Shown here: positions 1-64,000 of the stretch, one piece after another
Layout: each line of letters begins with the position of its first letter
How positions within the stretch are numbered: position 1 is the first letter of the stretch
Assembly: GCF_030817495.1 (NCBI RefSeq)
Contig: NZ_JAUSZK010000001.1
Span: forward strand, 2,335,001-2,399,000
Length of the DNA: 64,000 nt
DNA from: Streptomyces sp. V3I7
GTDB taxonomy: Bacteria; Actinomycetota; Actinomycetes; Streptomycetales; Streptomycetaceae
Direction of reading: 5' to 3'
Translations under genes and position numbers: made by a program
The notes under the pieces: model-generated
Database searches by the model: none
Told to the model about the DNA's origin: nothing
The model's input: only the letters and a program-made list of their open reading frames with translations

Positions 1-191
1 ACCTTGCGCGAGGAGGCCACGGGCGCCTCGGACGCGGCGTGGGCGGGGGCGGCCTGGCCGTCGGCCGGGCGCAGGGCGTAGCCGACGCCCGCGGAGGCGG
101 CCACCGCCCCGGCGGCGGCGAGGACGGTGCGGCGGTGGACCCGCGGCGCGGAGGTGTCGTCGGAGGTGTCGACAGAGCGTGTGCGCGGCAT
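1..191 (-). CDS. N-terminus of a Tat-exported protein (cut by window edge)
   Basis: Reading leftwards from an ATG at 189-191, the open frame runs off the window. The 63 visible residues look like a twin-arginine signal peptide: a polar N-region, then HRRTVLAAAGAVAASAGVG, then an Ala-rich cleavage region (QAAPAHAAS). The RR followed by a short hydrophobic stretch is the Tat pattern, so the product is probably exported folded. The mature domain is outside the window, so no function can be given. Confidence 0.7.
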   Translation of the reverse strand, partial: MPRTRSVDTSDDTSAPRVHRRTVLAAAGAVAASAGVGYALRPADGQAAPAHAASEAPVASSRK

Positions 192-751
192 GGCGCGATC
201 TCCCCGGGTGCGAACGCGTCGGCAGTGGTCGCGGGCGGTCGCGGTCGCTAACTTCCCGCTTCCTGTGGATCGTTGGCACCGGGAATGACCTGTGCGTGAA
301 CGAGATCGCAACAGGCGGCGCCGATCACCCGACGTCGGCCATGGCACGGGGATGCGGCCATGAAGCGGATGGTGAGCCGCCGGAGGACCGTCACTCGGTG
401 TTCATCCGCGGGGGTACGAGAGGGCCCTCAGCCCAACGGCCGTCCCGTGGCCGGCCGTCCGGCGGCTGGCCGTTCGCGCCACAGCCCTGAGGGCGGCGTC
501 GACGAGCGGCACCCGGTGCAGGCCGGAGATGCGGGGCGCGCCCGCCCAAGGGGAAATCGCCGGTTCACCGGCGGCCTCGCGCGCTCTATGGCGGAAGTAC
601 GCCATGGCTCCATCCCGCCACGGTCAACTCTCCCCAAACTTCTCCTCCTTGGGTAAAGCTGAGCGACCGTCCGGCGTCGGCGCTTCGGCCCCTCGGCGCC
701 CGGACGGACGGACGTGCCGTGCAGAACGCACCTTCACTTCAAGGGATGCCG
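192..751. other. Non-coding stretch with no recognisable gene
   Basis: This 560-base region lies between two divergent secreted-protein genes. The open frames crossing it have Arg/Pro/Gly-rich shadow composition and no plausible ribosome binding sites. It presumably holds both promoters. A short palindrome (CGCCGGTTCACCGGCG, about 556-571) is the only structure I noticed. Confidence 0.5.
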
Positions 752-3700
752 ATGACCCTCACCTCCAGCAGCGACCCGATACCGGGTCCGAGACGCGCGG
801 TCCGGATCGCCGTGGCTGCCGGCGTGGTGGCCGCGCTCGCGGCCGCCGGGCCGATACCCCTGGCCGTCGCGGCGGGCGACTCCGGACCCGCGACGGCCGA
901 CCCGGGCGTCAAGTCGTCCCAGTACAAGCTGGGTTCAAACGACGCCGACCTGCTCGCCGAGGCGAAGGCCGAGGGCGACAAGACCGTCACGATGATGGTC
1001 GCCACCGCGCCCGGCCAGACCGAGCAGGTCGCGGACCAGCTCGACGCGGTCAAGGGCGGCCTGGTGGGCCGTACCTTCGACAAGGTCGGCTACGTCCGTG
1101 CCACCGTGCCGACCGCGAAGGCGGACGCGGCCATCGCCGCCGCCGCGAAGCTCTCCTCCGTGCAGGGCATCGACCTGCGCCAGGAGATCCCGCTGGACGA
1201 CCCGGCGCCGAACGCGGAGGGCGCCAAGTCGGCGTCGGGTACGACGACTTACCCCGCGCCCGGCAAGGACACCCCCGCCGAGAACCCGTACAACCCGTCC
1301 TTCGAGACGGGCGCCGTCGACTTCGTGAAGGAGCACCCGAAGGCGGACGGCCGCGGCGTCACCATCGGCATCCTGGACTCCGGTGTCGACCTGGGTCACC
1401 CGGCGCTGCAGAAGACGACGACCGGTGAACGGAAGATCGTCGACTGGGTCACCGCCACCGACCCGGTCGCCGACGGTGACCTCACCTGGCGGCGGATGAC
1501 CACCTCGGCCTCCGGTCCGTCGTTCACCAGCTCCACGGCCGACCAGGGCACCGAGACCTTCAAGGTCCCTGAGGGCGACTACAAGTTCAACTACTTCCGC
1601 GAGTCCGTCACCGCCGGCGGCGACGCCAAGGGCGACGCGAACCGCGACGGCGACACCAAGGACGCCTGGGGCGTGCTGTACGACGCGGCCTCCGGCACCG
1701 TGCGCGTCGACCTCGACGACGACCTCGACTTCACCGACGAGGAGCCGCTGAAGCCGTACAAGGACGGCTTCCAGGTCGGCTACTTCGGCACCGACGACCC
1801 GTCGACGGACGTCGTCGAGCGCCAGCCGTTCGTGGTCGAGATCCGCAAGGACGTCGTCTTCAACTCGGCCGGTGACAAGGCCGATTACGTCAACATCGGT
1901 GTCATCGAGTCCGAGCACGGGACGCACGTCGCCGGCATCACCTCCGCCAACGGCCTGTTCGGCGGGCGGATGAACGGCGCGGCTCCCGGCGCGAAGCTCG
2001 TCTCCTCGCGTGCCTGCACCTGGTCGGGCGGCTGCACCAACATCGCGCTCACCGAGGGCATGATCGACCTCGTCACCAAGCGCGGTGTCGACATCGTCAA
2101 CATGTCCATCGGCGGTCTGCCGGCGCTGAACGACGGGAACAACGCGCGCGCGGCGCTGTACAAGCGGCTGATCGACACGTACGGCGTCCAGCTCGTCATC
2201 TCCGCGGGCAACTCCGGCCCCGGCGCCAACACCATCGGCGACCCCGGTCTGGCCGACAGGGTCATCTCGGTCGGCGCGGCCATCTCCAAGGAGACCTGGG
2301 CGTCCAACTACGGCTCCCGGGTGGAGAAGTCGTACGCGATGATGCCGTTCTCCTCGCGCGGTCCGCGGGAGGACGGCGGTTTCACGCCGACGCTGAGCGC
2401 GCCCGGTGCGTCCATCAACTCCACGCAGACCTGGCTGCCGGGCTCCCCGGTCGCCGAGGCGGGGTACGCGCTGCCCGCCGGTTACTCGATGCTCCAGGGC
2501 ACTTCGATGGCCTCCCCGCAGGCCGCGGGCGCCTCGGCGCTGCTGCTGAGCGCGGCGAAGCAGAAGGGCATCGACCTCACCCCGGCGAACCTGCGCACCG
2601 CCCTCACCTCGACCGCCGACCCCATCAAGGGCGTGCAGGCGTACGAGGAGGGCGCGGGCCTGATCGACATCGTGGACGCCTGGGACGCGATCAAGGACGG
2701 CGCCACCGCCCACGACTACACCGTGAAGGCGCCGGTCGACACCGCTCTCGACTCCGGCCTGAAGACGCCGGGCTTCGGCACGGGCCTGTACGACCGCGAG
2801 GGCGGGCTCAAGGCCGGTGACAAGAAGACGTACGACATCACCATCACGCGTACGTCCGGCACCGACAAGGCGATCCGCCACGAGCTGCACTTCGAGAACA
2901 ACGCCGGCGACACCTTCCGGATCGTCGGCTCCGACGAGGTGCGGCTGCCGCTGAACCAGCCGGTGACCGTCCAGGTCGAGGCCGCTCCGCGCTCGGCCGG
3001 CCTCAAGAGCGCGATCCTGGAGGTCGACGACCCGGCGACCGAGGGCGTCGACCAGCAGATCCTGTCGACGGTGGCCGTCTCGGCGCCGGTCAAGTACACG
3101 TACGCCGCGTCGGACTCGGTGCAGCGCAACAGCACGCGGTCGTACTTCGTGACCGTGCCCGAGGGCGCGAAGGCGCTGGAGGTCGCGATCGGCGGGCTGG
3201 CCGACAAGAGCCAGACGCGGTTCATCGCGATCCACCCGTACGGCACTCCGGTCGACAGCACCTCCACGCCGAACTGCTACAACAACTACCTGAACGGCAA
3301 CGGCTGCCGGCCCGACGTGCGGTCGTACGCCGACCCGCAGGCCGGTGTGTGGGAGATCGAGGTCGAGGCGCGCCGTACGTCGCCGCTGCTCGACAACCCG
3401 TACAAGCTGGACGTCAGTGTGCTCGGCGCGGCCTTCGACCCGGAGACCGTGACCGTGCCCGAGGCCAAGGTCGGCACCCCGGCCCCGGCCTCCTGGAAGG
3501 TGACGAACCACTACGCGGCCCTCGACGGCAAGCTGGTCGGCGGTCCGCTCGGCTCCGCCAAGAACGCGCGGCCGACCATCGCCCAGGGCGCCACGCAGAC
3601 CACCACCGTGGCGGTGCCCGAGGGCGCCGCGTCCCTGGACGTCGTCATCGGCGGCGTCTCGGACAACGCCGCCGACCTCGACCTGACGGTGAAGAACGCC

Positions 3701-4054
3701 GCCGGCACCGTGGTGGGCCAGTCCGCCGACGGCGACTCGGAGGAGGCCGTGCACCTCGACTCCCCCGCCGCCGGGACGTACACCATCGCGGTCGTGGGCT
3801 ACTCGGTTCCGTCGGGTTCGACCGCGTACGACTACCAGGACGTGTTCTTCGCGTCCACGCTCGGCACGGTCACGGTCGACGACTCGGCGCCGGTGAAGCT
3901 CGGCACGGGTGACTCGGCGACGGTCACCGGCTCGGCCACCGCGGCGGCGGTGGCGCCCGAGGGGCGTGAGTTCTTCGGCCAGGTCCAGCTGGTGAACGCG
4001 CGCGGCACGGTCGCGGGCGCCGGCAGCATGAAGATCGAGAAGGTCACGCAGTAG
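752..4054 (+). CDS. Secreted S8 (subtilisin-like) serine protease
   Basis: A predicted exported subtilase of 1100 residues. The ATG at 752 is chosen because AAGGG lies 7 bases upstream; a GTG at 719 in the same frame has no such site. After the signal peptide (about residues 15-42, ending near LAVAAG) comes a probable propeptide and then the S8 catalytic domain. Asp209 is in ILDSGVD, His389 in EHGTHVAGI and Ser585 in GTSMASPQAAG. About 180 residues separate Asp and His, far more than in subtilisin, so a large acidic, Asp-rich insert sits in the catalytic domain. The remaining roughly 450 residues look like beta-rich accessory domains. A strong hairpin follows the stop. Substrate unknown. Confidence 0.93.
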   Translation: MTLTSSSDPIPGPRRAVRIAVAAGVVAALAAAGPIPLAVAAGDSGPATADPGVKSSQYKLGSNDADLLAEAKAEGDKTVTMMVATAPGQTEQVADQLDAVKGGLVGRTFDKVGYVRATVPTAKADAAIAAAAKLSSVQGIDLRQEIPLDDPAPNAEGAKSASGTTTYPAPGKDTPAENPYNPSFETGAVDFVKEHPKADGRGVTIGILDSGVDLGHPALQKTTTGERKIVDWVTATDPVADGDLTWRRMTTSASGPSFTSSTADQGTETFKVPEGDYKFNYFRESVTAGGDAKGDANRDGDTKDAWGVLYDAASGTVRVDLDDDLDFTDEEPLKPYKDGFQVGYFGTDDPSTDVVERQPFVVEIRKDVVFNSAGDKADYVNIGVIESEHGTHVAGITSANGLFGGRMNGAAPGAKLVSSRACTWSGGCTNIALTEGMIDLVTKRGVDIVNMSIGGLPALNDGNNARAALYKRLIDTYGVQLVISAGNSGPGANTIGDPGLADRVISVGAAISKETWASNYGSRVEKSYAMMPFSSRGPREDGGFTPTLSAPGASINSTQTWLPGSPVAEAGYALPAGYSMLQGTSMASPQAAGASALLLSAAKQKGIDLTPANLRTALTSTADPIKGVQAYEEGAGLIDIVDAWDAIKDGATAHDYTVKAPVDTALDSGLKTPGFGTGLYDREGGLKAGDKKTYDITITRTSGTDKAIRHELHFENNAGDTFRIVGSDEVRLPLNQPVTVQVEAAPRSAGLKSAILEVDDPATEGVDQQILSTVAVSAPVKYTYAASDSVQRNSTRSYFVTVPEGAKALEVAIGGLADKSQTRFIAIHPYGTPVDSTSTPNCYNNYLNGNGCRPDVRSYADPQAGVWEIEVEARRTSPLLDNPYKLDVSVLGAAFDPETVTVPEAKVGTPAPASWKVTNHYAALDGKLVGGPLGSAKNARPTIAQGATQTTTVAVPEGAASLDVVIGGVSDNAADLDLTVKNAAGTVVGQSADGDSEEAVHLDSPAAGTYTIAVVGYSVPSGSTAYDYQDVFFASTLGTVTVDDSAPVKLGTGDSATVTGSATAAAVAPEGREFFGQVQLVNARGTVAGAGSMKIEKVTQ

Positions 4055-4068
4055 CCGTTACGGCGTGG

Positions 4069-4101
4069 GGGCGGGCGTCCGTGGTGCACGGACGCCCGCC
4101 C
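4069..4101. terminator. Hairpin after the S8 protease gene
   Basis: A perfect 15-bp stem (4069-4083 with 4087-4101) and a 3-base loop, 14 bases past the protease stop. There is no long U tract, as is usual for Streptomyces terminators. Confidence 0.8.
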
Positions 4102-5398
<1,297 letters not shown>

Positions 5399-5408
5399 GC
5401 GACATGGT

Positions 5409-5456
5409 GAAAGAGGGGGCGCCCACCGGTGATCAGCGGTGGGCGCCCCCTCTTTT
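5409..5456. terminator. Bidirectional terminator between convergent genes
   Basis: A long near-perfect inverted repeat (AAAGAGGGGGCGCCCACC and its complement) ending in TCTTTT on the plus strand and reading as a T-rich tail on the minus strand too. It sits between the asd stop and the convergent 5462-6028 gene, so it can serve both. Confidence 0.92.
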
Positions 5457-5461
5457 CGCTC

Positions 5462-6028
5462 TCACAGCGCCAGATGCCGTCGCAGCGCCGCGTTGCTCTC
5501 GGCCATGCGCTGCCGCGGCACCGAGCCGATCGGCCGCAGCAACCGCTCCGGCGCAAGCGCGCGCACCTCGTAGAGGAAACAGCCATACTCCACGGCCCGC
5601 ACATGGACGAGGACCACCTCGGGATCAGCGAAGGCCTCCGCGAAGGCCGCATCAAGGGTGGCCGGGTCCTCGACCAGGCGTCCGCCGAGGATGTGCCCCT
5701 CGGCCGAGTACCGGCGGACGGTGCGGTGGGCGTTGGCGAACGGGTAGCCGTCGCCCTCAGGCCCCGGACACCCGTCGGCGTGGATGAAGACCGGCCCCTG
5801 TTCGTCGTACGCCCCCGGCTCGGCGCCCGTCTCCGCCGCCCAGCGGCGCAGGGGCGCGTACGAGACGAGGGCGATCCGCTCTCCTGGGGCGCTTCGGCGC
5901 AGGCAGCAGCGCAACGGGGCGCCGCCCTCGTCGTCGGTCACGGCGGTCATGGGGCGGCCCGCGTCGTCAGCGGAGCGCAGCTCCTTCAGGGCCGTCGGGT
6001 CTATGGGGCGTGCGGTGAACGTCGTCAT
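5462..6028 (-). CDS. DUF1203-like protein
   Basis: 188 residues starting MTTFTARPIDPTALKELR at an ATG (6026-6028). The family assignment (DUF1203) is recalled from its pattern: a conserved CCLR segment, ERIALVSYAPL, then GPVFIHADGCP, and a C-terminal EVVLVHVRAVEYGCFLYEV segment. No catalytic role is known to me. No signal peptide or membrane segment, so cytosolic. Divergently transcribed from pepN with a 112-base gap, convergent with asd. A longer frame to 6250 overlaps pepN and would add low-complexity sequence, so it is rejected. Confidence 0.8.
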   Translation of the reverse strand: MTTFTARPIDPTALKELRSADDAGRPMTAVTDDEGGAPLRCCLRRSAPGERIALVSYAPLRRWAAETGAEPGAYDEQGPVFIHADGCPGPEGDGYPFANAHRTVRRYSAEGHILGGRLVEDPATLDAAFAEAFADPEVVLVHVRAVEYGCFLYEVRALAPERLLRPIGSVPRQRMAESNAALRRHLAL

Positions 6029-6140
6029 GGGTCCACGGTCAGGCACACGCGCCCCGTTCACCGGCGGTAAACGGCCATCGCCTTCCACACGGCTCCGTGG
6101 AAGGATGGCGCAACCCACCACATACCGAGGAGATGACCGC

Positions 6141-8705
6141 GTGCCTGGCACAAACCTGACCCGTGAAGAGGCGCAGCAGCGGGCGGAGCTGCTCACCGTT
6201 GACTCGTACGAGATCGATCTCGACCTCTCCGGCGCGCAGGAGGGAGGCACCTACCGGTCCGTGACGACGGTGCGCTTCGACGTGGCCGAGGGGGGCGCGG
6301 AGTCCTTCATCGACCTGGTCGCCCCGGCCGTGCACGAGGTGACGCTGAACGGGGACGCGCTCGACCCCGCCGAGGTCTTCCAGGACTCGCGGATCGCCCT
6401 GCCGGGTCTGCTGGAGGGCCGCAACGTCCTGCGGGTCGTCGCCGACTGCGCCTACACCAACACCGGTGAGGGTCTGCACCGGTTCGTCGACCCGGTCGAC
6501 GAACAGGCGTACCTCTACACGCAGTTCGAGGTGCCGGACGCCCGCCGTGTGTTCGCCTCGTTCGAGCAGCCCGATCTGAAGGCGACCTTCCGGTTCACCG
6601 TGAAGGCGCCCGAGGGCTGGACGGTCGTCTCCAACTCGCCGACGCCGGAGCCCAAGGACAACGTCTGGTCCTTCGCGCCGACGCCGCGCATCTCGTCGTA
6701 CATCACGGCGCTCATCGTCGGCCCGTACCACTCGGTGCACAGCGTGTACGAGAAGGACGGCCAGTCGGTGCCGCTCGGCATCTACTGCCGCCCGTCCCTC
6801 GCCGAGTTCCTCGACGCGGACGCGATCTTCGAGGTCACCCGGCAGGGCTTCGACTGGTTCCAGGAGAAGTTCGACTACGCGTACCCCTTCGAGAAGTACG
6901 ACCAGCTCTTCGTGCCGGAGTTCAACGCGGGCGCGATGGAGAACGCGGGCGCGGTGACCATCCGCGACCAGTACGTCTTCCGGTCCAAGGTGACCGACGC
7001 GGCGTACGAGGTGCGCGCGGAGACCATCCTGCACGAGCTGGCCCACATGTGGTTCGGCGACCTGGTCACCATGGAGTGGTGGAACGACCTGTGGCTGAAC
7101 GAGTCGTTCGCCACCTACACCTCCATCGCCTGCCAGGCCTACGCCCCCGGCTCGCGCTGGCCGCACTCGTGGACCACGTTCGCCAACTCCATGAAGACGT
7201 GGGCCTACCGGCAGGACCAGCTGCCCTCCACCCACCCGATCATGGCCGAGATCGGCGACCTGGACGACGTCCTCGTAAACTTCGACGGCATCACCTACGC
7301 CAAGGGCGCGAGCGTGCTCAAGCAGCTCGTCGCGTACGTCGGCATGGACGAGTTCTTCAGCGGCGTGCAGGCCTACTTCAAGCGCCACGCGTTCGGCAAC
7401 ACCCGCCTGTCCGACCTGCTGGGCGCCCTGGAGGAGACCTCCGGCCGCGACCTGAAGACCTGGTCGAAGAAGTGGCTGGAGACCGCGGGCATCAACATCC
7501 TCCGCCCGGAGATCGCCACCGACGCCGACGGCGTCATCACCTCCTTCTCGATCCGCCAGGAGGCCCCGGCCCTGCCCGCCGGCGCCAAGGGCGAGCCGAC
7601 GCTGCGCCCGCACCGCATCGCCGTCGGCCTGTACGAACTCGACGCGGCGACCGGCAAGCTGGTGCGGACCGAGCGCGTGGAACTGGACGTGGACGGCGAA
7701 CTGACGGCCGTACCGCAGCTGTCCGGCACTCGCCGCCCGGCCGTGGTCCTGCTCAACGACGACGACCTGTCGTACGCGAAGGTCCGCCTGGACGATGAGT
7801 CGCTGGCCTTCGTCACCGAGCACCTCGGCGACTTCGCGGACTCGCTGCCGCGCGCGCTGTGCTGGGCCTCGGCCTGGGACATGACCCGCGACGCCGAACT
7901 GCCCGCCCGCGACTACCTGTCGCTGGTGCTGTCCGGCATCGGCAAGGAGTCCGACATCGGTGTCGTGCAGTCGCTCCAGCGGCAGGTGAAGCTGGCGATC
8001 GACCTGTACGCCGACCCGGCCGCCCGCGAGGCCCTGCTCACGCGCTGGACCGACGCGACCCTCGCGCACCTGCGCACGGCCGAGCCGGGCAGCGACCACC
8101 AACTGGCCTGGGCGCGGGCGTTCGCGGCGACGGCCCGTACGCCCGAGCAGCTGGACCTGCTGGAGGCCCTGCTGGACGGCTCGCAGACGGTCGAGGGCCT
8201 GGCCGTCGACACGGAGCTGCGCTGGGCGTTCGTCGAACGCCTCGCCGCCGTCGGCCGGTTCGACGAGGCGGAGATCGCCGCCGAGTACGAGCGCGACCGG
8301 ACGGCCGCCGGTGAGCGCCACGCGGCCACCGCCCGCGCGGCCCGCCCGACGCCGGAGGCCAAGGCGGAGGCGTGGGCGTCGGTCATCGAGTCCGACAAGC
8401 TGCCGAATGCCGTCCAGGAGGCCGTGATCTCAGGCTTCGTCCAGACCGACCAGCGCGAGCTGCTCGCCTCGTACACCGACTCGTACTTCGAGGTGGTCAA
8501 GGGCATCTGGGACACCCGCTCCCACGAGATCGCCCAGCAGGTCGCGGTCGGCCTGTACCCGGCGGTCCAGGTCTCCGAGGAGACCCTGGCCAAGACGGAC
8601 ACCTGGCTGGCGGCCGCCGAGCCCAACGCGGCCCTGCGCCGCCTGGTCTCGGAGTCCCGCGCGGGCGTGGAACGCGCGCTGAAGGCGCAGGCGGCGGACG
8701 CGTAA
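6141..8705 (+). CDS. pepN: Aminopeptidase N (M1 zinc metallopeptidase)
   Basis: Removes N-terminal residues from peptides in the cytosol; 854 residues, matching actinobacterial PepN. The start is GTG 6141 with GAGGAG 8 bases upstream, giving MPGTNLTREEAQQRAELL; the frame is open to 5784 but that part overlaps the divergent gene. The exopeptidase motif GAMEN is at 264-268, the zinc site HELAHMW begins at His298, and the third ligand is the Glu in NESFATY about 19 residues on. The remainder fits the all-helical ERAP1-like C-terminal domain. No signal peptide. Followed by a hairpin. Confidence 0.96.
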   Translation: MPGTNLTREEAQQRAELLTVDSYEIDLDLSGAQEGGTYRSVTTVRFDVAEGGAESFIDLVAPAVHEVTLNGDALDPAEVFQDSRIALPGLLEGRNVLRVVADCAYTNTGEGLHRFVDPVDEQAYLYTQFEVPDARRVFASFEQPDLKATFRFTVKAPEGWTVVSNSPTPEPKDNVWSFAPTPRISSYITALIVGPYHSVHSVYEKDGQSVPLGIYCRPSLAEFLDADAIFEVTRQGFDWFQEKFDYAYPFEKYDQLFVPEFNAGAMENAGAVTIRDQYVFRSKVTDAAYEVRAETILHELAHMWFGDLVTMEWWNDLWLNESFATYTSIACQAYAPGSRWPHSWTTFANSMKTWAYRQDQLPSTHPIMAEIGDLDDVLVNFDGITYAKGASVLKQLVAYVGMDEFFSGVQAYFKRHAFGNTRLSDLLGALEETSGRDLKTWSKKWLETAGINILRPEIATDADGVITSFSIRQEAPALPAGAKGEPTLRPHRIAVGLYELDAATGKLVRTERVELDVDGELTAVPQLSGTRRPAVVLLNDDDLSYAKVRLDDESLAFVTEHLGDFADSLPRALCWASAWDMTRDAELPARDYLSLVLSGIGKESDIGVVQSLQRQVKLAIDLYADPAAREALLTRWTDATLAHLRTAEPGSDHQLAWARAFAATARTPEQLDLLEALLDGSQTVEGLAVDTELRWAFVERLAAVGRFDEAEIAAEYERDRTAAGERHAATARAARPTPEAKAEAWASVIESDKLPNAVQEAVISGFVQTDQRELLASYTDSYFEVVKGIWDTRSHEIAQQVAVGLYPAVQVSEETLAKTDTWLAAAEPNAALRRLVSESRAGVERALKAQAADA

Positions 8706-8732
8706 CCGCAGCTGCGTTCGCCGGTACGTCGG

Positions 8733-8765
8733 CGGGGGCGCCCGGTGCTGCACCGGGCGCCCCCG
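8733..8765. terminator. Hairpin between convergent pepN and the monooxygenase
   Basis: A perfect 15-bp GC stem (8733-8747 with 8751-8765) with loop CTG, 28 bases after the pepN stop and 17 bases after the convergent monooxygenase stop. Confidence 0.85.
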
Positions 8766-8782
8766 TTCGTCGTGCGGCGGGC

Positions 8783-10258
8783 TCAGCCCACGTGTGCGGC
8801 CAGCGCCTCCTCGATCGCCGCCGGGCCGGCCGCGTCGGCGGCCCAGGCGACGTAGCCGTCGGGGCGTACCAGGACGGTGGTGCGGCGGTTGCTAGCCCAG
8901 TGGGTCAGGGTCAGACGGTCCTTGTAGGCGTTCCGGACCTCGTACGGCTCCGGGGTGATCAGCACGAACCGGCCGCCGCGCAGGGCCTCGTGGAGGCGGC
9001 TGCCGCCGGCGAGGCCGACGTCCGGGACGCGGGTACCGGTGAGGGGGTGGGCGCCTCGGGGGGCGGGGTAGCGGTAGCCGATGCCGGTGATCTGGCCCAT
9101 CGCCTTGCGGCGGGCCGGGGCGAACCGGGTGCCCAGGGTGGCGAGGGCCGCGCGCAGCGCCAGTGTCCAGGGGCGCTTGGCCATGGCGAGGCGGACGATC
9201 GCGCCACTGCTGCGCAGCACCGTTCTGCCGATGGGGTGGCGTTCGGCCTGGTAGGTGTCGAGCAGCGCCTCGTCGGCACGGCCGGACATGACCGCCGCCA
9301 GCTTCCAGCTCAGGTTGGCCGCGTCCTGCATGCCGGTGTTCATCCCCTGGCCGCCGGCCGGGCTGTGGACGTGCGCGGCGTCGCCGGCCAGGAAGACGCG
9401 GCCCACCCGGTAGGCGGGGGCCTGGCGTTCGTCGCTGTGGAAGCGGGACATCCAGCGGGCGTCGTGCATCCCGAAGTCCCGGCCGAGGGCGAGGCGGGTG
9501 ATCTCCTTGACCTCAGCCAGGTCGACGGGCGCGTCGTCGGGCACGTCGCGGCCGCGGTGCCAGGCGATGGCGCGGTAGTAGCCGTCGCCGAAGGGGACGA
9601 GGAAGGCGAAGGCGTCTCCGACGGCGTTGGCGGTGAGCAGGCCTTCCGGCTCCTCGGTGAGCAGGACGTCGGCGAGGACGACGGAACGGATGACGGAGCG
9701 GCCGGGGAACGGCAGCCCGATCGCCTCGCGCACGGCACTGCGCATCCCGTCGGCACCGACGACGTACGCGGCCCGCATGCGGTCCCCGCCACCGTCGGGG
9801 GTGCGCACCTCGACCGACACCCCGTCCGCGTCCTGGGTCAGCCCGGTCAGCTCGGTCTCGTACCGGAAGTCCACCCCGGCCCGCACCGCACGCCCCTTCA
9901 GTGCCTTCTCCACCTCGTACTGAGGGAGGACGAGGACGTGATTGAAGCGCGAGGGGAGAGTGTCGAGATTGATGGCGAGCCGGTCGAAGAGGCGCAGCCC
10001 CTCGATGGGCCGCCCGACGGCCTCCAACTCGTCGGCGAGCCCGCGGGCGTCGAGCTGTTCGAGGGTCCGGGCGTGGAGGGCGAAGGCTCGGGTGAGGTTA
10101 CTGATGGTGTGCGGACGCTTCTCGACGAGGGTGACCGGGACGCCGGCCTCGGCGAGATCACCGGCGAGGAGGAGGCCGGTGGGACCGGCGCCGACGACGA
10201 TCACGGTGGGTGTGGTTGCCGAGCCGTTCGTGCCATTCGTGCCATTCGTGCCATTCAT
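8783..10258 (-). CDS. FAD-dependent aromatic monooxygenase (group A)
   Basis: A 491-residue flavoprotein hydroxylase of the PHBH/FAD_binding_3 type. The dinucleotide motif GAGPTGLLLAGDLAEAG lies near residues 23-39 and the second FAD motif is in FLAGDAAHVHSPAGGQGMN; the central VVGADGMRSAVR is the DG motif. Such enzymes hydroxylate phenolic substrates or antibiotics such as tetracyclines and rifamycins; the substrate cannot be read here. The N-terminus has an odd Asn-Gly-Thr repeat (MNGTNGTNGTNG), written by 9-bp DNA repeats at 10229-10258, before the conserved fold. Divergent from the TetR gene, with the whole gap filled by a repeat array, so very probably TetR-controlled. Confidence 0.92.
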   Translation of the reverse strand: MNGTNGTNGTNGSATTPTVIVVGAGPTGLLLAGDLAEAGVPVTLVEKRPHTISNLTRAFALHARTLEQLDARGLADELEAVGRPIEGLRLFDRLAINLDTLPSRFNHVLVLPQYEVEKALKGRAVRAGVDFRYETELTGLTQDADGVSVEVRTPDGGGDRMRAAYVVGADGMRSAVREAIGLPFPGRSVIRSVVLADVLLTEEPEGLLTANAVGDAFAFLVPFGDGYYRAIAWHRGRDVPDDAPVDLAEVKEITRLALGRDFGMHDARWMSRFHSDERQAPAYRVGRVFLAGDAAHVHSPAGGQGMNTGMQDAANLSWKLAAVMSGRADEALLDTYQAERHPIGRTVLRSSGAIVRLAMAKRPWTLALRAALATLGTRFAPARRKAMGQITGIGYRYPAPRGAHPLTGTRVPDVGLAGGSRLHEALRGGRFVLITPEPYEVRNAYKDRLTLTHWASNRRTTVLVRPDGYVAWAADAAGPAAIEEALAAHVG

Positions 10259-10277
10259 GGTGGACCCTCCTGGAGTG

Positions 10278-10418
10278 CCAACGCATGTGGGTCAACGCCT
10301 GTTTGTCAACGCTCGTTGGCAAGCGTAGGTTCGCCGCGACGGCGATGTCAACGATTGTTGGCCAACACTTGTTGGCCCACGTTTGTTGGCCCACGTTTGT
10401 TGGCCTACGCTCGATGGC
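10278..10418. repeat. Phased 14-bp operator-like array (8 clear units)
   Basis: Between the divergent monooxygenase and tetR genes, units of consensus CCAACGNNTGTTGG begin at 10278, 10292, 10306, 10348, 10362, 10376, 10390 and 10404. Every start is an exact multiple of 14 from the first. Two degenerate units would occupy 10320-10347. The core CAACG..TGTTG is an imperfect palindrome. The last unit abuts the tetR ATG at 10419, leaving no room for a ribosome binding site. This looks like a multi-site operator for the TetR protein. Repeats are seen directly; operator function is inferred. Confidence 0.85.
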
Positions 10419-11006
10419 ATGACCGCCATCAACGGGAGCGCCACCCGCCGCTCCGACGCCACCCGTAGTGCCATCCTCACCGCGGCCCGCGAGCGTTTCG
10501 CGTCCGACGGCTACGAGCGGGCCACCATTCGCGCGATCGCCAAGGACGCGGGCATCGACCCGTCGATGGTGATGCGCTACTACGGCAGCAAGGAGGGTCT
10601 CTTCGCGGCGGCCGTCGCGGTCGACCTGCGGATGCCGGACCTGACCGCGCTGCCGCGTGAGGAGATCGGCCGGGCCCTTGTCTCGCACTTCCTCGACCTG
10701 TGGGAGGACAACGGCGAGCTGACCGCCGTGCTCCGGGTCGGCGTCACCCATCAGGCGGGGGCCGAGCGCGTGCAGAGCATCTTCCGGGACCAGTTGCTGC
10801 CGGTGGTCCGGCAGGCGTGCCCGGATCCCGAGCAGGTCCCGGCGCGGGCCGTGCTGTGCGCCGCGCAGCTGCTCGGGCTGGCCCTCAGCCGCTACGTCCT
10901 GCGGCTGCCGTCGGCCGTGGCGCTGAGCCGCGAGGAGATCGTGGCGTGGCTCGCGCCCACCGTGCAGCGGTACGTGACGGCGCCGCACCCGGGGGTCAAC
11001 CCGTAG
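10419..11006 (+). CDS. TetR-family transcriptional regulator
   Basis: 195 residues. The N-terminal helix-turn-helix domain (about 15-62) reads TRSAILTAARERFASDGYE, ATIRAIAKDAGIDPSMV and MRYYGSKEGLF, a typical TetR DNA-binding domain. The C-terminal helical part resembles TetR ligand-binding domains. The ATG at 10419 is the only suitable start: the open frame extends 12 codons further left, but only into the 14-bp repeats, which contain no Shine-Dalgarno sequence. Leaderless translation is therefore likely. It probably represses both itself and the monooxygenase through the array and is relieved by the monooxygenase substrate; that is inference from position. Confidence 0.93.
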   Translation: MTAINGSATRRSDATRSAILTAARERFASDGYERATIRAIAKDAGIDPSMVMRYYGSKEGLFAAAVAVDLRMPDLTALPREEIGRALVSHFLDLWEDNGELTAVLRVGVTHQAGAERVQSIFRDQLLPVVRQACPDPEQVPARAVLCAAQLLGLALSRYVLRLPSAVALSREEIVAWLAPTVQRYVTAPHPGVNP

Positions 11007-11061
11007 GGACGCACCCGAGGGTCACCCCGTAGGGAGCACCCGGGGGTCACCCCCGTAAGGA
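10985..11061. repeat. Three tandem 25-26 bp repeats over the tetR stop codon
   Basis: Units start at 10985, 11011 and 11036 and share GCACCCGRGGGTCAMCCC followed by GTAGGGA-like sequence. The first unit contains the tetR stop codon (TAG 11004-11006); the others are 3'-untranslated. Tandem duplication by slippage is the simplest explanation. Confidence 0.8.
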
Positions 11062-11088
11062 CGCGCGCAAGGGCAGGCGTCGGCAAAC

Positions 11089-11153
11089 GCGCCGAGGGCG
11101 CCGTCCTCACCGCCGTACGACACGTACGGACGGGAGGCCGGCGCCCTCGGCGC
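11089..11153. terminator. Compound hairpin between convergent tetR and small membrane gene
   Basis: Outer 14-bp arms GCGCCGAGGGCGCC (11089-11102) and its complement (11140-11153), enclosing a second hairpin CCGTAC..GTACGG (11113-11129). It sits between two convergent genes and is likely a bidirectional terminator. Confidence 0.75.
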
Positions 11154-11171
11154 AGCGGTTCGGGAGGTCGC

Positions 11172-11432
11172 TCAGGCCTTGGACTTGGCGGCGCTGGGCT
11201 TGGTCACGCGGTTCTTGGACTTGTCCAGGACCATCACCAGGCCCGCGATGACCACGAACAGCGCGAGCGGGAGGATGACGTAGAGGCCCAGCGTCTCGAT
11301 GGCGCTCAGGCCCGGGCCGGGGTCGTCACCGTCGTCGCGGGTGAGCGCGAGCGCGGGGGACGACATGAGCAGCATCATCAGCGTCGTACCGGCTGCCAGG
11401 GCGCCGGCGCGCAGGGCGTTCTTCTTGTCCAC
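11172..11432 (-). CDS. Small membrane protein of unknown function
   Basis: 86 residues from GTG 11430-11432 (MDKKNALRAGALAAG). An N-terminal signal peptide or first membrane helix ends at PALAL. A short acidic, Asp-rich loop (TRDDGDDPGPG) precedes a clear transmembrane helix (about residues 43-68), and the tail is basic (DKSKNRVTKPSAAKSKA). This suggests a type I membrane protein with a small outside segment and a basic cytosolic tail. Conserved-looking but not recognised. Confidence 0.75.
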   Translation of the reverse strand: MDKKNALRAGALAAGTTLMMLLMSSPALALTRDDGDDPGPGLSAIETLGLYVILPLALFVVIAGLVMVLDKSKNRVTKPSAAKSKA

Positions 11433-11515
11433 GGTGCAAAAGTAGCGAACGCCTGGAAGGGGCGCGCGCCCGGGGTGCCTTATGCGCGCTCGCACCCCGG
11501 CGCACCCGCACCAAG

Positions 11516-13648
11516 TCACCCGAATCGGCCCGCGTTCACCGCCGGTCGGCCTCCCTGCCCGACGCCCTCCCTCAGCACGTCGAGCAGGGCGCGCAGGCGC
11601 GGCGAGGCGGTGAGGTCCTCCAGGGTGACGGGGCGCCCGTCGGCGTCGGCGATCGGCAGCCGCCAGTTGGGGTACTGGTCCCAGGTGCCCGGGAGGTTCT
11701 GCGGGCGGCGGTCGCCGGTGCCGTCCGGGAGCCAGACGCCGATCATGCGGGCGGGCGTGCGCAGCAGGAAGCGGTGCACGGCCTGGATCTCCGCCTCCTC
11801 ACCGGCGGACGGCCGCTCTCCGGACGCGCCCTGGAGCAGTCCGAGGCGCGCCAGCAGCGTCAGCCACTCCCCCGTGTCCGCGGCGGCCGCGGCCCGCTCC
11901 TCCTCCACCGGGTGGGCCAACAGGCCGAGTCCGTCGCGGAGTTCGACGTGGTCGCCGGTGAGGCGGGCGGCGGTGGGCGGCAGGTCGTGGGTGGTGGCGG
12001 TGGCCAGGCAGTCGGCGCGCCAGTGCTCGGGCGCGAGGGGGCGGCCGTCGCCCTCCCAGTCCCGTTCGAACCACAGCACCGACGTGCCGAGCACCCCGCG
12101 CCGCTGCAGGGCCTCACGCACCCCCGGCTCGACGGTCCCCAGGTCCTCGCCGATCACCAGGGACCCGGCCCGCGACGCCTCCAGCACGAGGAGGGCGAGC
12201 ATGGCCTCGGCGTCGTAACGGACGTACGTCCCCTCCGTCGGCGGCTGTCCCTGGGGCACCCACCAGAGCCGGAACAGGCCCATGACGTGGTCGATGCGCA
12301 GGGCGCCGGCGTAGCGGAAGAGGGCGCGGAGCAGGCCGCGGTACGGCGCGTAGCCGGACTCGGCGAGGCGGTCCGGGCGCCAGGGCGGCAGGCCCCAGTC
12401 CTGGCCGTGGGCGTTGAAGGCGTCGGGCGGGGCGCCCACCGACATCCCGGCGGCGAAGTGGTCGGCCTGAGCCCAGGCGTCGGCGCCGCCCGGGTGTACG
12501 CCGACGGCGAGGTCGTGGACGATCCCGACCGGCATGCCCGCCTCGCGCGCGGCGCGCTGGGCGGCGGTGAGCTGGGAGTCGGTGAGCCAGGCGAGCCAGG
12601 AGTGGAAGTCGACCCGGTCGCTCAGCTCGTCGCGGGCGCGGGCGGTCTCGGGCGAGCGGGGGTCGCGCAGCCCCTCCGGCCACCGGCTCCGGTCCGCGCC
12701 GTGCGCCTCGGCGAGCGCGCACCAGGTGGCGTGGTCCTCCAGCGCCTGCCCCTGCTCGGCGCGGAAGGCGTCGTACGCCGCCTGCCGCCCGGGCCCGAGG
12801 GGAACCTGCCGTACGAGTTCCAGCGCCTCCCGCTTGAGCTCCCCCACCGCGTCCCGGTCGATGAGGGCGTCCTTGTCGAGGACGGCGCCGCGCAGCCGTT
12901 CGGCCCGCTCCAGCAGAGTCCGGACGCGCTCGCGGTCCTCGACGTGGGCGAACTCGGGGATGTTCTCGATCCGCAGGTGGACCGGGTCCGGGAAGCGCCG
13001 GGAGGAGGGCCGGTACGGGGAGGGGTCGGTGGGGGCCGCGGGGGTGCCGGGGACGGCCGCGTGCAGCGGGTTGACCTGCACGAATCCGGCGCCCGCCGTG
13101 CGCCCGGCCCAGGCGGCGAGCTCGGCGAGGTCCCCGAGGTCGCCCATGCCCCAGGAGCGGCGGGAGAGGAGGGAGTAGAGCTGGACGAGCAGCCCGTACG
13201 AGCGTTCCGGGCAGCCGGGGAGCCGGTCGGGGGCGACGATCAGATGGGCGTCGGCGGTGCGGCCGTCGGGGGCGGTGGCGGTGAGGCTGTGGACGCCGGG
13301 CGGGAGCCCCTCGGCGTCGGCCCGCGTCCCGCCCTGCTCGGTGTCGATACGCAGGCGGGTGCCGGGCGGGAGGGCGGCGAGGGGGTTCTCCGGGGCGCCG
13401 GTCCAGTGGACGACGGTGGGCGGCAGCAGGCGGGTGCGCAGCTCCTGCTCGCGCACGGCGAGGGCGGCGCGGGCGGCCTGCGGGGTGCTCGCGTCGACGC
13501 CGAGCGCGGCCAGCGCGGCGGCGACGGCACCGGCGGACACGGTGACCGTGCGGTCCGGGGACGGGCTGTAGCCGGTGGCGACGCCGTGCAACGCGGCGAG
13601 CCGGGACAACTCCTCGTCGGGGGGCTCGGCCGGCCCGGACGCGGTCAC
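11516..13648 (-). CDS. malQ: 4-alpha-glucanotransferase (amylomaltase, GH77)
   Basis: Transfers 1,4-alpha-glucan segments to glucose or other acceptors in maltodextrin and glycogen metabolism; cytosolic. 710 residues from GTG 13646-13648. The first roughly 140 residues are the accessory domain seen in actinobacterial MalQ. The GH77 barrel follows: WGMGDLGDL near 166-174, the nucleophile Asp453 in RIDHVMG, the acid/base Glu501 in GEDLG, and the third acidic residue in THDLPPTAA. Its start overlaps the stop of the 13645-13893 gene by 4 bases, so the two are probably translationally coupled. Confidence 0.95.
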   Translation of the reverse strand: MTASGPAEPPDEELSRLAALHGVATGYSPSPDRTVTVSAGAVAAALAALGVDASTPQAARAALAVREQELRTRLLPPTVVHWTGAPENPLAALPPGTRLRIDTEQGGTRADAEGLPPGVHSLTATAPDGRTADAHLIVAPDRLPGCPERSYGLLVQLYSLLSRRSWGMGDLGDLAELAAWAGRTAGAGFVQVNPLHAAVPGTPAAPTDPSPYRPSSRRFPDPVHLRIENIPEFAHVEDRERVRTLLERAERLRGAVLDKDALIDRDAVGELKREALELVRQVPLGPGRQAAYDAFRAEQGQALEDHATWCALAEAHGADRSRWPEGLRDPRSPETARARDELSDRVDFHSWLAWLTDSQLTAAQRAAREAGMPVGIVHDLAVGVHPGGADAWAQADHFAAGMSVGAPPDAFNAHGQDWGLPPWRPDRLAESGYAPYRGLLRALFRYAGALRIDHVMGLFRLWWVPQGQPPTEGTYVRYDAEAMLALLVLEASRAGSLVIGEDLGTVEPGVREALQRRGVLGTSVLWFERDWEGDGRPLAPEHWRADCLATATTHDLPPTAARLTGDHVELRDGLGLLAHPVEEERAAAAADTGEWLTLLARLGLLQGASGERPSAGEEAEIQAVHRFLLRTPARMIGVWLPDGTGDRRPQNLPGTWDQYPNWRLPIADADGRPVTLEDLTASPRLRALLDVLREGVGQGGRPAVNAGRFG

Positions 13649-13893
13649 TGCAGCTCCGGCCCACAGGTGTCGGCGGTGGCGTCGGACTCGCTGGTCAGGG
13701 GTGCGGCGTCGGCGAGCGGCGGCTCACTGGTCAGCGGCTCGGCGTCGGGCAGCGGCGGCTCACTGGTGAGCGGCAGCTCGACGCAGGATCCTTCCGCGCT
13801 GAACACGCAGAGCTGGGGCTCCTCCGGTCCGAACCAGGGGCCCGGCACGGGTTTGGACTGGGCCGGGATCAAGAGGTGAGCCGATGCGGCCAC
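13645..13893 (-). CDS. Small repeat-containing protein coupled to malQ
   Basis: 82 residues from GTG 13891-13893, preceded by AAGGAGG at ideal spacing. Its stop overlaps the malQ start (GTGA). The N-half reads MAASAHLLIPAQSKPVPGPW and holds one Cys. The C-half is built from an acidic repeat, PLTSEPPLPDAEPLTSEPPL and another PLTSE, ending in a second Cys (DTCGPELQ). No membrane segment. Not recognised; the good ribosome binding site and overlap argue it is real. Confidence 0.65.
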   Translation of the reverse strand: MAASAHLLIPAQSKPVPGPWFGPEEPQLCVFSAEGSCVELPLTSEPPLPDAEPLTSEPPLADAAPLTSESDATADTCGPELQ

Positions 13894-13984
13894 GGGGGCC
13901 TCCTTGTGGGGTGAGGCTTCGGGCGGACAACGAAAGGCCTACCCGCCGCGGGCGCAAGCACTCCCCAGAAGGTTTCGAGATCAC

Positions 13985-14014
13985 TATGTACTCAGTACAT
14001 GTAGTGAGTACATA
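13985..14014. promoter_or_regulatory. PadR-type operator upstream of padR
   Basis: A perfect 10-bp inverted repeat, TATGTACTCA (13985-13994) and TGAGTACATA (14005-14014). The 10-base centre GTACATGTAG adds a further ATGTAC-type half-site. The ATGT...ACAT arrangement is the known PadR-family operator style. It lies 9 bases before the padR ATG, so autorepression of the padR-ABC operon is the likely role. Confidence 0.8.
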
Positions 14015-14023
14015 ATCATCGCC

Positions 14024-14557
14024 ATGAGCACCCGTCACATCCTTCTGGGGCTGCTCGCGACAGGGCCGAGCCATGGCTACGACCTGAAGCGGCGCCACGA
14101 CGAACGCTTCCCGCAAGCCCGCCCGCTCGCCTACGGGCAGGTCTACACGACCTTGCAGCGCCTGGTCCGCGACGGCCTCGCGGAGGTCAGCGGCACCGAC
14201 GCGGACGGCGGACCCGAACGGACGCTGTACCGCGCGACGGCCGCCGGTGCGGACGAACTGGCCCGTTGGGCCGGGGAGATCGCCCCGCCGGCGCCGTACG
14301 TGACGAACGAGATCTTCGCGAAGGTCGTCGTGTCGATCCTCTCCGGCGGCGACCCGGCCGCCTATCTACGCGCCCAGAGGGCGGCGCACATGGAACGCAT
14401 GCGGGAGCTCACGGCCGTCAAGACCGGCGCCCACGCCGATCTGGCGACCGTGCTCTCCGCCGACTACGCCCTCAATCACCTGGATGCCGACCTCCGCTGG
14501 ATGAACACCACGGCGGCCCGGCTCACCCCCCTGATCACGGAGGTCGACAGCGCATGA
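14024..14557 (+). CDS. PadR-family transcriptional regulator
   Basis: 177 residues beginning MSTRHILLGLLATGPSHGYDLKRRHDERF, the PadR winged-helix signature, with YTTLQRLVRDGLAEV as the recognition region. The C-terminal part is the helical dimerisation domain. Start ATG 14024 lies just after the inverted-repeat operator. The stop overlaps the ATP-binding protein start (ATGA at 14554-14557), so regulator and transporter form one operon. PadR proteins of this arrangement repress drug-type ABC exporters and are released by the drug; ligand unknown. Confidence 0.93.
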   Translation: MSTRHILLGLLATGPSHGYDLKRRHDERFPQARPLAYGQVYTTLQRLVRDGLAEVSGTDADGGPERTLYRATAAGADELARWAGEIAPPAPYVTNEIFAKVVVSILSGGDPAAYLRAQRAAHMERMRELTAVKTGAHADLATVLSADYALNHLDADLRWMNTTAARLTPLITEVDSA

Positions 14558-15270
14558 CCCAGCCACTGCTGAGAGCCCAGGGGCTCGTCAAGAAGCACGG
14601 CACCACACCGGCGCTGCGCGGCGCGTCGGTGGACCTGCACGCGGGCGAGATCCTGGCCGTCACCGGGGCCAGCGGCAGCGGGAAGTCCACGCTGCTGCAC
14701 TGCCTGGCGGGCATCGTCACGCCGGACGAGGGCAGCGTCGAGTACGCCGGTGAGCTGCTCGAACGGCTTCCGGAGCCGCGGCTCAGCGAGCTGCGGCGGA
14801 CCGACTTCGGGGTGGTGTTCCAGTTCGGGCAGCTGATACCCGAGCTGACCGCCGCCGACAACGTGGCGCTGCCGCTGATGCTCGCGGGCGCCTCGCGCAC
14901 GGCCGCGCGGGAGCGGGCGGGCCGGTGGCTGGAGCGGTTCGGCGTCCGGGGGCAGGAGGGGCTGCGGCCCGGCGAGATGAGCGGCGGCCAGGCCCAGCGG
15001 GTCGCGCTGGCGCGGGCCCTGGTCACGGACCCGAAGGCCGTCTTCGCCGACGAGCCGACCGGCGCGCTCGACTCCCTCGCCGGGGAGCAGGTGATGACCG
15101 CGCTGGTCCACGCGGCCCGCGAGTCCGGCACGGCGGTGCTCCTCATCACGCACGACGCCCAGGTGGCGGCGTACTCGGACCGGGAGGTGTCGCTGCGGGA
15201 CGGCGTCGTGCTCGACTCCCTCGGCGCACCCGTCGCGCCGGCCGCGCCCTCGTCGGAGGTGTCCCGGTGA
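14554..15270 (+). CDS. ABC transporter ATP-binding protein (MacB/LolD type)
   Basis: 238 residues. Walker A is GASGSGKST (about 37-45), the Q-loop lies in VVFQFGQLIPELTAADNV, the signature is MSGGQAQRVALARAL, and Walker B is AVFADEPTGALDS, followed by the switch His in LITHD. The FGQL..ELTAADNVALPLML segment and PTGALD are typical of the MacB/LolD subgroup, which pairs with FtsX-type permeases rather than multi-spanning importers. Overlaps padR upstream and the permease downstream by 4 bases each, so one transcript. Confidence 0.94.
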   Translation: MTQPLLRAQGLVKKHGTTPALRGASVDLHAGEILAVTGASGSGKSTLLHCLAGIVTPDEGSVEYAGELLERLPEPRLSELRRTDFGVVFQFGQLIPELTAADNVALPLMLAGASRTAARERAGRWLERFGVRGQEGLRPGEMSGGQAQRVALARALVTDPKAVFADEPTGALDSLAGEQVMTALVHAARESGTAVLLITHDAQVAAYSDREVSLRDGVVLDSLGAPVAPAAPSSEVSR

Positions 15271-16589
15271 GAACCGATCTGCGGCTCGCGCTGCTGCTGC
15301 TGGGCGGCTCCGACCGGCGGGAGTGGTGGCGGGTGGGGCTGACGGCGCTGGGCGCGGCGCTGGCGACCGGCTTCGGGACGGCGGCGGTCGCGATCGCCGC
15401 GCTGGGTGGCGATCAGTACAGCGTCGGGCTCGCCCACGGCCTGCTCAACCAGCCAGGGCAGCGCGCGGGCGCGATCCTCACCCTGGTGCTCCTGCTCGGC
15501 CCGGTGGTCGGCTTCCTCGGTCAGTGCGCCCGCATCGGGGCCGTCCACCGCGACCGACGGCTGGCCGGGCTGCGCCTGGCGGGGGCCTCTCCGGCCCAGG
15601 TGCGGCGGATCGCCGCGCTGGAGGTGGGGCTCGCCTGCCTCGTGGGGTCCGTGGTCGCCACGGCCGCTTCCGTGTTCTTCCTGCTGCGTGAGTGGCAGCA
15701 CCCGCCGGGGTCGGTCTGGGCCGAGTGCGCGCTGGCAGTGGTGACCATACCCGTGCTGGGCACGCTGGTGAGCGTGGTCGCGCTGCGCCGCGTCGTCGCC
15801 TCGCCGCTGGGCTGGGTGCTCCGGGTGCGCCCGCAGGGCGGCAGGCGGCCGGGCATCGTGCTGCTGGCGGCGGCTGTGGTGATCCTCGGCGCGGGGCTGA
15901 TACTCACTCCGGAGCGCTTCGGCGGGTTGCTGACCGTGTTCACCGCAGTGGTTCTCGTGGGGTTGAACGCAGTGTGGCTGACCGGCGCCACGGCCCGGTT
16001 CATGGGTCGCCGTCTCGCGGCCCGCACCGAGAATCCGGGGACGCTGATCGCGGCGGAGCGGTTGCGCGACGACCCGTGGGCGGCCGCGCGCACCCATGCG
16101 GCTGTACTGCTGGTCACCGTCGTGGGCACCGGATTCATGGGAATCCGGGAGGTTCTGCTCGACGTTCTGCACCGCGCCCATCACCCGATGGACCTGTCCT
16201 TCTACACCACGGGCATCGATCTCACCGGCACCGCGATCCTGATCGCCCTGGCGATCACCCTCGCCGGTCTCGCCGTGGGCGCCGCCGAGTCCGTGGCAAC
16301 CCGGCGCCGCGGCCTTGCGACACAGGCCGCAGCTGGGGTGCCCCAGTCCGTACTGGACCGGGCGCTGCTCCTGGAGACCGCCCTGCCGCTCGCTCCCGCG
16401 GTCGCGCTGGCCGGCGCCGGTGGGATGGGGATCGGCGTCTGGTACGCGCAGTTCGGCGGCGTCGACTCCGTGCCGCTGCTGCCGCTGGCCGTGCCCGTGT
16501 TCGTCTACGCCGCATGCCTGCTGGCGGCGGCCACCTCGCTGCCGCTGCTGCACCGCTCGGCGCACACGGCGGAGCTGCGCTACGGCTGA
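15267..16589 (+). CDS. FtsX-like ABC transporter permease
   Basis: 440 residues from GTG 15267, overlapping the ATPase stop (GTGA). Hydrophobic segments are visible near the N-terminus (GLTALGAALATGFGTAAVAIA) and as a cluster of helices across the protein, including paired FtsX-like blocks with the RLAGASPAQVRRIAALEVGLA cytosolic coupling segment. The last helices end at LLAAATSLPLLHRS. It forms the membrane part of the PadR-controlled exporter. Substrate unknown. Confidence 0.88.
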   Translation: MRTDLRLALLLLGGSDRREWWRVGLTALGAALATGFGTAAVAIAALGGDQYSVGLAHGLLNQPGQRAGAILTLVLLLGPVVGFLGQCARIGAVHRDRRLAGLRLAGASPAQVRRIAALEVGLACLVGSVVATAASVFFLLREWQHPPGSVWAECALAVVTIPVLGTLVSVVALRRVVASPLGWVLRVRPQGGRRPGIVLLAAAVVILGAGLILTPERFGGLLTVFTAVVLVGLNAVWLTGATARFMGRRLAARTENPGTLIAAERLRDDPWAAARTHAAVLLVTVVGTGFMGIREVLLDVLHRAHHPMDLSFYTTGIDLTGTAILIALAITLAGLAVGAAESVATRRRGLATQAAAGVPQSVLDRALLLETALPLAPAVALAGAGGMGIGVWYAQFGGVDSVPLLPLAVPVFVYAACLLAAATSLPLLHRSAHTAELRYG

Positions 16590-16599
16590 CGAGCCGGCC

Positions 16600-16638
16600 G
16601 TGTGGGGCGTACCTCCGTACCGGAAGTACGCCCCACAC
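16600..16638. terminator. Hairpin between the convergent permease and HNH genes
   Basis: A perfect 13-bp stem GTGTGGGGCGTAC (16600-16612) pairing with 16626-16638 and a 13-base loop, between two convergent stops. Confidence 0.85.
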
Positions 16639-16681
16639 GCACGCCGCGAGCGCCGTGCGAGGCAATGCGAAGGCCCGGATC

Positions 16682-17218
16682 TCAGGCGGAAATGCCGTCG
16701 ATCCGGGCCAAGGCGGCCTCGGCGCCGTAGGGCTGCAAGTAGGGCAGCCAGCGTGGGTCCCTGTGCCCGGTGCCGATGATGCGCCAGGCCAGGCCGGTGG
16801 GTGGGGCGGGTTTGTGGCGCAGCCGCCAGCCGATCTCGAAGAGGTGACGGTCGGCCTTGACGTGGTTGCAGCGGCGGCAGGACGCCACCACGTTGTCCCA
16901 GACGTGCTTGCCCCCGCGGCTGCGCGGGATGACGTGGTCGACGCTGGTTGCGACGCCACCGCAGTACATGCACCGGCCCCCGTCACGGGCGAACAGCGCC
17001 CGTCGGGTCAGAGGAACGGGCCCCCGGTAGGGAACCCGCACGAAACGCTTGAGCCGGACCACGCTGGGTGCGGGGAGCGTGACGGTCGCGCTGTGCAGAT
17101 AGGCGCCGGACTCCTCGAGGCAGACTGCCTTGTTCTCGAGGACGAGGACGAGCGCGCGGTGAAGCGGTACGACGCCGAGCGGCTCGTACGACGCGTTGAG
17201 GACCAGGACATGCGGCAC
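16682..17218 (-). CDS. HNH endonuclease
   Basis: 178 residues from GTG 17216-17218 with AAGGAGG just upstream, giving MPHVLVLNASYEPLGVVPLHRA. The open frame extends to 17353, but that part lacks homology-like composition and the ribosome binding site marks the shorter start. Zinc-binding CxxC pairs (CMYCGG and CRRCNH) frame the HNH core VDHVIPRSRGGKHVWDNVV. This family is widespread in actinobacteria as a single housekeeping-like gene; its biological target is not established. Divergent from the MscS gene. Confidence 0.9.
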   Translation of the reverse strand: MPHVLVLNASYEPLGVVPLHRALVLVLENKAVCLEESGAYLHSATVTLPAPSVVRLKRFVRVPYRGPVPLTRRALFARDGGRCMYCGGVATSVDHVIPRSRGGKHVWDNVVASCRRCNHVKADRHLFEIGWRLRHKPAPPTGLAWRIIGTGHRDPRWLPYLQPYGAEAALARIDGISA

Positions 17219-17415
17219 GGATGCCTCCTTGTACGCCGGCGGCGCGTGGCTCGCGCCGGGACGATCTGCAGCCAGTCTCCCCTCATGCCTGGTGGACGCG
17301 CCACCACGTCCAGGTAACGGGCTGGGAGTGTTTTCGACCACACCGGGATTCATCCCCAGGGCGACGCCCTGTTCAAGCCCAGGTCAGCGAAGTCTGACGC
17401 GTACACATCGCCCTG

Positions 17416-17445
17416 CCACCACACAATGCCCCGTTAGTGTGGTGG
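17416..17445. promoter_or_regulatory. Inverted repeat in the HNH/mscS divergent gap
   Basis: CCACCACAC (17416-17424) and GTGTGGTGG (17437-17445) separated by 12 bases, about 80-105 bases upstream of the MscS start. The position suggests an operator or promoter element, but nothing identifies the protein that would bind. Confidence 0.4.
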
Positions 17446-17522
17446 TTCTGCCCGTCCGGTGACCCTTACGTGATCTTGAGCGTCACGCCGGAGGGGCGGT
17501 GCAGCACCTGGAGGTTCCTGCC

Positions 17523-18638
17523 GTGTCCTTGTTCGCCGCCGTGATGGCCGCTGGTTCGTCGCCGTCGCCCTCGCCGTCCCCGTCCGCGAGGACGACCCGG
17601 GTGCCGACGTTCCAGGACGCCCAGCAGAGCGCGACGCACGCCGCCGGCTGGATCGAGGAGAACTGGTCCACGTGGCTCGCCATGGGGCTCAGGATCCTGC
17701 TGATCGTGGTGATCGCGGCGGTGCTGCGCGTGGTCGTACGGCGCGCGATCACCAAGCTGATCGACCGCATGAACCGCACCGTCCAGGCCGTCGACAACAC
17801 GGCGCTGGGCGGACTGCTGGTCCACGCCGAGCGCCGCCGCCAGCGCTCGCAGGCGATCGGCTCGGTGCTGCGCTCGGTGGCGAGCTTCCTGATCCTCGGC
17901 ACCGCGGCCCTGATGATCCTGGCCACGTTCCAGATCAACCTGGCCCCGCTGCTGGCGTCCGCCGGTGTCGCCGGTGTCGCGATCGGTTTCGGCGCCCGCA
18001 ACCTGGTGACGGACTTCCTCTCCGGCGTCTTCATGATCCTGGAGGACCAGTACGGCGTCGGCGACCAGATCGACGCGGGCATCGCCTCCGGCGAGGTCAT
18101 CGAGGTCGGCCTGCGCGTGACCAAGCTGCGCGGCGAGAACGGCGAGATCTGGTACGTCCGCAACGGCGAGGTCAAGCGGATCGGCAACCTCTCGCAGGGC
18201 TGGGCGACCGCCAACGTCGACGTGACGGTCCGCTCCGGCGAGGACCTGGACAAGGTGAAGGCCACCCTGGACGACGTCGCCGAGCGGATGAGCAAGCAGG
18301 AGCCCTGGAACGAGATCCTCTGGGGTCCGATCGAGGTGCTCGGCCTGGACAGCGTCCAGATCGACTCGATGACGGTCCGCGTCACCGCCAAGACGATGCC
18401 GGGCAAGGCCGTGGCCGTCGAACGCGAGCTGCGCTGGCGCGTCAAGCGCGCCTTCGACGCCGCCCAGATCCCCCTGGTCGGCGAGTCCCCGCACGTCACG
18501 GAGGAGCCCGACGCCGCCGTCGTGGACGCCGCCGCCCCGTCGGCGTACGCCAACCCCACGTCCCCGCAGTCCCGCGAGGCGTCGCCGATCACGCCGGTCG
18601 CGCCCGCCGTCACCCCGCCGCGGTCGCTCGGGAAGTAG
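17523..18638 (+). CDS. MscS-family mechanosensitive channel
   Basis: 371 residues from GTG 17523 (GGAGG 8 bases upstream; an alternative GTG at 17499 adds 8 residues). After a Ser-Pro repeat (SSPSPSPSPS), a membrane helix lies near WLAMGLRILLIVVIAAVLRVVV. A second follows at SFLILGTAALMILATF, and then the pore-lining TM3 with the MscS pattern LLASAGVAGVAIGFGARNLVTDFLSG. A beta domain with DQYGVGDQI and VEVGLRVTKLRGENGEIWYVRNG completes the fold. It would release osmolytes on hypo-osmotic shock. The C-terminal tail is Pro/Ala-rich. Confidence 0.93.
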   Translation: MSLFAAVMAAGSSPSPSPSPSARTTRVPTFQDAQQSATHAAGWIEENWSTWLAMGLRILLIVVIAAVLRVVVRRAITKLIDRMNRTVQAVDNTALGGLLVHAERRRQRSQAIGSVLRSVASFLILGTAALMILATFQINLAPLLASAGVAGVAIGFGARNLVTDFLSGVFMILEDQYGVGDQIDAGIASGEVIEVGLRVTKLRGENGEIWYVRNGEVKRIGNLSQGWATANVDVTVRSGEDLDKVKATLDDVAERMSKQEPWNEILWGPIEVLGLDSVQIDSMTVRVTAKTMPGKAVAVERELRWRVKRAFDAAQIPLVGESPHVTEEPDAAVVDAAAPSAYANPTSPQSREASPITPVAPAVTPPRSLGK

Positions 18639-19025
18639 GAGCGGCCGTCCCGCAGGCCGGGCCGGTACGCCTCGCGCGGCCAGGGGCCGGTGGCGCGGTG
18701 GCGCAGCGCAGGCTGCCGCGGATGGGAGTAGAGCGGCCGGGGCAGGCGGCGCTGAAGCGCGCTTCCACCACTCCGACGCCGTCGGCCTGGACGTAGCGTC
18801 CGCTTCGGCGGCCGCCAGCGGATGTGGGTACGCGAAGGGCTACGCCGCCGAGTCGGAGCAAGACGGACACCAGGGAACCGATCGGACTCACCGGACGTAT
18901 TCATGGGCAAGGGGTTGCGCGGCGGCCGGGGCGGGCGTGCGGTCGGGGATCGTCAAGGCCGGTGCGGATGTCGGTGCCGGCGGTGATACTGGGCGGCGAG
19001 CGGGTGACCATGGGGGAGGTCAGCG
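18639..19025. other. Intergenic region, no gene seen
   Basis: Between the MscS stop and the GlnX-like start. Frames crossing it are Arg/Pro/Gly-rich shadows. It should contain the promoter of the following seven-gene signalling locus. The GGGGGAGG at its right end is the ribosome binding site for GTG 19026. Confidence 0.5.
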
Positions 19026-20444
19026 GTGACACATACGTCGGAGAGCAGGGCTGCGCCCTCGGGGGCGGGGGCGGGCACCGTGCCCGTCGTGCCGCCTCAG
19101 CGGGGCTCGTCCGCGCCCGTTCCGGCCGCGCGGCGTACCGCCTTCGTCGAGGGCGTCGACCGGGTGCGGGCGGCCGCGACCACCGAGCCGGGCCGGTTGC
19201 GCGTGATCGGGGCCGTACTCGCGCTGCTGGTCCTCGCGTTCGGGGCGGTCACCGCCTGGCAGGCGACCGACCGCGCGGCCGCCGCCTCCGACGTGCTGCG
19301 CAGCAGCCAGCCGCTCAGTTCGGACGCGGCCGACATCTACCGCTCCCTCGCCGATGCCAACACGGCGGCCTCCAGCGGCTTCCTGGCGGGCGGGCAGGAG
19401 ACGGCGACCTCCCGCGAGCGCTACGAGAAGGACATCCGCACGGCCGCCGCGAAACTCGTGACGGCCGCCATCAGCTCCGAGCCCAACTCGCCCTCCGCCG
19501 AGGCGATATCCCGGCTCAACCGGCTGCTCCCGGAGTACAAGGGCCTGATCGAGCGGGCCCGGACGTACAACCGGCAGGGCTATCCGGTGGGCGGCGCGTA
19601 TCTGCGGTACGCCAACACCACGATGCAGGAGGAGATGCTTCCGGCGGCCGAGGAGCTGTACACGAAGGAGAATCAGCGGCTCCGGTCCGACTACGCGGAC
19701 GCGACGCCCTACCCGTGGGCCGCGATCGCCCTCGGTGTCCTCGCGCTGGCCGCGCTCGTCTGGGCCCAGCGTCGCACCTACCACCGGACGAACCGGGTCC
19801 TGAACCATGGCCTGGTGGCCGCCACGGCGGCCGCGGCGGTGGTGCTGCTCTGGCTCGTCGTCGGCCACACCGTCGCCCGCGCCGACCTCGTCCGCTCCTA
19901 CGACCACGGCATCCGCTCGCTGAACGCCCTGCACGACGCCCGCATCGCCTCGCTCAAGGCCCGCGGCAACGAGAACCTGAGCCTGGTGGCGCGCGGCGCC
20001 GACACGGTCAAGCTCGGCGACACCACGTACGACGCGTACTACTACGACTTCGAGCAGGAGATGGACGTCCTCGGCAAGGGCCTGGCCGAGGCCGGGAAGC
20101 TGGCCGACGACCAGGCCGGCAGCAGACCGGTGACGGCCGCCGAGAGCAGCATGGCGGTGTGGAAGAAGCGCCACGCGGCCGCCCGTACCGAGGACGAGAA
20201 CGGCAACTACCAGCAGGCGCTGGACAAGGTGATCGGCTCCGAGGGCGCGACCGGTGAGTGCTTCGACAACGTGGACGCGAGCCTGAGACGCGCACTGGCG
20301 CACGAGCAGACCGAGTTCAGGTACGCGGCCGGGGACGGACTGGGCGCGCTGGGCGGGCTGCCCGCCGGCGCCACCGTGCTCGCCGTCCTGGGCGCGGCGG
20401 GCGCGGTGCTCGGCATCGGGCGCCGGCTGTCGGAGTACCGGTGA
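19026..20444 (+). CDS. GlnX-like four-helix membrane sensor
   Basis: 472 residues from GTG 19026 (GGAGG 6 bases upstream). Four membrane segments: TM1 about 58-78, TM2 about 231-248, TM3 about 258-282, TM4 about 440-462. Two long, helical, Ala-rich extracytoplasmic regions lie between TM1-TM2 and TM3-TM4, like tandem four-helix-bundle sensors. Topology and position before a GlnH-like binding protein and a PknG kinase match mycobacterial GlnX, which passes the amino-acid signal from GlnH to PknG. The assignment rests on synteny and topology, not on sequence comparison. No catalytic motif. Confidence 0.75.
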   Translation: MTHTSESRAAPSGAGAGTVPVVPPQRGSSAPVPAARRTAFVEGVDRVRAAATTEPGRLRVIGAVLALLVLAFGAVTAWQATDRAAAASDVLRSSQPLSSDAADIYRSLADANTAASSGFLAGGQETATSRERYEKDIRTAAAKLVTAAISSEPNSPSAEAISRLNRLLPEYKGLIERARTYNRQGYPVGGAYLRYANTTMQEEMLPAAEELYTKENQRLRSDYADATPYPWAAIALGVLALAALVWAQRRTYHRTNRVLNHGLVAATAAAAVVLLWLVVGHTVARADLVRSYDHGIRSLNALHDARIASLKARGNENLSLVARGADTVKLGDTTYDAYYYDFEQEMDVLGKGLAEAGKLADDQAGSRPVTAAESSMAVWKKRHAAARTEDENGNYQQALDKVIGSEGATGECFDNVDASLRRALAHEQTEFRYAAGDGLGALGGLPAGATVLAVLGAAGAVLGIGRRLSEYR

Positions 20445-20464
20445 GCGGCGGGCCGTACCGGCGG

Positions 20465-20530
20465 AAGGGGCCGGGATACCGGTGACAGGGGTCGGGATAC
20501 CGGTGACAGGGGTGGGGTACGGGTGACAGG
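20465..20530. repeat. Tandem 21-22 bp repeat between glnX-like and glnH-like genes
   Basis: About three copies of a unit around GGGATACCGGTGACAGGGGT fill most of the 96-base gap; the third is degenerate (GGGGTACGGGTGACAGGGGG) and runs up to the ribosome binding site of the next gene. Likely a slippage product. Confidence 0.75.
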
Positions 20531-20540
20531 GGGTGTGGCG

Positions 20541-21590
20541 ATGAACGTACGGCGGGTGAGGGCGGCCCTGCGCGGCTGGGGCGGTGTCAGCGCGATGGCG
20601 GCCCTCTGCGCCCTCGTCCTGACGTTCGCTCTGCTGCTGCCGCTGACCCAGTCGTCCGGCGGCGGGGAGGGGCGCGGCGGGGTCACGGACCTGGCCGGAC
20701 CGCGCGTCGCCGTCGGCAGTCCGGCGCGGGCCGAGGACTGCGAGGAGTCGGAGGCACAGAAGCAGACGCTGCCGCCCTCGGGCGACGACGGTCCGGCCAT
20801 CGACGCCATCAAGTCCCGTACGGGAGCGAAGCGGAAGCTGATCGTCGGCATCGACCAGAACAGCTACCGCTGGGGCTACCGCAACCCCAATGCCGAGGGC
20901 GCGAAGCTGGAGGGCTTCGACATCGACCTGGTCCACCGGATCGCGGAGGACATCCTCGGCGACCCGGACGACGTCCAGTTCAAGGCCATACCCACCAGCC
21001 AGCGCATACCCGCGATCCAGGACGGCCGGGTCGACATGGTCGTCCGCGCGATGACCATCACCTGCGACCGCCTGGACCAAGTCGCCTTCTCCGCGCCCTA
21101 CTTCAAGACCGGGCAACAGGTGCTGGCGCCCAAGTCCTCGTCCATCAAGGGCTACGACGGCTCGCTCGCCGGCAAGCGCATCTGCACGGCGGCCGGTTCG
21201 ACGGCGTACGCCAAGCTGGAGGCGGACCGGCGTGCGGGCCGGCTGGCGTCCACCGCCGACATCTCCCTGACCGTGCCCAACCAGCTCGACTGCCTGGTCC
21301 GGCTCCAACTCGGCGAGGCCGACGCGGTGGTGACCGACGCCGCGCTCGCCGCGAGCCAGGCCGCGCAGGATCCGACGGTCGGGCTCCGGGGCACCGCGTT
21401 CACCACCGAGTACTACGGCGTGGCGATGAAGAAGGACGCCGACGATCTGGTACGCCGGGTGAACCGGATCCTGGAGGACTACCGGGCGAGCGGCTGGCAG
21501 CAGTCGTACGGCACGTGGCTGTCGGCCACACTGGGCAAGGACGCGTCACCGTCGAAGCCGCCCGCACCGGAGTATCTGCGCAAGAGCTGA
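20541..21590 (+). CDS. GlnH-like amino-acid-binding protein, membrane anchored
   Basis: 349 residues from ATG 20541 (GTG 20523 is an alternative lying in the repeat). One hydrophobic helix (about 17-36) is followed by a Gly/Ser linker and then a type-3 periplasmic-binding domain. That domain includes KLIVGIDQNSYRWGY, LEGFDIDLVHRIAEDIL, RIPAIQDGRVDMVVRAMTIT, CDRLDQVAFSAPYF and AGSTAYAKLE. There is no lipobox Cys, unlike the mycobacterial lipoprotein GlnH, so it is probably held by its N-terminal helix or cleaved. GlnH of mycobacteria binds aspartate and glutamate; the ligand here is inferred. Confidence 0.82.
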   Translation: MNVRRVRAALRGWGGVSAMAALCALVLTFALLLPLTQSSGGGEGRGGVTDLAGPRVAVGSPARAEDCEESEAQKQTLPPSGDDGPAIDAIKSRTGAKRKLIVGIDQNSYRWGYRNPNAEGAKLEGFDIDLVHRIAEDILGDPDDVQFKAIPTSQRIPAIQDGRVDMVVRAMTITCDRLDQVAFSAPYFKTGQQVLAPKSSSIKGYDGSLAGKRICTAAGSTAYAKLEADRRAGRLASTADISLTVPNQLDCLVRLQLGEADAVVTDAALAASQAAQDPTVGLRGTAFTTEYYGVAMKKDADDLVRRVNRILEDYRASGWQQSYGTWLSATLGKDASPSKPPAPEYLRKS

Positions 21591-21702
21591 CCGACAGGGG
21601 CCGATCCGCCCCGACCGACCGCGGGGGACGGCCCGCACCAAGAGCACGGCCGAGCACCGCCGGCACAGTTCCGTACGGCCAGTACCGCCTGTACCACCAG
21701 CC

Positions 21703-21744
21703 CCGCCAGTACCGTCAGCACCGCCAGTACCGTCAGCACCGTTC
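21703..21744. repeat. 18-bp direct repeat upstream of the coiled-coil gene
   Basis: CCGCCAGTACCGTCAGCA at 21703-21720 and again at 21721-21738, then a partial third copy. It lies in the 178-base gap after the binding-protein gene. No open frame with a start codon uses it convincingly. Confidence 0.7.
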
Positions 21745-21768
21745 CGACTACGCAGCGAGAGGTGATCG

Positions 21769-23130
21769 ATGAGCGTCACGGATCCCGCCGGGCCGGTGAT
21801 GGACCGGGACGAGGTGGACCGTGCGCTGGCGCGGCTCGGCTCGGAGCACGAGGCCATCGAGACCTCGCTCCTGGCCCTCCAGGACCACGCGGGCCGCCGA
21901 CTCCTCGAAGGAGCCCGCCTCACCGGCATCACCGAGGAGCGCTGGAGCGCCGCGGAGGCGTCGATCACCCTGCTGTGGACGTACTTCGACGCGTACACCG
22001 ACGCGCTGCGCGGCGCCCGCGAGATCCGCTCCCGCCGCCGCTGGTCCAGCCGCGAGGACCTGGTGGCGCTGACGGAGCTGCTGCGCGGCGAGTGCGTCAC
22101 GGTCGCGGACAGCGCGGCGGCGACCGCGCACGCGCCGAGGCCGCTGTCCGCGGCCGGCCGGCTCAGCGAACGGTTCACGCTGGCGGCCCTGGTGGAGCGG
22201 ATGAACGAGCTGTACGCCACCTCGCTGGACCTGGTGGTCGCCGCCGACACGGTGTGGTCGGCGCTGCCCGCCCGCATCGATTTACTGGCCGCGGAGCTCC
22301 GGCGCACCCGCACGCTCGCCCACTCCGTCGGCGTACGTCCCGGCGAACACCCGGCGGGCGACGACCTGGAGCGCATCACGCGCACCCTGACGCGGCTGCG
22401 CGAAGAGGTCGTCTCCGATCCGCTCGCCTACTGGGTTCCCTCGCCCGGCAGTTCGGCTCCGGGGGGCGGCCGGCCGGACACCACGGTGTACGACCGGGAG
22501 GCGCGCGCGCTGGAGGACGTACGCCGGGAGATCGACGCGGTGCTGACGGTCCGCCAGGACGCCGAGCAGCGGCTGGTCCGGCTGCGGGACGTGCTCTCCC
22601 GCGCGGACCGCACGCTCGCCGAGGCGCGCACGGCGCGCGGCGAGGTCCTCGCGAAGATCGCCGCCACCGAGGTCCCCGTGGTCAGCGGGCCCTCGACCGT
22701 CCTGCACGAGCAGTTGGCGACCGCCGCCGAGTACCGACGGCACGCCCAATGGCACCGCCTCTCGCCGCTCCTGGAGTCGCTGGAGCAGCGGGCGGAGGAC
22801 GAACTGCTGCGCGCCCGCGAGTCGTTGACGGAGGTCACCGCGCCGCTCGCGGTCCGCGCGGAGCTGCGCGGCCGGCTCGACGCGTACAAGGCGAAGGTCG
22901 CCCGGCACGGGCTGGCGGAGGACGCGTTCCTCGTCGAGCGGTACGACGCGGCGCGCCGCATGCTGTGGAGCGCGCCCTGCGATCTGCGCGTCGCCGAACA
23001 GGCCGTACTGCGCTACCAGCAGGCGGCCGCCGAACTGCTCAGCACCCCGCGGGTGCCGCAGCAGGGCGGACCGCAGGACCCGCAGCACCCGCAGCACCCG
23101 CAGCACCCGCAGCACCCGAGGGAGGAGTAG
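21769..23130 (+). CDS. Helical cytosolic protein of the PknG locus
   Basis: 453 residues from ATG 21769 with GAGAGG 6 bases upstream. No signal peptide or membrane segment. Long charged, Leu/Ala/Arg-rich helices (for example residues 245-310 and 330-400) suggest coiled coils. The extreme C-terminus is a Gln-His-Pro repeat encoded by a 9-bp DNA repeat. No known domain recognised. It lies between the GlnH-like and PknG-like genes, a position with no gene in the mycobacterial operon, and is 6 bases from PknG, so a scaffold or regulator of the kinase is plausible. Confidence 0.78.
   Translation: MSVTDPAGPVMDRDEVDRALARLGSEHEAIETSLLALQDHAGRRLLEGARLTGITEERWSAAEASITLLWTYFDAYTDALRGAREIRSRRRWSSREDLVALTELLRGECVTVADSAAATAHAPRPLSAAGRLSERFTLAALVERMNELYATSLDLVVAADTVWSALPARIDLLAAELRRTRTLAHSVGVRPGEHPAGDDLERITRTLTRLREEVVSDPLAYWVPSPGSSAPGGGRPDTTVYDREARALEDVRREIDAVLTVRQDAEQRLVRLRDVLSRADRTLAEARTARGEVLAKIAATEVPVVSGPSTVLHEQLATAAEYRRHAQWHRLSPLLESLEQRAEDELLRARESLTEVTAPLAVRAELRGRLDAYKAKVARHGLAEDAFLVERYDAARRMLWSAPCDLRVAEQAVLRYQQAAAELLSTPRVPQQGGPQDPQHPQHPQHPQHPREE
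23074..23118. repeat. 9-bp tandem repeat encoding Gln-His-Pro
   Basis: Five in-frame units of CAGSACCCG at the 3' end of the preceding gene. Length variation here would change only the tail of the protein. Confidence 0.85.
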
Positions 23131-23136
23131 CCGGCC

Positions 23137-25662
23137 ATGAGTCAGGCGGGACAGACGTGCCAGCGGCCCGGCTGCGACGGCACGTACGAGGACATGGGCG
23201 GCGGCGAGCTGTACTGCGGCACCTGCGGTCTGGCGCCGGTCGTCTCGGTCACCGGGACGGTCGCCTCGCCGCCCACGGGACTCGCCGGCGGCGGCTCGGC
23301 GAGCGGCACCAACTCGCGCTCCACCGCCGGTTCGCGCACGTCCTCGCAGTCGTCGCGGTCGCGGCGCTCGGTGTCGGGACGGCTCTCCCGCTCGCTGTCG
23401 GGCGGGGCGGGCGGGCGCTCGGTGTCGGTGCGCGGCGCCGGTTCCGCCGCCGGGTCGTCCGGGCGCGGCCGGCTGGGCGCGGGTCTGGTGGCGGTGGAGC
23501 AGGTGCCGCGGCCCGACCCGCGCGCGAGGGTGCTGGAGAACCCCGAGGTGCCCGAGCGCAAGCGGTTCTGCTCACGCTCGGACTGCGCGGCGCCGGTGGG
23601 GCGTTCACGGGGTGAGCGGGCGGGGCGGACGGAGGGGTTCTGCACCAAGTGCGGGCACCCGTACTCGTTCGTGCCGAAGCTGCGGGCCGGGGACATCGTG
23701 CACGGCCAGTACGAGGTCGCGGGCTGTCTGGCGCACGGCGGTCTTGGCTGGATCTACCTCGCGGTGGACCGGGCGGTGGCGGACCGATGGGTGGTGCTCA
23801 AGGGTCTGCTGGACACCGGCGACCAGGACGCGATGGCCGCCGCGATCTCCGAGCGCCGCTTCCTCGCGGAGATCGAGCACGCCAACATCGTGCGGATCTA
23901 CAACTTCGTGGAGCACCTCGACCAGCGCACCGGCTCCCTCGACGGCTACATCGTCATGGAGTACGTCGGCGGCCGCTCGCTCAAGGACATCGCCAACGCC
24001 CGCCGGACGGTGGACGGCAGGCGTGATCCGCTGCCGGTGGAGCAGGCGTGCGCGTACGGCATCGAGGCCCTGGAGGCGCTCGGCCATCTGCACGACCGCA
24101 ACCTGCTGTACTGCGACTTCAAGGTGGACAACGCGATCCAGACCGAGGACCAGCTCAAGCTGATCGACATGGGCGCCGTGCGGCGGATGGACGACGAGGA
24201 GTCGGCGATCTACGGCACGATCGGCTACCAGGCGCCGGAGGTCGCCGAGGCGGGCCCGTCGGTGGCCAGCGACCTCTACACGGTGGGCCGGACCCTGGCC
24301 GTGCTGACCTTCGACTTCCAGGGCTACACGAGCACCTACACGGACGCGCTGCCCGACCCCGACCACATCGAGGTCTTCCGCCGCTACGAGTCCTTCTACC
24401 GCCTGCTGGTCCGCGCGACCGACCCGGACCCGGCGCGCCGCTTCGCCTCCGCGCAGGAGATGTCCGATCAGCTGACCGGCGTCCTGCGGGAGGTCGTCTC
24501 CCTCCAGACGGGCCGGGCCCGCCCCGCCCTCTCGACGCTGTTCGGTCCCGAACCGAGGGTCACCGACACGGAGTTGTTCCCGCGGATCACGGGGGACGTC
24601 TCGCGCCTGGGGGTCCGCGGCCCCTCCCCGGCGGCAGCCTCCTCCGCAGCGGCTTCGTCCGTCCCGGCCCTCTCCCCGGGCCTCGTGCGGCCCGTCGCCA
24701 CGGCCGCCGCCGCGCTCGCGCTGCCCGCCCCGCTCGTCGACCCCGCCGACCCCAACGCCGGTTTCCTCGCCGGCCTGCTGGCGCCCGCGCCGGCCGAGCT
24801 GATCAGCGCCCTCGCCGGAGCGCCGAGCCGGACCCTGGAGACCCGGCTACGGCTGGTCCGCGCCCGGCTGGAGAACGGTGAAGCCGAGACCGCGCTCGCG
24901 TCACTGGCGGAGCTGGAGGCCGAACGGCCCGACGACTGGCGGGTGGTGTGGTGCCGGGGCGTGGCCGCGCTGGTCACGGGCGACTTCGAGGCCGCCGCCC
25001 CGGCCTTCGACGCGGTGTACGACGCCTTCCCCGGCGAGGCCGCGCCCAAGCTGGCGCTCGGCCTGTGCGCGGAGGTGCTGGGCCAGCTGGACAACGCCGC
25101 CGAGTACTACCGCCTGGTGTGGTCGACCGACCCGAGCTTCGTGAGCGCGGCGTTCGGCCTGGCGCGCGTGCAGCTCGCGTCGGGCGACCGGCAGGGCGCC
25201 GTACGGACGCTGGAGTCGGTTCCGGAATCGTCGATCCACTACACGGCGGCGCGCGTGGCCGCCGTACGGGCGCGGCTGCGCGAGCGCGCGGCGGGCGCGG
25301 CGGACGGGGCGGGCGGGTCGTTCCCGGACGAGGCGGACGGGTCGTTCCTGGACGATCTGACCGCGGCCGCCGGCCAGGTGGAGGCCCTCGACGCGTACGG
25401 TCTGGACCCGGCGCGCCGGGAGCAGTTGTCGGCGGAAGTGCTCGGCTGCGCGCTCGACTGGATACTCTCCGGAGGCCAGGGCGTCCCGCCGGCCGCCGGC
25501 GGCGGGGGACGGGTGCTGCTCGGCAGCGGCCTGGACGAGCGGGGGCTCCGCTTCGGACTGGAGCGCTCGTACCGCACGCTGGCCAGGCTCGCGCCCGGCG
25601 GCGAGGAGAGGATCGACCTGGTGGAACGGGCCAACCGTTACCGCCCCCGGACGTGGGTGTAG
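23137..25662 (+). CDS. pknG: PknG-type serine/threonine protein kinase
   Basis: 841 residues. The layout is that of PknG: N-terminal metal-binding Cys motifs, kinase, C-terminal TPR. CQRPGCDGTYEDM with CGTCG (about 8-30) is a zinc ribbon. A second Cys set (FCSRSDC and FCTKCGHPYSF) lies directly before the kinase. The kinase starts near 192 with LAHGGLGWIYLAVDR; the lysine is K222 in WVVLKG, the catalytic Asp327 is in YCDFKVDN, and DMG replaces DFG at Asp344. From about 560 the sequence is helical repeats. In mycobacteria PknG phosphorylates the FHA protein GarA to control glutamate metabolism. Here the PP2C gene follows 3 bases later. Confidence 0.93.
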   Translation: MSQAGQTCQRPGCDGTYEDMGGGELYCGTCGLAPVVSVTGTVASPPTGLAGGGSASGTNSRSTAGSRTSSQSSRSRRSVSGRLSRSLSGGAGGRSVSVRGAGSAAGSSGRGRLGAGLVAVEQVPRPDPRARVLENPEVPERKRFCSRSDCAAPVGRSRGERAGRTEGFCTKCGHPYSFVPKLRAGDIVHGQYEVAGCLAHGGLGWIYLAVDRAVADRWVVLKGLLDTGDQDAMAAAISERRFLAEIEHANIVRIYNFVEHLDQRTGSLDGYIVMEYVGGRSLKDIANARRTVDGRRDPLPVEQACAYGIEALEALGHLHDRNLLYCDFKVDNAIQTEDQLKLIDMGAVRRMDDEESAIYGTIGYQAPEVAEAGPSVASDLYTVGRTLAVLTFDFQGYTSTYTDALPDPDHIEVFRRYESFYRLLVRATDPDPARRFASAQEMSDQLTGVLREVVSLQTGRARPALSTLFGPEPRVTDTELFPRITGDVSRLGVRGPSPAAASSAAASSVPALSPGLVRPVATAAAALALPAPLVDPADPNAGFLAGLLAPAPAELISALAGAPSRTLETRLRLVRARLENGEAETALASLAELEAERPDDWRVVWCRGVAALVTGDFEAAAPAFDAVYDAFPGEAAPKLALGLCAEVLGQLDNAAEYYRLVWSTDPSFVSAAFGLARVQLASGDRQGAVRTLESVPESSIHYTAARVAAVRARLRERAAGAADGAGGSFPDEADGSFLDDLTAAAGQVEALDAYGLDPARREQLSAEVLGCALDWILSGGQGVPPAAGGGGRVLLGSGLDERGLRFGLERSYRTLARLAPGGEERIDLVERANRYRPRTWV

Positions 25663-25665
25663 TTC

Positions 25666-27033
25666 ATGTCGCAGATGCCCCAGAAGGCCGCGCTGTCGAA
25701 GTGCCCGAGCTGCGCGGAGCCGCTCGAGTCGGGTGACCGTTTCTGCGGTGCGTGCGGTTACGACCTGTCGGCGGTGCCCGCCCGCCCGCAGGACGGCCCG
25801 ACGCCGACCCTGAACGGCGCGGGTGACGCCGCCGAGGACGGTGTGGCCTGGCCCGCCGCCCCGGAACCGGACACCTCCGGCGCCTCGGCGCGGGAACACC
25901 TGCCGTCGGACCTCCAGGCCGTCTCCTCGGCCGACACCACGCCGCCGGAACCACCGGGGCCGATGGATCCGGCAGGTCCGACGGGTCCGTCTTCGGGCGT
26001 ACGGTTCGACCGGGCGGCGGAGCCGGAGGAGTACCCGCTCCAGGCACCGGACCCGCGAGTGCCCGCGCCCCCCGCCGAGGAGGCGGACGAGGCGGACGAG
26101 GCGGACGAGGCGGACGAGGCGAAGATCTGCGTGGCCTGCCGGGCGGGACGGGTCGACGGAGACGGCTACTGCGAGAACTGCGGGCACGCCCAGCCGCGCG
26201 AACGCGACCACGTGGAGCAGGAGTCGGGGCCGATCGCGGCCGTCAGCGACCGCGGGCTGCGCCACCACCGCAACGAGGACGCCTTCGCCGTCGGCCGGAC
26301 CACGCTCCCCGACGGCTCGCCCGTCGCGCTCGCGGTCGTCTGCGACGGCGTCTCCTCGGCGACCCGTCCCGACGACGCGTCGCTGGCCGCGTCGCGGGCG
26401 GCGAGCGAGGCTCTGCTCGCCGCGCTGCCGCGCGGTACGCATCCGCAGCAGGCCCTGCACGAGGCGATCGTCGCCGCCTCGCACGCCGTCGACGCGCTGG
26501 CCGAGGAGCCCGCCACGGCCCGCGAGCACAGCCCGCACCAGAACGCCCCGGCCTGCACGCTCGTCGCCGCGGTCGTCACCGGCGGCCTGCTGGTCGTCGG
26601 CTGGGTCGGCGACAGCCGCGTCTACTGGGTGCCGACGGACCGCGACGCTCCCCCGGCCCGGCTCACCGAGGACGACTCCTGGGCCGCGCAGATGGTCGCC
26701 GCCGGCCTGATGAGCGAGGCGGAGGCGTACGCCGACGAGCGCGCCCACGCGATCACCGGCTGGCTCGGCGCGGACGCCTACGAACTGGAGCCGCACACCG
26801 CGTCCTTCAAGCCTGACCGGCCGGGCGCGGTCGTGGTCTGCACGGACGGCCTGTGGAACTACGCGGAGACGGCCGGGGAGATGGCCGAGATCCTGCCGCC
26901 CGACGCAGGCACCCGCCCGCTGCACAGCGCACAGGTGCTCCTCGGCCACGCCCTGGACGGCGGGGGCCACGACAACGTAACAGTGGCCGTTCTGCCGTTC
27001 CCCCTCCCGCCGCAGGGGGCAGGATCGGTCTGA
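25666..27033 (+). CDS. PP2C-type protein phosphatase with two zinc ribbons
   Basis: 455 residues, start ATG 25666 only 3 bases after the kinase stop, with no clear ribosome binding site; coupling is likely. Zinc ribbon 1 has C13, C16, C27 and C30 (CPSC...CGACG). A Pro-rich linker ends in an EAD repeat, then zinc ribbon 2 has C155, C158, C169 and C172. The PP2C domain (about 187-450) keeps its metal ligands: HHRNEDAF (Asp205), VVCDGVSS, VVVCTDGLWNY and GGHDNVTVAV. The usual DGMGG is changed to DGVSS. It is the natural partner to reverse the kinase in this locus. Cytosolic. Confidence 0.93.
   Translation: MSQMPQKAALSKCPSCAEPLESGDRFCGACGYDLSAVPARPQDGPTPTLNGAGDAAEDGVAWPAAPEPDTSGASAREHLPSDLQAVSSADTTPPEPPGPMDPAGPTGPSSGVRFDRAAEPEEYPLQAPDPRVPAPPAEEADEADEADEADEAKICVACRAGRVDGDGYCENCGHAQPRERDHVEQESGPIAAVSDRGLRHHRNEDAFAVGRTTLPDGSPVALAVVCDGVSSATRPDDASLAASRAASEALLAALPRGTHPQQALHEAIVAASHAVDALAEEPATAREHSPHQNAPACTLVAAVVTGGLLVVGWVGDSRVYWVPTDRDAPPARLTEDDSWAAQMVAAGLMSEAEAYADERAHAITGWLGADAYELEPHTASFKPDRPGAVVVCTDGLWNYAETAGEMAEILPPDAGTRPLHSAQVLLGHALDGGGHDNVTVAVLPFPLPPQGAGSV
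26080..26121. repeat. 9-bp tandem repeat encoding Glu-Ala-Asp
   Basis: About 4.7 units of GAGGCGGAC inside the PP2C gene, making a run of EAD triplets just before the second zinc ribbon. Confidence 0.88.
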
Positions 27034-27160
27034 GGCCGCGCACGGGCGCGTAGCGGCGCGCAGGGCGCACACGGGGAAGGCCTCGGCGGAGCGGAGGGGA
27101 CCGGTCCGCACCAGCCGTCTCCCACGCGACCGTGGGGCTCACAGGGGGGAGCAGTACGGG

Positions 27161-28507
27161 ATGGCCGATTTCTCGAAACCGAACATGCCGCGGTTCTCGG
27201 TGGACGTGTACCAGAACGAGTACCTGCCGGAGGGCGGCCGTGAGGTCAACGCCGTCGTCACCGTGACGGCGACCGGCGGCGGCACCCTCGCGAGCGCCGT
27301 CGCGGCGCCCCACCTGTACTCCCCCGGCGCGGGCCCGTCCGCCGCCGTGGCGGTCATGGTCGACTGCTCCGGGTCGATGGACTACCCGCCGGCCAAGATG
27401 CGGGGCGCCCGTGACGCCACGGCGGCGGCCATCGACACCCTGCGCGACGGCGTCCACTTCGCGGTCATCGGCGGCACGCACCTGGCCCGGGAGGTCTACC
27501 CGGGCGACGGCCGGCTCGCGGTCGCCGGCCCCACCACCCGCGAGCAGGCCAAGCAGGCGCTGCGCCGGCTGAGCGCGGGCGGCGGTACGGCCATCGGGAC
27601 CTGGCTGCGGCTCGCCGACCGGCTGCTGTCCTCGGTGGACGTGGACATCCGGCACGGCATCCTGCTCACCGACGGCCGCAACGAGCACGAGTCGCCGCAG
27701 GACCTGCGCGCGACGCTCGACTCCTGTGCCGGGCGCTTCACTTGTGACGCGCGGGGCGTGGGCACCGACTGGGAAGTGAAAGAAGTCACATCGATCGCCT
27801 CCGCGCTGCTCGGCGGGGCCGACATCGTCGCCGATCCGGCGGGCCTGGCCGCCGACTTCACCGGGATGATGGAGACGGCGATGGGCAAGGAGGTCGCGGA
27901 CGTCGCCCTGCGGGTGTGGACACCGGTCGGCACGGCCATCAGGTTCGTCAAGCAAGTCGCGCCCGCCGTCGAGGACCTGACCGGCCGTCGTACCGAGGCG
28001 GGCCCGCGCGCCGGGGACTATCCCACCGGTTCCTGGGGCGAGGAGTCCCGCGACTACCACCTGTGCGTCGAGGTGCCCGTGGCGGGCCTCGGCCAGGAGA
28101 TGCTGGCCGCCCGGGTCTCCCTGGTCGTGCTCCAACCCGACGGCGGCACACAGAACCTGGGCGCGCAGGGCCTCGTACGGGCCGTGTGGACCGACGACCT
28201 GGCCGCCTCGACCTCCATCGATCCCCAAGTCGCCCACTACACGGGCCAGGCGGAACTGGCCCATGCCATCCAGCAAGGCATCGATCTGCGCAAAGCGGGC
28301 GATATGGATGGAGCAACGGCCAAACTGGGCAGGGCGGTTCAGCTCGCCAGTGCCTCGGGAAACGCCGATACCGCCAGACTGCTCTCGAAGGTGGTGGACG
28401 TCGTCGACGCCGCGACGGGTACTGTGCGACTGAAGGCGAAGGTCGCCGAGGCCGACGAGATGACCCTCGAGACACGGTCCACGAAGACTGTTCGCGTGAA
28501 GAAGTGA
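27161..28507 (+). CDS. VWA-domain protein of the PknG locus
   Basis: 448 residues from ATG 27161 (AGGGGGGAGC upstream). A von Willebrand factor A domain (about 60-240) keeps the metal-ion-dependent adhesion site: DCSGSMD from Asp68, the Thr in GGGTAIGTWLRLAD, and the Asp in ILLTDGRNEHES. The rest resembles beta-sandwich plus helical segments with the QQGIDLRKAGDMDGATAKLG tail. Such proteins in kinase/phosphatase/FHA loci probably act as metal-dependent interaction modules. No signal peptide. Follows PP2C by 127 bases, so it may have its own promoter or be read through. Confidence 0.88.
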   Translation: MADFSKPNMPRFSVDVYQNEYLPEGGREVNAVVTVTATGGGTLASAVAAPHLYSPGAGPSAAVAVMVDCSGSMDYPPAKMRGARDATAAAIDTLRDGVHFAVIGGTHLAREVYPGDGRLAVAGPTTREQAKQALRRLSAGGGTAIGTWLRLADRLLSSVDVDIRHGILLTDGRNEHESPQDLRATLDSCAGRFTCDARGVGTDWEVKEVTSIASALLGGADIVADPAGLAADFTGMMETAMGKEVADVALRVWTPVGTAIRFVKQVAPAVEDLTGRRTEAGPRAGDYPTGSWGEESRDYHLCVEVPVAGLGQEMLAARVSLVVLQPDGGTQNLGAQGLVRAVWTDDLAASTSIDPQVAHYTGQAELAHAIQQGIDLRKAGDMDGATAKLGRAVQLASASGNADTARLLSKVVDVVDAATGTVRLKAKVAEADEMTLETRSTKTVRVKK

Positions 28508-28543
28508 CCCGGCACAACCTAAAGAACTGACCCGGCACAACCT
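28505..28543. repeat. 16-bp direct repeat over the VWA stop codon
   Basis: TGACCCGGCACAACCT occurs at 28505-28520, where it begins with the TGA stop, and again at 28528-28543. A short tandem duplication with a 23-base period in the 71-base gap before the FHA gene. Confidence 0.85.
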
Positions 28544-28578
28544 CAGGAAGACCCTGACAGAGAGGGTGAAGCGCCGAC

Positions 28579-29832
28579 ATGCCGACCTGCCCGAACGGAC
28601 ACCAGTCGGGTTCCGACGACTGGTGCGAGGTCTGCGGTCACCGCATGGCCGGTGCCGTACCTCCGCCGCCTCCGCCGCCGGGCGGGGGCTACGGCTTCCC
28701 GCCGCCCGCCGGTGGCCCCGCCGGCCGGCCGGGACGCCCGCCCATGGGCTTCCCGAACCCGGACCCGGAGCTCTGCCCGCAGTGCCGCACGCCCCGCGAG
28801 GGCGGCGCGCCGTTCTGCGAGGAGTGCCGGTGGAACTTCCTCACGAACACGGCCACCTCGTACACCCCGCCGGCCCCGGCCGCCCCGCGCCCGCCGACAT
28901 CGGCCCAGGCGACGCAGTTCCCGCCGCCGGGCCAGTCGTACGGCGGCGGTGACGCGTTCGAGTACCAGGGCTCGCGTCCGTCGCAGATCAACCGTCCCGC
29001 CGAGCCGATCCCGCCGGGCCCGCTGGGCAACGAGCCGTCCGGGCCGACGCCCTTCGGCACCGATCCGTCGCGCTCGGTGCCGCCGCAGTCCGGGCCGCCG
29101 CGGTCCGGTCCCGGTGCCCCGGCCGGTGGCCCGGGTGCCACGTCGAGCGGGCTTCCGGCCTCGTTCCTGCAGTCCGGTCCTCCCCCGGCACCGGCTGCTC
29201 CCGCCTTCCCGCAGGAGACGGAGCGGCCCCCGGCGGGCGGTGCGTCCTCCGGCGGCGGTGACGACTGGGTGATCTCCCCGCCCTCGCCCACCAGCCCGGG
29301 CGGCCCCGGTGCCGGCGGCCAGGGCGGCTACGGCTTCCCGCAGCCCGGCGCCTCCCAGGCCCCGCCGAGCCCTGCCTTCCCGCAGGCCCCGCAGGCACCC
29401 CAGGCCCCGCAGACTCCGCAGGCCCCGGCGACCTGGACCGCGACGATCGGTCCGGACCGCGAGTACTTCATGGCGATGATGCAGCGCTCCGGCCCCGAGG
29501 CCGCGGGCCTGAACCTGCCCGCGTACTCGCCCGAGCAGCAGCGCATGCTCACCGGCAGCCAGCTGACCATCGGCCGCCGTCGGCACTCCACCGGTGACAC
29601 CCCCGACATCGACCTGTCGGTGCCGCCGGAGGACCCGGGCGTCTCACACCAGCACGCGGTCCTGGTCCAGCAGCCGAACGGCGGCTGGGCGGTCGTCGAC
29701 CAGAACTCGACGAACGGGACGACGGTCAACGGCGGCGAGGACCCGATCCAGCCCTTCGTGCCGGTGCCGCTCCAGGACGGCGACCGGGTGCATGTCGGCG
29801 CCTGGACGACGATCACCATCCGCCGGGGCTGA
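28579..29832 (+). CDS. FHA-domain protein with N-terminal zinc ribbons
   Basis: 417 residues. Two N-terminal Cys clusters: CPNGHQSGSDDWCEVCGHRM (C4, C16, C19), and CPQC with CEEC (C66, C69, C80, C83). A long Pro/Gly/Ala-rich linker (about 100-270) leads to a C-terminal FHA domain (about 328-416). The FHA has GRRR, SVSHQHA-type strands (GVSHQHAVLV) and NSTNGTTVNGG, the phosphothreonine-binding signature. In mycobacteria PknG acts on the FHA protein GarA; this is the local FHA protein and an obvious candidate partner. However, it lacks GarA's short size and I see no ETTS motif near its N-terminus. Last gene of the locus. Confidence 0.92.
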   Translation: MPTCPNGHQSGSDDWCEVCGHRMAGAVPPPPPPPGGGYGFPPPAGGPAGRPGRPPMGFPNPDPELCPQCRTPREGGAPFCEECRWNFLTNTATSYTPPAPAAPRPPTSAQATQFPPPGQSYGGGDAFEYQGSRPSQINRPAEPIPPGPLGNEPSGPTPFGTDPSRSVPPQSGPPRSGPGAPAGGPGATSSGLPASFLQSGPPPAPAAPAFPQETERPPAGGASSGGGDDWVISPPSPTSPGGPGAGGQGGYGFPQPGASQAPPSPAFPQAPQAPQAPQTPQAPATWTATIGPDREYFMAMMQRSGPEAAGLNLPAYSPEQQRMLTGSQLTIGRRRHSTGDTPDIDLSVPPEDPGVSHQHAVLVQQPNGGWAVVDQNSTNGTTVNGGEDPIQPFVPVPLQDGDRVHVGAWTTITIRRG

Positions 29833-29857
29833 CGCTCCCGGCGTTCGCAAGAAGGAC

Positions 29858-30856
29858 TCAACTCCGCAGGGGCCAGCGGTACGGCCCCTGCGGATCGTCC
29901 AGCCATGCCCACTCGTGCCCGCCGTCGATCGTGACGCCGTACCGCTCGCGCGCGGGCGCGCCCTCGCACTCCCACACCTCGTACGCCTCCCGGGCATCGA
30001 GGCTGCCGCGGGTCAGGGCCAGCAGAAACCGGAACAGGTCGTGGTCGCGGGCCGGGCGCGGCACTGTGGCCAGGGGCGCCGGTTCCCGCTCGGGCCGGCG
30101 CTCGCCGCGCAGGGGCACGAAGTAGGCCGGCGTGGACAGGAAGCGGCCCTCGGCGTGCCCGGCGTCCCGCACGGTCAGCGCGACCAGGCCGGTGCCCAGG
30201 GGCGTCAGGATGCGGCCGCCGGAGCGGCACTGGGCGAGCCAGGCGAGCGGCACCGAGGGCAGCGTGCAGGTCGCGATGATCCGGTCGAAGGGGGCGCGTT
30301 CGGGAACCCCGCGCGCGCCGTCCCCGGTGACCACGGCCGGGTGGTACCCGGCGGCGGCCAGGTGCTGCCGCGCCGCCTCGGTGATCTCCGGTTCCAGGTC
30401 GATGGTGGTGACGAGGCCGTCGTCGCCCAGCCGGTACGCGAGCAGCGCCGCGTTGTAGCCCGTACCGGCGCCGATCTCCAGGACCCGGTCGCCGTCGCGG
30501 ACGCGGAGTGCGACGAGCATCATCGCCATCAGCGAGGGCTGACTGCTGGAGGAGACCAGCTCGCCGTCGCGCACCCGGGTGGCCAGCGGGGCGTCGGCGT
30601 AGGCGCCGCGCAGCCAGCGCTCGCGCTCGCCGGGGTCGGGGCTCTGGCTCCAGCAGCGCTCGTAACCGCCGAGGACGCCGACGTAGTAGAAGGGCACGAA
30701 CAGGTGCCGCGGCACCTCGGCGAACGCCTCCCGCCACACCGGGTCCTCGGCCCAGGCCCCGCTCGCGTCGATCTCGCGCACCAGCGCCGCCCGTGCCGTG
30801 GCGGCGAGGCGGGCCGGTCCCTGGCCGTCGGTGTCGAGTGCAGCGTGCGCGCCCAT
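29858..30856 (-). CDS. Protein-L-isoaspartate O-methyltransferase-like protein
   Basis: 332 residues from ATG 30854-30856 (MGAHAALDTDGQGPARLAA). The family pattern is clear: PRHLFVPFYY, SSSSQPSLMAMML, then the SAM-binding motif VLEIGAGTGYNAALLAY and VTTIDLEPEI, and FDRIIATC. These enzymes methylate isoaspartyl residues for protein repair, but in actinobacteria many PCMT-like proteins have other roles, including in maturation of modified peptides. It is longer than classical Pcm (about 210). Convergent with the FHA gene (25 bases between stops, no hairpin seen). Divergent from the haemoglobin gene across an 11-bp repeat array. Confidence 0.88.
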   Translation of the reverse strand: MGAHAALDTDGQGPARLAATARAALVREIDASGAWAEDPVWREAFAEVPRHLFVPFYYVGVLGGYERCWSQSPDPGERERWLRGAYADAPLATRVRDGELVSSSSQPSLMAMMLVALRVRDGDRVLEIGAGTGYNAALLAYRLGDDGLVTTIDLEPEITEAARQHLAAAGYHPAVVTGDGARGVPERAPFDRIIATCTLPSVPLAWLAQCRSGGRILTPLGTGLVALTVRDAGHAEGRFLSTPAYFVPLRGERRPEREPAPLATVPRPARDHDLFRFLLALTRGSLDAREAYEVWECEGAPARERYGVTIDGGHEWAWLDDPQGPYRWPLRS

Positions 30857-30937
30857 GGGTCCACTGTGCGGCCCGGCACGCCCCGAGGCGAGCACCGGCC
30901 GGGCGGATGGCCGCGCCCATGGCCGGATTCCGGCCGT

Positions 30938-31014
30938 GATCCGGGCCTGATCCGAACCTGGTACGGGCCTGGTACGGGCCTGATCCGGGCCTGATGCGGG
31001 CCTGATCCGGGCCT
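30938..31014. repeat. 11-bp tandem repeat array (7 units) in a divergent promoter gap
   Basis: Seven contiguous units start at 30938, 30949, 30960, 30971, 30982, 30993 and 31004, with consensus GRTNCGGGCCT; an eighth degenerate unit follows. The period is exactly 11 bp, about one helical turn. It lies between the divergent methyltransferase and haemoglobin genes. Repeats are seen directly; any regulatory role is inferred. Confidence 0.88.
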
Positions 31015-31028
31015 GGTCCAGACGGGAG

Positions 31029-31047
31029 GTCCTAGGACTGAAGTCCT
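31029..31047. promoter_or_regulatory. Overlapping palindromes upstream of the haemoglobin gene
   Basis: GTCCTAGGAC (31029-31038) overlaps AGGACTGAAGTCCT (31034-31047). They lie about 30 bases before the GTG start and immediately after the 11-bp array, a typical operator position. Confidence 0.45.
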
Positions 31048-31075
31048 GGGTCGTGGCTTCTGAGACCATGGACGG

Positions 31076-31480
31076 GTGAGAGAGATTCGGCGCGGCACGC
31101 TTCAGGAGAAGACCTTCTACGAGCAGGTCGGCGGGGAGGAGACCTTCCGTCGGCTCGTCCACCGTTTCTACGAGGGGGTCGCGGAGGACCCGCTGCTGCG
31201 GCCCATGTACCCGGAGGAGGACCTGGGGCCGGCCGAGGAGCGGCTGACCCTGTTCCTGATCCAGTACTGGGGCGGCCCGACCACGTACAGCGACAACCGC
31301 GGCCACCCGCGCCTGCGCATGCGCCACGCCCCCTTCACCGTCGACCGCGCGGCGCACGACGCCTGGCTGAGGCACATGCGGGTGGCGGTCGAGGAACTCG
31401 GCCTCTCCGAGGAGCACGAGCACACGCTGTGGAACTACCTGACGTACGCGGCGGCTTCGATGGTGAACACCCCGGAGTGA
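31076..31480 (+). CDS. Group II truncated haemoglobin (GlbO type)
   Basis: 134 residues from GTG 31076. Features of truncated globins: YEQVGGEETFRRLVHRFYEGV, the PMYPEEDLGPAEERLTLFL segment, QYWGGP, then GHPRLRMRHAPF, whose His before APF is the proximal haem ligand. W in NYLTYAAASM-type H helix context and AHDAWLRHM fit group II. It binds oxygen or nitric oxide in the cytosol and is generally tied to oxidative or nitrosative stress. Monocistronic. Confidence 0.93.
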   Translation: MREIRRGTLQEKTFYEQVGGEETFRRLVHRFYEGVAEDPLLRPMYPEEDLGPAEERLTLFLIQYWGGPTTYSDNRGHPRLRMRHAPFTVDRAAHDAWLRHMRVAVEELGLSEEHEHTLWNYLTYAAASMVNTPE

Positions 31481-31522
31481 CCGCTTCGGCGTGACGGTCC
31501 CGACGTAAGGACGAACGGCGCC

Positions 31523-31584
31523 TGACCTGGTCACGAACGCTGAGCGGCCCCGGGCTCGGGGGCGTTCGTACGGGAGCCAGGTCA
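31523..31584. terminator. Compound inverted repeat between convergent genes
   Basis: TGACCTGG (31523-31530) pairs with 31577-31584 and ACGAACGC (31533-31540) with 31562-31569, forming a long interrupted stem at the junction of two stops. Confidence 0.7.
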
Positions 31585-32256
31585 GCGCACGCTGACGTCC
31601 AGCGCCCCAAGTCCTGTCCGTCGTACGGCGATCGACCCGTACGCCGTACGCAGCCTCAGCCACGCCCCCGATGAGAGCAGGGCGACGTCCCCCGCTCCCT
31701 CGGGACGCAGGAAGCCCAGTGACTGCGCCGCGTGCACGGCGCGCACCGGGAGCGGGGTCTCCCCGACCGTCCTGGACCAGATGTCCCGTCCGAGCCGGTC
31801 GAGCTCGGCACGGGTACGCCGCTCCGGCGCCAACTCCTGCGTACGGGACCGGAATTCGGCGACGACCGCGGCGACCAGTGCCCGCAGCGTCGCCACGGCC
31901 GGCAGCCCCGGTTCGGCCCGCCAGCCGCCGCGCGGTGGCAGCACGCCCGCCCACGGCGGTCCGGTGACCGCGGCCGGGACGGCGGCCGTGGCCCCCGCCT
32001 CGTCCACGCTCTCCAGCAGTTCACCGGCGGAGACGGTCACGTCGAGGGTGCCGTCGAGCCCGATCTCGTAGGGCTTGGCGAGCCGTACGGAACGGATCGC
32101 CAGCACCTCGAAGGACGGCGGCCGCCCGAACACGGCGAGCGTGGTCCCCGCGCACTGCAGACGCACCGCTGCTCCACGGTCGTAGTGGAGCAGCCGTGAG
32201 AGGAAGGCCGCGAGGTCCGCCGCCTCCCCTTCGTCGGCGAGGTGGAGCACCGTCAT
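31582..32256 (-). CDS. Conserved actinobacterial protein of unknown function
   Basis: 224 residues from ATG 32254-32256, overlapping the stop of the upstream thioesterase gene, so coupled to it. Starts MTVLHLADEGEAADLAAFLSRLL. No signal peptide, membrane segment or catalytic motif seen; the middle is Ala/Val-rich and the end is beta-like (RLRTAYGSIAVRRTGLGALDVSVR). The position after ettA and a thioesterase gene gives no firm functional hint. Confidence 0.75.
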   Translation of the reverse strand: MTVLHLADEGEAADLAAFLSRLLHYDRGAAVRLQCAGTTLAVFGRPPSFEVLAIRSVRLAKPYEIGLDGTLDVTVSAGELLESVDEAGATAAVPAAVTGPPWAGVLPPRGGWRAEPGLPAVATLRALVAAVVAEFRSRTQELAPERRTRAELDRLGRDIWSRTVGETPLPVRAVHAAQSLGFLRPEGAGDVALLSSGAWLRLRTAYGSIAVRRTGLGALDVSVR

Positions 32257-32669
32257 GCGGCGACGGCCTCCCGCTCGTCGGCGTCGTCCGTGTACTCCTG
32301 GAGGAACTCGCGCTCCTCCGCCGTGATGCGCCTCGGCCGCTGGGCCTCGAAGTCGAACGGGACGATCACGGTGGACGCCCGTACGTAGACGAGATCGCCG
32401 TCCTTCACCTCGTAGGCGAGGGTGAAGGACGCGGCCCTGATCTCGGTGACCCACAGCTCGATGTCCACCGGCTCGTGCCGGTGGACGAGCTGCCGCTTGT
32501 AGTCGATCTCGTGGCGCGCCACCACGGACCCCTGCTTGAACTCCTTGTCCGGACGGAAGAGGAAGTCGATACGGGCTTCCTCCAGGTAGCGCAGGAACAC
32601 CACGTTGTTGACGTGGCCGTACGCGTCCATGTCCGCCCAGCGCAGCGGGCAGCGGTAGATGTGGCGCAA
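32253..32669 (-). CDS. Acyl-CoA thioesterase (hotdog fold, YbgC/FadM type)
   Basis: 138 residues. The 4HBT signature is clear: RWADMDAYGHVNNVVFLRYLEEARIDF, with the catalytic Asp in DMDAYGHVNN. It would hydrolyse acyl-CoA thioesters in the cytosol; chain preference unknown. The start is TTG 32667-32669, seven bases after the ettA stop, with no strong ribosome binding site, so it depends on coupling to ettA translation. Confidence 0.92.
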   Translation of the reverse strand: MRHIYRCPLRWADMDAYGHVNNVVFLRYLEEARIDFLFRPDKEFKQGSVVARHEIDYKRQLVHRHEPVDIELWVTEIRAASFTLAYEVKDGDLVYVRASTVIVPFDFEAQRPRRITAEEREFLQEYTDDADEREAVAA

Positions 32670-32676
32670 GAGTCGA

Positions 32677-34341
<1,665 letters not shown>

Positions 34342-34538
34342 GAGAAACCGTCCGGCAACTTGAAATCTGGCAGTGGGCAGATACAGCCCATCTTGCCTGA
34401 CGGCCAGCCCTGTATGGAAACTCGTCGCCCCGGGCGCTCGTGACCTGGGCTTTCGCGGGTGACGGCTGCGGCTCCTTCGAATCGATCAGTAGCCGGTCCG
34501 CTGCCCGACGGATCCGCGAGGCACCCTCGTACCTCCCC

Positions 34539-34826
34539 TCACGCCTCCTCCAGCGCCTCCCCGAATTCCTTCAGCACCTTGCTGTGGCGGTTGCGGGCGA
34601 GTTCGTGGCCGACTCCGACGGCCAGGGCTATGGGCCACTCGATGAGTTCCAGGGCGGTGAGGAGGCCGAGGCCCGCGAGGAAGGCGAGCTGGTCCGGGGG
34701 TGGGAGTTCCAGCCGGACGTCGCCGAGGTGGAGGGTCGTCTCCTGTTTCGCGACGACGCGGTCGGCCGCGGCGCGTGGGCCGTGGTGTTCAGCGGTCGGA
34801 GCCGGGGTGCTGGTTCGCGCGGTCAT
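34539..34826 (-). CDS. Small membrane-associated protein
   Basis: 95 residues from ATG 34824-34826. A basic, Ala-rich N-terminus, then a hydrophobic stretch (about 48-74, LAFLAGLGLLTALELIEWPIALAVGVG) containing an ELIEW acidic break, then a charged tail (HELARNRHSKVLKEFGEALEEA). No known family recognised. Monocistronic and upstream of ettA. Confidence 0.75.
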   Translation of the reverse strand: MTARTSTPAPTAEHHGPRAAADRVVAKQETTLHLGDVRLELPPPDQLAFLAGLGLLTALELIEWPIALAVGVGHELARNRHSKVLKEFGEALEEA

Positions 34827-34937
34827 GTCCCATTCCGTCCCCTCGGCCGGTGGCAGGCATCCGCTCGGTCGTACGTCCGCTCTTCCACGCTAGCCCCGCC
34901 CTGGCCGACGCCCCAGTCGGGAGGCGCCCGGTGCGGG

Positions 34938-34976
34938 CGACGGCCCCGGGTGCCGTGGGGCACGCCGGGGCCGTCG
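34938..34976. terminator. Hairpin after the thioester surface-protein gene
   Basis: Near-perfect inverted repeat CGACGGCCCCGG...CCGGGGCCGTCG with an inner GTGCC/GGCAC-type stem, about 50 bases beyond the stop (35029) of the minus-strand surface-protein gene. Confidence 0.75.
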
Positions 34977-35028
34977 AGGGAGTCACCTGTCGGCCACTCT
35001 CTGTGGAGTTGTCAAGGTTCCGTACGGC

Positions 35029-36537
35029 TCAGTCGCCCGCCGGTGCCTCGTTCTTGCGGAGCAGGATCAGGGCCGCGCCGCCGATCAGGACGAAGCCGAT
35101 GGCCACGCCCGCGATCACCGGGGTGGTGCTGGTGCCACCGGTGGCGGCCAGGTTCGGGCCGCCGGTGGTGTTGCCCACCGTGGCCGGGCTGGGCTCGCTG
35201 ACCGTCTGGGTCGACGGACCGCCCTCGCTGCTCTGGGTCTTGCAGTCGAGGATGCCAATGAAGCGGTGCTTGAAGCCGTTCGGCCCGGTGATCGTGAAGT
35301 CGTAGGCCTGGTCCTCCTGCAAGGGGATCGTCACCGTCCGCGAGGCACCGGCCGGGATGGTGTGCTCGAAGCCCAGCAGCTTGAAGCTGAACGGCCGGTC
35401 GCCCGTGTTGGCTGCCGTGATGTCCACCCCGCCCTTGGCGCAGTTCTTGCGGGCCGACAGTGCGGGGATCGGGCCCTCCTCCGCCCAGGAGGCGCTCGCG
35501 GTCGCGGAGACCGTGGACTCGCTGGAGCCGGCCAGGATCTGCGTCTGGCTGCGGCTCTCGGAGGCGAAGGCGCGGCCGACCGGCACCGTGGTGGACGCCT
35601 GGACCGTCAGCCGGGCCGCGCCCGCTCCGCCGCCCGCCTCGCCGCTCGCCTCGTGGGCGCCGTCCGCGGCGTCGTCCGCGGCGTCGTCCGCGGGTATGTC
35701 GAAGAACAGCCTGCTGCCGTTCGTCGCCGACGTGACGACCTTGCCCGTCTTGTCGGTGATCCGCACGCCGCTGGTCGCCGCGTCCTCCGGCGCCGACACC
35801 GACACGGCGCCGGCGTTGGTGTGCACCGTCACCGGCCCGATCCGCTCACCGGGGTGACCGGAGACCGCGGGTGGGTCCAGCGTCAGCGAGGCCTGGGGCT
35901 CGCCCATGCCGCGGGCGCTCTTGGTCAGGTAGTCCGCGAGCTTCTCCGCGCCGGGATCGGCGGCATCGACGTGGGCGCCGTCGGAATAGCGCCAGATGGC
36001 CACCTGCGTGCCGGCCGCGGCGTCCTGCTCGGTCAGTCCCCGGGCGCCCGCCTTGCGGGCGAGCGCGGCGAGGTCGTTGACCTGCGGGTAGGAGTTCTGC
36101 AGGATCCAACGGATCTTGCCCGCGTCCTTGTTGGTACCGAGGGACGTGCCGCTCCAGGGCGTCTCCTGGTACTTGGCGTCCTTCTGCGTGGGGTTGTGGA
36201 TGTCGACGCAGTACGTCTGCAGGGTGCCGCCGCCGTCGACGGACATCTCGAACAGACCGGCGGACACCTGCTGGTCACCGGTGTCCTCGTGGATGACGGC
36301 CTGGCCGTAGGTCTTCAGGCCGCCGATGGCGGCGGTGGCACCGCCCTGACGCTGAGGTGGCTCGTCGGCGGACGCCGCACCGGCACCGGCCAGCACACTG
36401 GCGGCGACGAGGCCGGACACCAGCACGCCGGCGGCGACGCGGTCGGTTCCCCGCCGGCGCGCGGAGAAGGTGGACGTGGTTCCGGAGGACCCCGAGGAAC
36501 GCGGACGACCCGGGATCCCAGAGAACGCAGCAAGCAC
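35029..36537 (-). CDS. Thioester-domain (TQXA) surface protein with LAATG anchor
   Basis: 502 residues from GTG 36535-36537 (GAAGGGGAA upstream). A long N-region, then a signal helix (about 33-57, ending AGAASA). The first domain is a Cys-Gln thioester domain: Cys110 in LQTYCVDIHNPT and Gln178 in GTQVAIWRYSDG, the TQxA motif. Such an intramolecular thioester can form covalent bonds to host or substrate surfaces. A Ser/Ala-rich middle and a beta-like repeat follow. The C-terminus is a class E sortase signal: LAATG (about 463-467), a hydrophobic helix and a charged tail (LLRKNEAPAGD). So it is exported, covalently wall-anchored and surface displayed. Confidence 0.9.
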   Translation of the reverse strand: MLAAFSGIPGRPRSSGSSGTTSTFSARRRGTDRVAAGVLVSGLVAASVLAGAGAASADEPPQRQGGATAAIGGLKTYGQAVIHEDTGDQQVSAGLFEMSVDGGGTLQTYCVDIHNPTQKDAKYQETPWSGTSLGTNKDAGKIRWILQNSYPQVNDLAALARKAGARGLTEQDAAAGTQVAIWRYSDGAHVDAADPGAEKLADYLTKSARGMGEPQASLTLDPPAVSGHPGERIGPVTVHTNAGAVSVSAPEDAATSGVRITDKTGKVVTSATNGSRLFFDIPADDAADDAADGAHEASGEAGGGAGAARLTVQASTTVPVGRAFASESRSQTQILAGSSESTVSATASASWAEEGPIPALSARKNCAKGGVDITAANTGDRPFSFKLLGFEHTIPAGASRTVTIPLQEDQAYDFTITGPNGFKHRFIGILDCKTQSSEGGPSTQTVSEPSPATVGNTTGGPNLAATGGTSTTPVIAGVAIGFVLIGGAALILLRKNEAPAGD

Positions 36538-36629
36538 AGAATTCCCCTTCGAGCAGGACCCGTTGATGTGGGGGGTGTGGTCCCACCAGCAGAATCAGTA
36601 GCCCCCGTGAGCTACGCCCGAAATCCTAA

Positions 36630-36678
36630 GGATCAGCCGGACCCAGGCCCGTCCGTCCTCTCGCCGGACGGCTGATCC
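36630..36678. promoter_or_regulatory. Structured inverted repeat in the surface-protein leader
   Basis: GGATCAGCCG (36630-36639) pairs with CGGCTGATCC (36669-36678), with a smaller GTCCG/CGGAC stem inside. It lies about 95-140 bases upstream of the surface-protein start and could be leader RNA structure or an operator. No known riboswitch consensus recognised. Confidence 0.4.
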
Positions 36679-36717
36679 GACTCGGAATCGTTATCGCCAA
36701 GACCCCTTGGGGGCAGG

Positions 36718-36766
36718 GCTTATCGACAAATCCACACACGCTTTCGGAGCGCATTCGTCGATAAGC
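36718..36766. other. Long-spaced inverted repeat downstream of ssbB
   Basis: GCTTATCGAC (36718-36727) and GTCGATAAGC (36757-36766) enclose a small CGCT-TTCGG-AGCG stem-loop. It begins 38 bases after the ssbB stop on the minus strand. Unusually AT-rich for this genome. It could be the ssbB terminator or an operator for the surface-protein gene. Confidence 0.5.
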
Positions 36767-36804
36767 CGCAGTTCGGTCAGCCCACCCATAAACGCTGCCT
36801 GACG

Positions 36805-37275
36805 CTACGTCACACCTACTGCATCTGCCCCTTGTTGCTCATCGGATGCCTCCAACTTGCCTGCTGTCACCTCCCAGTTGGGCTCCGGCGACTGCGGCGT
36901 GCTCGCCGCCTCCGGCCTTCCTCCGCGCCGGAAGGCCGAGGTGCCGCGGGCGAGATCGTGGCCGATCGCCACCGCGTCGATGTCCGCGGAGGTCCAGCTC
37001 TGCTGCCCCTCGCGTTCCTCCGTGCGCACCTTCAGCCGGCCCTGCACCATGACGGGGTCGCCCACTCCGAGCGAGGCCGCCGCGTTGACGGCGAGCTGCC
37101 GGTTGGCCCACACGGTGAAGAAGTTGGTGTGCCCGTCCGTCCAGGCGCTCTTCTCGCGGTCCCAGTAGCGCGAGGTCACCGCCAGCCGGAACCGCGCCGA
37201 CGGCCCGGCCGCCGACTCCCGGTACACCGGCTGCGTGGCCACGTTGCCCACCGCGCAGATCATCGTCTCGTTCAT
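36805..37275 (-). CDS. ssbB: Single-stranded DNA-binding protein SsbB
   Basis: 156 residues, the length of the second Streptomyces SSB. The OB fold is visible: MNETMICAVGNVATQPVYRES, RFRLAVTSRYWDREKSAWTDGHTNFFTVWANRQLAVNAAASL and VMVQGRLKVRTEE. The C-terminus (EQQGADAVGVT) lacks the acidic DDDIPF-like tail that recruits partners. This fits SsbB, which in S. coelicolor acts in chromosome segregation during sporulation rather than general replication. Start ATG 37273-37275 follows GAGGGAGGG; the longer open frame to 37491 is rejected for that reason. Confidence 0.93.
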   Translation of the reverse strand: MNETMICAVGNVATQPVYRESAAGPSARFRLAVTSRYWDREKSAWTDGHTNFFTVWANRQLAVNAAASLGVGDPVMVQGRLKVRTEEREGQQSWTSADIDAVAIGHDLARGTSAFRRGGRPEAASTPQSPEPNWEVTAGKLEASDEQQGADAVGVT

Positions 37276-37528
37276 CGCGCATCCCTCCCTCGCCCGGACA
37301 CTCGCCCGGGCGGACACGCGTACGGGCCCGTCCCGTACGGCTGCGTCTGCCGCGCCGTCCGCGTACGTCCCGTACGCGATCGCCGCGGAGCCAGACTGCC
37401 TCCGCCGGGCCGGGCCCGCTGAGCGCTGTGCACCACCGGTCGCCTGTGGAAAACCGGGCCACCCGGACGGGTGATCCGCCACCCCCGTCACCTGCCGGCG
37501 ACACCCCCAAACCTCCCGGACAACGGAC

Positions 37529-39700
37529 TCACCCCACGGGAGCCCCGCTCCCGCTGACCTTCCCGTACTGCTCCCGCACCTCGCGATACCGCAGCAGCTC
37601 CGCCGCCAGCGGATCGAGGACCCGGGCCCGGCCGCAGCCCGCGGCCGCCTCCCGCAGCCGCCGTTCCGCGTCGAGGCCGTACCGCCGTGCGGGCCCGCGT
37701 GCCGCCATCCGGCAGCCCCACTCGACGAGCGGGCCCCCGACGATCCCGGCGACCATCAGCAGCACCGGCACGCCCAGGTTCGGGGCCATGACGCCGACGA
37801 TCTGCCCCACCAGCCACAGCCCGCCCACGATCTGAAGCAGCGTCATCGACGCCTGGACGAACACGGCCAGGGGCCACCAGCCCGGCCGGGGCGGACGCCC
37901 GCCGGACCCGCCGACCGGCGCCGCCGCGCCCGCCGCCAGCTCGTCCAGCGCCTCGGACAGCCCCTCGGACCCGCGTACGGCCGCCTCGCGCACCGCCTGC
38001 GCCCACGGCGTCGGCAGCCCGGCCGCCGCCCGCTCCGAGACCGTACGCACCGCCTGCTCGACGCGCTGGCGCGCCGTGGCCTCCTCGTCCTCCTGGGCGG
38101 CCCGCAGGACCAGCCGTCCCGTGGGCGGGTCGCAGCGGTCCTGGTACCAGTGCCACAGCCGCAGCCAGGGCGTGCCGCACGCCTTGTTGGCGTTGCGCAG
38201 CCACGCGCGCTCGGCCGCCTCGCCCGCGGCGGTGGCGCCCACCGCGTCGGCCAGGCTGGCGGAGAAGGCGTCGCGGTCCTCCTCGCTGAGCCCGGTGCGC
38301 TGCCCGGCGACGTACACGGGCCGCAGCCCGGCCGCGGCGGCGTCCACGTCGGCCGTGACACGGCGGGCCGCCGCCCCGCGCTCCGCCACGAACTGGCCGA
38401 GCACCTCGCGCAGGTCGCCGAGCCCTTCCCCGGTCAGCGCGGACAGGGCGAGCACGGTCGCGCCCAGGTCGCCGTACTCGCCCAGGGCGATGCCATCCTC
38501 GTCGAGCAGCCGCCGCAGGTCGTCCAGGACCTGCTCGGTGGCCTCGCCGGGCAGCCGGTCGATCTGGTTGAGGACGATGAACATGACCTCCGCGTGGCCG
38601 GCCATGGGCCGCAGATAGCGCTCGTGGAGGACGGCGTCGGCGTACTTCTCGGGGTCGACGACCCAGATGACCGCGTCGACCAGCTTCAGGATGCGGTCCA
38701 CCTGCTCGCGGTGCTGCACGGCCGCGGAGTCGTGGTCGGGCAGATCGATCAGGACGAGCCCGCGCAGCTGCGCCTCCGCTTCCGGGCTCTGCAACGGGCG
38801 CCTGCGCAGCCGGCCCGGGATGCCGAGCCGGTCGATGAGGCTCGCCGCGCCGTCGCTCCAGCTGCACGCGATGGGCGCGGCGGTGGTCGGCCGCCGTACC
38901 CCCGTCTCCGAGATGGCCACCCCGGCGAGCGCGTTGAACAGCTGGGACTTGCCGCTGCCGGTGGCTCCCGCGATGGCGACGACGGTGTGCAGCCCGGAGA
39001 GCCTGCGCCGCGCCGCCGCCTCGTCGAGGACCCGGCCGGCCTCGGCGAGCGTCGGGCTGTCGAGCCGGGGGCGGGAGAGCCCCACCAGTTCGTGCAGGGC
39101 GTCGAGGCGCGAGCGCAGTTCGCCGTCGTACGCCAGCGGGGCCGCGCCCTGGGCGGCGGCTCCACGGGGCTGGAGGGCCACGGCCCGCTCGGCGCCGGGG
39201 GTATCGGCCAGGCGCCGGGCGATGAGGCCGTCGTCCCAGGCGCCGGCGGGGTCCTCCGCCGCACCACCCGGCTCGCGCGCGTCCGCGTGCCGCTCGTCGT
39301 CCGTCCCGCGCGCGTGGGGCTGCGTTTTCTCGTCCTCGCCCTGCGCGCCGTCGTCGTCCGCCTCGTCCGCGGGTTCCGGTTGTGCGGGCTCGGCGCTCAT
39401 GGTGTCGTCCCTGCGCCGATCCGCCGCCCGCCCGCCGGCGACGCCGTCCGTGTACGCATGCGGGGTGCCCTCCGCGAGGTCGTCCGCCCCGGAGCGGGGC
39501 GCTTCGATGAAGCCGTTGCCGAAGGCGCGCTCCGAGGGTCCAGTCCCGGGGCCGCCCTCCATCGGGAGGGCGATGAGGCGTCCCTCCGCGCGCGCGGTTC
39601 TCGCCTCTGCGTCCCGGCGCGTCGGGTCGGGACCCCGGGAGCCCGTGTCCCCGGTGTGCTCGGCGTGTTCCGTGTGGTCCTGGTCAGTGACGGCCGTCAC
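37529..39700 (-). CDS. Dynamin-like/YfjP-family GTPase with membrane segments
   Basis: 723 residues from GTG 39698-39700, backed by AAGGAGAGG 7 bases upstream. The first roughly 180 residues are acidic and disordered. The GTPase follows: P-loop GATGSGKS (245-252), DxxG in LIDLPDHDS, and NQID as the base-recognition motif. Near 610-675 two hydrophobic helices (AVFVQASMTLLQIVGGLWLVG and LGVPVLLMVAGIVGGPLVEW) suggest membrane insertion. Paired with a second such GTPase 3 bases upstream. In Streptomyces, paired dynamin-like proteins (DynA/DynB) stabilise Z-rings at sporulation septa; this pair may be related, but that is inference from family and pairing. Confidence 0.88.
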   Translation of the reverse strand: MTAVTDQDHTEHAEHTGDTGSRGPDPTRRDAEARTARAEGRLIALPMEGGPGTGPSERAFGNGFIEAPRSGADDLAEGTPHAYTDGVAGGRAADRRRDDTMSAEPAQPEPADEADDDGAQGEDEKTQPHARGTDDERHADAREPGGAAEDPAGAWDDGLIARRLADTPGAERAVALQPRGAAAQGAAPLAYDGELRSRLDALHELVGLSRPRLDSPTLAEAGRVLDEAAARRRLSGLHTVVAIAGATGSGKSQLFNALAGVAISETGVRRPTTAAPIACSWSDGAASLIDRLGIPGRLRRRPLQSPEAEAQLRGLVLIDLPDHDSAAVQHREQVDRILKLVDAVIWVVDPEKYADAVLHERYLRPMAGHAEVMFIVLNQIDRLPGEATEQVLDDLRRLLDEDGIALGEYGDLGATVLALSALTGEGLGDLREVLGQFVAERGAAARRVTADVDAAAAGLRPVYVAGQRTGLSEEDRDAFSASLADAVGATAAGEAAERAWLRNANKACGTPWLRLWHWYQDRCDPPTGRLVLRAAQEDEEATARQRVEQAVRTVSERAAAGLPTPWAQAVREAAVRGSEGLSEALDELAAGAAAPVGGSGGRPPRPGWWPLAVFVQASMTLLQIVGGLWLVGQIVGVMAPNLGVPVLLMVAGIVGGPLVEWGCRMAARGPARRYGLDAERRLREAAAGCGRARVLDPLAAELLRYREVREQYGKVSGSGAPVG

Positions 39701-39703
39701 CGG

Positions 39704-41311
39704 TCACCTCTCCTTCTGCAGTACGGACAGCGCGGCGATGAGTTCGGCCTGGGGCTCGGCCTGGACGGCGAGGCCGTCGAGGGGGGCGAGGCGGCGCTCG
39801 CGCTCGCTGTGCATCACCCGGTCCAGGTGGTCGGTCAGCAGCCGTCCGGCGCGGTCGCGCAGCCGCAGCGCGCCGTGCGCGCCGAGCCGCTCGGCGAGCC
39901 GCTCTCCGGCCGGCCGGGCACGGCGGCCGCCCAGCAGCGTGGTGGCGACCAGGGCGGCGACGGCCTCCGCGTCGGGCGCGACGCCGCGCTCGAGCCGGCG
40001 TACCTCCTCGTCGGCGTACTCCTCCAGCTCGCGGCGCCACCGGCGGACCGCCAGCCCGATGCGGTGCTCGGCGCTCTCCAGGGACGGGTCCCGGCCGGCG
40101 AGCACGGGCGCTTCCGCGGCCGGCTCCCGCCGCCAGGCCTCGTCGACGCGCTCGTCGGCGGCGGTGACGGCGCACAGCAGCAGCGCGCCCAGGCTGCCCA
40201 CCAGGGCGTCGAGGAGTTCGCCTGCGGAGCAGTCGAGGGGGAAGGCGCGCCAGCGCTTCAGGGCGTCCCCGGCGAGGACGGCCCCGGCCTCCAGACGCCT
40301 GCGCACGCGCGCGTGCTCGCTGTCGTACGCCGTGTCGACGGCGGTGGTCAGCCGCAGCGCCGCCGCGTACTGGGCGGCGGCCGCGCCGGCCAGCTCGGGC
40401 ATCCGGGACTTGAGCGAGTCGAGGATGCCGTAGGCCGTACGGGCCATGACCTGCTGCCGGGCGTCGGGGTCCTGCGCCTGGTGGGTGAGCCAGGTTTTCA
40501 GGGGGGCCACGGCGGTGGCCGGGAGCAGACCGCCGCCCCAGGCGGACTCGGGCAGTTCGGGCACGGTGAAGCGGGGCAGGTCGCCGAGGCCCGCCTTGGT
40601 GAGGAGGGCGCCGTACTGCCGGGAGACCTCGGCGACGACCTGGTGCGGCACCCGGTCGAGGACGGTCACCAGGGTGGCGTCGTACTCCTTGGCGGTGCGC
40701 AGCAGATGCCAGGGCACGGCGTCGGCGTACCGAGCGGCCGTGGTCACCATGACCCAGATGTCGGCCGCGCACATCAGCTCGGCGGCGAGGACGCGGTTGG
40801 CGGCGAGCAGCGAGTCGATGTCGGGCGCGTCGAGCAGGGCGAGCCCGCGCGGGAGGGTGTCGGCGGTCTCGATCCGCAGGACGTGGTCGGGATCCTCCCC
40901 AGGGAGGAGAAGATCGTCCCCGTGGTCCCGGCGCGGCACCCACACGCGCGTGAGGTCCGGCAGCACCCTGGCGCCGCTGAACCAGTGATGGTCCTCCGGA
41001 TGGCATACCAGGACCGGCGTGCGGGTCGTCGGCCGCAGCACGCCCGCCTCGCTGACCCGCCGTCCGACGAGGGAGTTGACCAGCGTCGACTTGCCCGCGC
41101 CGGTGGATCCGCCGACGACGGCCAGCAAGGGCGCCTCGGGCGATTTCAGCCGGGGTACCAGGTAGTCGTCGAGCTGGGCGAGCAGTTCGTCGCGGTTGGT
41201 ACGCGCGCGCGGGGCCCCCGCCAGGGGCAGCGGGAAGCGTGCGGCGGCGACACGGTCGCGCAGGGCGGAGAGTGCGTCGAGCAGCTGAGGCCGTACGTCC
41301 AAGGTCACCAC
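39704..41311 (-). CDS. Dynamin-like GTPase, partner of the downstream gene
   Basis: 535 residues from GTG 41309-41311; GTG 41306-41308 and an ATG at 41348-41350 are alternatives, none with a clear ribosome binding site. P-loop [10 protein letters not shown] at 67-76, then [21 protein letters not shown] (switch), LLDAPDIDS (DxxG), and VLDRVP, where NKxD would be. The helical C-terminal half is typical of dynamin-like proteins. No strong membrane segment, so it probably associates with the membrane through its partner GTPase, whose gene starts 3 bases after this stop. Confidence 0.87.
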
Positions 41312-41634
41312 ATGCGAAGAATGCCCAATTTCAGGGGATTTCTGAAGCATATAGATTTGTCTGCGCGCCGACGGAACACAACGGACGGAAGGGATGACTA
41401 GGACGCCAAGGCACTCCAGGCATAACGAGTGCACAACACCCGGCGCGCCGGGCGCCAAAAGCGATGCACGATTCGCACCCGCCTGCGATTATCAGGACCG
41501 CTTCACCGAACCTCCACATCGAGCCGCGGAGGCGAAGCATCAGGGACATGGAGCCGGGAGCCCTATCCTTGTCCCCGGCAACGTCACGGATCAGCCCGTA
41601 CCCGGGCACCACGCACGACGAGGCCACCACACCG
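41312..41634. other. Divergent gap between dynamin-like gene and tRNA-Arg
   Basis: No gene seen. It is more AT-rich than its neighbourhood near 41320-41360 (for example AAGCATATAGATTTGTC), which fits a promoter for the GTPase pair. The right part must hold the tRNA promoter. Confidence 0.5.
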
Positions 41635-41710
41635 GCCCCCGTAGCTCAGTGGATAGAGCAGGCGCCTTCTAAGCGCTTGGCCGCAGGTTCGAGTCCTGCC
41701 GGGGGCGCCA
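41635..41710 (+). tRNA. tRNA-Arg (anticodon UCU)
   Basis: A complete 76-base cloverleaf. The acceptor stem is GCCCCCG with CGGGGGC, the D-arm GCTC..GAGC, the anticodon stem GGCGC/GCGCT, and the loop CTTCTAA gives UCU. The T-arm is GCAGG TTCGAGT CCTGC, and CCA is encoded (41708-41710). Its 3' half is the insertion target of the integrative element to the right and is duplicated at 47827. Because the 5' half is only here, this is the functional copy. Confidence 0.97.
41661..41708. repeat. Left attachment-site repeat
   Basis: The 3' half of tRNA-Arg from GGCGCCTTCT onward. Identical over 48 bases to 47827-47874. Confidence 0.93.
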
Positions 41711-41716
41711 GTCTCC

Positions 41717-41741
41717 GCCCTCCCGCTCGGGAGGGCTTTTT
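41717..41741 (+). terminator. Terminator of the tRNA-Arg gene
   Basis: GCCCTCCC/GGGAGGGC stem with a short loop followed by five T residues, 7 bases after the tRNA. Confidence 0.88.
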
Positions 41742-41774
41742 GCTGGTCAGAGCGGATGTCAGCGGGTACGACGA

Positions 41775-41818
41775 AGCCCCGGACGCCCTCTTGATGATCA
41801 AGGGCAGACTCCGGGGCT
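41775..41818. other. Hairpin duplicated near both attachment repeats (left copy)
   Basis: AGCCCCGGA...TCCGGGGCT outer stem with an inner CTTGAT/ATCAAG stem. A closely similar 44-base hairpin lies at 47899-47942, outside the right repeat. Confidence 0.75.
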
Positions 41819-41850
41819 GCCCGGCTGTCACCGGGTTTTCGCGGGTGGCC

Positions 41851-41870
41851 GTGTCGAATACGTGTCGAAG
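41851..41870. other. Candidate integrase arm-type sites, left end
   Basis: Two GTGTCGAA octamers 11 bp apart (GTGTCGAA-TAC-GTGTCGAA). A 19/20 identical 20-mer lies at 47739-47758 inside the right end. Position inside each end fits arm-type sites of a tyrosine integrase; binding is inferred. Confidence 0.5.
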
Positions 41871-41888
41871 TTCTCGACCGGGGGAAGA

Positions 41889-42800
41889 TCAGCCAGCGCC
41901 CGGCACCTCCGCCTCCGGAAGGTCACCCGCGGCTTCCAGCCGCCGCTTCAGGTCCGGCAGCTGCCCGTCGATGCACCGGGCGTAGGTCGCCAGCAGCACG
42001 GCAACGCTGTTACCGGCCCACTCGGCCACCTGAGCGGGCGGGATGCCGTCGTTGAGCCACTTCGTCAGGCGCGTGTTCCGGTTGTCGTACACGCGCCGCC
42101 CAGTGGGTGACTCGAAGACGTGCGGGGGCAGTACGGCCTTCCGTGCGCTGCGCCACGCCCGGCGGATGACGGAGCCGGCGAGGATGCCGCCGGACTCACC
42201 CTGGAAGAGCAGATCACCCGGCTGGAGCTGTTCGTCCTCGATGTGCTGCCGCAGGATGCGCGTGAGGGCCGGATGCCCCGGCACCGTGCGCGTCTCGCCT
42301 TCCGCTCGGCCCTTCAGGTCACGTTGCTCCTGAATCTCCCCCGTGTCGGTCCACTGCTTCCCGATCTCCGGCGTCGCTGTGTGGATCAGCAGCTCGCACC
42401 ACTGGTCGTCGGCGTCGGGTTCCGGCAGGGTCACGTCCTCCACCCGCATGGCTACCGCTTCCTCGGGCTGTGGACCGTAGTAGTACAGCGTGGCGAAGAA
42501 GGCGTGGAGCCGCTTGCCGCCCCGCGGCCGGCGCCTGATCCAGTCGAGGATCGCCGCCGCCTGCTCGGGATTCAGCAAGGACCGCTTGTCCACGGCGTTC
42601 GTGGTCTTCGTGACCGCCGTCGACTCCTTGCCCTTGGGAAGGGGGTTGGCCCGAAGGATGCGCCGCCGGATCGCGTACTTCATCGCGACGTTGAGGATCC
42701 GGCGGTTGCGCTTCCGCGACCAGGCCGCCGCTTGCTTGCCATCAAGGCCCGCGCACGGCGCGGGCATGAAGTGGGGAGACACCCTCTGCGGCTGGGGCGG
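41889..42800 (-). pseudogene. Truncated, probably inactive tyrosine integrase
   Basis: The minus-strand frame is open to 42995 but resembles an actinophage/AICE integrase only from about CAGLDGKQAAAWSRKRNRR (near 42770) to its end. Most of the N-terminal part is missing, so the right limit is approximate. The C-terminal catalytic domain is recognisable (RVEDVTLP, EGETRTVPGHP, QVAEWAGNSVAVLLATYARCID). Compared with the family pattern as I know it, the first catalytic Arg (usually GLRP) is Gln (GPQP), the LRH segment reads DNRNT, and the AGHS His is Asn (AGNS). The final Tyr is kept. Intact stop next to the left attachment repeat. Confidence 0.8.
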
Positions 42801-42931
42801 TCGGCTCCACGGCTTTAGAGGTCGTTCTCTTTCCGAACCTCGTGTGTGGTTCTCGCTGGTCAGGCATGAGATGGCCGCTGTCGCGGGAGTCTCGGCTTGT
42901 TGCTGGCTGAGATGTCGTGGGGGTGACGGGG

Positions 42932-43447
42932 ATGCCGTCGATGCGGGCGGTGCTGGAAGCACGGCGGAAGGCTGCGGAAGTGCGGGTGGAGGCACTCGAA
43001 GCCGAGTTGGAGCGGGTGCGGGCGGCTCTCGCGGACGCTGAAGAGGCGCTCAGCCGCCGAGTGATCGGTCTGGAGCAGTACCTGGAGGCACTGGCCGAGG
43101 CGGATGCGCCCGCCGAAGGGATCGGCAGGGTGTCGCAGCGAAAGCCGGTGGGACCGCGCCGGGCGGTGCCTCACCGGCAGAACGCCTCAGGGGCCGACGA
43201 GTTGTCGCCGGACTATCAGGCGTTGATGGCCGCCGCTATAGAAGCGGGAGGAGACGGGCTGGGTGCCCGCCGGGCAGCGGTGGTGCTGGGCTGGGGCAGC
43301 GCCTCCGCCTCCCGCGTCGAGGGAGCGAGGGCCCGGCTGAAACGGCTGGTGGAGCGTGGCTGGCTGGTCGAGGAGAAGCCGGGCAGGTTCATGCCGCCGG
43401 CGCCGGAACAGGTTCCTGATGCCGGACGGCCAGACGGCGGCTCATGA
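42932..43447 (+). CDS. Small helical protein, possibly mobile-element associated
   Basis: 171 residues from ATG 42932 (GGGGG 8 bases upstream; GTG 42917 is an alternative). The N-terminus is a coiled coil (MRAVLEARRKAAEVRVEALEAELERVRAALADAEEAL). A Gly/Ala-rich middle and a winged-helix-like end (LGWGSASASRVEGARARLKRLVERGWLVEEKPGRF) follow, where the last part resembles a HTH. Similar small genes accompany transposases in Streptomyces, from memory. Its 3' end overlaps the end of the IS5-type transposase on the other strand by 59 bases, so its natural C-terminus may have been replaced. Confidence 0.6.
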   Translation: MPSMRAVLEARRKAAEVRVEALEAELERVRAALADAEEALSRRVIGLEQYLEALAEADAPAEGIGRVSQRKPVGPRRAVPHRQNASGADELSPDYQALMAAAIEAGGDGLGARRAAVVLGWGSASASRVEGARARLKRLVERGWLVEEKPGRFMPPAPEQVPDAGRPDGGS

Positions 43448-44065
43448 GCACGGTCATCGACCACAGGACGACGGCTTCGCTGGTCTCGGTGCGTCGTTCG
43501 TAGTCACGGACCAGGCGCCGGCTGCGCAGGAGCCAGGCGAAGGATCTTTCGACGACCCAGCGGCGGGGCAGGGCTTGGAAACCCTGGACGTCGTCGCTGC
43601 GGCGGACGATGTCGAGGACGACTCCGAGTTGCTGGGCGGTCCAGTCGGTGAGGTGGCCGGTATATCCGCCGTCGGCCCAGACGCGCGCCAGCCGCCGGAA
43701 GTGATTCTTCGCTGCGGGCAGCAGGACGCGGGCGGCGTCCCGGTCGGTCGTGGAGGCCGGCGTGACCAGGACGGCCAGCAGCAGCCCGAGGGTGTCGGTG
43801 AGAAGGTGCCGCTTGCGCCCGTTGATCCTCTTGCCAGCGTCGAATCCGCGTGCGGTGTGGGCGACGGTGGCGTCCGCCTTCACCGACTGCGAGTCCACGA
43901 CCGCCGCGCTCGGCTCCGGCCTGCGGCCCTCCGCCCGGCGAACGCTCTCGCGCAACCGTTCGTGCAGCTCGGCGACCAGCCCCGTGTCCCGCCAGCGGGC
44001 GAAGAAGGCATACACCCGCGGCCAGGGCGGGAAGTCGCGGTCACGTCCGCCGAGGTGGTGTATTG
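43389..44065 (-). pseudogene. IS5-family transposase, N-terminus missing
   Basis: The frame is open leftwards from the IS256-type left end (44066), beginning HLGGRDRDFPPWPRVYAFFARWRDTG. The DDE domain is visible: AAVVDSQSVKA, KRINGRKRHLLTDTLGLLLAVLVTPA, ARVWADGGYTG and RRWVVERSFAWLLRSRRLVRDYE. Full-length members are clearly longer and start with a helix-turn-helix domain of about 70 residues that is absent. The missing part does not reappear on the other side of the IS256-type element, so this is not a simple nested insertion. Confidence 0.85.
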
Positions 44066-45383
44066 ACGGCCACTCGGTGATCTCGTTTTGAGGCTATGCG
44101 GTGAGTTCGGTCGGGACGACGGTCTCGTCGGTTTGTGACTCGATCGGGTGGAGACGGGTCTTGGCGAGTAGCTCGAGTCCCATGTAGCGGCGGGCCTCGG
44201 TCCATTCGTCGTTCTGCTCGGCCAGCACCGCGCCGACCAGGCGGATCAGGGCGGTGCGGTCGGGGAAGATACCGACCACGTCGGTGCGACGCCTGATCTC
44301 CTTGTTGAGCCGTTCCTGCGGGTTGTTCGACCAGATCTGCCGCCAGATCTCACGCGGGAACGCCGTGAACGCCAGGACGTCGTGCTGGGCGGCATCCAAG
44401 TGGGCTGATGCTTTGGGGAACTTGGCCTCCAGCGCGTCCAGGACGTGCCGCATCTGGGCCTTCACGGCGTCGGTGTCGGGCTGTTCGAAGATGGTCCGCA
44501 GCAGGGTGGCCACCCACGGCTGGGCCGACTTGGGGACCTGGCTCAGCAACGCGCGGGCGTAGTGAGTGCGGCAGCGCTGCCAGCTCGCGCCGGGCAGGGT
44601 GGCGCCGATCGCGTTGACCAGGCCGGTGTGCGCGTCGGAGACGACCAGTTGGACGCCGGACAGGCCGCGGGCGACCAGGGAGCGCAGGAAGGCGAGCCAG
44701 CCGGCACCGTCCTCGCTGGAGGCGACGTCGATGCCGAGGATCTCGCGGTGGCCGTCGGCATTCACGCCGACCGCGATGAGGGCGTGGACGTTGATGATGC
44801 GGCCGCCCTCGCGGACCTTCTGGGTCAGTGCGTCGACCCAGACGAACGCATAAGGCCCTTGGTCCAGGGGCCGGTTGCGGAACGCGGCGACCTGCTCGTC
44901 CAGGTGCTTGGCCATCGCGCTGACTTGTGACTTCGACAGCTGGGTGACGCCGAGGGACTCCGCTAGTTTCTCGACCCGGCGGGTGGAGACACCCAGCAGG
45001 TAGGCGGTGGCGACCACGCTGATGAGGGCCTGCTCGGCCCTGCGGCGTCGCTCCAGCAGCCAGTGCGGGAAGTAACTGCCCTGACGCAGCTGGGGATGGC
45101 CAGTTCGACGGTGCCGGCGCGGGTGTCCCACTCGCGCGGGCGATATCCGTTGCGGTGGTTGACCCGCTCGTCGCTGACCTGCCCGTATTCGGCATTGCAG
45201 AGGGTATCGGCCTCCGCGGACATGAGCGCGTCGGCGAAGGTCTTGATCATCGCGCGCAGCAGATCGGGACTCGCCGCGGCAAAGTCGTCTTCCGCGAGGA
45301 CGTGCAGGGGCAGACTGTCGGGTGCGGTCATCGTGCTGATCTCCTTCGAGGCTTCGACACTTCGAAGATCAGCCGGTGACCGT
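44066..45383. mobile_element. IS256-family insertion sequence
   Basis: About 1.3 kb, normal for the family. Imperfect terminal inverted repeats: GGCCACTCGGTGATCT (44068-44083) against the complement of 45366-45381, 12 of 16 matching, extended by AC. No convincing target duplication was seen (flanks GTATTG and TCATCT differ), suggesting rearrangement after insertion. Confidence 0.75.
44094..45331 (-). pseudogene. IS256-family (mutator-type) transposase, frameshifted
   Basis: Starts ATG 45329-45331 (AAGGAGATCAGCACG before it), MTAPDSLPLHVLAEDDFAAASPDLLRAM. The first frame ends its homology at TVELAIP and the second resumes at LRQGSYFPHWLLERRRR. One base is missing at about 45090, where CCCAGCTG stands for an expected CCCAAGCTG. 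After that the protein is complete: VWVDALTQKV, ASSEDGAGWLAFLRSLVARGLSGVQLVVSDAH, LPGASWQRCRTHYARAL and the end at VVPTELTA. The DDE residues (D in WVDA, D in SDAH, E in NPQERLNKE) are kept. Inactive unless the frameshift is a sequencing error. Confidence 0.88.
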
Positions 45384-45572
45384 TCATCTATGCAGGCACC
45401 ATCCCGATGCCGGAGCAAACCCCCGGATCAGGTCGAACCCGTACACCACTTCCTTGGACGCAACCCCGGCCTCGGACGGCAGGCGTTCACCAGGCTTGAT
45501 GCGGCCGGTCGTGATCTGGTGCCGGAGATCGTCGGCGATCTCGTGATGACGTGAAGGCACGGACCGGGTCAC
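45384..45572 (-). pseudogene. GntR-family regulator, N-terminal fragment
   Basis: From GTG 45570-45572: a GntR start SRHHEIADDLRHQITTGRIKPGERLPSEAG is recognisable for about 33 residues. The frame then runs into unrelated sequence (VASKEVVYGFDLIRG) and stops next to the IS256-type end. The recognition helix and effector domain are missing. Its start overlaps the stop of the upstream gene (GTGA), so it was once the last gene of the small-gene operon. Confidence 0.8.
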
Positions 45573-45793
45573 CGCCTTCTCAGTATCCGAACGGCGGCAA
45601 ACCGGGTTCGCGCGTGCATGGTCAGCAGCTCGCCCGACTCAAAGAGGAGTTGCTTTGCCCCTTGGGGGAGCTGGAAGAGGTCGCTCACCCGGCAAGCCCT
45701 GCCGCCGAGTTGGATGACGTCGCCACGCTGCACAGTGGCCGCGGTGATCTCGACGTTAGACGCCAGCGCGCCCCCGGGTGCCCAGCCGCTCAC
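45569..45793 (-). CDS. Small conserved element protein
   Basis: 74 residues from GTG 45791-45793, with GGAGGTGAAGC just upstream; the start overlaps the upstream stop (GTGA). Pattern ITAATVQRGDVIQLGGRACRVSDL, then QLPQGAKQLLFESGELLTMHARTRFAAVR. Proteins of this type are common beside GntR genes in Streptomyces integrative elements, from memory. Function unknown. A longer frame to 45850 exists but the ribosome binding site favours the shorter form. Confidence 0.72.
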   Translation of the reverse strand: MSGWAPGGALASNVEITAATVQRGDVIQLGGRACRVSDLFQLPQGAKQLLFESGELLTMHARTRFAAVRILRRR

Positions 45794-45993
45794 CGCTTCA
45801 CCTCCGTGGGCGTGGGCTGGTGGGCCGCCGAGTGACACTGGCAGGCGCACGTCTCGTAGATGACCGGTAGGTCGATCGGTGCGGAGACCGGCGAAGACTC
45901 CTTGCAGGCAAGGTGCGTGCCAATACGACAGGCGGTTGACCGGTACTGGACGGCCGAGGCGTCGGCGATGTGGGGCTGTGGGCGAGGAGGCAT
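45790..45993 (-). CDS. Small Cys/His-containing element protein
   Basis: 67 residues from ATG 45991-45993. The C-terminal part holds CACQCHSAAH, a possible metal-binding Cys/His cluster; two more Cys occur earlier (CRIGTHLAC). Start and stop overlap its neighbours, so it is in the same small-gene operon. No family recognised. Confidence 0.65.
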   Translation of the reverse strand: MPPRPQPHIADASAVQYRSTACRIGTHLACKESSPVSAPIDLPVIYETCACQCHSAAHQPTPTEVKR

Positions 45994-46304
45994 CAGCGGA
46001 CCCCCGCGAGGGACGACCAGGCTTCAGCAGGCAAGTGGGAATCCACTACCACCGCGCGCGGCCGTACTCGTTCCTCCCGAGCCAGCATGTACGGGCGGAC
46101 GAGCGCGTTTTCCTCCCCCGCGAGGGGGTGTCGGTGGTTCGCGGTGTCGGAAGTCCGCCGCAGGAAGACCGTCGCCGCGTCAGCGGACGCAGGGAAGACG
46201 GGGGTAGCCGGCTGCCGGGAGGGCGTTAAGGGGCGGCGGTGCCTGCCCTTGGGGAAGTACCGCGCTCTGGTGAGCGAGGCGGCACGGCGGATACGGTTGA
46301 GCAC
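45993..46304 (-). CDS. Small conserved element protein
   Basis: 103 residues from GTG 46302-46304. Basic N-terminus (MLNRIRRAASLTRARYFPKGRHRR), a Pro/Ala-rich middle, and the conserved-looking end ENALVRPYMLAREERVR...LPAEAWSSLAG. This pattern recurs in Streptomyces integrative elements as far as I recall. Function unknown. Its stop shares one base with the next start (TGATG). Confidence 0.7.
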   Translation of the reverse strand: MLNRIRRAASLTRARYFPKGRHRRPLTPSRQPATPVFPASADAATVFLRRTSDTANHRHPLAGEENALVRPYMLAREERVRPRAVVVDSHLPAEAWSSLAGVR

Positions 46305-46316
46305 GCTGCTCAGCTC

Positions 46317-46595
46317 CTATCGCTGATAGCTCGGTCCCCCGACATCGCCCGTCGTGGGGACCGCTTTATGTACGACCGCCCAGAGGGTGCGGTCGTACAG
46401 GCTGGTGGCGAGGAGCCCGAACCGATCGGCCTCTGCCACCACTTCCAGGACCTCCCGCCATAAGTCGGCGGAGAGCGTTTCCGGCACCTCCGCTTCGACC
46501 GACGTGTACCGGTCGTGCTCCTCCACCCGTGTGGGAAGCCCGACGTCGGACAGCCGGGCAGCGATGGCCGCCGCGCTAACTCCCGAAGCGGGCAC
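46317..46595 (-). CDS. Small element protein, first gene of the minus-strand block
   Basis: 92 residues from GTG 46593-46595 with GGAGG upstream. MPASGVSAAAIAARLSDVGLPTRVEEHDRYTSVEAEVPETL, then LWREVLEVVAEADRFGLL, looks like an alpha/beta fold of unknown function. It is divergent from the GntR gene, with an 79-base gap carrying two palindromes, so probably regulated by GntR. Confidence 0.7.
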   Translation of the reverse strand: MPASGVSAAAIAARLSDVGLPTRVEEHDRYTSVEAEVPETLSADLWREVLEVVAEADRFGLLATSLYDRTLWAVVHKAVPTTGDVGGPSYQR

Positions 46596-46634
46596 AGGGC
46601 AGCCTCCGTTAACCGGCGATGACTTTGAGTGAAG

Positions 46635-46668
46635 CTGGTTAACCAGATTAGAGCTAGTGGACTAGATT
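46635..46668. promoter_or_regulatory. Twin palindromic operators over a leaderless promoter
   Basis: Palindrome CTGGTTAACCAG (46635-46646) and CTAGTGGACTAG (46654-46665). A -10-like TAGATT (46663-46668) lies only 6 bases before the GntR ATG at 46675, with TTAACC about 18 bases further upstream as -35. No Shine-Dalgarno is present, so a leaderless transcript with operators over -35 and -10 is the likely arrangement, as for autoregulated KorSA-type repressors. Confidence 0.68.
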
Positions 46669-46674
46669 TTCCAT

Positions 46675-47430
46675 ATGCCTGAGCAGCCGCCTTATCTCCG
46701 CATCGCTGACGAACTCCGGCGGCGGATCGCGGAGCACGTGTGGGAACCCGGGGACCGCCTGCCTTCCCGAGCCCAGATCGGCCAGGAGTGCGGGGTGGGC
46801 GAGAACGTGGTCCGTCGGGCACAGGAGCTGCTGATCTCCCAGGGCGTGCTGCAGGGCCGTGCCGGATCGGGCACTTACGTCGCCGAACCCCGGCAACGGG
46901 TCCGGGTCGTCCGGTCGTCGGCGCGAGAGCGGCCCGACGCGTCACCGTTCCGGGCGGACATGAAAGCCGTAGGGAGGCAAGGGGATTGGGAGAGCCGGAC
47001 CGAGGCCAAGGTGCCGGCTCCGACAGACATCGCGGCGCGGCTCGGCATCACCGAGGGCGACCTGTGCGTCCGTACGGCGTACGAGTTCCTGGCCGACGGC
47101 AGGCCGGTGCAGCTGTCGACGAGTTGGGAACCGTACGAACTCACCGTCGGCACGCTCGTCGTTCTCCCCGAGGGAGGGCCGCACGCCGGGGCCGGTGTCG
47201 TGAACCGCATGGCCGCGATCGGAGTCACCGTCAGCCACGCCATGGAGCAGCCGGAGCCGAGGCAGGCGACCGCTGAGGAGGCGTCACTCCTCGGTATCCA
47301 GAAGGCTGCTCTCGTCACGCACATCCGGCGGACTTACTACAGCGACCAAGGGCGGCCCGTGGAGACGGCGGACATCGTGGTGCCTGCCGCCCATTGCGAG
47401 ATCGTCTACGAGATCCCGATCAACCCTTAG
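46675..47430 (+). CDS. GntR-family regulator (UTRA/HutC type)
   Basis: 251 residues from ATG 46675. The winged helix-turn-helix is PPYLRIADELRRRIAEHVWEPGDRLPSRAQIGQECGVGENVVRRAQELLISQGVLQGRAGSGTYVA by position (about 5-70). The C-terminal effector domain (about 95-250) ends in ADIVVPAAHCEIVYEIPI, a UTRA-like pattern. In pSAM2-type elements a GntR repressor (KorSA) silences replication and transfer genes. Here it remains while those targets are gone. It is intact, unlike the GntR fragment at 45384. Confidence 0.9.
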   Translation: MPEQPPYLRIADELRRRIAEHVWEPGDRLPSRAQIGQECGVGENVVRRAQELLISQGVLQGRAGSGTYVAEPRQRVRVVRSSARERPDASPFRADMKAVGRQGDWESRTEAKVPAPTDIAARLGITEGDLCVRTAYEFLADGRPVQLSTSWEPYELTVGTLVVLPEGGPHAGAGVVNRMAAIGVTVSHAMEQPEPRQATAEEASLLGIQKAALVTHIRRTYYSDQGRPVETADIVVPAAHCEIVYEIPINP

Positions 47431-47481
47431 CTAGCGCTCCCAGGGGCACTTCATGCTGGTGCCCAAGTAGGGTCCGCAGCC

Positions 47482-47730
47482 ATGACCACTTCCCCTGATG
47501 ACGTCACCGATAGAGAAGGCCTGGCAGCCTTCGTTCGTGCCTTGCAGCGCAGTCACGCCGAGCACGGAAGCTCATGGGAGAACGCGGACCTTTCGAGCTT
47601 CCTGGAGGCTTTGGCGGCCTGGATCGACGACGCGGACGGCTGGTACAGCAACACCGACCGGGAGTTGCCGCCCGGCGGTGACTGGACGTTCTTCGCCCGA
47701 GCTTTGCAAGCGGCGACCGTGTACGAGTAG
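47482..47730 (+). CDS. DUF7660-like small acidic protein
   Basis: 82 residues from ATG 47482. MTTSPDDVTDREGLAAFVRALQ, then WENADLSSFLEALAAWIDDADGWY and PPGGDWTFFARALQAATVYE, matches from memory the small acidic DUF7660 family, frequent in islands and often near toxin-immunity genes. Single gene with its own gap; no partner seen. Confidence 0.72.
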   Translation: MTTSPDDVTDREGLAAFVRALQRSHAEHGSSWENADLSSFLEALAAWIDDADGWYSNTDRELPPGGDWTFFARALQAATVYE

Positions 47731-47738
47731 GCCGAGCC

Positions 47739-47758
47739 GTGTCGAATGCGTGTCGAAG
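47739..47758. other. Candidate integrase arm-type sites, right end
   Basis: GTGTCGAA-TGC-GTGTCGAA, matching the left-end 20-mer at 19 of 20 positions in the same orientation, about 70 bases inside the right attachment repeat. Confidence 0.5.
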
Positions 47759-47826
47759 GCCAGTCGATGACGCGCGCGGCACGCAAAGAGAAGCAGCTCA
47801 GCAGGGGTGTGTCCCAAGATCCACCG

Positions 47827-47874
47827 GGCGCCTTCTAAGCGCTTGGCCGCAGGTTCGAGTCCTGCCGGGGGCGC
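47827..47874. repeat. Right attachment-site repeat (tRNA-Arg 3' half only)
   Basis: Identical to 41661-41708. The 5' half of the tRNA is absent and the CCA is changed to CAA, so this is not a gene. Confidence 0.93.
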
Positions 47875-47898
47875 AAGTCTCCGCCCTCGGCAGGGCGA

Positions 47899-47942
47899 AG
47901 CCCCGGACACCCTCTTGATGACCAAGGGCGGGCTCCGGGGCT
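47899..47942. other. Hairpin duplicated near both attachment repeats (right copy)
   Basis: Right counterpart of 41775-41818, with the same stems and a few substitutions. Here it is 25 bases after the repeat; on the left it is 67 bases after. Confidence 0.75.
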
Positions 47943-48022
47943 GTCCGGCGGCCACCGGTTGTGGCACGCTAACTGGCTACTCCGAGCGTCACAGTTGGCT
48001 GGCCCGAGGAACCCGCCGCTGG

Positions 48023-48451
48023 TCAGCAGTTGACGGGGGGATTCCCGGAAGCGACTCGGCAGAAGTCCCACCCGAGTCCGCCGTCGACGGTGCCGGCGTT
48101 CGGGCCGACGAAGATGAAGTCGCCGTCGGGGCCGCCGAGGATCCTGCCGCTCGCCGTGGTACCGGCGTTGGCCGTGATGGAGTCGCTGCCGGCGCCGCCG
48201 TCGACGGTGCCGGCAACGATGCCGTTGATGACGATGTAGTCGCTCCCGCCCAGGCCGGCGACGCTATCGCCGAGGGCAAGGGCGCCGCAGCTGATGTAGT
48301 CGGAGCCGGCCGTACCGTTGACGGTCGTACCGGACACGGGGCGGCCGTTGACCGTACATGAAGTCAGGGCTTGTGCAGGTGTCGCGGTCAGGGCGAGGGG
48401 AGCGGCCGCGAGGGTGGCGGCGCAGAGCATACGCATCGCGTGTCTGATCAT
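48023..48451 (-). CDS. Secreted Gly/Asp-repeat (RTX-like) protein
   Basis: 142 residues from ATG 48449-48451. Signal peptide MIRHAMRMLCAATLAAAPLALTATPAQA. The mature part has degenerate hemolysin-type repeats: GTAGSDYISCG, GLGGSDYIVING, GGAGSDSITANAG, GGPDGDFIFVGP and GGLGWDFCR. Such repeats form calcium-binding beta rolls. Four Cys at the ends (TSCTV, ISCG, FCR, final NC) could make disulphides. Monocistronic; function unknown. Confidence 0.85.
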   Translation of the reverse strand: MIRHAMRMLCAATLAAAPLALTATPAQALTSCTVNGRPVSGTTVNGTAGSDYISCGALALGDSVAGLGGSDYIVINGIVAGTVDGGAGSDSITANAGTTASGRILGGPDGDFIFVGPNAGTVDGGLGWDFCRVASGNPPVNC

Positions 48452-48799
48452 GTAATGAGTGGTTCATGGTGACTTCATGATCGCAATCCTCCACCATCGG
48501 TTACTCCGCCCTCCGGGGCAGTCTGCCGCCCGGACGGGCCTACCGCGGCCGACAGTCAGGTGATCGGGGTTGTGGCTGGTGTCCGAGGCATGGGCCAGGG
48601 GGCCATCCCGCAGGTTCCCGGGAACTGTATTTCCGCCCCCGTGTCCCACAGCTTCGTCATGCCCCCGTGTCCGCCATTCGGGAGGCGATAAGGGTGATCT
48701 CCGCATAACCGCCGTGACCAGGCACGTACGGCCGCGTTGAACGGGGAGTGCGGCGACCGGTCCGGCCGTCGCCCTCCCCCGAGCAATAAGGAGAACGTG
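48452..48799. other. Divergent promoter region upstream of chaplin gene
   Basis: No gene seen in these 348 bases. They separate the minus-strand secreted protein from the chaplin gene. The ribosome binding site AAGGAG sits at its right end. Confidence 0.5.
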
Positions 48800-49099
48800 A
48801 TGTCTCGCATCGCGAAGGCAGCCGCCGTCGCCCTCGGCACCGGTGCCGTGGTGATCAGCGGGGCCGGTCTGGCTCTGGCCGACGCGGGCGCCGGGGCCGA
48901 GGCCATCGGCTCGCCCGGTGTGCTGTCGGGCAACCTGGTCGAGGTTCCCGTCCACGTGCCGGTCAACGTCTGCGGCGACACCGTCGACGTCATCGGCCTG
49001 CTGAACCCGGCCTTCGGCAACAAGTGCGAAAACAACGACAAGGACAAGCCCACCGTCCCGGGCACCCCCGGCACCCCCGGTTACGGCAGCGGCAGCTGA
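48800..49099 (+). CDS. chpG: Short chaplin (ChpG-like)
   Basis: 99 residues from ATG 48800 (AAGGAG upstream). Signal peptide to LALADAG, then one chaplin domain GSPGVLSGNLVEVPVHVPVNVCGDTVDVIGLLNPAFGNKCEN with the two Cys. A short Pro/Gly tail (PGTPGTPGYGSGS) makes it longer than most short chaplins. Chaplins are secreted amyloid-forming proteins that lower surface tension and coat aerial hyphae. The chpG label rests on the position beside melC2-melC1 as in S. coelicolor. Confidence 0.9.
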   Translation: MSRIAKAAAVALGTGAVVISGAGLALADAGAGAEAIGSPGVLSGNLVEVPVHVPVNVCGDTVDVIGLLNPAFGNKCENNDKDKPTVPGTPGTPGYGSGS

Positions 49100-49116
49100 C
49101 CGAGCGCGCGGACCGA

Positions 49117-49147
49117 AGAGCCCCGGCACCCCTCGTGCCGGGGCTCT
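49117..49147. terminator. Terminator after the chaplin gene
   Basis: A 13-bp stem AGAGCCCCGGCAC with its complement, followed by CCTTGTG; 17 bases after the stop. Confidence 0.88.
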
Positions 49148-49154
49148 CCTTGTG

Positions 49155-49240
49155 TCCGCCTGCCCTTGTGCCCCTGCGCCCCTGCGTCCCTGCGCCCGCC
49201 TGTGCCCTCGTGCCCGCCTGCGTCCCCGTCCGCCCGCCTG
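49155..49240. repeat. Pyrimidine-rich degenerate repeat
   Basis: Tandem variants of CCTGCGCCC and GTGCCC fill the gap between the chaplin terminator and the convergent melC2 stop. Strand-asymmetric (C/T rich on plus). No function apparent. Confidence 0.6.
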
Positions 49241-49267
49241 CGCGAAGGCCGTACGCTCGTCACGTCG

Positions 49268-50134
49268 TCACGCGTACCGGTAGATCCTGCTGACGTCCTC
49301 CAGCTCGTCCGGCGTCACGTCCCACGGCGGCAGCCGCTCGTGCCGGGCGACGATGCGCCGGTGCTGATCGCTGCCCCGGCCGGGCGGGCTCGCCGGCAGG
49401 TAGCGGTGCTCCCGGTGGCGCAGCTGCCAGCGGTGCCACTGGAGGTCCAGGAAGGCGTGGTGCAGCCAGAACACGGGGTCGTTGACGGACGCGCCGGTGA
49501 GCATCACGCCGCCGACCCAGCGGTGCACCCGGTTGTGGTTGTGCCAGGAGCGGCTGCCGTGCCCGGCGCCCCATCCCTCCAGCTTGTTGCGGAAGCCGCG
49601 GCCGACCGTCGAGTTCCAGGGAGCGACGTCGTAGACGGGGTCGTCCAGCGCCCACCGCACGTCGGCCCCGGTGGGCAGGTCGATCGGGTCGCGCCGGCGG
49701 CCGAGGTCGCGCGTGAGGAACTTCGCGTCGGTGACGCCCTCGCGGATCGTCCAGTGCCCCTCGGCGTAGGCGAAGGGCCCGGTCGTCACCTGCTGGTCGG
49801 AGCTCCGCCCGTTGCCTCCGAGCAGGTCCGCCGTCCATGGCACCGAGCGGGCCGTACGGTCCTTGGTCCAGTCCCAGTACGGCACGGTCACCGACGCGTC
49901 GACCCGGCGCAGGGCACGCTCCAGGTCCAGCAGGTACTGCCGGTGCCAGGGCAGGAACGAGGGCGTCATGTGGGCGGCGCGCAGGCGGCGGTCGCCGTCG
50001 CCGATGAAGTGGTCGACGTGGACGCGTACGAACTCGTCGTACTCGCCCCGCCGTTTGATCTCCAGCAGCGCCTTGACGAACCGCCGCCGCTCCCCGCGCG
50101 TCAGCGCGCTCACGTCCTTACGCACGTACGCCAT
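49268..50134 (-). CDS. melC2: Tyrosinase
   Basis: 288 residues from ATG 50132-50134. Makes melanin from tyrosine by o-hydroxylation and oxidation. The first copper site uses His39 or His42 (RVHVDHF), His55 (RAAHMTPSF) and His64 (LPWHRQYL). The second uses the WHNHNRVHRWVGG histidines and FWLHHAFLDLQW. No signal peptide of its own: MelC2 is exported piggyback with MelC1, which also loads copper. The start overlaps the melC1 end by 17 bases. A frame to 50224 would lie inside melC1 and is rejected. Confidence 0.95.
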   Translation of the reverse strand: MAYVRKDVSALTRGERRRFVKALLEIKRRGEYDEFVRVHVDHFIGDGDRRLRAAHMTPSFLPWHRQYLLDLERALRRVDASVTVPYWDWTKDRTARSVPWTADLLGGNGRSSDQQVTTGPFAYAEGHWTIREGVTDAKFLTRDLGRRRDPIDLPTGADVRWALDDPVYDVAPWNSTVGRGFRNKLEGWGAGHGSRSWHNHNRVHRWVGGVMLTGASVNDPVFWLHHAFLDLQWHRWQLRHREHRYLPASPPGRGSDQHRRIVARHERLPPWDVTPDELEDVSRIYRYA

Positions 50135-50639
50135 GCGGTCCCCCCATGTGCGCGTGCGCGCCGACCGGGCCCGGGGCCATGTCGCGCAGCCGCTGCGCGG
50201 GGCCGAGCTGGTCGACGGCGGCACGGGTCGCCTCCAGCGGGGTCCGGTAGGAGCTGTAGTGGTCGAGCATGCTCAGCCAGGTCCCGTCGGCGCGGCGCAT
50301 CAGGTGCAGCGGGTGACCGTCCACGGTGACGTGCCAGTCGCCCCCGTCGGCGACCCGCCCCACCGCGGGGATCGCGATCCCCTGGATACGGCGGCCGTGG
50401 TACGTCTCCTCGAAGGCGTCGCGGTCGCTCTCGCCCGCAGGCGGCTGGGGGCGGGAGGCCGCGACGACGGGGGCGAGGGCCAGGGCCGCTGCGGAGGCGA
50501 GCAGCCCCCGCCCCAGCTCCCGCCGCGTCCGCCCGTGCGGCCCGCTCGCCACCCGGCTCCCCGTCTCCCGGTTCCCCGTCTCCCGGCTCTCCGTCTCCCG
50601 GTCCGCACCGACCGGTACTCCGCCGACACTGACGGCCAT
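50118..50639 (-). CDS. melC1: Tyrosinase cofactor/copper chaperone MelC1
   Basis: 173 residues from ATG 50637-50639. A Tat signal TRRELGRGLLASAAALALAPVVA follows an unusual N-region with RETxS repeats (RETESRETGNRETGSR) written by 12-15 base DNA repeats near 50565-50605. The mature part keeps the MelC1 pattern: ETYHGRRIQGI, HVTVDGHPLHLMRRADGTWLSMLDHYSSYRTPLEATRAAV. The histidines act in copper transfer to MelC2. It is the longer end of the family because of the N-terminal repeat. First gene of the melC operon. Confidence 0.93.
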   Translation of the reverse strand: MAVSVGGVPVGADRETESRETGNRETGSRVASGPHGRTRRELGRGLLASAAALALAPVVAASRPQPPAGESDRDAFEETYHGRRIQGIAIPAVGRVADGGDWHVTVDGHPLHLMRRADGTWLSMLDHYSSYRTPLEATRAAVDQLGPAQRLRDMAPGPVGAHAHMGGPHGVRA

Positions 50640-50816
50640 GGCTCACTCCTCGTACGGTTCGGTTGTCCGCAGCGGTAACCGCCCGAGCGGGCACATGGTT
50701 ACCGACGCGCGGCCATACGGCGGTGAGCGCGGCGACGACGCCGACGGCACCGGGGCGTCCACGACGCCCCGGTCCGCTCGGGTTCCGCTGCCGAATTCCC
50801 TTGTCCGGGTACGGGG

Positions 50817-51332
50817 TTACAGGCCTGGGCCCATTCCCAGGTTCGCGCCGGAGACCGTGCGCAGGGCCGGGGTGAGCACGCCCACCTGGGGGAGCCGCGG
50901 GTCGGGCAGGCCGAAGTGGTCGGGGTTCGGCGCGGTCAGCGGGGCGTCGGCCGTGAGGCCGGGGGCGAGGGCGTCGAGGCCGGCGGCGGGGGCGTCGACG
51001 CCCACGTGGTCGAAGCCCTGACCGACGGCGTGCGGCACGGGCGCGCGCAGGCCGGCGCCGGGCAGGCCGCCGTTGAGCGGCAGTTGGGGCACCACGCAGT
51101 CCGGCAGGAGCCGGCCCTCGACCTACCGCGGCCCCTCAAGCGCGCCCGGCGCCGGAACCGGCAGTTCCCCGCCGACCGTGGGCAGTTCGACGTTGAGGGA
51201 TTTCTCGACGCCGTCCAGCGGGACGGGGACGGGAACCGCCCCGATCGCGGCGGCGGGGGTCGCGGCGGCTCCGACGGCGGCGGCGACGCCGGTGACGATG
51301 GCGGCGAGGGTTCCTCGGGTGCTGGGCTTCAT
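50817..51332 (-). pseudogene. Secreted Pro/Gly-rich protein with in-frame amber stop
   Basis: From ATG 51330-51332: signal peptide MKPSTRGTLAAIVTGVAAAVGAAATPAAA, then IGAVPVPVPLDGVEKSLNVELPTVGGELPVPAPGALEGPR and TAG at 51123-51125. The same frame continues without other stops for 102 codons to 50817 in the same style (VEGRLLPDCVVPQLPLNGG, PHAVGQGFDHVG). It looks like one roughly 170-residue secreted protein cut by a single nonsense change. TAC or TGG would restore it. The truncated form could still be made (69 residues). Confidence 0.75.
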
Positions 51333-51434
51333 GTCAGGTCCGGTCCTTTTCGCGGTACGGGAGATGCGTCCTCCGTACCGACCAACGAGCCGGGAAACGA
51401 CACCAGTGCGGGATTCCCCCGGACGCGGCAATAG

Positions 51435-52017
51435 TCAGCTCGTCCAGAAGTCCCACCACGGGTGAGAATCAGAACGCCGACGACCGCGAGGTGCAACAGC
51501 GGCAGCACCCAGGTGAACTCGTCGAGGAACGACACCGCCCGGCGCGGCGCGGGCAGGAAGCGGTTCCGTACGACGCTCGACGCGACGTACCAGAACATCA
51601 GGATCGTCGCCGCCCAGGCCAGACAGCACCACAGGCACAGCGCGCCGATCCGGTACAGCGACTCGAACGGGAGCCAGGTCACGAACCCGACGCCGAACAG
51701 GCACCCGGCCTCCAGGCCGAGCCAGTACCAGCCGGTGAACCGCGCGCCCGCCAGCAGGCTCACGCCGACGCAGGCCACGGCGGAGTAGGCGACGAGGCCC
51801 AGCATCGGGTTGGGGAACCGAAGACCCGGGCCTGGTCGCTCTTCATCACGCTGCCGCAGGACACCACCGGGTTCAGGCTGCAGCCCGGGGTGAAGCCCGG
51901 GTCCTGGAGCAGTCTGAACTCGTCGAGGGTGATGACCCAGGACGCCGGCAGGCCGGCCGCCGCGGTGAGCACCAGCAGGAGCGCGAACGCCCGGCTGCCG
52001 CCTGCGGTCCTGGCCAT
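51435..52017 (-). pseudogene. Vitamin K epoxide reductase (VKOR)-like protein, two frameshifts
   Basis: From ATG 52015-52017: MARTAGGSRAFALLLVLTAAAGLPASWVITLDEF, then a CSLNPVVSCGSVMKSDQARVFG loop whose Cys pair is typical. The frame is lost near 51816 (one base short; VFG then FPNPMLGLVAYS in the next frame). It continues with membrane helices and the CxxC redox motif CLWCCLAWA. It is lost again near 51459, where one missing base would give WWDFWTS and TGA 51435-51437. VKOR homologues reoxidise disulphide-forming partners. Overlaps the upstream gene stop, so in an operon with it. Confidence 0.82.
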
Positions 52018-52514
52018 CAGCCGCGCAGGCTGCGGGCGGGCAGGAGGACGTGCGCGGCGGCGTTCAGGGTCTCGTCGGCGCCGGCGAAGGCGGCGAGCGC
52101 GGGCGGGTCGACCGGGGTGCCCGGACGGCCCTCGGGCCAGGGGCGGGCAGTGAACAAGAGGTAGGCGCAGCCGCGTTGCCGCACCGCCGCGAGCCACTCC
52201 GGCGGGGCGGGGCACTGCGCGTTGAGCGGCGGCATGGTGACGACGGCCTGGCCGCCCTCTACGAGCAGGGTGATCGGCAGGCTGGGCCTGGTGGTGCCGT
52301 CGACGAGCTTTCCGAGCGGCAGCCCGTTGTCCCTCAGCAGTCGCTGGACGGCGGCGGCCGTCATGCCGGGACCGCCCTCGGCGTCCCCCAGGGAGTAGGC
52401 CAGCAGGTACGGCATGTCGGCCCCGTCGGAGGCCTCGCCGCTCCAGGCCAGCATGACGATCGTGCCGAGTTCGGCCGCGCGGAAGGGGTGCGTTGGGCTT
52501 GGGGTTGAGGTCAC
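52017..52514 (-). CDS. DUF5949-like protein
   Basis: 165 residues from GTG 52512-52514. MTSTPSPTHPFRAAELGTIVMLAWSGEASDG, then MPYLLAYSLGDAEGGPGMTAAAVQRLLRDNGLPLG and QAVVTMPPLNAQCPAPPEWLAAVRQRGCAYLLFTARPWPEG. It resembles, from memory, the Streptomyces DUF5949 family. No signal peptide. Its stop shares a base with the VKOR-like start, so they were co-translated. Confidence 0.72.
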   Translation of the reverse strand: MTSTPSPTHPFRAAELGTIVMLAWSGEASDGADMPYLLAYSLGDAEGGPGMTAAAVQRLLRDNGLPLGKLVDGTTRPSLPITLLVEGGQAVVTMPPLNAQCPAPPEWLAAVRQRGCAYLLFTARPWPEGRPGTPVDPPALAAFAGADETLNAAAHVLLPARSLRG

Positions 52515-52598
52515 CGCGCGACCTTATCGACGGGCCCGCGCGCGGCCGGGCGCGCTCTCACCCGACCGGCGGATACCGCGGGGGGTGCTCCACACGAA

Positions 52599-52624
52599 CG
52601 AGGGACGCCTCACGACGTCCCTCG
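52599..52624. terminator. Hairpin downstream of the small secreted gene
   Basis: CGAGGGACG (52599-52607) pairs with CGTCCCTCG (52616-52624), 35 bases past the stop of the minus-strand gene at 52659. Confidence 0.7.
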
Positions 52625-52658
52625 AACACCACGCACGCGGCCGGGTGCCGGCCGCCGG

Positions 52659-52949
52659 TCAGCTCTGCAGCGGCAGGCCGCCCAGCAACGGGTTGTGCTG
52701 GTTGAGCGCGGTGGTCGCGCCCTTGACGGTGTTGAGCACGGAGTCCTTGTTCTCGGTGTCGAGAGCATTGGACTGGTGCTGGAGCGGCATCACGTCGTCC
52801 ACCTGGAGGGGGTGCGCGGCGAGCGTGTCGACGGCGCCGTTGAGGCTGGTGGGCGGGAGGTCGGAGGCGGTCTGGGCGAACGCGGGCGCGGCCATGCCGG
52901 CGAGGGCCACGGAACCGGCGACGACTACGACGGCCTTCAGGGACTTCAT
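52659..52949 (-). CDS. Small secreted protein
   Basis: 96 residues from ATG 52947-52949. Signal peptide MKSLKAVVVVAGSVALAGMAAPAFA and a 71-residue mature part rich in Leu, Asn and Gln (PLQVDDVMPLQHQSNALD, GATTALNQHNPLLGGLPLQS) with no Cys. Similar small secreted proteins are common next to chaplin genes in Streptomyces. Function unknown. Confidence 0.82.
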   Translation of the reverse strand: MKSLKAVVVVAGSVALAGMAAPAFAQTASDLPPTSLNGAVDTLAAHPLQVDDVMPLQHQSNALDTENKDSVLNTVKGATTALNQHNPLLGGLPLQS

Positions 52950-53078
52950 CGTGTTCCTTTCTCAGGCAACTCGCGTCACCTCAGGGAATTCTGACGCTCT
53001 GTCCAACGAGTCCCGGCCGGGCCGGAAACCCCGCCGCCACAAGACATATGAGATCCCACGCAGAGGGAGCGCCTCGGG

Positions 53079-53711
53079 TCACCCGCTCGACGCCGACAGG
53101 TCCGCCAGGGCCGGCTCGGGCAGGCCGCCGCCGAGCAGCGTCGCGGCGACGAGGTCGACCAGGCCGGTCACCACGCCGGTGGCGGTGGGGAGCACCAGAC
53201 CGGTGTCTCCGGAGGTGACGGCCTGCAGCAGGCTCTCGACCGACTTCTGCAGGTCGGCGAGCACGTCGCCCTGGAGGTCCCCGGCCGCGGGCGCCTTCGC
53301 GTCGCCCTGCCCGGGCAGCGAGCCCGCGCCGGTCGCCGGTGCGGCCTCGACGGCCGACATGGACGGCGGGGTGATGGCGGACGTCTCGGGCGCGGCCGGG
53401 GGCGCCGCGGTGATCTTCTCGATGGCCGTCTTCACGGCGTCGACGAACTTCTGGGCGGCGGCGGGGGCGAGTTGGCCGTTCTTGAGTGCCTGGTCGAGGA
53501 GGTCGGTGACCGGCTGGAGCACGGTCCCGAGAGCGCCCAGGGTGGCGACCTGGGCGAGCAGCGCGTCCGCGCCGGGAACGGGCGCACGGGATGCCGCGTG
53601 CGTGCGCTCCCGGGCCGAGTCGGCTGCGACGGCGGCCGGGACGGCGGCGCCGACGAGGACGGTGGCACAGAGAGCGGTGGACGCGAGACGCCCCGCGGGC
53701 AGACCACGCAT
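53079..53711 (-). CDS. Secreted Ala-rich protein
   Basis: 210 residues from ATG 53709-53711 with AAGGAA upstream. Signal peptide MRGLPAGRLASTALCATVLVGAAVPAAVAA. The mature part is helical and amphipathic (LLAQVATLGALGTVLQPVTDLLDQALKNG, AQKFVDAVKTAIEKITAAPP, VLADLQKSVESLLQAVTSG) with a Pro/Ala linker. No Cys apart from one in the signal. Unknown function; possibly surface-active. Confidence 0.8.
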   Translation of the reverse strand: MRGLPAGRLASTALCATVLVGAAVPAAVAADSARERTHAASRAPVPGADALLAQVATLGALGTVLQPVTDLLDQALKNGQLAPAAAQKFVDAVKTAIEKITAAPPAAPETSAITPPSMSAVEAAPATGAGSLPGQGDAKAPAAGDLQGDVLADLQKSVESLLQAVTSGDTGLVLPTATGVVTGLVDLVAATLLGGGLPEPALADLSASSG

Positions 53712-53901
53712 GGGGGGTGTTCCTTTCGATGTGCGTCGGATCGTGATGCCCACCGTGGGATCGCCCGTCGCCCCCTGCAACCGCTCCGGCACCCCACGCG
53801 ACCGGCCGCCCGTCGTTCGGGCGGCATCGTCCCTGGTGGGGCCGCCTGTCAAGGACGCCGCGCCGGGATGCGCCCGCCGTCGCCCGTTCGGCGGAACGCG
53901 A

Positions 53902-53942
53902 ACCGGCCGCCCTCCCGCGGGAAACCGCGGGGGACGGCCGGT
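53902..53942. terminator. Terminator of the short chaplin gene at 53962
   Basis: ACCGGCCG...CCCGCGG/GAAA/CCGCGGG...CGGCCGGT with one or two bulges, 20 bases past the stop on the minus strand. Confidence 0.82.
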
Positions 53943-53961
53943 GGGGGATCCGCTGCGCCGG

Positions 53962-54201
53962 TCAGTAGTTGCCGCAGGGGTTGCCGAACGCCGGGTTCAG
54001 CAGCGCGATGACGTTGACGGTGTTGCCACAGACGTTGACCGGCACGTGGACCGGGACCTGGGCGACGTTGCCCGACGCAACGCCCGGGGATTGGGCGGCG
54101 CCGCCGTACGCGCCACTGTCGGCGGCGGCGGCACCGGCACCGCCGGCTACGGCCGCGACGGCAACGGTGGTCAGGGCCAGGCCCTTGGCGATACGCGACA
54201 T
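53962..54201 (-). CDS. Short chaplin (ChpF/ChpH-like)
   Basis: 79 residues from ATG 54199-54201. Signal peptide MSRIAKGLALTTVAVAAVAGGAGAAAADS, then a chaplin domain QSPGVASGNVAQVPVHVPVNVCGNTVNVIALLNPAFGNPCGNY with two Cys, which close a loop by disulphide. Position suggests ChpF; domain sequence alone does not separate it from ChpH. Confidence 0.92.
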   Translation of the reverse strand: MSRIAKGLALTTVAVAAVAGGAGAAAADSGAYGGAAQSPGVASGNVAQVPVHVPVNVCGNTVNVIALLNPAFGNPCGNY

Positions 54202-54394
54202 GGAGAAGTGCTCCTTGGGGGTCGGTCGGTCGAGAGGAACATCCGGGCGGTGATGCCCGGCGCTGTGTCAACGCGCTGTACCGCCGGGGGTTGTGCCGCC
54301 AAAGGAGTGATCTCCGGTCGGACCGGGCTGTGACCAGCACGAACGGCAGGGGCACGGTGGGCCCCCGGATCGCGCATGCCCCTGACAGGGAGCT

Positions 54395-54424
54395 GCCGGT
54401 GCGGAGGGAGAGGTCCGCACCGGC
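54395..54424. terminator. Hairpin in the gap between chaplin genes
   Basis: GCCGGTGCGGA (54395-54405) pairs with 54414-54424. A second hairpin lies nearer the long chaplin stop; together they form a tandem terminator. Confidence 0.7.
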
Positions 54425-54441
54425 GGGGTGCTTCGGTACAT

Positions 54442-54469
54442 GGGTGCCGGGCGTTGCCGTCCGGCACCC
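54442..54469. terminator. Hairpin after the long chaplin gene
   Basis: GGGTGCCGG (54442-54450) pairs with CCGGCACCC (54461-54469), 6 bases past the long chaplin stop on the minus strand. Confidence 0.75.
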
Positions 54470-54475
54470 GGTGGG

Positions 54476-55330
54476 TCACCTGTGGGAGCCGGCTCGGCCT
54501 CGGCGGTACAGGATCGTGCCGCCCGCGATCAGTGCGGCGCTGAGCGCGGAGGCCGCCAGCATCGCCTCGCTGCTGCTGCCGGTGTGCGGCAGGGTCGGCG
54601 GGTGGTGCCACGGGGGTGCCGAGGTGGGCGGCGCCGTCGTCGGTGGCGTCGTGGGCGGCCTCGTCGTGGGTGGCGGCGTGGTGGGGGGCTTCGTCGTCGG
54701 CGGCTTCGTCGGCGGCGGAGGTGTCGTCGGCGGCGGAGGTGTCGTCGGCGGCTTCGTCGTCGGCGGCTTCGTCGTCGGCGGCTTCGTGGTCGGCGGGGGG
54801 CTGGTGGGCGGCGGCGTCGTGCAGTCGTTGCCGTAGGCGGGGTTGAGCGCGCCGACGACGTCCACCGAGTTGCCGCAGACGTTCACCGGTACGTGGACGG
54901 GGACCTGCACGCTGTTGCCGGAGCCGATGCCGGGCGAGCCCGTCGCCTGGCCGGACGCCGAGGCGCCCGAGGAGCCGGTGGCGGTGCCGGCGGACGGCGT
55001 CTCGTGCGACCGGCTGCGCGGGCCGCCGCCGCTGCCGTGGCTCGCACCGCCGTGACGCGGGGTGCTCGCGGCGCTCTGCGGCGAACCGGAGCTATTGGCA
55101 CAGGAGTTGCCGAACGCCGGGTTGAGCGCGGCGGCCACGTCGACGGTGTTGCCGCAGGCGTTCACCGGCACGTTCACCGGCACCTGAACATTGTTGCCCG
55201 ACGCCACGCCGGGCGACCCCACGGCCGCTCCGTCCGCGTTCGAGTCGGCGAGCGCGGTACTGCCGTAGAGGGACAGAATGCTCGTCGCGGCGGCGGCCAC
55301 GACCACTCCCCTGCTCAGGGTCTGTCGCAA
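54476..55330 (-). CDS. Long, wall-anchored chaplin with two chaplin domains
   Basis: 284 residues from TTG 55328-55330 (AGGAAG 8 bases upstream; homologues also start MRQ). Signal peptide to about 28. Chaplin domain 1 lies at about 38-78 (GSPGVASGNNVQVPVNVPVNACG, C59, C77) and domain 2 at about 131-170 (GSPGIGSGNSVQVPVHVPVNVCG, C152, C170). A long Pro-Thr-Lys repeat (PPTTKPPTTKPP style, about 173-240) spans the wall. A sorting signal LPHTG (247-251), a hydrophobic helix and RRGRAGSHR finish it. Long chaplins (ChpA-C) anchor the surface film to peptidoglycan. The position suggests ChpA. Confidence 0.93.
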   Translation of the reverse strand: MRQTLSRGVVVAAAATSILSLYGSTALADSNADGAAVGSPGVASGNNVQVPVNVPVNACGNTVDVAAALNPAFGNSCANSSGSPQSAASTPRHGGASHGSGGGPRSRSHETPSAGTATGSSGASASGQATGSPGIGSGNSVQVPVHVPVNVCGNSVDVVGALNPAYGNDCTTPPPTSPPPTTKPPTTKPPTTKPPTTPPPPTTPPPPTKPPTTKPPTTPPPTTRPPTTPPTTAPPTSAPPWHHPPTLPHTGSSSEAMLAASALSAALIAGGTILYRRGRAGSHR

Positions 55331-55361
55331 TCTCGTTGTCTTCCTGCTTGAAGAAGTGGGG

Positions 55362-55409
55362 AGGCCGGCCCCGGAGCGAAGAATCGAATCGACGGTCCGA
55401 GGCCGGCCT
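55362..55409. terminator. Inverted repeat after the chpD-like gene
   Basis: AGGCCGGCC (55362-55370) and GGCCGGCCT (55401-55409) flank a 30-base loop in the gap between the chpD-like stop and the long chaplin start. It could attenuate read-through. Confidence 0.5.
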
Positions 55410-55441
55410 GGCACAGCCAGAGGCTGCGGTGTGTCGCGCCG

Positions 55442-55672
55442 TCAGCCGTTGTTGGCGCAGGCGTTGCCACCGGCGGGGTTCAGCAGACCGATGATGTCCA
55501 CCGTGAGGCCGCAGGCGTTGACGGGAATGTGCACGGGGACCTGGACGACGTTGCCGGACAGCACACCCGGGTTACCGACAGCGGCACCCGAGGCGTCGCC
55601 GTCCGCGAAGGCCGGGGCGGCCATACCGAGAGCCAGAATCGCACCCGCGACGACGGCAGCGGTCTTCTTCAT
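55442..55672 (-). CDS. chpD: Short chaplin (ChpD-like)
   Basis: 76 residues from ATG 55670-55672 (AAGGGAAAG upstream). Signal peptide MKKTAAVVAGAILALGMAAPAFA, then DGDASGAAVGNPGVLSGNVVQVPVHIPVNACGLTVDIIGLLNPAGGNACANNG by position, a single chaplin domain with two Cys. It lies between the long chaplin and the rodlins, the place of chpD in S. coelicolor. Confidence 0.9.
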   Translation of the reverse strand: MKKTAAVVAGAILALGMAAPAFADGDASGAAVGNPGVLSGNVVQVPVHIPVNACGLTVDIIGLLNPAGGNACANNG

Positions 55673-55872
55673 GAACTTTCCCTTCTCCGCGGTCATGCCT
55701 TGATGACGGCCGAAACCGAGCGGGAGCCTTGGACGCCCGCACCATGACCGACAGCTGTAAAACGAGGAATAGACCGCGGAGGAAACTACAGAACGCGAGC
55801 CGCGGGGTAATTCACTCGAACGCCTTCACAGAATTAACACGCAGGAAGGAGCGATTCACCCGGACGCAGAAG

Positions 55873-55917
55873 ACCGCCCGGGCGGTGGTGCATGAAACAC
55901 CACGCACGCCGGGCGGC
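55873..55917. terminator. Terminator of the minus-strand rodlin gene
   Basis: Interrupted stem CCGCCCGG / CCGGGCGG with inner GTGGTG / CACCAC, 19 bases after the rodlin stop at 55936. Confidence 0.8.
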
Positions 55918-55935
55918 CTTTACGGAGAATTCGGA

Positions 55936-56346
55936 TCAGCTGTTGCCGGTTCCGTTGCCGGACAGCGCCGAGATGTCGTCCAGGACGTGCGAGACCGGCT
56001 CGTCGCCCTTGGCCTGCGTGGAGTTCTCGGCGCACTGCTGGGTCTGCGGCGACGACAGGACGGGGATGTCCTGGACGGCGATCGGGATCGCGCCGAGGAC
56101 CGAGCCCACGTTGGCCTTGATCGGCGCCCCGACGCACAGCTTGTTCAGCGAGCCCTGGACCAAGGTGGCCTGGGGGCTCATGGAGCCGGACGTGGCCGCA
56201 TTGCCGAACGACTCGGCGGCACCGACGCCGCTGGCGGAGGAGGTGCCCTGGTCGTTGCCGGTGGCAAGCGCCTGCGGGGCGACCGCCGCCGACGCACCGA
56301 CGACGGACACGGCGACCGCCGCCACGGCCATTGCCTTCTTCAGCAT
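55936..56346 (-). CDS. rdlA: Rodlin (RdlA position)
   Basis: 136 residues from ATG 56344-56346. Signal peptide [28 protein letters not shown], then the rodlin pattern [59 protein letters not shown] and [18 protein letters not shown]. Two Cys. Rodlins assemble chaplin fibrils into the paired rodlet layer of aerial hyphae and spores. Divergent from the next rodlin across a 263-base gap, as rdlA/rdlB are in S. coelicolor. Confidence 0.93.
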
Positions 56347-56609
56347 TTCGCTTTCCTTTCCTGGCTCCCAGCCAAGATGCATGCATGTTCCTGCTGCCCC
56401 ATCAACCCGATCCACTCCGAATGGTTGCGGCGCGTCACTCGTTCGGATCGTGCAGTCACCGGAAAACCACGGAAATCCCGGGCTCTTACGGCGATCACCG
56501 TCAAGGCCGGTATGTGCGCCATTGGAGTGAACGACAGGAACCGAACCGGCCGCGGGCAGTTGAAACAGGACGCTCCGGTGGACGGGGTTTCTCCAGAAGG
56601 GAATCGCAA

Positions 56610-57020
56610 GTGATCAAGAAGGTTCTGGCTTCCGCCACGATCGCCGCCTCCGTCGTCGGTGTCTCGGCCGCGGCCGCCCCGCAGGCGCTGGCCACCGGCA
56701 ACGACCAGGGCACCAGCTCCGCGAGCGGTGTCGGTGCCAGCCAGGCGTTCGGCAACTCCTACACGACCGGCAACATGAGCCCGCAGATGGCGCTCATCCA
56801 GGGCTCCTTCAACAAGCCCTGCATCGGTCTGCCGGCCAAGGCCAACCTGGGCTCGCTCGTCGGCGCGATCCCGGTCGCCGTCCAGGACGTCCCGGTGCTG
56901 TCCTCCCCGCAGACCCAGCAGTGTGTCGAGAACTCGACGCAGGCCAAGGGCGACGAGGCGCTGTCGCACATCCTCCAGGACATCCCGATCCTGTCGGCGA
57001 ACGGCACCGGCAACAAGTGA
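56610..57020 (+). CDS. rdlB: Rodlin (RdlB position)
   Basis: 136 residues from GTG 56610 (AGAAGGGAATC upstream). Same design: signal peptide [74 protein letters not shown] and [21 protein letters not shown]. Divergent partner of the minus-strand rodlin. Followed by a strong hairpin, so transcribed apart from the third rodlin. Confidence 0.93.
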
Positions 57021-57073
57021 CCTGACCGGCCCCCCGGGCCGGCCTGTCCCGGACCTCTTCCCGGGCTTCATCC

Positions 57074-57104
57074 AGCGGGCCGCCGATCCGATCGGCGGCC
57101 CGCT
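57074..57104. terminator. Terminator between two rodlin genes
   Basis: A perfect 14-bp stem AGCGGGCCGCCGAT (57074-57087) with its complement (57091-57104) and a 3-base loop. Confidence 0.88.
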
Positions 57105-57321
57105 GGGCTGCGTTCGGAGGGCCGACGCCCCTCCCCCTCCGGAGCCGCGCGGCTCCCGCTCCGGCCCCGTTCGGGAGCCGTTCCCCAACACCCAAGGGGC
57201 GCTTGTGACTTCATCCGACTGCGCTGGGCCGATCGGGTCACACGCCGCAACCCGGGGCGGGTCGAAACCGTTGACGATCATGCAACTCCCCCACGGAGTC
57301 CGCCATTCGAAGGGAACGAAC
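57105..57321. promoter_or_regulatory. Promoter region of the third rodlin gene
   Basis: 217 bases after the terminator with no gene. It must hold an independent promoter for the third rodlin. Ends in AAGGGAACGAAC, the ribosome binding site. Confidence 0.5.
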
Positions 57322-57732
57322 ATGAAGAAGCTGTGGGCAACCGCCGCTGTCGCCGCCTCGGTCGCCGGCCTCACGGCCGCGGCCGCCCCGCAGGCGCTCG
57401 CCACCGGTAACGACAACGGCACGTCCTCCGCCAGCGGCGTGAACGCCACGTCGGAGTTCGGCAACTCGGCCACCTCCGGTGACATGAGCCCCCAGCTGTC
57501 GCTGGTCCAGGGCTCGCTGAACAAGCCCTGCGTCGGCCTGCCGGCCAAGGCGAACGTCGGCTCGGTCGTCGGCCTGCTCGTCCCGGTCGCCGTCCAGGAC
57601 ATCCCGGTCCTGTCCTCGCCGCAGACCCAGCAGTGCACCGAGAACTCCACCCAGGCCAAGGGCGACGAGCCGCTCTCGCACATCCTGGACGACATCTCGG
57701 CGCTGTCTGCCAACGGCAACGGCAACAGCTGA
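57322..57732 (+). CDS. Third rodlin
   Basis: 136 residues from ATG 57322. Signal peptide [27 protein letters not shown], then [51 protein letters not shown] and [21 protein letters not shown]. The end ([13 protein letters not shown]) is closer to the minus-strand rodlin than to its tandem neighbour, so the duplication history is not a simple tandem copy. S. coelicolor has two rodlins; a third is additional. Confidence 0.92.
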
Positions 57733-57754
57733 GTCCTCCCGCGCTTGCCGCAGC

Positions 57755-57788
57755 ACGGCGGGTCACCGGTTTCCCGGTGACCCGCCGT
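57755..57788. terminator. Terminator between the third rodlin and the ligase
   Basis: A perfect 15-bp stem ACGGCGGGTCACCGG (57755-57769) with complement (57774-57788) and a 4-base loop, between convergent stops. Confidence 0.92.
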
Positions 57789-57823
57789 CGCGTTGTGCCG
57801 CCGTACACCGGCTCCGTCGTATG

Positions 57824-59743
57824 TCAGCGCCGGTACAGTTCCTCGATCTCCCGCGCGTACGCCGCCGTCACCGCGTGCCGCTTGACCTTGAGCGAGGGCG
57901 TGAGCAGCCCGTTGTCCTCGGTGAACTCCCCCTCGACCAGGACGAAGTCCCGGATCGACTCGGCGCGCGAGACGGCCGCGTTGGCATGGTCGACGGCGCG
58001 CTGCACCTCGGCGCGCAACCGCGGGTCCCCCACGAGCTCGGCCATCGGGGTGTCGGCGGGCAGCTTGCGGACGGCGAGCCAGTGGGCGACCGCCTCGGGG
58101 TCCAGGGTGATCAGGGCGGCGACGTAGGGGCGGTTGTCGCCGACGACGAGGCACTGGCCGACCGGGGCGCGGCTGCGCAGCCGGTCCTCCAGGACGGCGG
58201 GGGCGACGTTCTTGCCGCCGGAGGTGACGAGGATGTCCTTCTTGCGGCCGGTGATCGTGAGGTAGCCGTCGGCGTCGAGGGAGCCGAGGTCGCCACTGGC
58301 GAACCACGCGTCCCTGAGCACCGCGTCCGTCGCGGCCGGGTTGTTCCAGTACGCCCCGAAGACGAGCCCGCCCTTGATGAGCACCTCGCCGTCGTCGGCG
58401 ATGCGGACGGCCGCGCCGGGGACGGGCTGGCCGACCGTGCCGGGGCGGGGTTTCAGCGGGGGGACCACGGTGGCGGCGGCGGTGGTCTCGGTGAGGCCGT
58501 AGCCCTCGTAGACGATGATTCCGGCGGCGTAGAAGAAGAGGTTGAGGTCGCGATCGAGCGGGGAGCCGCCGCTGATGGCGTAGCGCATGCGGCCGCCGAG
58601 TTCCCTGCGGATACGCCGGTAGACCAGCAGGTCGTACAGGGCCCAGGCGGCGTACAGGCCGGGGCCGGGGCCCTTGCCGGTGCCCAGGAACTTGCGCAGG
58701 TAGGCCTCGCCGAAGCGGACCGCGACGCGCTCGGCGCGGTCGAAGGAGGCGCCGCGGCCGATCTTCTCGGCGGTCGCGCGCCCGGTGTCGTGGATCCTCT
58801 CGAAGAGGTACGGCACCCCGACCAGGAAGGTCGGCCGGAACTCCCTTAGCGCTGGCCGCAGTTCGTCGGGCGTGACGCTGGGGAAGTGGCCGGTCTCGAT
58901 GCGGGCCATCAGGCAGGCGATCTGGAGGGTGCGGCCCATGATGTGGGCGAGCGGCAGGAACAGCAGGGTCGACGCGGTCTGGCCGGTGACCGCCTTGAAG
59001 ACGGGGTGGAGCAGTTCGACCGTGTTGGCCGCCTCGGCGTGCAGGTTGCCGTGGGTGAGGACGCAGCCCTTGGGGCGGCCGGTGGTGCCGGAGGTGTAGC
59101 AGATCGTGGCGATGGTGCCCGGGGTCAGGGCGGCACGGCGCCGGGTGACCTCCTCGTCGGAGATCTCCCGGCCGAGCTCGGTGAGTTCGGCGAGGGCGCC
59201 CTCGTCGAGGGTCCACACGCGCGGGCGTTCGGGGTGGCTCGCGGTGCTGGCGGTGACCGTGGCGGTGTGCTCGGCGGTCTCGGTGACGACGTACCGGGCG
59301 CCGGAGTCGCGGACGATCCACTCCACCTGCTCGGCGGAGGAGGTGGCGTAGACGGGCACGGTCCGGCCGCCGGCCGCCCAGATCGCGAAGTCGAGGACGG
59401 TCCACTCGTAGCGGGTGCGGGACATGAGCGCGACGCGGCCGCCCGCTTCGAGGCCGACCGCGATCAGGCCCTTGGCGGCGGCCAGGACGTCGGCGGCGAA
59501 GGCGGCCGCGGTGACCGGCCGCCAGGTGCCGCCCTCGCGGCGGCGCAGGACCACCGTATCCGGGGCCTCGGCGGCGTTGGTGAAGGGCAGGTCGGCCATG
59601 GAGCCCTTCGCCGGGGCCGGGACGAGGGCCGGGGTACGGGCCTCGCGCACGACGCCGTACTCGTCCCTGAGGGTCTCCACCCGGACGCGGGCCGCCAGGT
59701 CGGCGCGCTGTGCGGCCCGCTTCAGATCCCTGCGTACGCCCAT
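57824..59743 (-). CDS. Long-chain fatty acid-CoA ligase (AMP-binding)
   Basis: 639 residues from ATG 59741-59743. Activates fatty acids to acyl-CoA through an acyl-adenylate. Motifs: the P-loop ICYTSGTTGRPKGC (about 215), GYGLTETTAAATV, and SGDLGSLDADGYLTITGRKKDILVTSGGKNVAP (the GD and GRKKD hinge motifs). The N-terminus carries a basic helical extension. FadD15-like in length. A GTG at 59800 adds 19 residues and is less likely. Cytosolic or membrane-peripheral; chain length not deducible. Confidence 0.93.
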   Translation of the reverse strand: MGVRRDLKRAAQRADLAARVRVETLRDEYGVVREARTPALVPAPAKGSMADLPFTNAAEAPDTVVLRRREGGTWRPVTAAAFAADVLAAAKGLIAVGLEAGGRVALMSRTRYEWTVLDFAIWAAGGRTVPVYATSSAEQVEWIVRDSGARYVVTETAEHTATVTASTASHPERPRVWTLDEGALAELTELGREISDEEVTRRRAALTPGTIATICYTSGTTGRPKGCVLTHGNLHAEAANTVELLHPVFKAVTGQTASTLLFLPLAHIMGRTLQIACLMARIETGHFPSVTPDELRPALREFRPTFLVGVPYLFERIHDTGRATAEKIGRGASFDRAERVAVRFGEAYLRKFLGTGKGPGPGLYAAWALYDLLVYRRIRRELGGRMRYAISGGSPLDRDLNLFFYAAGIIVYEGYGLTETTAAATVVPPLKPRPGTVGQPVPGAAVRIADDGEVLIKGGLVFGAYWNNPAATDAVLRDAWFASGDLGSLDADGYLTITGRKKDILVTSGGKNVAPAVLEDRLRSRAPVGQCLVVGDNRPYVAALITLDPEAVAHWLAVRKLPADTPMAELVGDPRLRAEVQRAVDHANAAVSRAESIRDFVLVEGEFTEDNGLLTPSLKVKRHAVTAAYAREIEELYRR

Positions 59744-59842
59744 GACGGCTCCCGGTCGTGGCTGACGGTGACGTACTGCCCGGGAGGCCAACCTACTCAC
59801 GCGTAGGCGTGGGTCAATGGATCCGACAGCGCCACCGGTGTC

Positions 59843-60709
59843 TCAGGAGACGATGTCCTTGCGGGCGAAGCCCCTGAAGGCCAGGGCGAACAGCACGAGC
59901 GCGTACGTCACCGAGACCGAGGTGCCCTGGATCATGCCGGACCACTCGGGGTGCGGCTGTACGGCGTCGGCCCAGGCGAACTGCCAGTGCGCGGGCAGGA
60001 AGTCGCGCCAGTCGCCGAGGGCGGTGACGGCGTCCAGGACGTTGCCGACGATGGTCAGACCGACCGCTCCGCCGACCGCGCCGAGCGGGGCGTCGGTCCT
60101 GGTCGACAGCCAGAACGCCAGAGCGGCGGTGACCAGTTGGGACACGAAGACGTACGCCGTGATCACCACGAGCCGCTGGGCGGCGGTGCCCGCGTCGAGC
60201 GCGCCGCCGGTGGGGATCTGCAGCGGGCCCCAGCCGTAGGCGGCCGTGCCGACGGCGAGCGCGACGAGCGGCAGCAGCACCATCGCGGCCAGGCTGAGCC
60301 CGAGCCCCACGGTGAGCTTGGACCACAGCAGCCGGGCCCGGGGCACGGGCGCGGCCAGCAGATAGCGCAGGGAGGACCAGCCGGCCTCGGAGGCCACCGT
60401 GTCCCCGCAGAACAGGGCGATGGGGATGACGAGGAGGAAGCCCGCCGACACGAACAGGTTCACCGCGGCGAAGTTGGCGCCGGACGCGGTGGCCGTGTCC
60501 AAGAGCGTGATGCGGTTGTTGCGGCCACCCGGGTCGCCGCCGATCGCGAAGGCGAGAAGCAGCACGAAGGGCAGGGCGGTGAGGATCGCGCCCATGACCA
60601 GCGTGCGGCGGCGCTTCAGCTGGCGGGCCAGCTCGACCCGCAGCGGCAGGGTGTGTCCGGGCCGGTAGCCGGGGGCCACCTCCGCCGAGGGCTCGGCGAG
60701 GGTGCTCAT
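59843..60709 (-). CDS. ABC transporter permease (ABC-2/NosY type)
   Basis: 288 residues from ATG 60707-60709, overlapping the stop of the fused hydrolase-ABC gene (ATGA). Six membrane segments are visible: TLVMGAILTALPFVLLLAFAIGG, LFVSAGFLLVIPIALFCG, LSLAAMVLLPLVALAVG, LVVITAYVFVSQLVTAALAFWLS, LGAVGGAVGLTIVGNVLDAV and VSVTYALVLFALAFRGF. The SLRYLLAAPVPRARLL segment is the usual coupling region of such permeases. It forms the transporter with the ATPase encoded just upstream. Likely an exporter; substrate unknown. Confidence 0.88.
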   Translation of the reverse strand: MSTLAEPSAEVAPGYRPGHTLPLRVELARQLKRRRTLVMGAILTALPFVLLLAFAIGGDPGGRNNRITLLDTATASGANFAAVNLFVSAGFLLVIPIALFCGDTVASEAGWSSLRYLLAAPVPRARLLWSKLTVGLGLSLAAMVLLPLVALAVGTAAYGWGPLQIPTGGALDAGTAAQRLVVITAYVFVSQLVTAALAFWLSTRTDAPLGAVGGAVGLTIVGNVLDAVTALGDWRDFLPAHWQFAWADAVQPHPEWSGMIQGTSVSVTYALVLFALAFRGFARKDIVS

Positions 60710-63363
60710 GCGGAACCTCCGATCAGGGTGAGGAAGGCGTCCTCGAGCCGGCGGTGCGGGCCGACCGACTCCACGGACACGTCCAGCCGGACGAGTTCGG
60801 CGACCAGGCGCGGAGTGCTGCCGCCGGGGTCGAGGCGGACGAGGAGCCCGTCCGGCGTGCGGACGGCGGAGGCGACGCCGGGCAGGGCGGCCACCTTCTC
60901 GACGACCGGGTCCTCCAGGGGCGCGGCGGCGGTGACGAGCAGCGTGTCGCCGGAGCCCACGATCTCGCCCACCGGGCCCGCCTGGACCAGTCGGCCGCGG
61001 TCCATCACCACGAGGTGGGTGCAGGACTGCTCGACCTCGGCCAGCAGGTGGCTGGAGACGATCACCGTGCGGCCGCCGGCGGCGTACCGGATCATCACCT
61101 CGCGCATCTCGCGGATCTGGGGCGGGTCGAGGCCGTTGGTCGGCTCGTCGAGGATGAGGAGGTCGGGCAGGCCGAGCATGGCCTGGGCGAGGGCGAGGCG
61201 CTGGCGCATGCCCTGGGAGTAGGTGCGCACCGCGCGGGCGAGCGCGTCGCCGAGGCCCGCGATCCGCAGGGCCTCGTCGAGGTGGGCGTCCTCGGCCGGG
61301 CGGCCGGTGGCCCGCCAGTACAGCTCCAGGTTCTCCAGGCCGGAGAGGTGCGGCAGGAAGCCCGCGCCCTCCACGAAGGCGCCGACCCGCGACAGCACGG
61401 GCGCGCCCGGCCGGACGGCGTGGCCGAAGACGCGGATCTCGCCCTCGTCCGGCGTGATGAGCCCCATCAGCATGCGCAGGGTCGTCGTCTTGCCCGCGCC
61501 GTTCGGCCCGAGCAGGCCGAGCACCTGCCCCTTGTCCACCTGGAAGGACAGTTCCCGGACCGCATACCGGTCCGCCGACCTCGCGTACCGCTTGCTCAGG
61601 TCCGTGATCTGGAGGGGGACGTCGGCGAGGGCCGGGTCGGGCGCGGGGTGCGCGGTGCGGCGGCGGCCGGTCAGCAGCAGGGCCAGGGCGACCAGCGCGC
61701 CCGCGAGGGGCAGCCACCACACCCAGGCGGGCAGCGTCGGCGGCGCGGTCGTCACACCGGGGGCGGTCGGCACGTGCAGGTCGCCCTTCAGGGAGACGGT
61801 GTACGTCGCCGGGGACGCCGGGGAGGCGTAGCCGAGGTCGGTGGAGGCGAGGACCAGGCGGAGCCGGTGGCCCTTCTGGACCTGGTGGTCGACCGGCGGG
61901 AGCGTGACCGTGACGTCCTTGCCGGAGCCGGATCCCGCACCCTCGACCCGCAGGGGCGTGACCAGTTGGGAGGGCAGCACCTGCCGGCGTCCGCCGGGCC
62001 CGACGTCGTACACCTTCGCGAAGAGGACGGCGTCCTCGCTCGTCGACCGTACGTGCGCGGTCGCCGTGGGGGAGCCGGTGATGCGCAGGTCGCGGCGCAT
62101 GGGCGCGGAGTCGAAGCGGGCGTACTGGCCGGGGAAGTCGAAGGACACCCCGACGCCGAGCGCGGACATCTGGCCGAGGCCGCCGCCGTCGAGGCCGGGC
62201 AGGGCGGAGAGGGCGGGCGGGCTGGCGCCGGCCGGGTTGGTGACGCGCTGCTCGCCGCCGCGCAGCGCGACCGGGCGCGGGTGGCCGTCGAGTCCCGGGT
62301 ACGTTCCCGAGCTCGCGCCCCGCAACCGGGCCGCGCCGTCGGTGGAGTCGACGCCTCCGGTGCGGGTGACGCGGAAGGCGGGGCCGGTGTCGGCGGACCG
62401 GTCGCCCTTGAGGTAGCGGTCGAACCAGGCCGTCACGCGGGCCTGGACACGCGCCGTCTCCATGTCGCCGCCGTCGTGTCCGCCCGCGATCCAGTCGACG
62501 TCGACCGGGGCGCCGTTCGCCCGGATCGCCTTCTCGGCGGCGTCGGAGTGGGCGAGGGTGAACAGGGAGTCGGTCTGGCCCTGGAACAGCAGCGTGGGGA
62601 CCTTGATGCGGTCGGCGACGGCGACCGGTGAGCGCTCCTGGAGCAGCTTGCGCGCGGCCGCGTCCGGCTTGCCGGCCGTGGCGACCCGGTCGTACATCCG
62701 GCACAGCGCGGGCTCGAACTCCTCGCAGCCGCCGCCGGTGTTGTAGAAGAGTCCGGCCCACAGCCGCTTGAACACCCCGCCCGGGAAGAGGGCGTCGGCG
62801 AGGTTCCAGTAGGTGATCGCCGGGGCGATGGCGTCCACCCGGTGGTCGTACCCGGCGGTGAGCAGGGAGACCGCGCCGCCGTAGGAGGCGCCGGCCATGC
62901 CCACGCGCGGGTCGCCGGGCCCGTCGAGCTCGACCTGGGGCTGCTGGGCGAGCCAGTCCACCAGCCGTGTGGCGTCGGCCACTTCACCGCGGGGGTCGTT
63001 CAGCCCGATCGGGCCGGTCGAGCCGCCGAAGCCGCGCGCGGACCAGGTCAGGACGGCGTATCCGTGCCGGGCGAGGTCCTCGGCCTGCTGCCGCAGGTCC
63101 GCCTTGCTGCCGCCGAAGCCGTGCGCCAGCAGGACGGCGGGGCGTCTGCCCGGGGCCGTGGAGGTGAAGTAGGAGGTGTCGACGCGCACTCCGCCGCCCA
63201 TGGCCATGACCTGGTCGGTCCGGCGCACCTGGGGTACGTCGTCGGAGGCGACGGCCGTCGTCCACGTACCCGCACCGGCGAGCACGACGACGGCGGCCGC
63301 GGCGGCCACTATCCGCCGCGGCCCCCGAAACAGCCTCCGCAGTCCGGCGGTTCGAAGATCCAT
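60706..63363 (-). CDS. Exported alpha/beta hydrolase fused to an ABC ATPase
   Basis: 885 residues from ATG 63361-63363. An N-terminal membrane anchor (about 17-40) is followed by an outside domain of the S15/X-Pro dipeptidyl-peptidase-like hydrolase type. It has the nucleophile Ser160 in GASYGGAVS, Asp265 in QGQTDSLF and His296 in AGGHDGGDM, then a jelly-roll-like C-domain (VGVSFDFPGQYARFDS). A second membrane helix (about 540-563, LPAWVWWLPLAGALVALALLLTG) leads back inside to an ABC ATPase: GPNGAGKTTTLRM, YSQGMRQRLALAQAM and LLILDEPTNGLDP. Each domain looks complete. The permease gene overlaps the stop. Hydrolysis outside may be tied to transport. Confidence 0.9.
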   Translation of the reverse strand: MDLRTAGLRRLFRGPRRIVAAAAAVVVLAGAGTWTTAVASDDVPQVRRTDQVMAMGGGVRVDTSYFTSTAPGRRPAVLLAHGFGGSKADLRQQAEDLARHGYAVLTWSARGFGGSTGPIGLNDPRGEVADATRLVDWLAQQPQVELDGPGDPRVGMAGASYGGAVSLLTAGYDHRVDAIAPAITYWNLADALFPGGVFKRLWAGLFYNTGGGCEEFEPALCRMYDRVATAGKPDAAARKLLQERSPVAVADRIKVPTLLFQGQTDSLFTLAHSDAAEKAIRANGAPVDVDWIAGGHDGGDMETARVQARVTAWFDRYLKGDRSADTGPAFRVTRTGGVDSTDGAARLRGASSGTYPGLDGHPRPVALRGGEQRVTNPAGASPPALSALPGLDGGGLGQMSALGVGVSFDFPGQYARFDSAPMRRDLRITGSPTATAHVRSTSEDAVLFAKVYDVGPGGRRQVLPSQLVTPLRVEGAGSGSGKDVTVTLPPVDHQVQKGHRLRLVLASTDLGYASPASPATYTVSLKGDLHVPTAPGVTTAPPTLPAWVWWLPLAGALVALALLLTGRRRTAHPAPDPALADVPLQITDLSKRYARSADRYAVRELSFQVDKGQVLGLLGPNGAGKTTTLRMLMGLITPDEGEIRVFGHAVRPGAPVLSRVGAFVEGAGFLPHLSGLENLELYWRATGRPAEDAHLDEALRIAGLGDALARAVRTYSQGMRQRLALAQAMLGLPDLLILDEPTNGLDPPQIREMREVMIRYAAGGRTVIVSSHLLAEVEQSCTHLVVMDRGRLVQAGPVGEIVGSGDTLLVTAAAPLEDPVVEKVAALPGVASAVRTPDGLLVRLDPGGSTPRLVAELVRLDVSVESVGPHRRLEDAFLTLIGGSA

Positions 63364-63516
63364 GTCCCCCACCGTACGGGTCACCCTCGCCGACCCGAAG
63401 CGCCTGCGAGGCTGAACCTCCGCCCCTCCCGAGGGAGTACGGGCCCGGTGCGGCATACCGCGGCCGTGGTACGGAGGCTGACGTTCCGTCGTCGGCGGGC
63501 GTCGTGCTGCCGTGTG

Positions 63517-64000
63517 TCAGGCCCGCGCGTCCTCCGGGATGGAGACCAGCCAGTGGGTGGCGTGGCGGGGGCGGAGGTAGAGGGCCCAGTAGAGGGTGGC
63601 GACGGCGGTGATGCCGCCGGTCCACAGCAGGTAGCTCATCTCCTGCTGGCTGAGGATGTAGGCCAGGACGGCGATGAGCAGCACCGGCATGGCGGGCCAC
63701 AGGGGCATGCGCCAGGCGGGCGTCTCGCGGTGGGCGCCGCGGCGGGCGAGCAGGGCGGCGACCGCGACGAGCAGGTACATGGCGGTCACCGAGACGCCGG
63801 TGACGCCGTACAGGGTGTCCAGGTTGACGAAGCAGAGCAGGGCGCCGGGGACGCCGACCGCGAGGGTGGCGACCCACGGGGAGCCGAAGCGGCCGAGCTT
63901 GGCGAAGAGCTGGTTGACCGGCTCGGGCCAGGCCTTGTCGCGGGCCGAGGCGAACAGGACGCGGGAGTTCTGGATGACCATCACGATGCCCGCGTTGACG
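63517..64000 (-). CDS. Amino-acid permease (APC family), C-terminal part
   Basis: The frame is open through the right edge (upstream codons read VNAGIVMVIQNSRVLFASARD), so the N-terminal majority is outside. Visible: SRVLFASARDKAWPEPVNQLFAKLGRFGSPWVATLAVGVPGALLCFV, typical of helix 8 onward of APC transporters, then three or four more helices (VSVTAMYLLVAVAALLARRG, WPAMPVLLIAVLAYIL, YLLWTGGITAVATLYWALYL) and a short cytosolic tail. Substrate unknown. Confidence 0.88.
   Translation of the reverse strand, partial: VNAGIVMVIQNSRVLFASARDKAWPEPVNQLFAKLGRFGSPWVATLAVGVPGALLCFVNLDTLYGVTGVSVTAMYLLVAVAALLARRGAHRETPAWRMPLWPAMPVLLIAVLAYILSQQEMSYLLWTGGITAVATLYWALYLRPRHATHWLVSIPEDARA

Follow-up and report, generated by a model that had tools for sequence, protein, structure and literature searches.

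Among the closest described relatives of the locus analyzed here is the GlnX-GlnH-PknG-GarA/OdhI pathway of Mycobacterium and Corynebacterium (available parts of PMC6069109 and PMC2784874), and the published work on PknG that we found, seen in partial texts, comes from mycobacteria and corynebacteria, where PknG lies beside GlnX and GlnH. A second relevant system is known from Sulfolobus, in which a complex of ArnA (zinc finger plus FHA) and ArnB (vWA) assembles through the action of a kinase and is taken apart by PP2A depending on nutrients (available parts of PMC6509490 and PMC7472852), and the ArnB paralog vWA2 has been compared with the structure 4FX5 (PMC6509490, same part). Finally, triads of a kinase, often with a zinc ribbon, a PP2C and a standalone vWA lie beside GAP1-N2 systems in actinobacteria (available part of PMC7159879). 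In the titles and abstract openings of the open-licence PMC literature, we found no description of PknG together with PP2C, VWA and FHA, and the combination of PknG with 'zinc ribbon' was not found in the open-licence PMC literature.

Here, we analyzed a stretch of 64,000 nucleotides from Streptomyces sp. V3I7 (referred to as the window), in which seven consecutive ORFs on the + strand (19026..29832) encode, from 5' to 3', GlnX, GlnH, a helical protein (hel), PknG, PP2C, VWA and FHA, as an earlier interpretation of the bare sequence (the sequence-only reading) had proposed. The features are as follows:

19026..20444, + strand: membrane protein of the GlnX family (472 aa) with four hydrophobic segments (NF058618, hydropathy)
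20523..21590, + strand: GlnH-type solute-binding protein with an N-terminal hydrophobic anchor, without clear lipobox (SBP_bac_3, 6h1u)
21769..23130, + strand: hel, helical rod protein with a conserved C-terminal RxELRGxLxAY...PCDL motif (predicted model, alignment)
23137..25662, + strand: PknG with N-terminal zinc ribbon, rubredoxin, kinase and TPR (PF16919, PF00069, PF16918)
23158..23226, + strand: additional zinc ribbon in the N-terminal part of PknG, recognized by its Cys pattern
25666..27033, + strand: PP2C phosphatase carrying two zinc ribbons, its catalytic motifs intact (PF13672, PF13240, motif comparison)
27161..28507, + strand: VWA protein containing VWA_3_C and a MIDAS motif (Pfam, 4fx5)
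28457..28504, + strand: Thr-rich C-terminal tail of VWA, core ETRSTKTVR, candidate phosphosite (sequence comparison)
28579..29832, + strand: FHA protein with a pair of zinc ribbons, recognized by their Cys pattern, a Pro-rich linker and a C-terminal FHA domain (PF00498)

The proposed GlnX-like, GlnH-like and PknG-like set was borne out by a match of GlnX to NF058618 and by SBP_bac_3 and PknG Pfam domains in the other two proteins, and the four added genes were likewise found to encode a helical protein, PP2C, VWA and FHA. The Pfam search of the array proteins gave PknG_TPR, PknG_rubred and Pkinase above the cut-offs for PknG, PP2C_2 and Zn_Ribbon_1 for PP2C, VWA_3_C and VWA_2 for VWA, FHA for the last protein, and no family for GlnX and hel. 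GlnX belongs to the NCBIfam 'GlnX family' (NF058618; 499.2 bits, cut-off 250) and scores below the cut-off of the mycobacterial GlnX equivalog (NF041460; 182.1 bits, cut-off 780). The closest solved structure of PknG is 2pzi (E 9e-166), and alignment with it places both the catalytic Lys and Asp. For hel, no NCBIfam family was found either, and its predicted model (pLDDT 90.6) matched no PDB fold at E<=0.001 (best 0.53); a PDB profile search with its alignment gave weak matches, at best 4.6e-05, and mostly to coiled-coil and helical-bundle structures. The closest solved structure of GlnH is that of GlnH itself (6h1u, E 1.8e-42). In the mycobacterial protein, the side chains of Arg147, Thr162 and Trp232 contact the ligand (available part of PMC6069109), while in window GlnH Thr162 is replaced by Ala and Trp232 by Gln (positions mapped by hand count on the alignment), and Arg147 is kept in 29/29 aligned rows. 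Since two of three contacts differ, the same amino-acid input as in mycobacteria is not supported for this locus. A lipobox is absent from the window protein, which has the hydrophobic anchor instead, and a simple lipobox pattern occurs in 1/13 f1 GlnH rows (f, G and L numbers are our codes for families, genomes and loci). In comparison with the mycobacterial and corynebacterial pathway, the window shares the sensor, the membrane protein, a kinase with rubredoxin and TPR parts, and a GarA with ETTS elsewhere in the genome, but differs by four more genes, by extra ribbons on PknG and GarA, and by the altered GlnH.

All seven genes were found in order and on one strand in 73 of 80 named Streptomyces loci; genes were missing in six, all on contigs ending nearby, and in the remaining one (L058) the FHA match, at the end of a contig, was odd. 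Outside Streptomyces, the order was found again in further actinomycete families, in one of which GlnX-GlnH lies downstream, and in a single genome from a different class, so that the extended PknG locus is conserved well beyond close relatives and withstands the gene-order check by which the sequence-only reading could have been refuted. In a 77-locus set, the pknG-pp2c-vwa-fha order was kept in 12/12 Streptomyces loci, in 28/39 loci of f7, f41, f83, f89, f90 and f98, and in 1/18 f3 loci. This set excludes L127 (G369, broken) and L128/L210 (G334, one locus occurring twice, pknG split over frames), L210 being included in a 78-row set, used for the PknG ribbon counts, and in the VWA-tail shuffles; in L171 and L190 the locus is truncated where the contig ends. 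The PP2C catalytic, VWA MIDAS and FHA phospho-Thr-binding motifs are retained in nearly all aligned rows, the exceptions being an FHA Arg changed to Lys in L194, FHA NGT changed to NRT in L157, and missing N-terminal PP2C motifs in L184, where the gene is split over frames. Judged from its sequence, the locus is a conserved actinobacterial PknG signalling cassette, with GlnX, GlnH and PknG in known sensor-kinase families, and on gene order hel, PP2C, VWA and FHA are tied to them in a fixed arrangement in several families.

Most Mycobacteriaceae-type loci examined contain GlnX-GlnH-PknG only. In the 78-row PknG tree (77 loci plus the window), those f3 loci that lack the four extra genes adjoin the sole f3 full array (SH-aLRT 99) and fall inside array lineages; an outgroup-rooted kinase tree gave the same placement, with weakly supported deep forks. 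These trees make us lean towards the mycobacterial three-gene operon being a reduction of the cassette; it is only a lean, because the test did not reject a topology constrained to have f3 splitting first (p-AU 0.76 and 0.67), and this constrained tree scored better. A single clade of all array loci was rejected (p 2e-61), a result confounded by the nesting of rows with GlnX-GlnH only.

The N-terminal zinc ribbons that the sequence-only reading had noticed on PknG, PP2C and FHA were all seen, that of PP2C also as a Pfam match and those of PknG and FHA as Cys patterns alone. In the window genome, the pattern occurred in 2/18 readable kinases (21 scanned), both PknG-type, and in none of the other 16; in 1/3 readable PP2C proteins (5 scanned), which is the array PP2C; and in 2/7 FHA loci (8 matches, two of the seven loci giving the same frame), which are the array FHA and GarA. 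Since it is confined to so few proteins, we do not regard it as background. The extra PknG ribbon was found in 38/43 array loci versus 1/18 GlnX-GlnH-PknG-only loci. On GarA, a ribbon is present in f1 (11/11), f89 (16/16), f90 (12/12), f7 (4/4), f83 (1/1) and f41 (1/1), but in neither f3 (0/9) nor f113 (0/2); GarA is ribbon-free in G719, which has the full array, in an f98 genome with PknG-PP2C-FHA on a cut contig, and in G607 (f113), whose second locus has hel, PknG and VWA, neither PP2C nor FHA being found there. As read from these patterns, families with the array have ribbons on PknG, PP2C and FHA and also on GarA, encoded far from the array, whereas three-gene loci have almost none.

The VWA protein is the sole VWA_3_C match in the window genome, and its solved relative is 4fx5 (E 1.1e-135), on which its fold assignment rests because its own predicted model was poor (pLDDT 35.8). 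4FX5 is a VWA protein of Catenulispora acidiphila, a full-length homologue with an identical C-terminal STKTVR tail; no functional report on it was found in the literature, and the available part of PMC6509490 compares the fold only. A strict tail pattern, written after the tails had been inspected, matched 36/41 array loci versus 0/8 loci without PP2C (5/10000 shuffles); among Streptosporangiaceae, four tails read SVRT in place of ST[KR]T and one VWA has no tail. The analogy with ArnA/ArnB makes this Thr-rich tail a candidate for phosphorylation by PknG and for binding by FHA. A gene pair of the ArnA/ArnB type is present, a zinc module plus FHA adjoining a vWA related to 4FX5 (vWA2 fold link from PMC6509490). 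As far as the available parts of PMC6509490 and PMC7472852 go, the two systems share (i) an N-terminal zinc module with FHA, (ii) a vWA whose paralog has the 4FX5 fold, and (iii) C-terminal Thr sites, nutrient input, and kinase and phosphatase partners, which are predicted for the array; the Sulfolobus system differs in being archaeal, in its RanBP2-type zinc finger instead of a ribbon, in other kinases, and in PP2A instead of PP2C, and GlnX/GlnH are not described in those parts.

These findings led us to propose, with a probability of roughly 45%, that the cassette works with PknG as writer on the VWA tail and GarA, FHA as reader, PP2C as eraser, and ribbons for docking. GlnH would bind an extracellular amino-acid-like ligand, GlnX would relay the ligand state across the membrane, and PknG would be activated via its TPR region and phosphorylate the C-terminal Thr tail of VWA, with GarA, encoded elsewhere, as a second substrate. 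The phosphorylated tail would be bound by the zinc-ribbon FHA protein to give a VWA-FHA complex, which PP2C would dissolve by removing the mark; the ribbons of PknG, PP2C, FHA and GarA may help gather the partners, and hel may be a rod-shaped scaffold. The losses in PknG-less Streptomyces (below) show two sub-modules, sensor-kinase-VWA and hel-PP2C-FHA, of which the latter evidently has some additional role, perhaps alongside different kinases. In favor of the proposal, a PknG-type paralog is accompanied by VWA in 5/6 paralog loci. Against it stand the persistence of hel, PP2C and FHA without PknG, the ribbon-free GarA of G719, of G607 and of the f98 genome, the deviating or missing Streptosporangiaceae tails, and the RanBP2-type finger of ArnA. 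The VWA-FHA pairing is not obligatory, because G455 and G547 have PknG, PP2C and FHA, with no VWA match anywhere in either genome at E<=1e-10. Rather doubtful is the wider picture of a ribbon-tagged complex in which amino-acid sensing builds and dissolves the VWA-FHA assembly as a bacterial counterpart of ArnA/ArnB, the mycobacterial operon being its reduced descendant.

An unlikely alternative is that the array consists of two independent neighbouring units. GlnX-GlnH-PknG would then act on GarA in the mycobacterial manner, and hel-PP2C-FHA, whether or not VWA belongs to it, would serve PknB-type or other kinases. In its favor, hel, PP2C and FHA are kept in all three PknG-less Streptomyces, in which GlnX, PknG, VWA and the GlnH of the locus are lost or broken (the absence of GlnX is reliable for near relatives only, G635 and G667 among them, as the underlying search overlooked G573, G455 and G547, where GlnX is present by profile). 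GlnX-GlnH-PknG also stands alone in 13/18 f3 and 2/2 f113 loci of the 77-locus set, and the second, PknB-type Thr of GarA is present in 57/57 sequences read (53 with a pattern requiring T-S, four afterwards; the second pass covered the loci L260, L261 and L266 and the phosphosite of L257). Against it, wherever hel, PknG and PP2C were all detected in that set (39 loci), PknG has the middle position, the ribbons are common to PknG, PP2C, FHA and GarA and absent from the 16 other readable kinases, and VWA is gone together with PknG in all three PknG-less Streptomyces (in pieces in one).

We consider improbable the closed module of the sequence-only reading, which makes the array FHA rather than GarA the target of PknG, with PP2C as the dedicated eraser. 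Gene adjacency, conservation and the retained FHA and PP2C residues speak for it, but the window genome encodes a GarA (L211) away from the array, with the ETTS phosphosite (PknG site assigned from the available part of PMC2784874). L211 reaches 184.4 bits against the OdhI/GarA family NF041660, just below the cut-off of 200, and at E<=1e-10 each of its eight relatives with a solved structure is a GarA/OdhI (best 3.6e-45), whereas the array FHA reaches 21.6 bits and lacks ETTS; a GarA match was found in 56/56 other genomes tested. Also in favor of the closed module, or at least of a weaker form of FHA as target, GarA lacks the PknG-type Thr in f90 (12/12), f7 (4/4), f113 (2/2), f98 (1/1) and 12/16 f89 (7 Ser, 5 Val). 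However, this loss does not track the array, because f113 GarA lost the Thr although neither PP2C nor FHA was found beside PknG, and Ser in the seven f89 rows could remain a target. Thus, of the write-read-erase module, the gene content, the conserved extended locus, the shared ribbons and the kept PP2C, VWA and FHA motifs stand; its closure is not supported, since hel, PP2C and FHA persist in the PknG-less Streptomyces.

A conflict or defence system is very improbable: the GAP1-N2-associated triads of PMC7159879 (available part) resemble the array in their neighbouring zinc-ribbon kinase, PP2C and standalone vWA, but the array kinase is a PknG with GlnX-GlnH, a nutrient sensor family, joined by FHA and hel in a core locus whose strong synteny across named Streptomyces is unlike a defence island, and PADLOC at E<=1e-5 matched only the kinase and none of the other six proteins.

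The cassette supplies a candidate dedicated phosphatase, a candidate reader and a candidate new substrate for PknG in the genetically tractable Streptomyces, and species that lost PknG, VWA or ribbons offer natural knock-outs. Through it, the questions of which other substrates PknG has and which phosphatase opposes it become directly testable.

Seven genes, encoding GlnX, GlnH, a helical protein (hel), PknG, PP2C, VWA and FHA, follow one another on the forward strand between 19026 and 29832 of the window, in a genome of 6.55 Mb; almost no space separates hel from pknG and pknG from pp2c, the gaps being 6 and 3 bases. GlnX is a member of the NCBIfam GlnX family (499 bits, cut-off 250) and scored 182 bits against the mycobacterial GlnX equivalog, below its cut-off of 780. 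PknG aligned with the solved PknG structure 2pzi across the rubredoxin, kinase and TPR parts (E 9e-166), and 4fx5 from Catenulispora is a full-length homologue of VWA (E 1.1e-135). No family was assigned to hel; its confident structural model predicts a helical rod with no PDB match at E<=0.001, and its C-terminal motif is conserved in an alignment spanning five families. A PCMT-type methyltransferase gene, convergent to the array (29858-31954, reverse strand; TIGR04188 below cut-off), often neighbours it in Streptomyces.

The best 80 named PknG relatives kept all came from Streptomyces, and full seven-gene order was found at 73 of these 80 loci. Families were compared by order counts from 77 loci, each of about 20 kb around PknG matches picked from class- and phylum-wide searches, with profiles that were Streptomyces-only at first and then iterated, so that sequences used in building them score high by construction. 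The extended locus proposed by the sequence-only reading held up in this mapping: all seven genes stood in order at 12/12 Streptomyces loci, 8/14 of f90 (inferred to be Frankiaceae), 2/4 of f7 (the remaining two lacking only a detectable hel), 1/1 of f83 and 1/18 of f3 (inferred to be Mycobacteriaceae; genome G719). The other f3 loci carried glnX-glnH-pknG (13/18) or a lone pknG (4/18), and both f113 loci had the three genes. The order hel-pknG-pp2c-vwa-fha-glnX-glnH was present in 9/18 loci of f89 (Streptosporangiaceae); G189, from another class, had the five core genes with glnX-glnH convergent on the opposite strand. The extended PknG cassette is thus real and conserved, a variant of known PknG loci.

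Several single loci were also observed. G719 has four PknG copies (L191-L194, Mycobacteriaceae-type), one of them with the full array. A second locus of the f113 genome G607 (L325) encodes hel, PknG, VWA and a weak GlnX match; PP2C and FHA were not found there. In second copies of f90 (L180, L182, L183) a convergent GlnH-GlnX pair faces PknG, and in L183 an FHA gene precedes PknG. G334 (L128/L210) has an otherwise complete array with pknG split across two frames, by sequencing error or recent damage. A Planobispora takensis protein is 100% identical to hel of L163 (f89).

The zinc ribbons claimed to be shared by PknG, PP2C and FHA were likewise borne out as cysteine patterns: the N-terminal PknG ribbon occurred at 38/43 array loci, 1/18 three-gene loci (L164, f89) and 7/17 others, and at least one ribbon was present in PP2C at 42/43 and in FHA at 40/42 array loci. 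Among the window genome's proteins read, the pattern is limited to those of the pathway, namely 2/18 kinases (both PknG-type), 1/3 PP2C and 2/7 FHA loci (the array FHA and GarA).

The array FHA had been proposed as the PknG target in place of GarA. This was not supported; a GarA gene lies 1.4 Mb from the array in the same genome:

L211:1459-2289, reverse strand, GarA with an N-terminal zinc ribbon ahead of its ETTS site

All solved relatives of this protein at E<=1e-10 were GarA/OdhI. Since the genome has its own GarA with ETTS, and 56/56 further genomes gave a GarA match, the array FHA is no substitute for it. The GarA ribbon was seen in f1 (Streptomyces), f89, f90, f7, f83 and f41 and in none of the f3, f113 and f98 sequences read, a spread that follows phylogeny and so points to few independent events; its link with the array is broken by G719, G607 and f98. 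The site of PknG in OdhI and GarA is reported to be the first Thr (PMC2784874). This residue was present in f1 (11/11), f3 (9/9), f83 (1/1), f41 (1/1) and 4/16 of f89, and absent from f90 (0/12), f7 (0/4), f113 (0/2) and f98 (0/1). It was also kept in three PknG-less Streptomyces, and its presence is therefore no proof of PknG action.

Among 40 same-genus genomes listed, three (G369, G635, G667) gave no PknG match at E<=1e-20, and their loci were judged equivalent by the same flanking genes. G635 and G667 kept hel, PP2C and FHA, with PknG absent or a remnant, no glnH at the locus and, genome-wide, no match to GlnX (E<=1e-5) or VWA (E<=1e-10). In G369, glnX, glnH, pknG and vwa are fragmented and the hel, PP2C and FHA frames open. 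Across these Streptomyces loci without intact PknG (L326, L327 and L127), hel, PP2C and FHA stay, and GlnX, PknG, VWA and the locus GlnH are lost or broken. This pattern indicates that VWA goes with the kinase, and that hel, PP2C and FHA have another use, which contradicts a strictly closed module. Conversely, VWA gave no match in G455 and G547, two genomes that retain PknG, PP2C and FHA.

The VWA C-terminus reads DEMxLDTxST[KR]TVR-like, and a strict tail pattern, chosen after inspection of the tails, was found at 36/41 array loci and 0/8 loci without PP2C (5/10000 shuffles). Within Streptomyces (the window sequence and 40 taken from 75 found), ETRSTKTVRVK occurred in 41/41 and a VKK end in 40/41 sequences, and the paralogs L124-L126 have a related DST[KR]T followed by a C-terminal ribbon. 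This threonine tail is a new candidate PknG substrate. The archaeal pair ArnA/ArnB offers a structural precedent, as 4FX5, the homologue of the array VWA, shares its tripartite fold with the ArnB paralog vWA2 (PMC6509490). According to PMC6509490 and PMC7472852, most of the phosphorylation of ArnB falls in the C-terminal region, which is bound by the zinc-finger FHA protein ArnA, and the complex is dissolved by PP2A. The window genome also encodes a further kinase of the PknG type, with rubredoxin, kinase and TPR parts and the ribbon pattern, at L122 (G000:C1:6432000-6451900, genes near 7038-10843), whose VWA partner has its own C-terminal zinc ribbon; similar pairs occur in other Streptomyces.

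On the input side, the arginine contacting the ligand side chain in GlnH is kept in 29/29 aligned rows; Thr162 and Trp232 are replaced by Ala and Gln in the window. The ligand may plausibly be acidic or acid-like, with Asp/Glu as candidates. The mechanism proposed for the cassette is one that we infer, with good precedent; the cassette itself represents a variant form of the known PknG locus type, extended by hel, PP2C, VWA and FHA.
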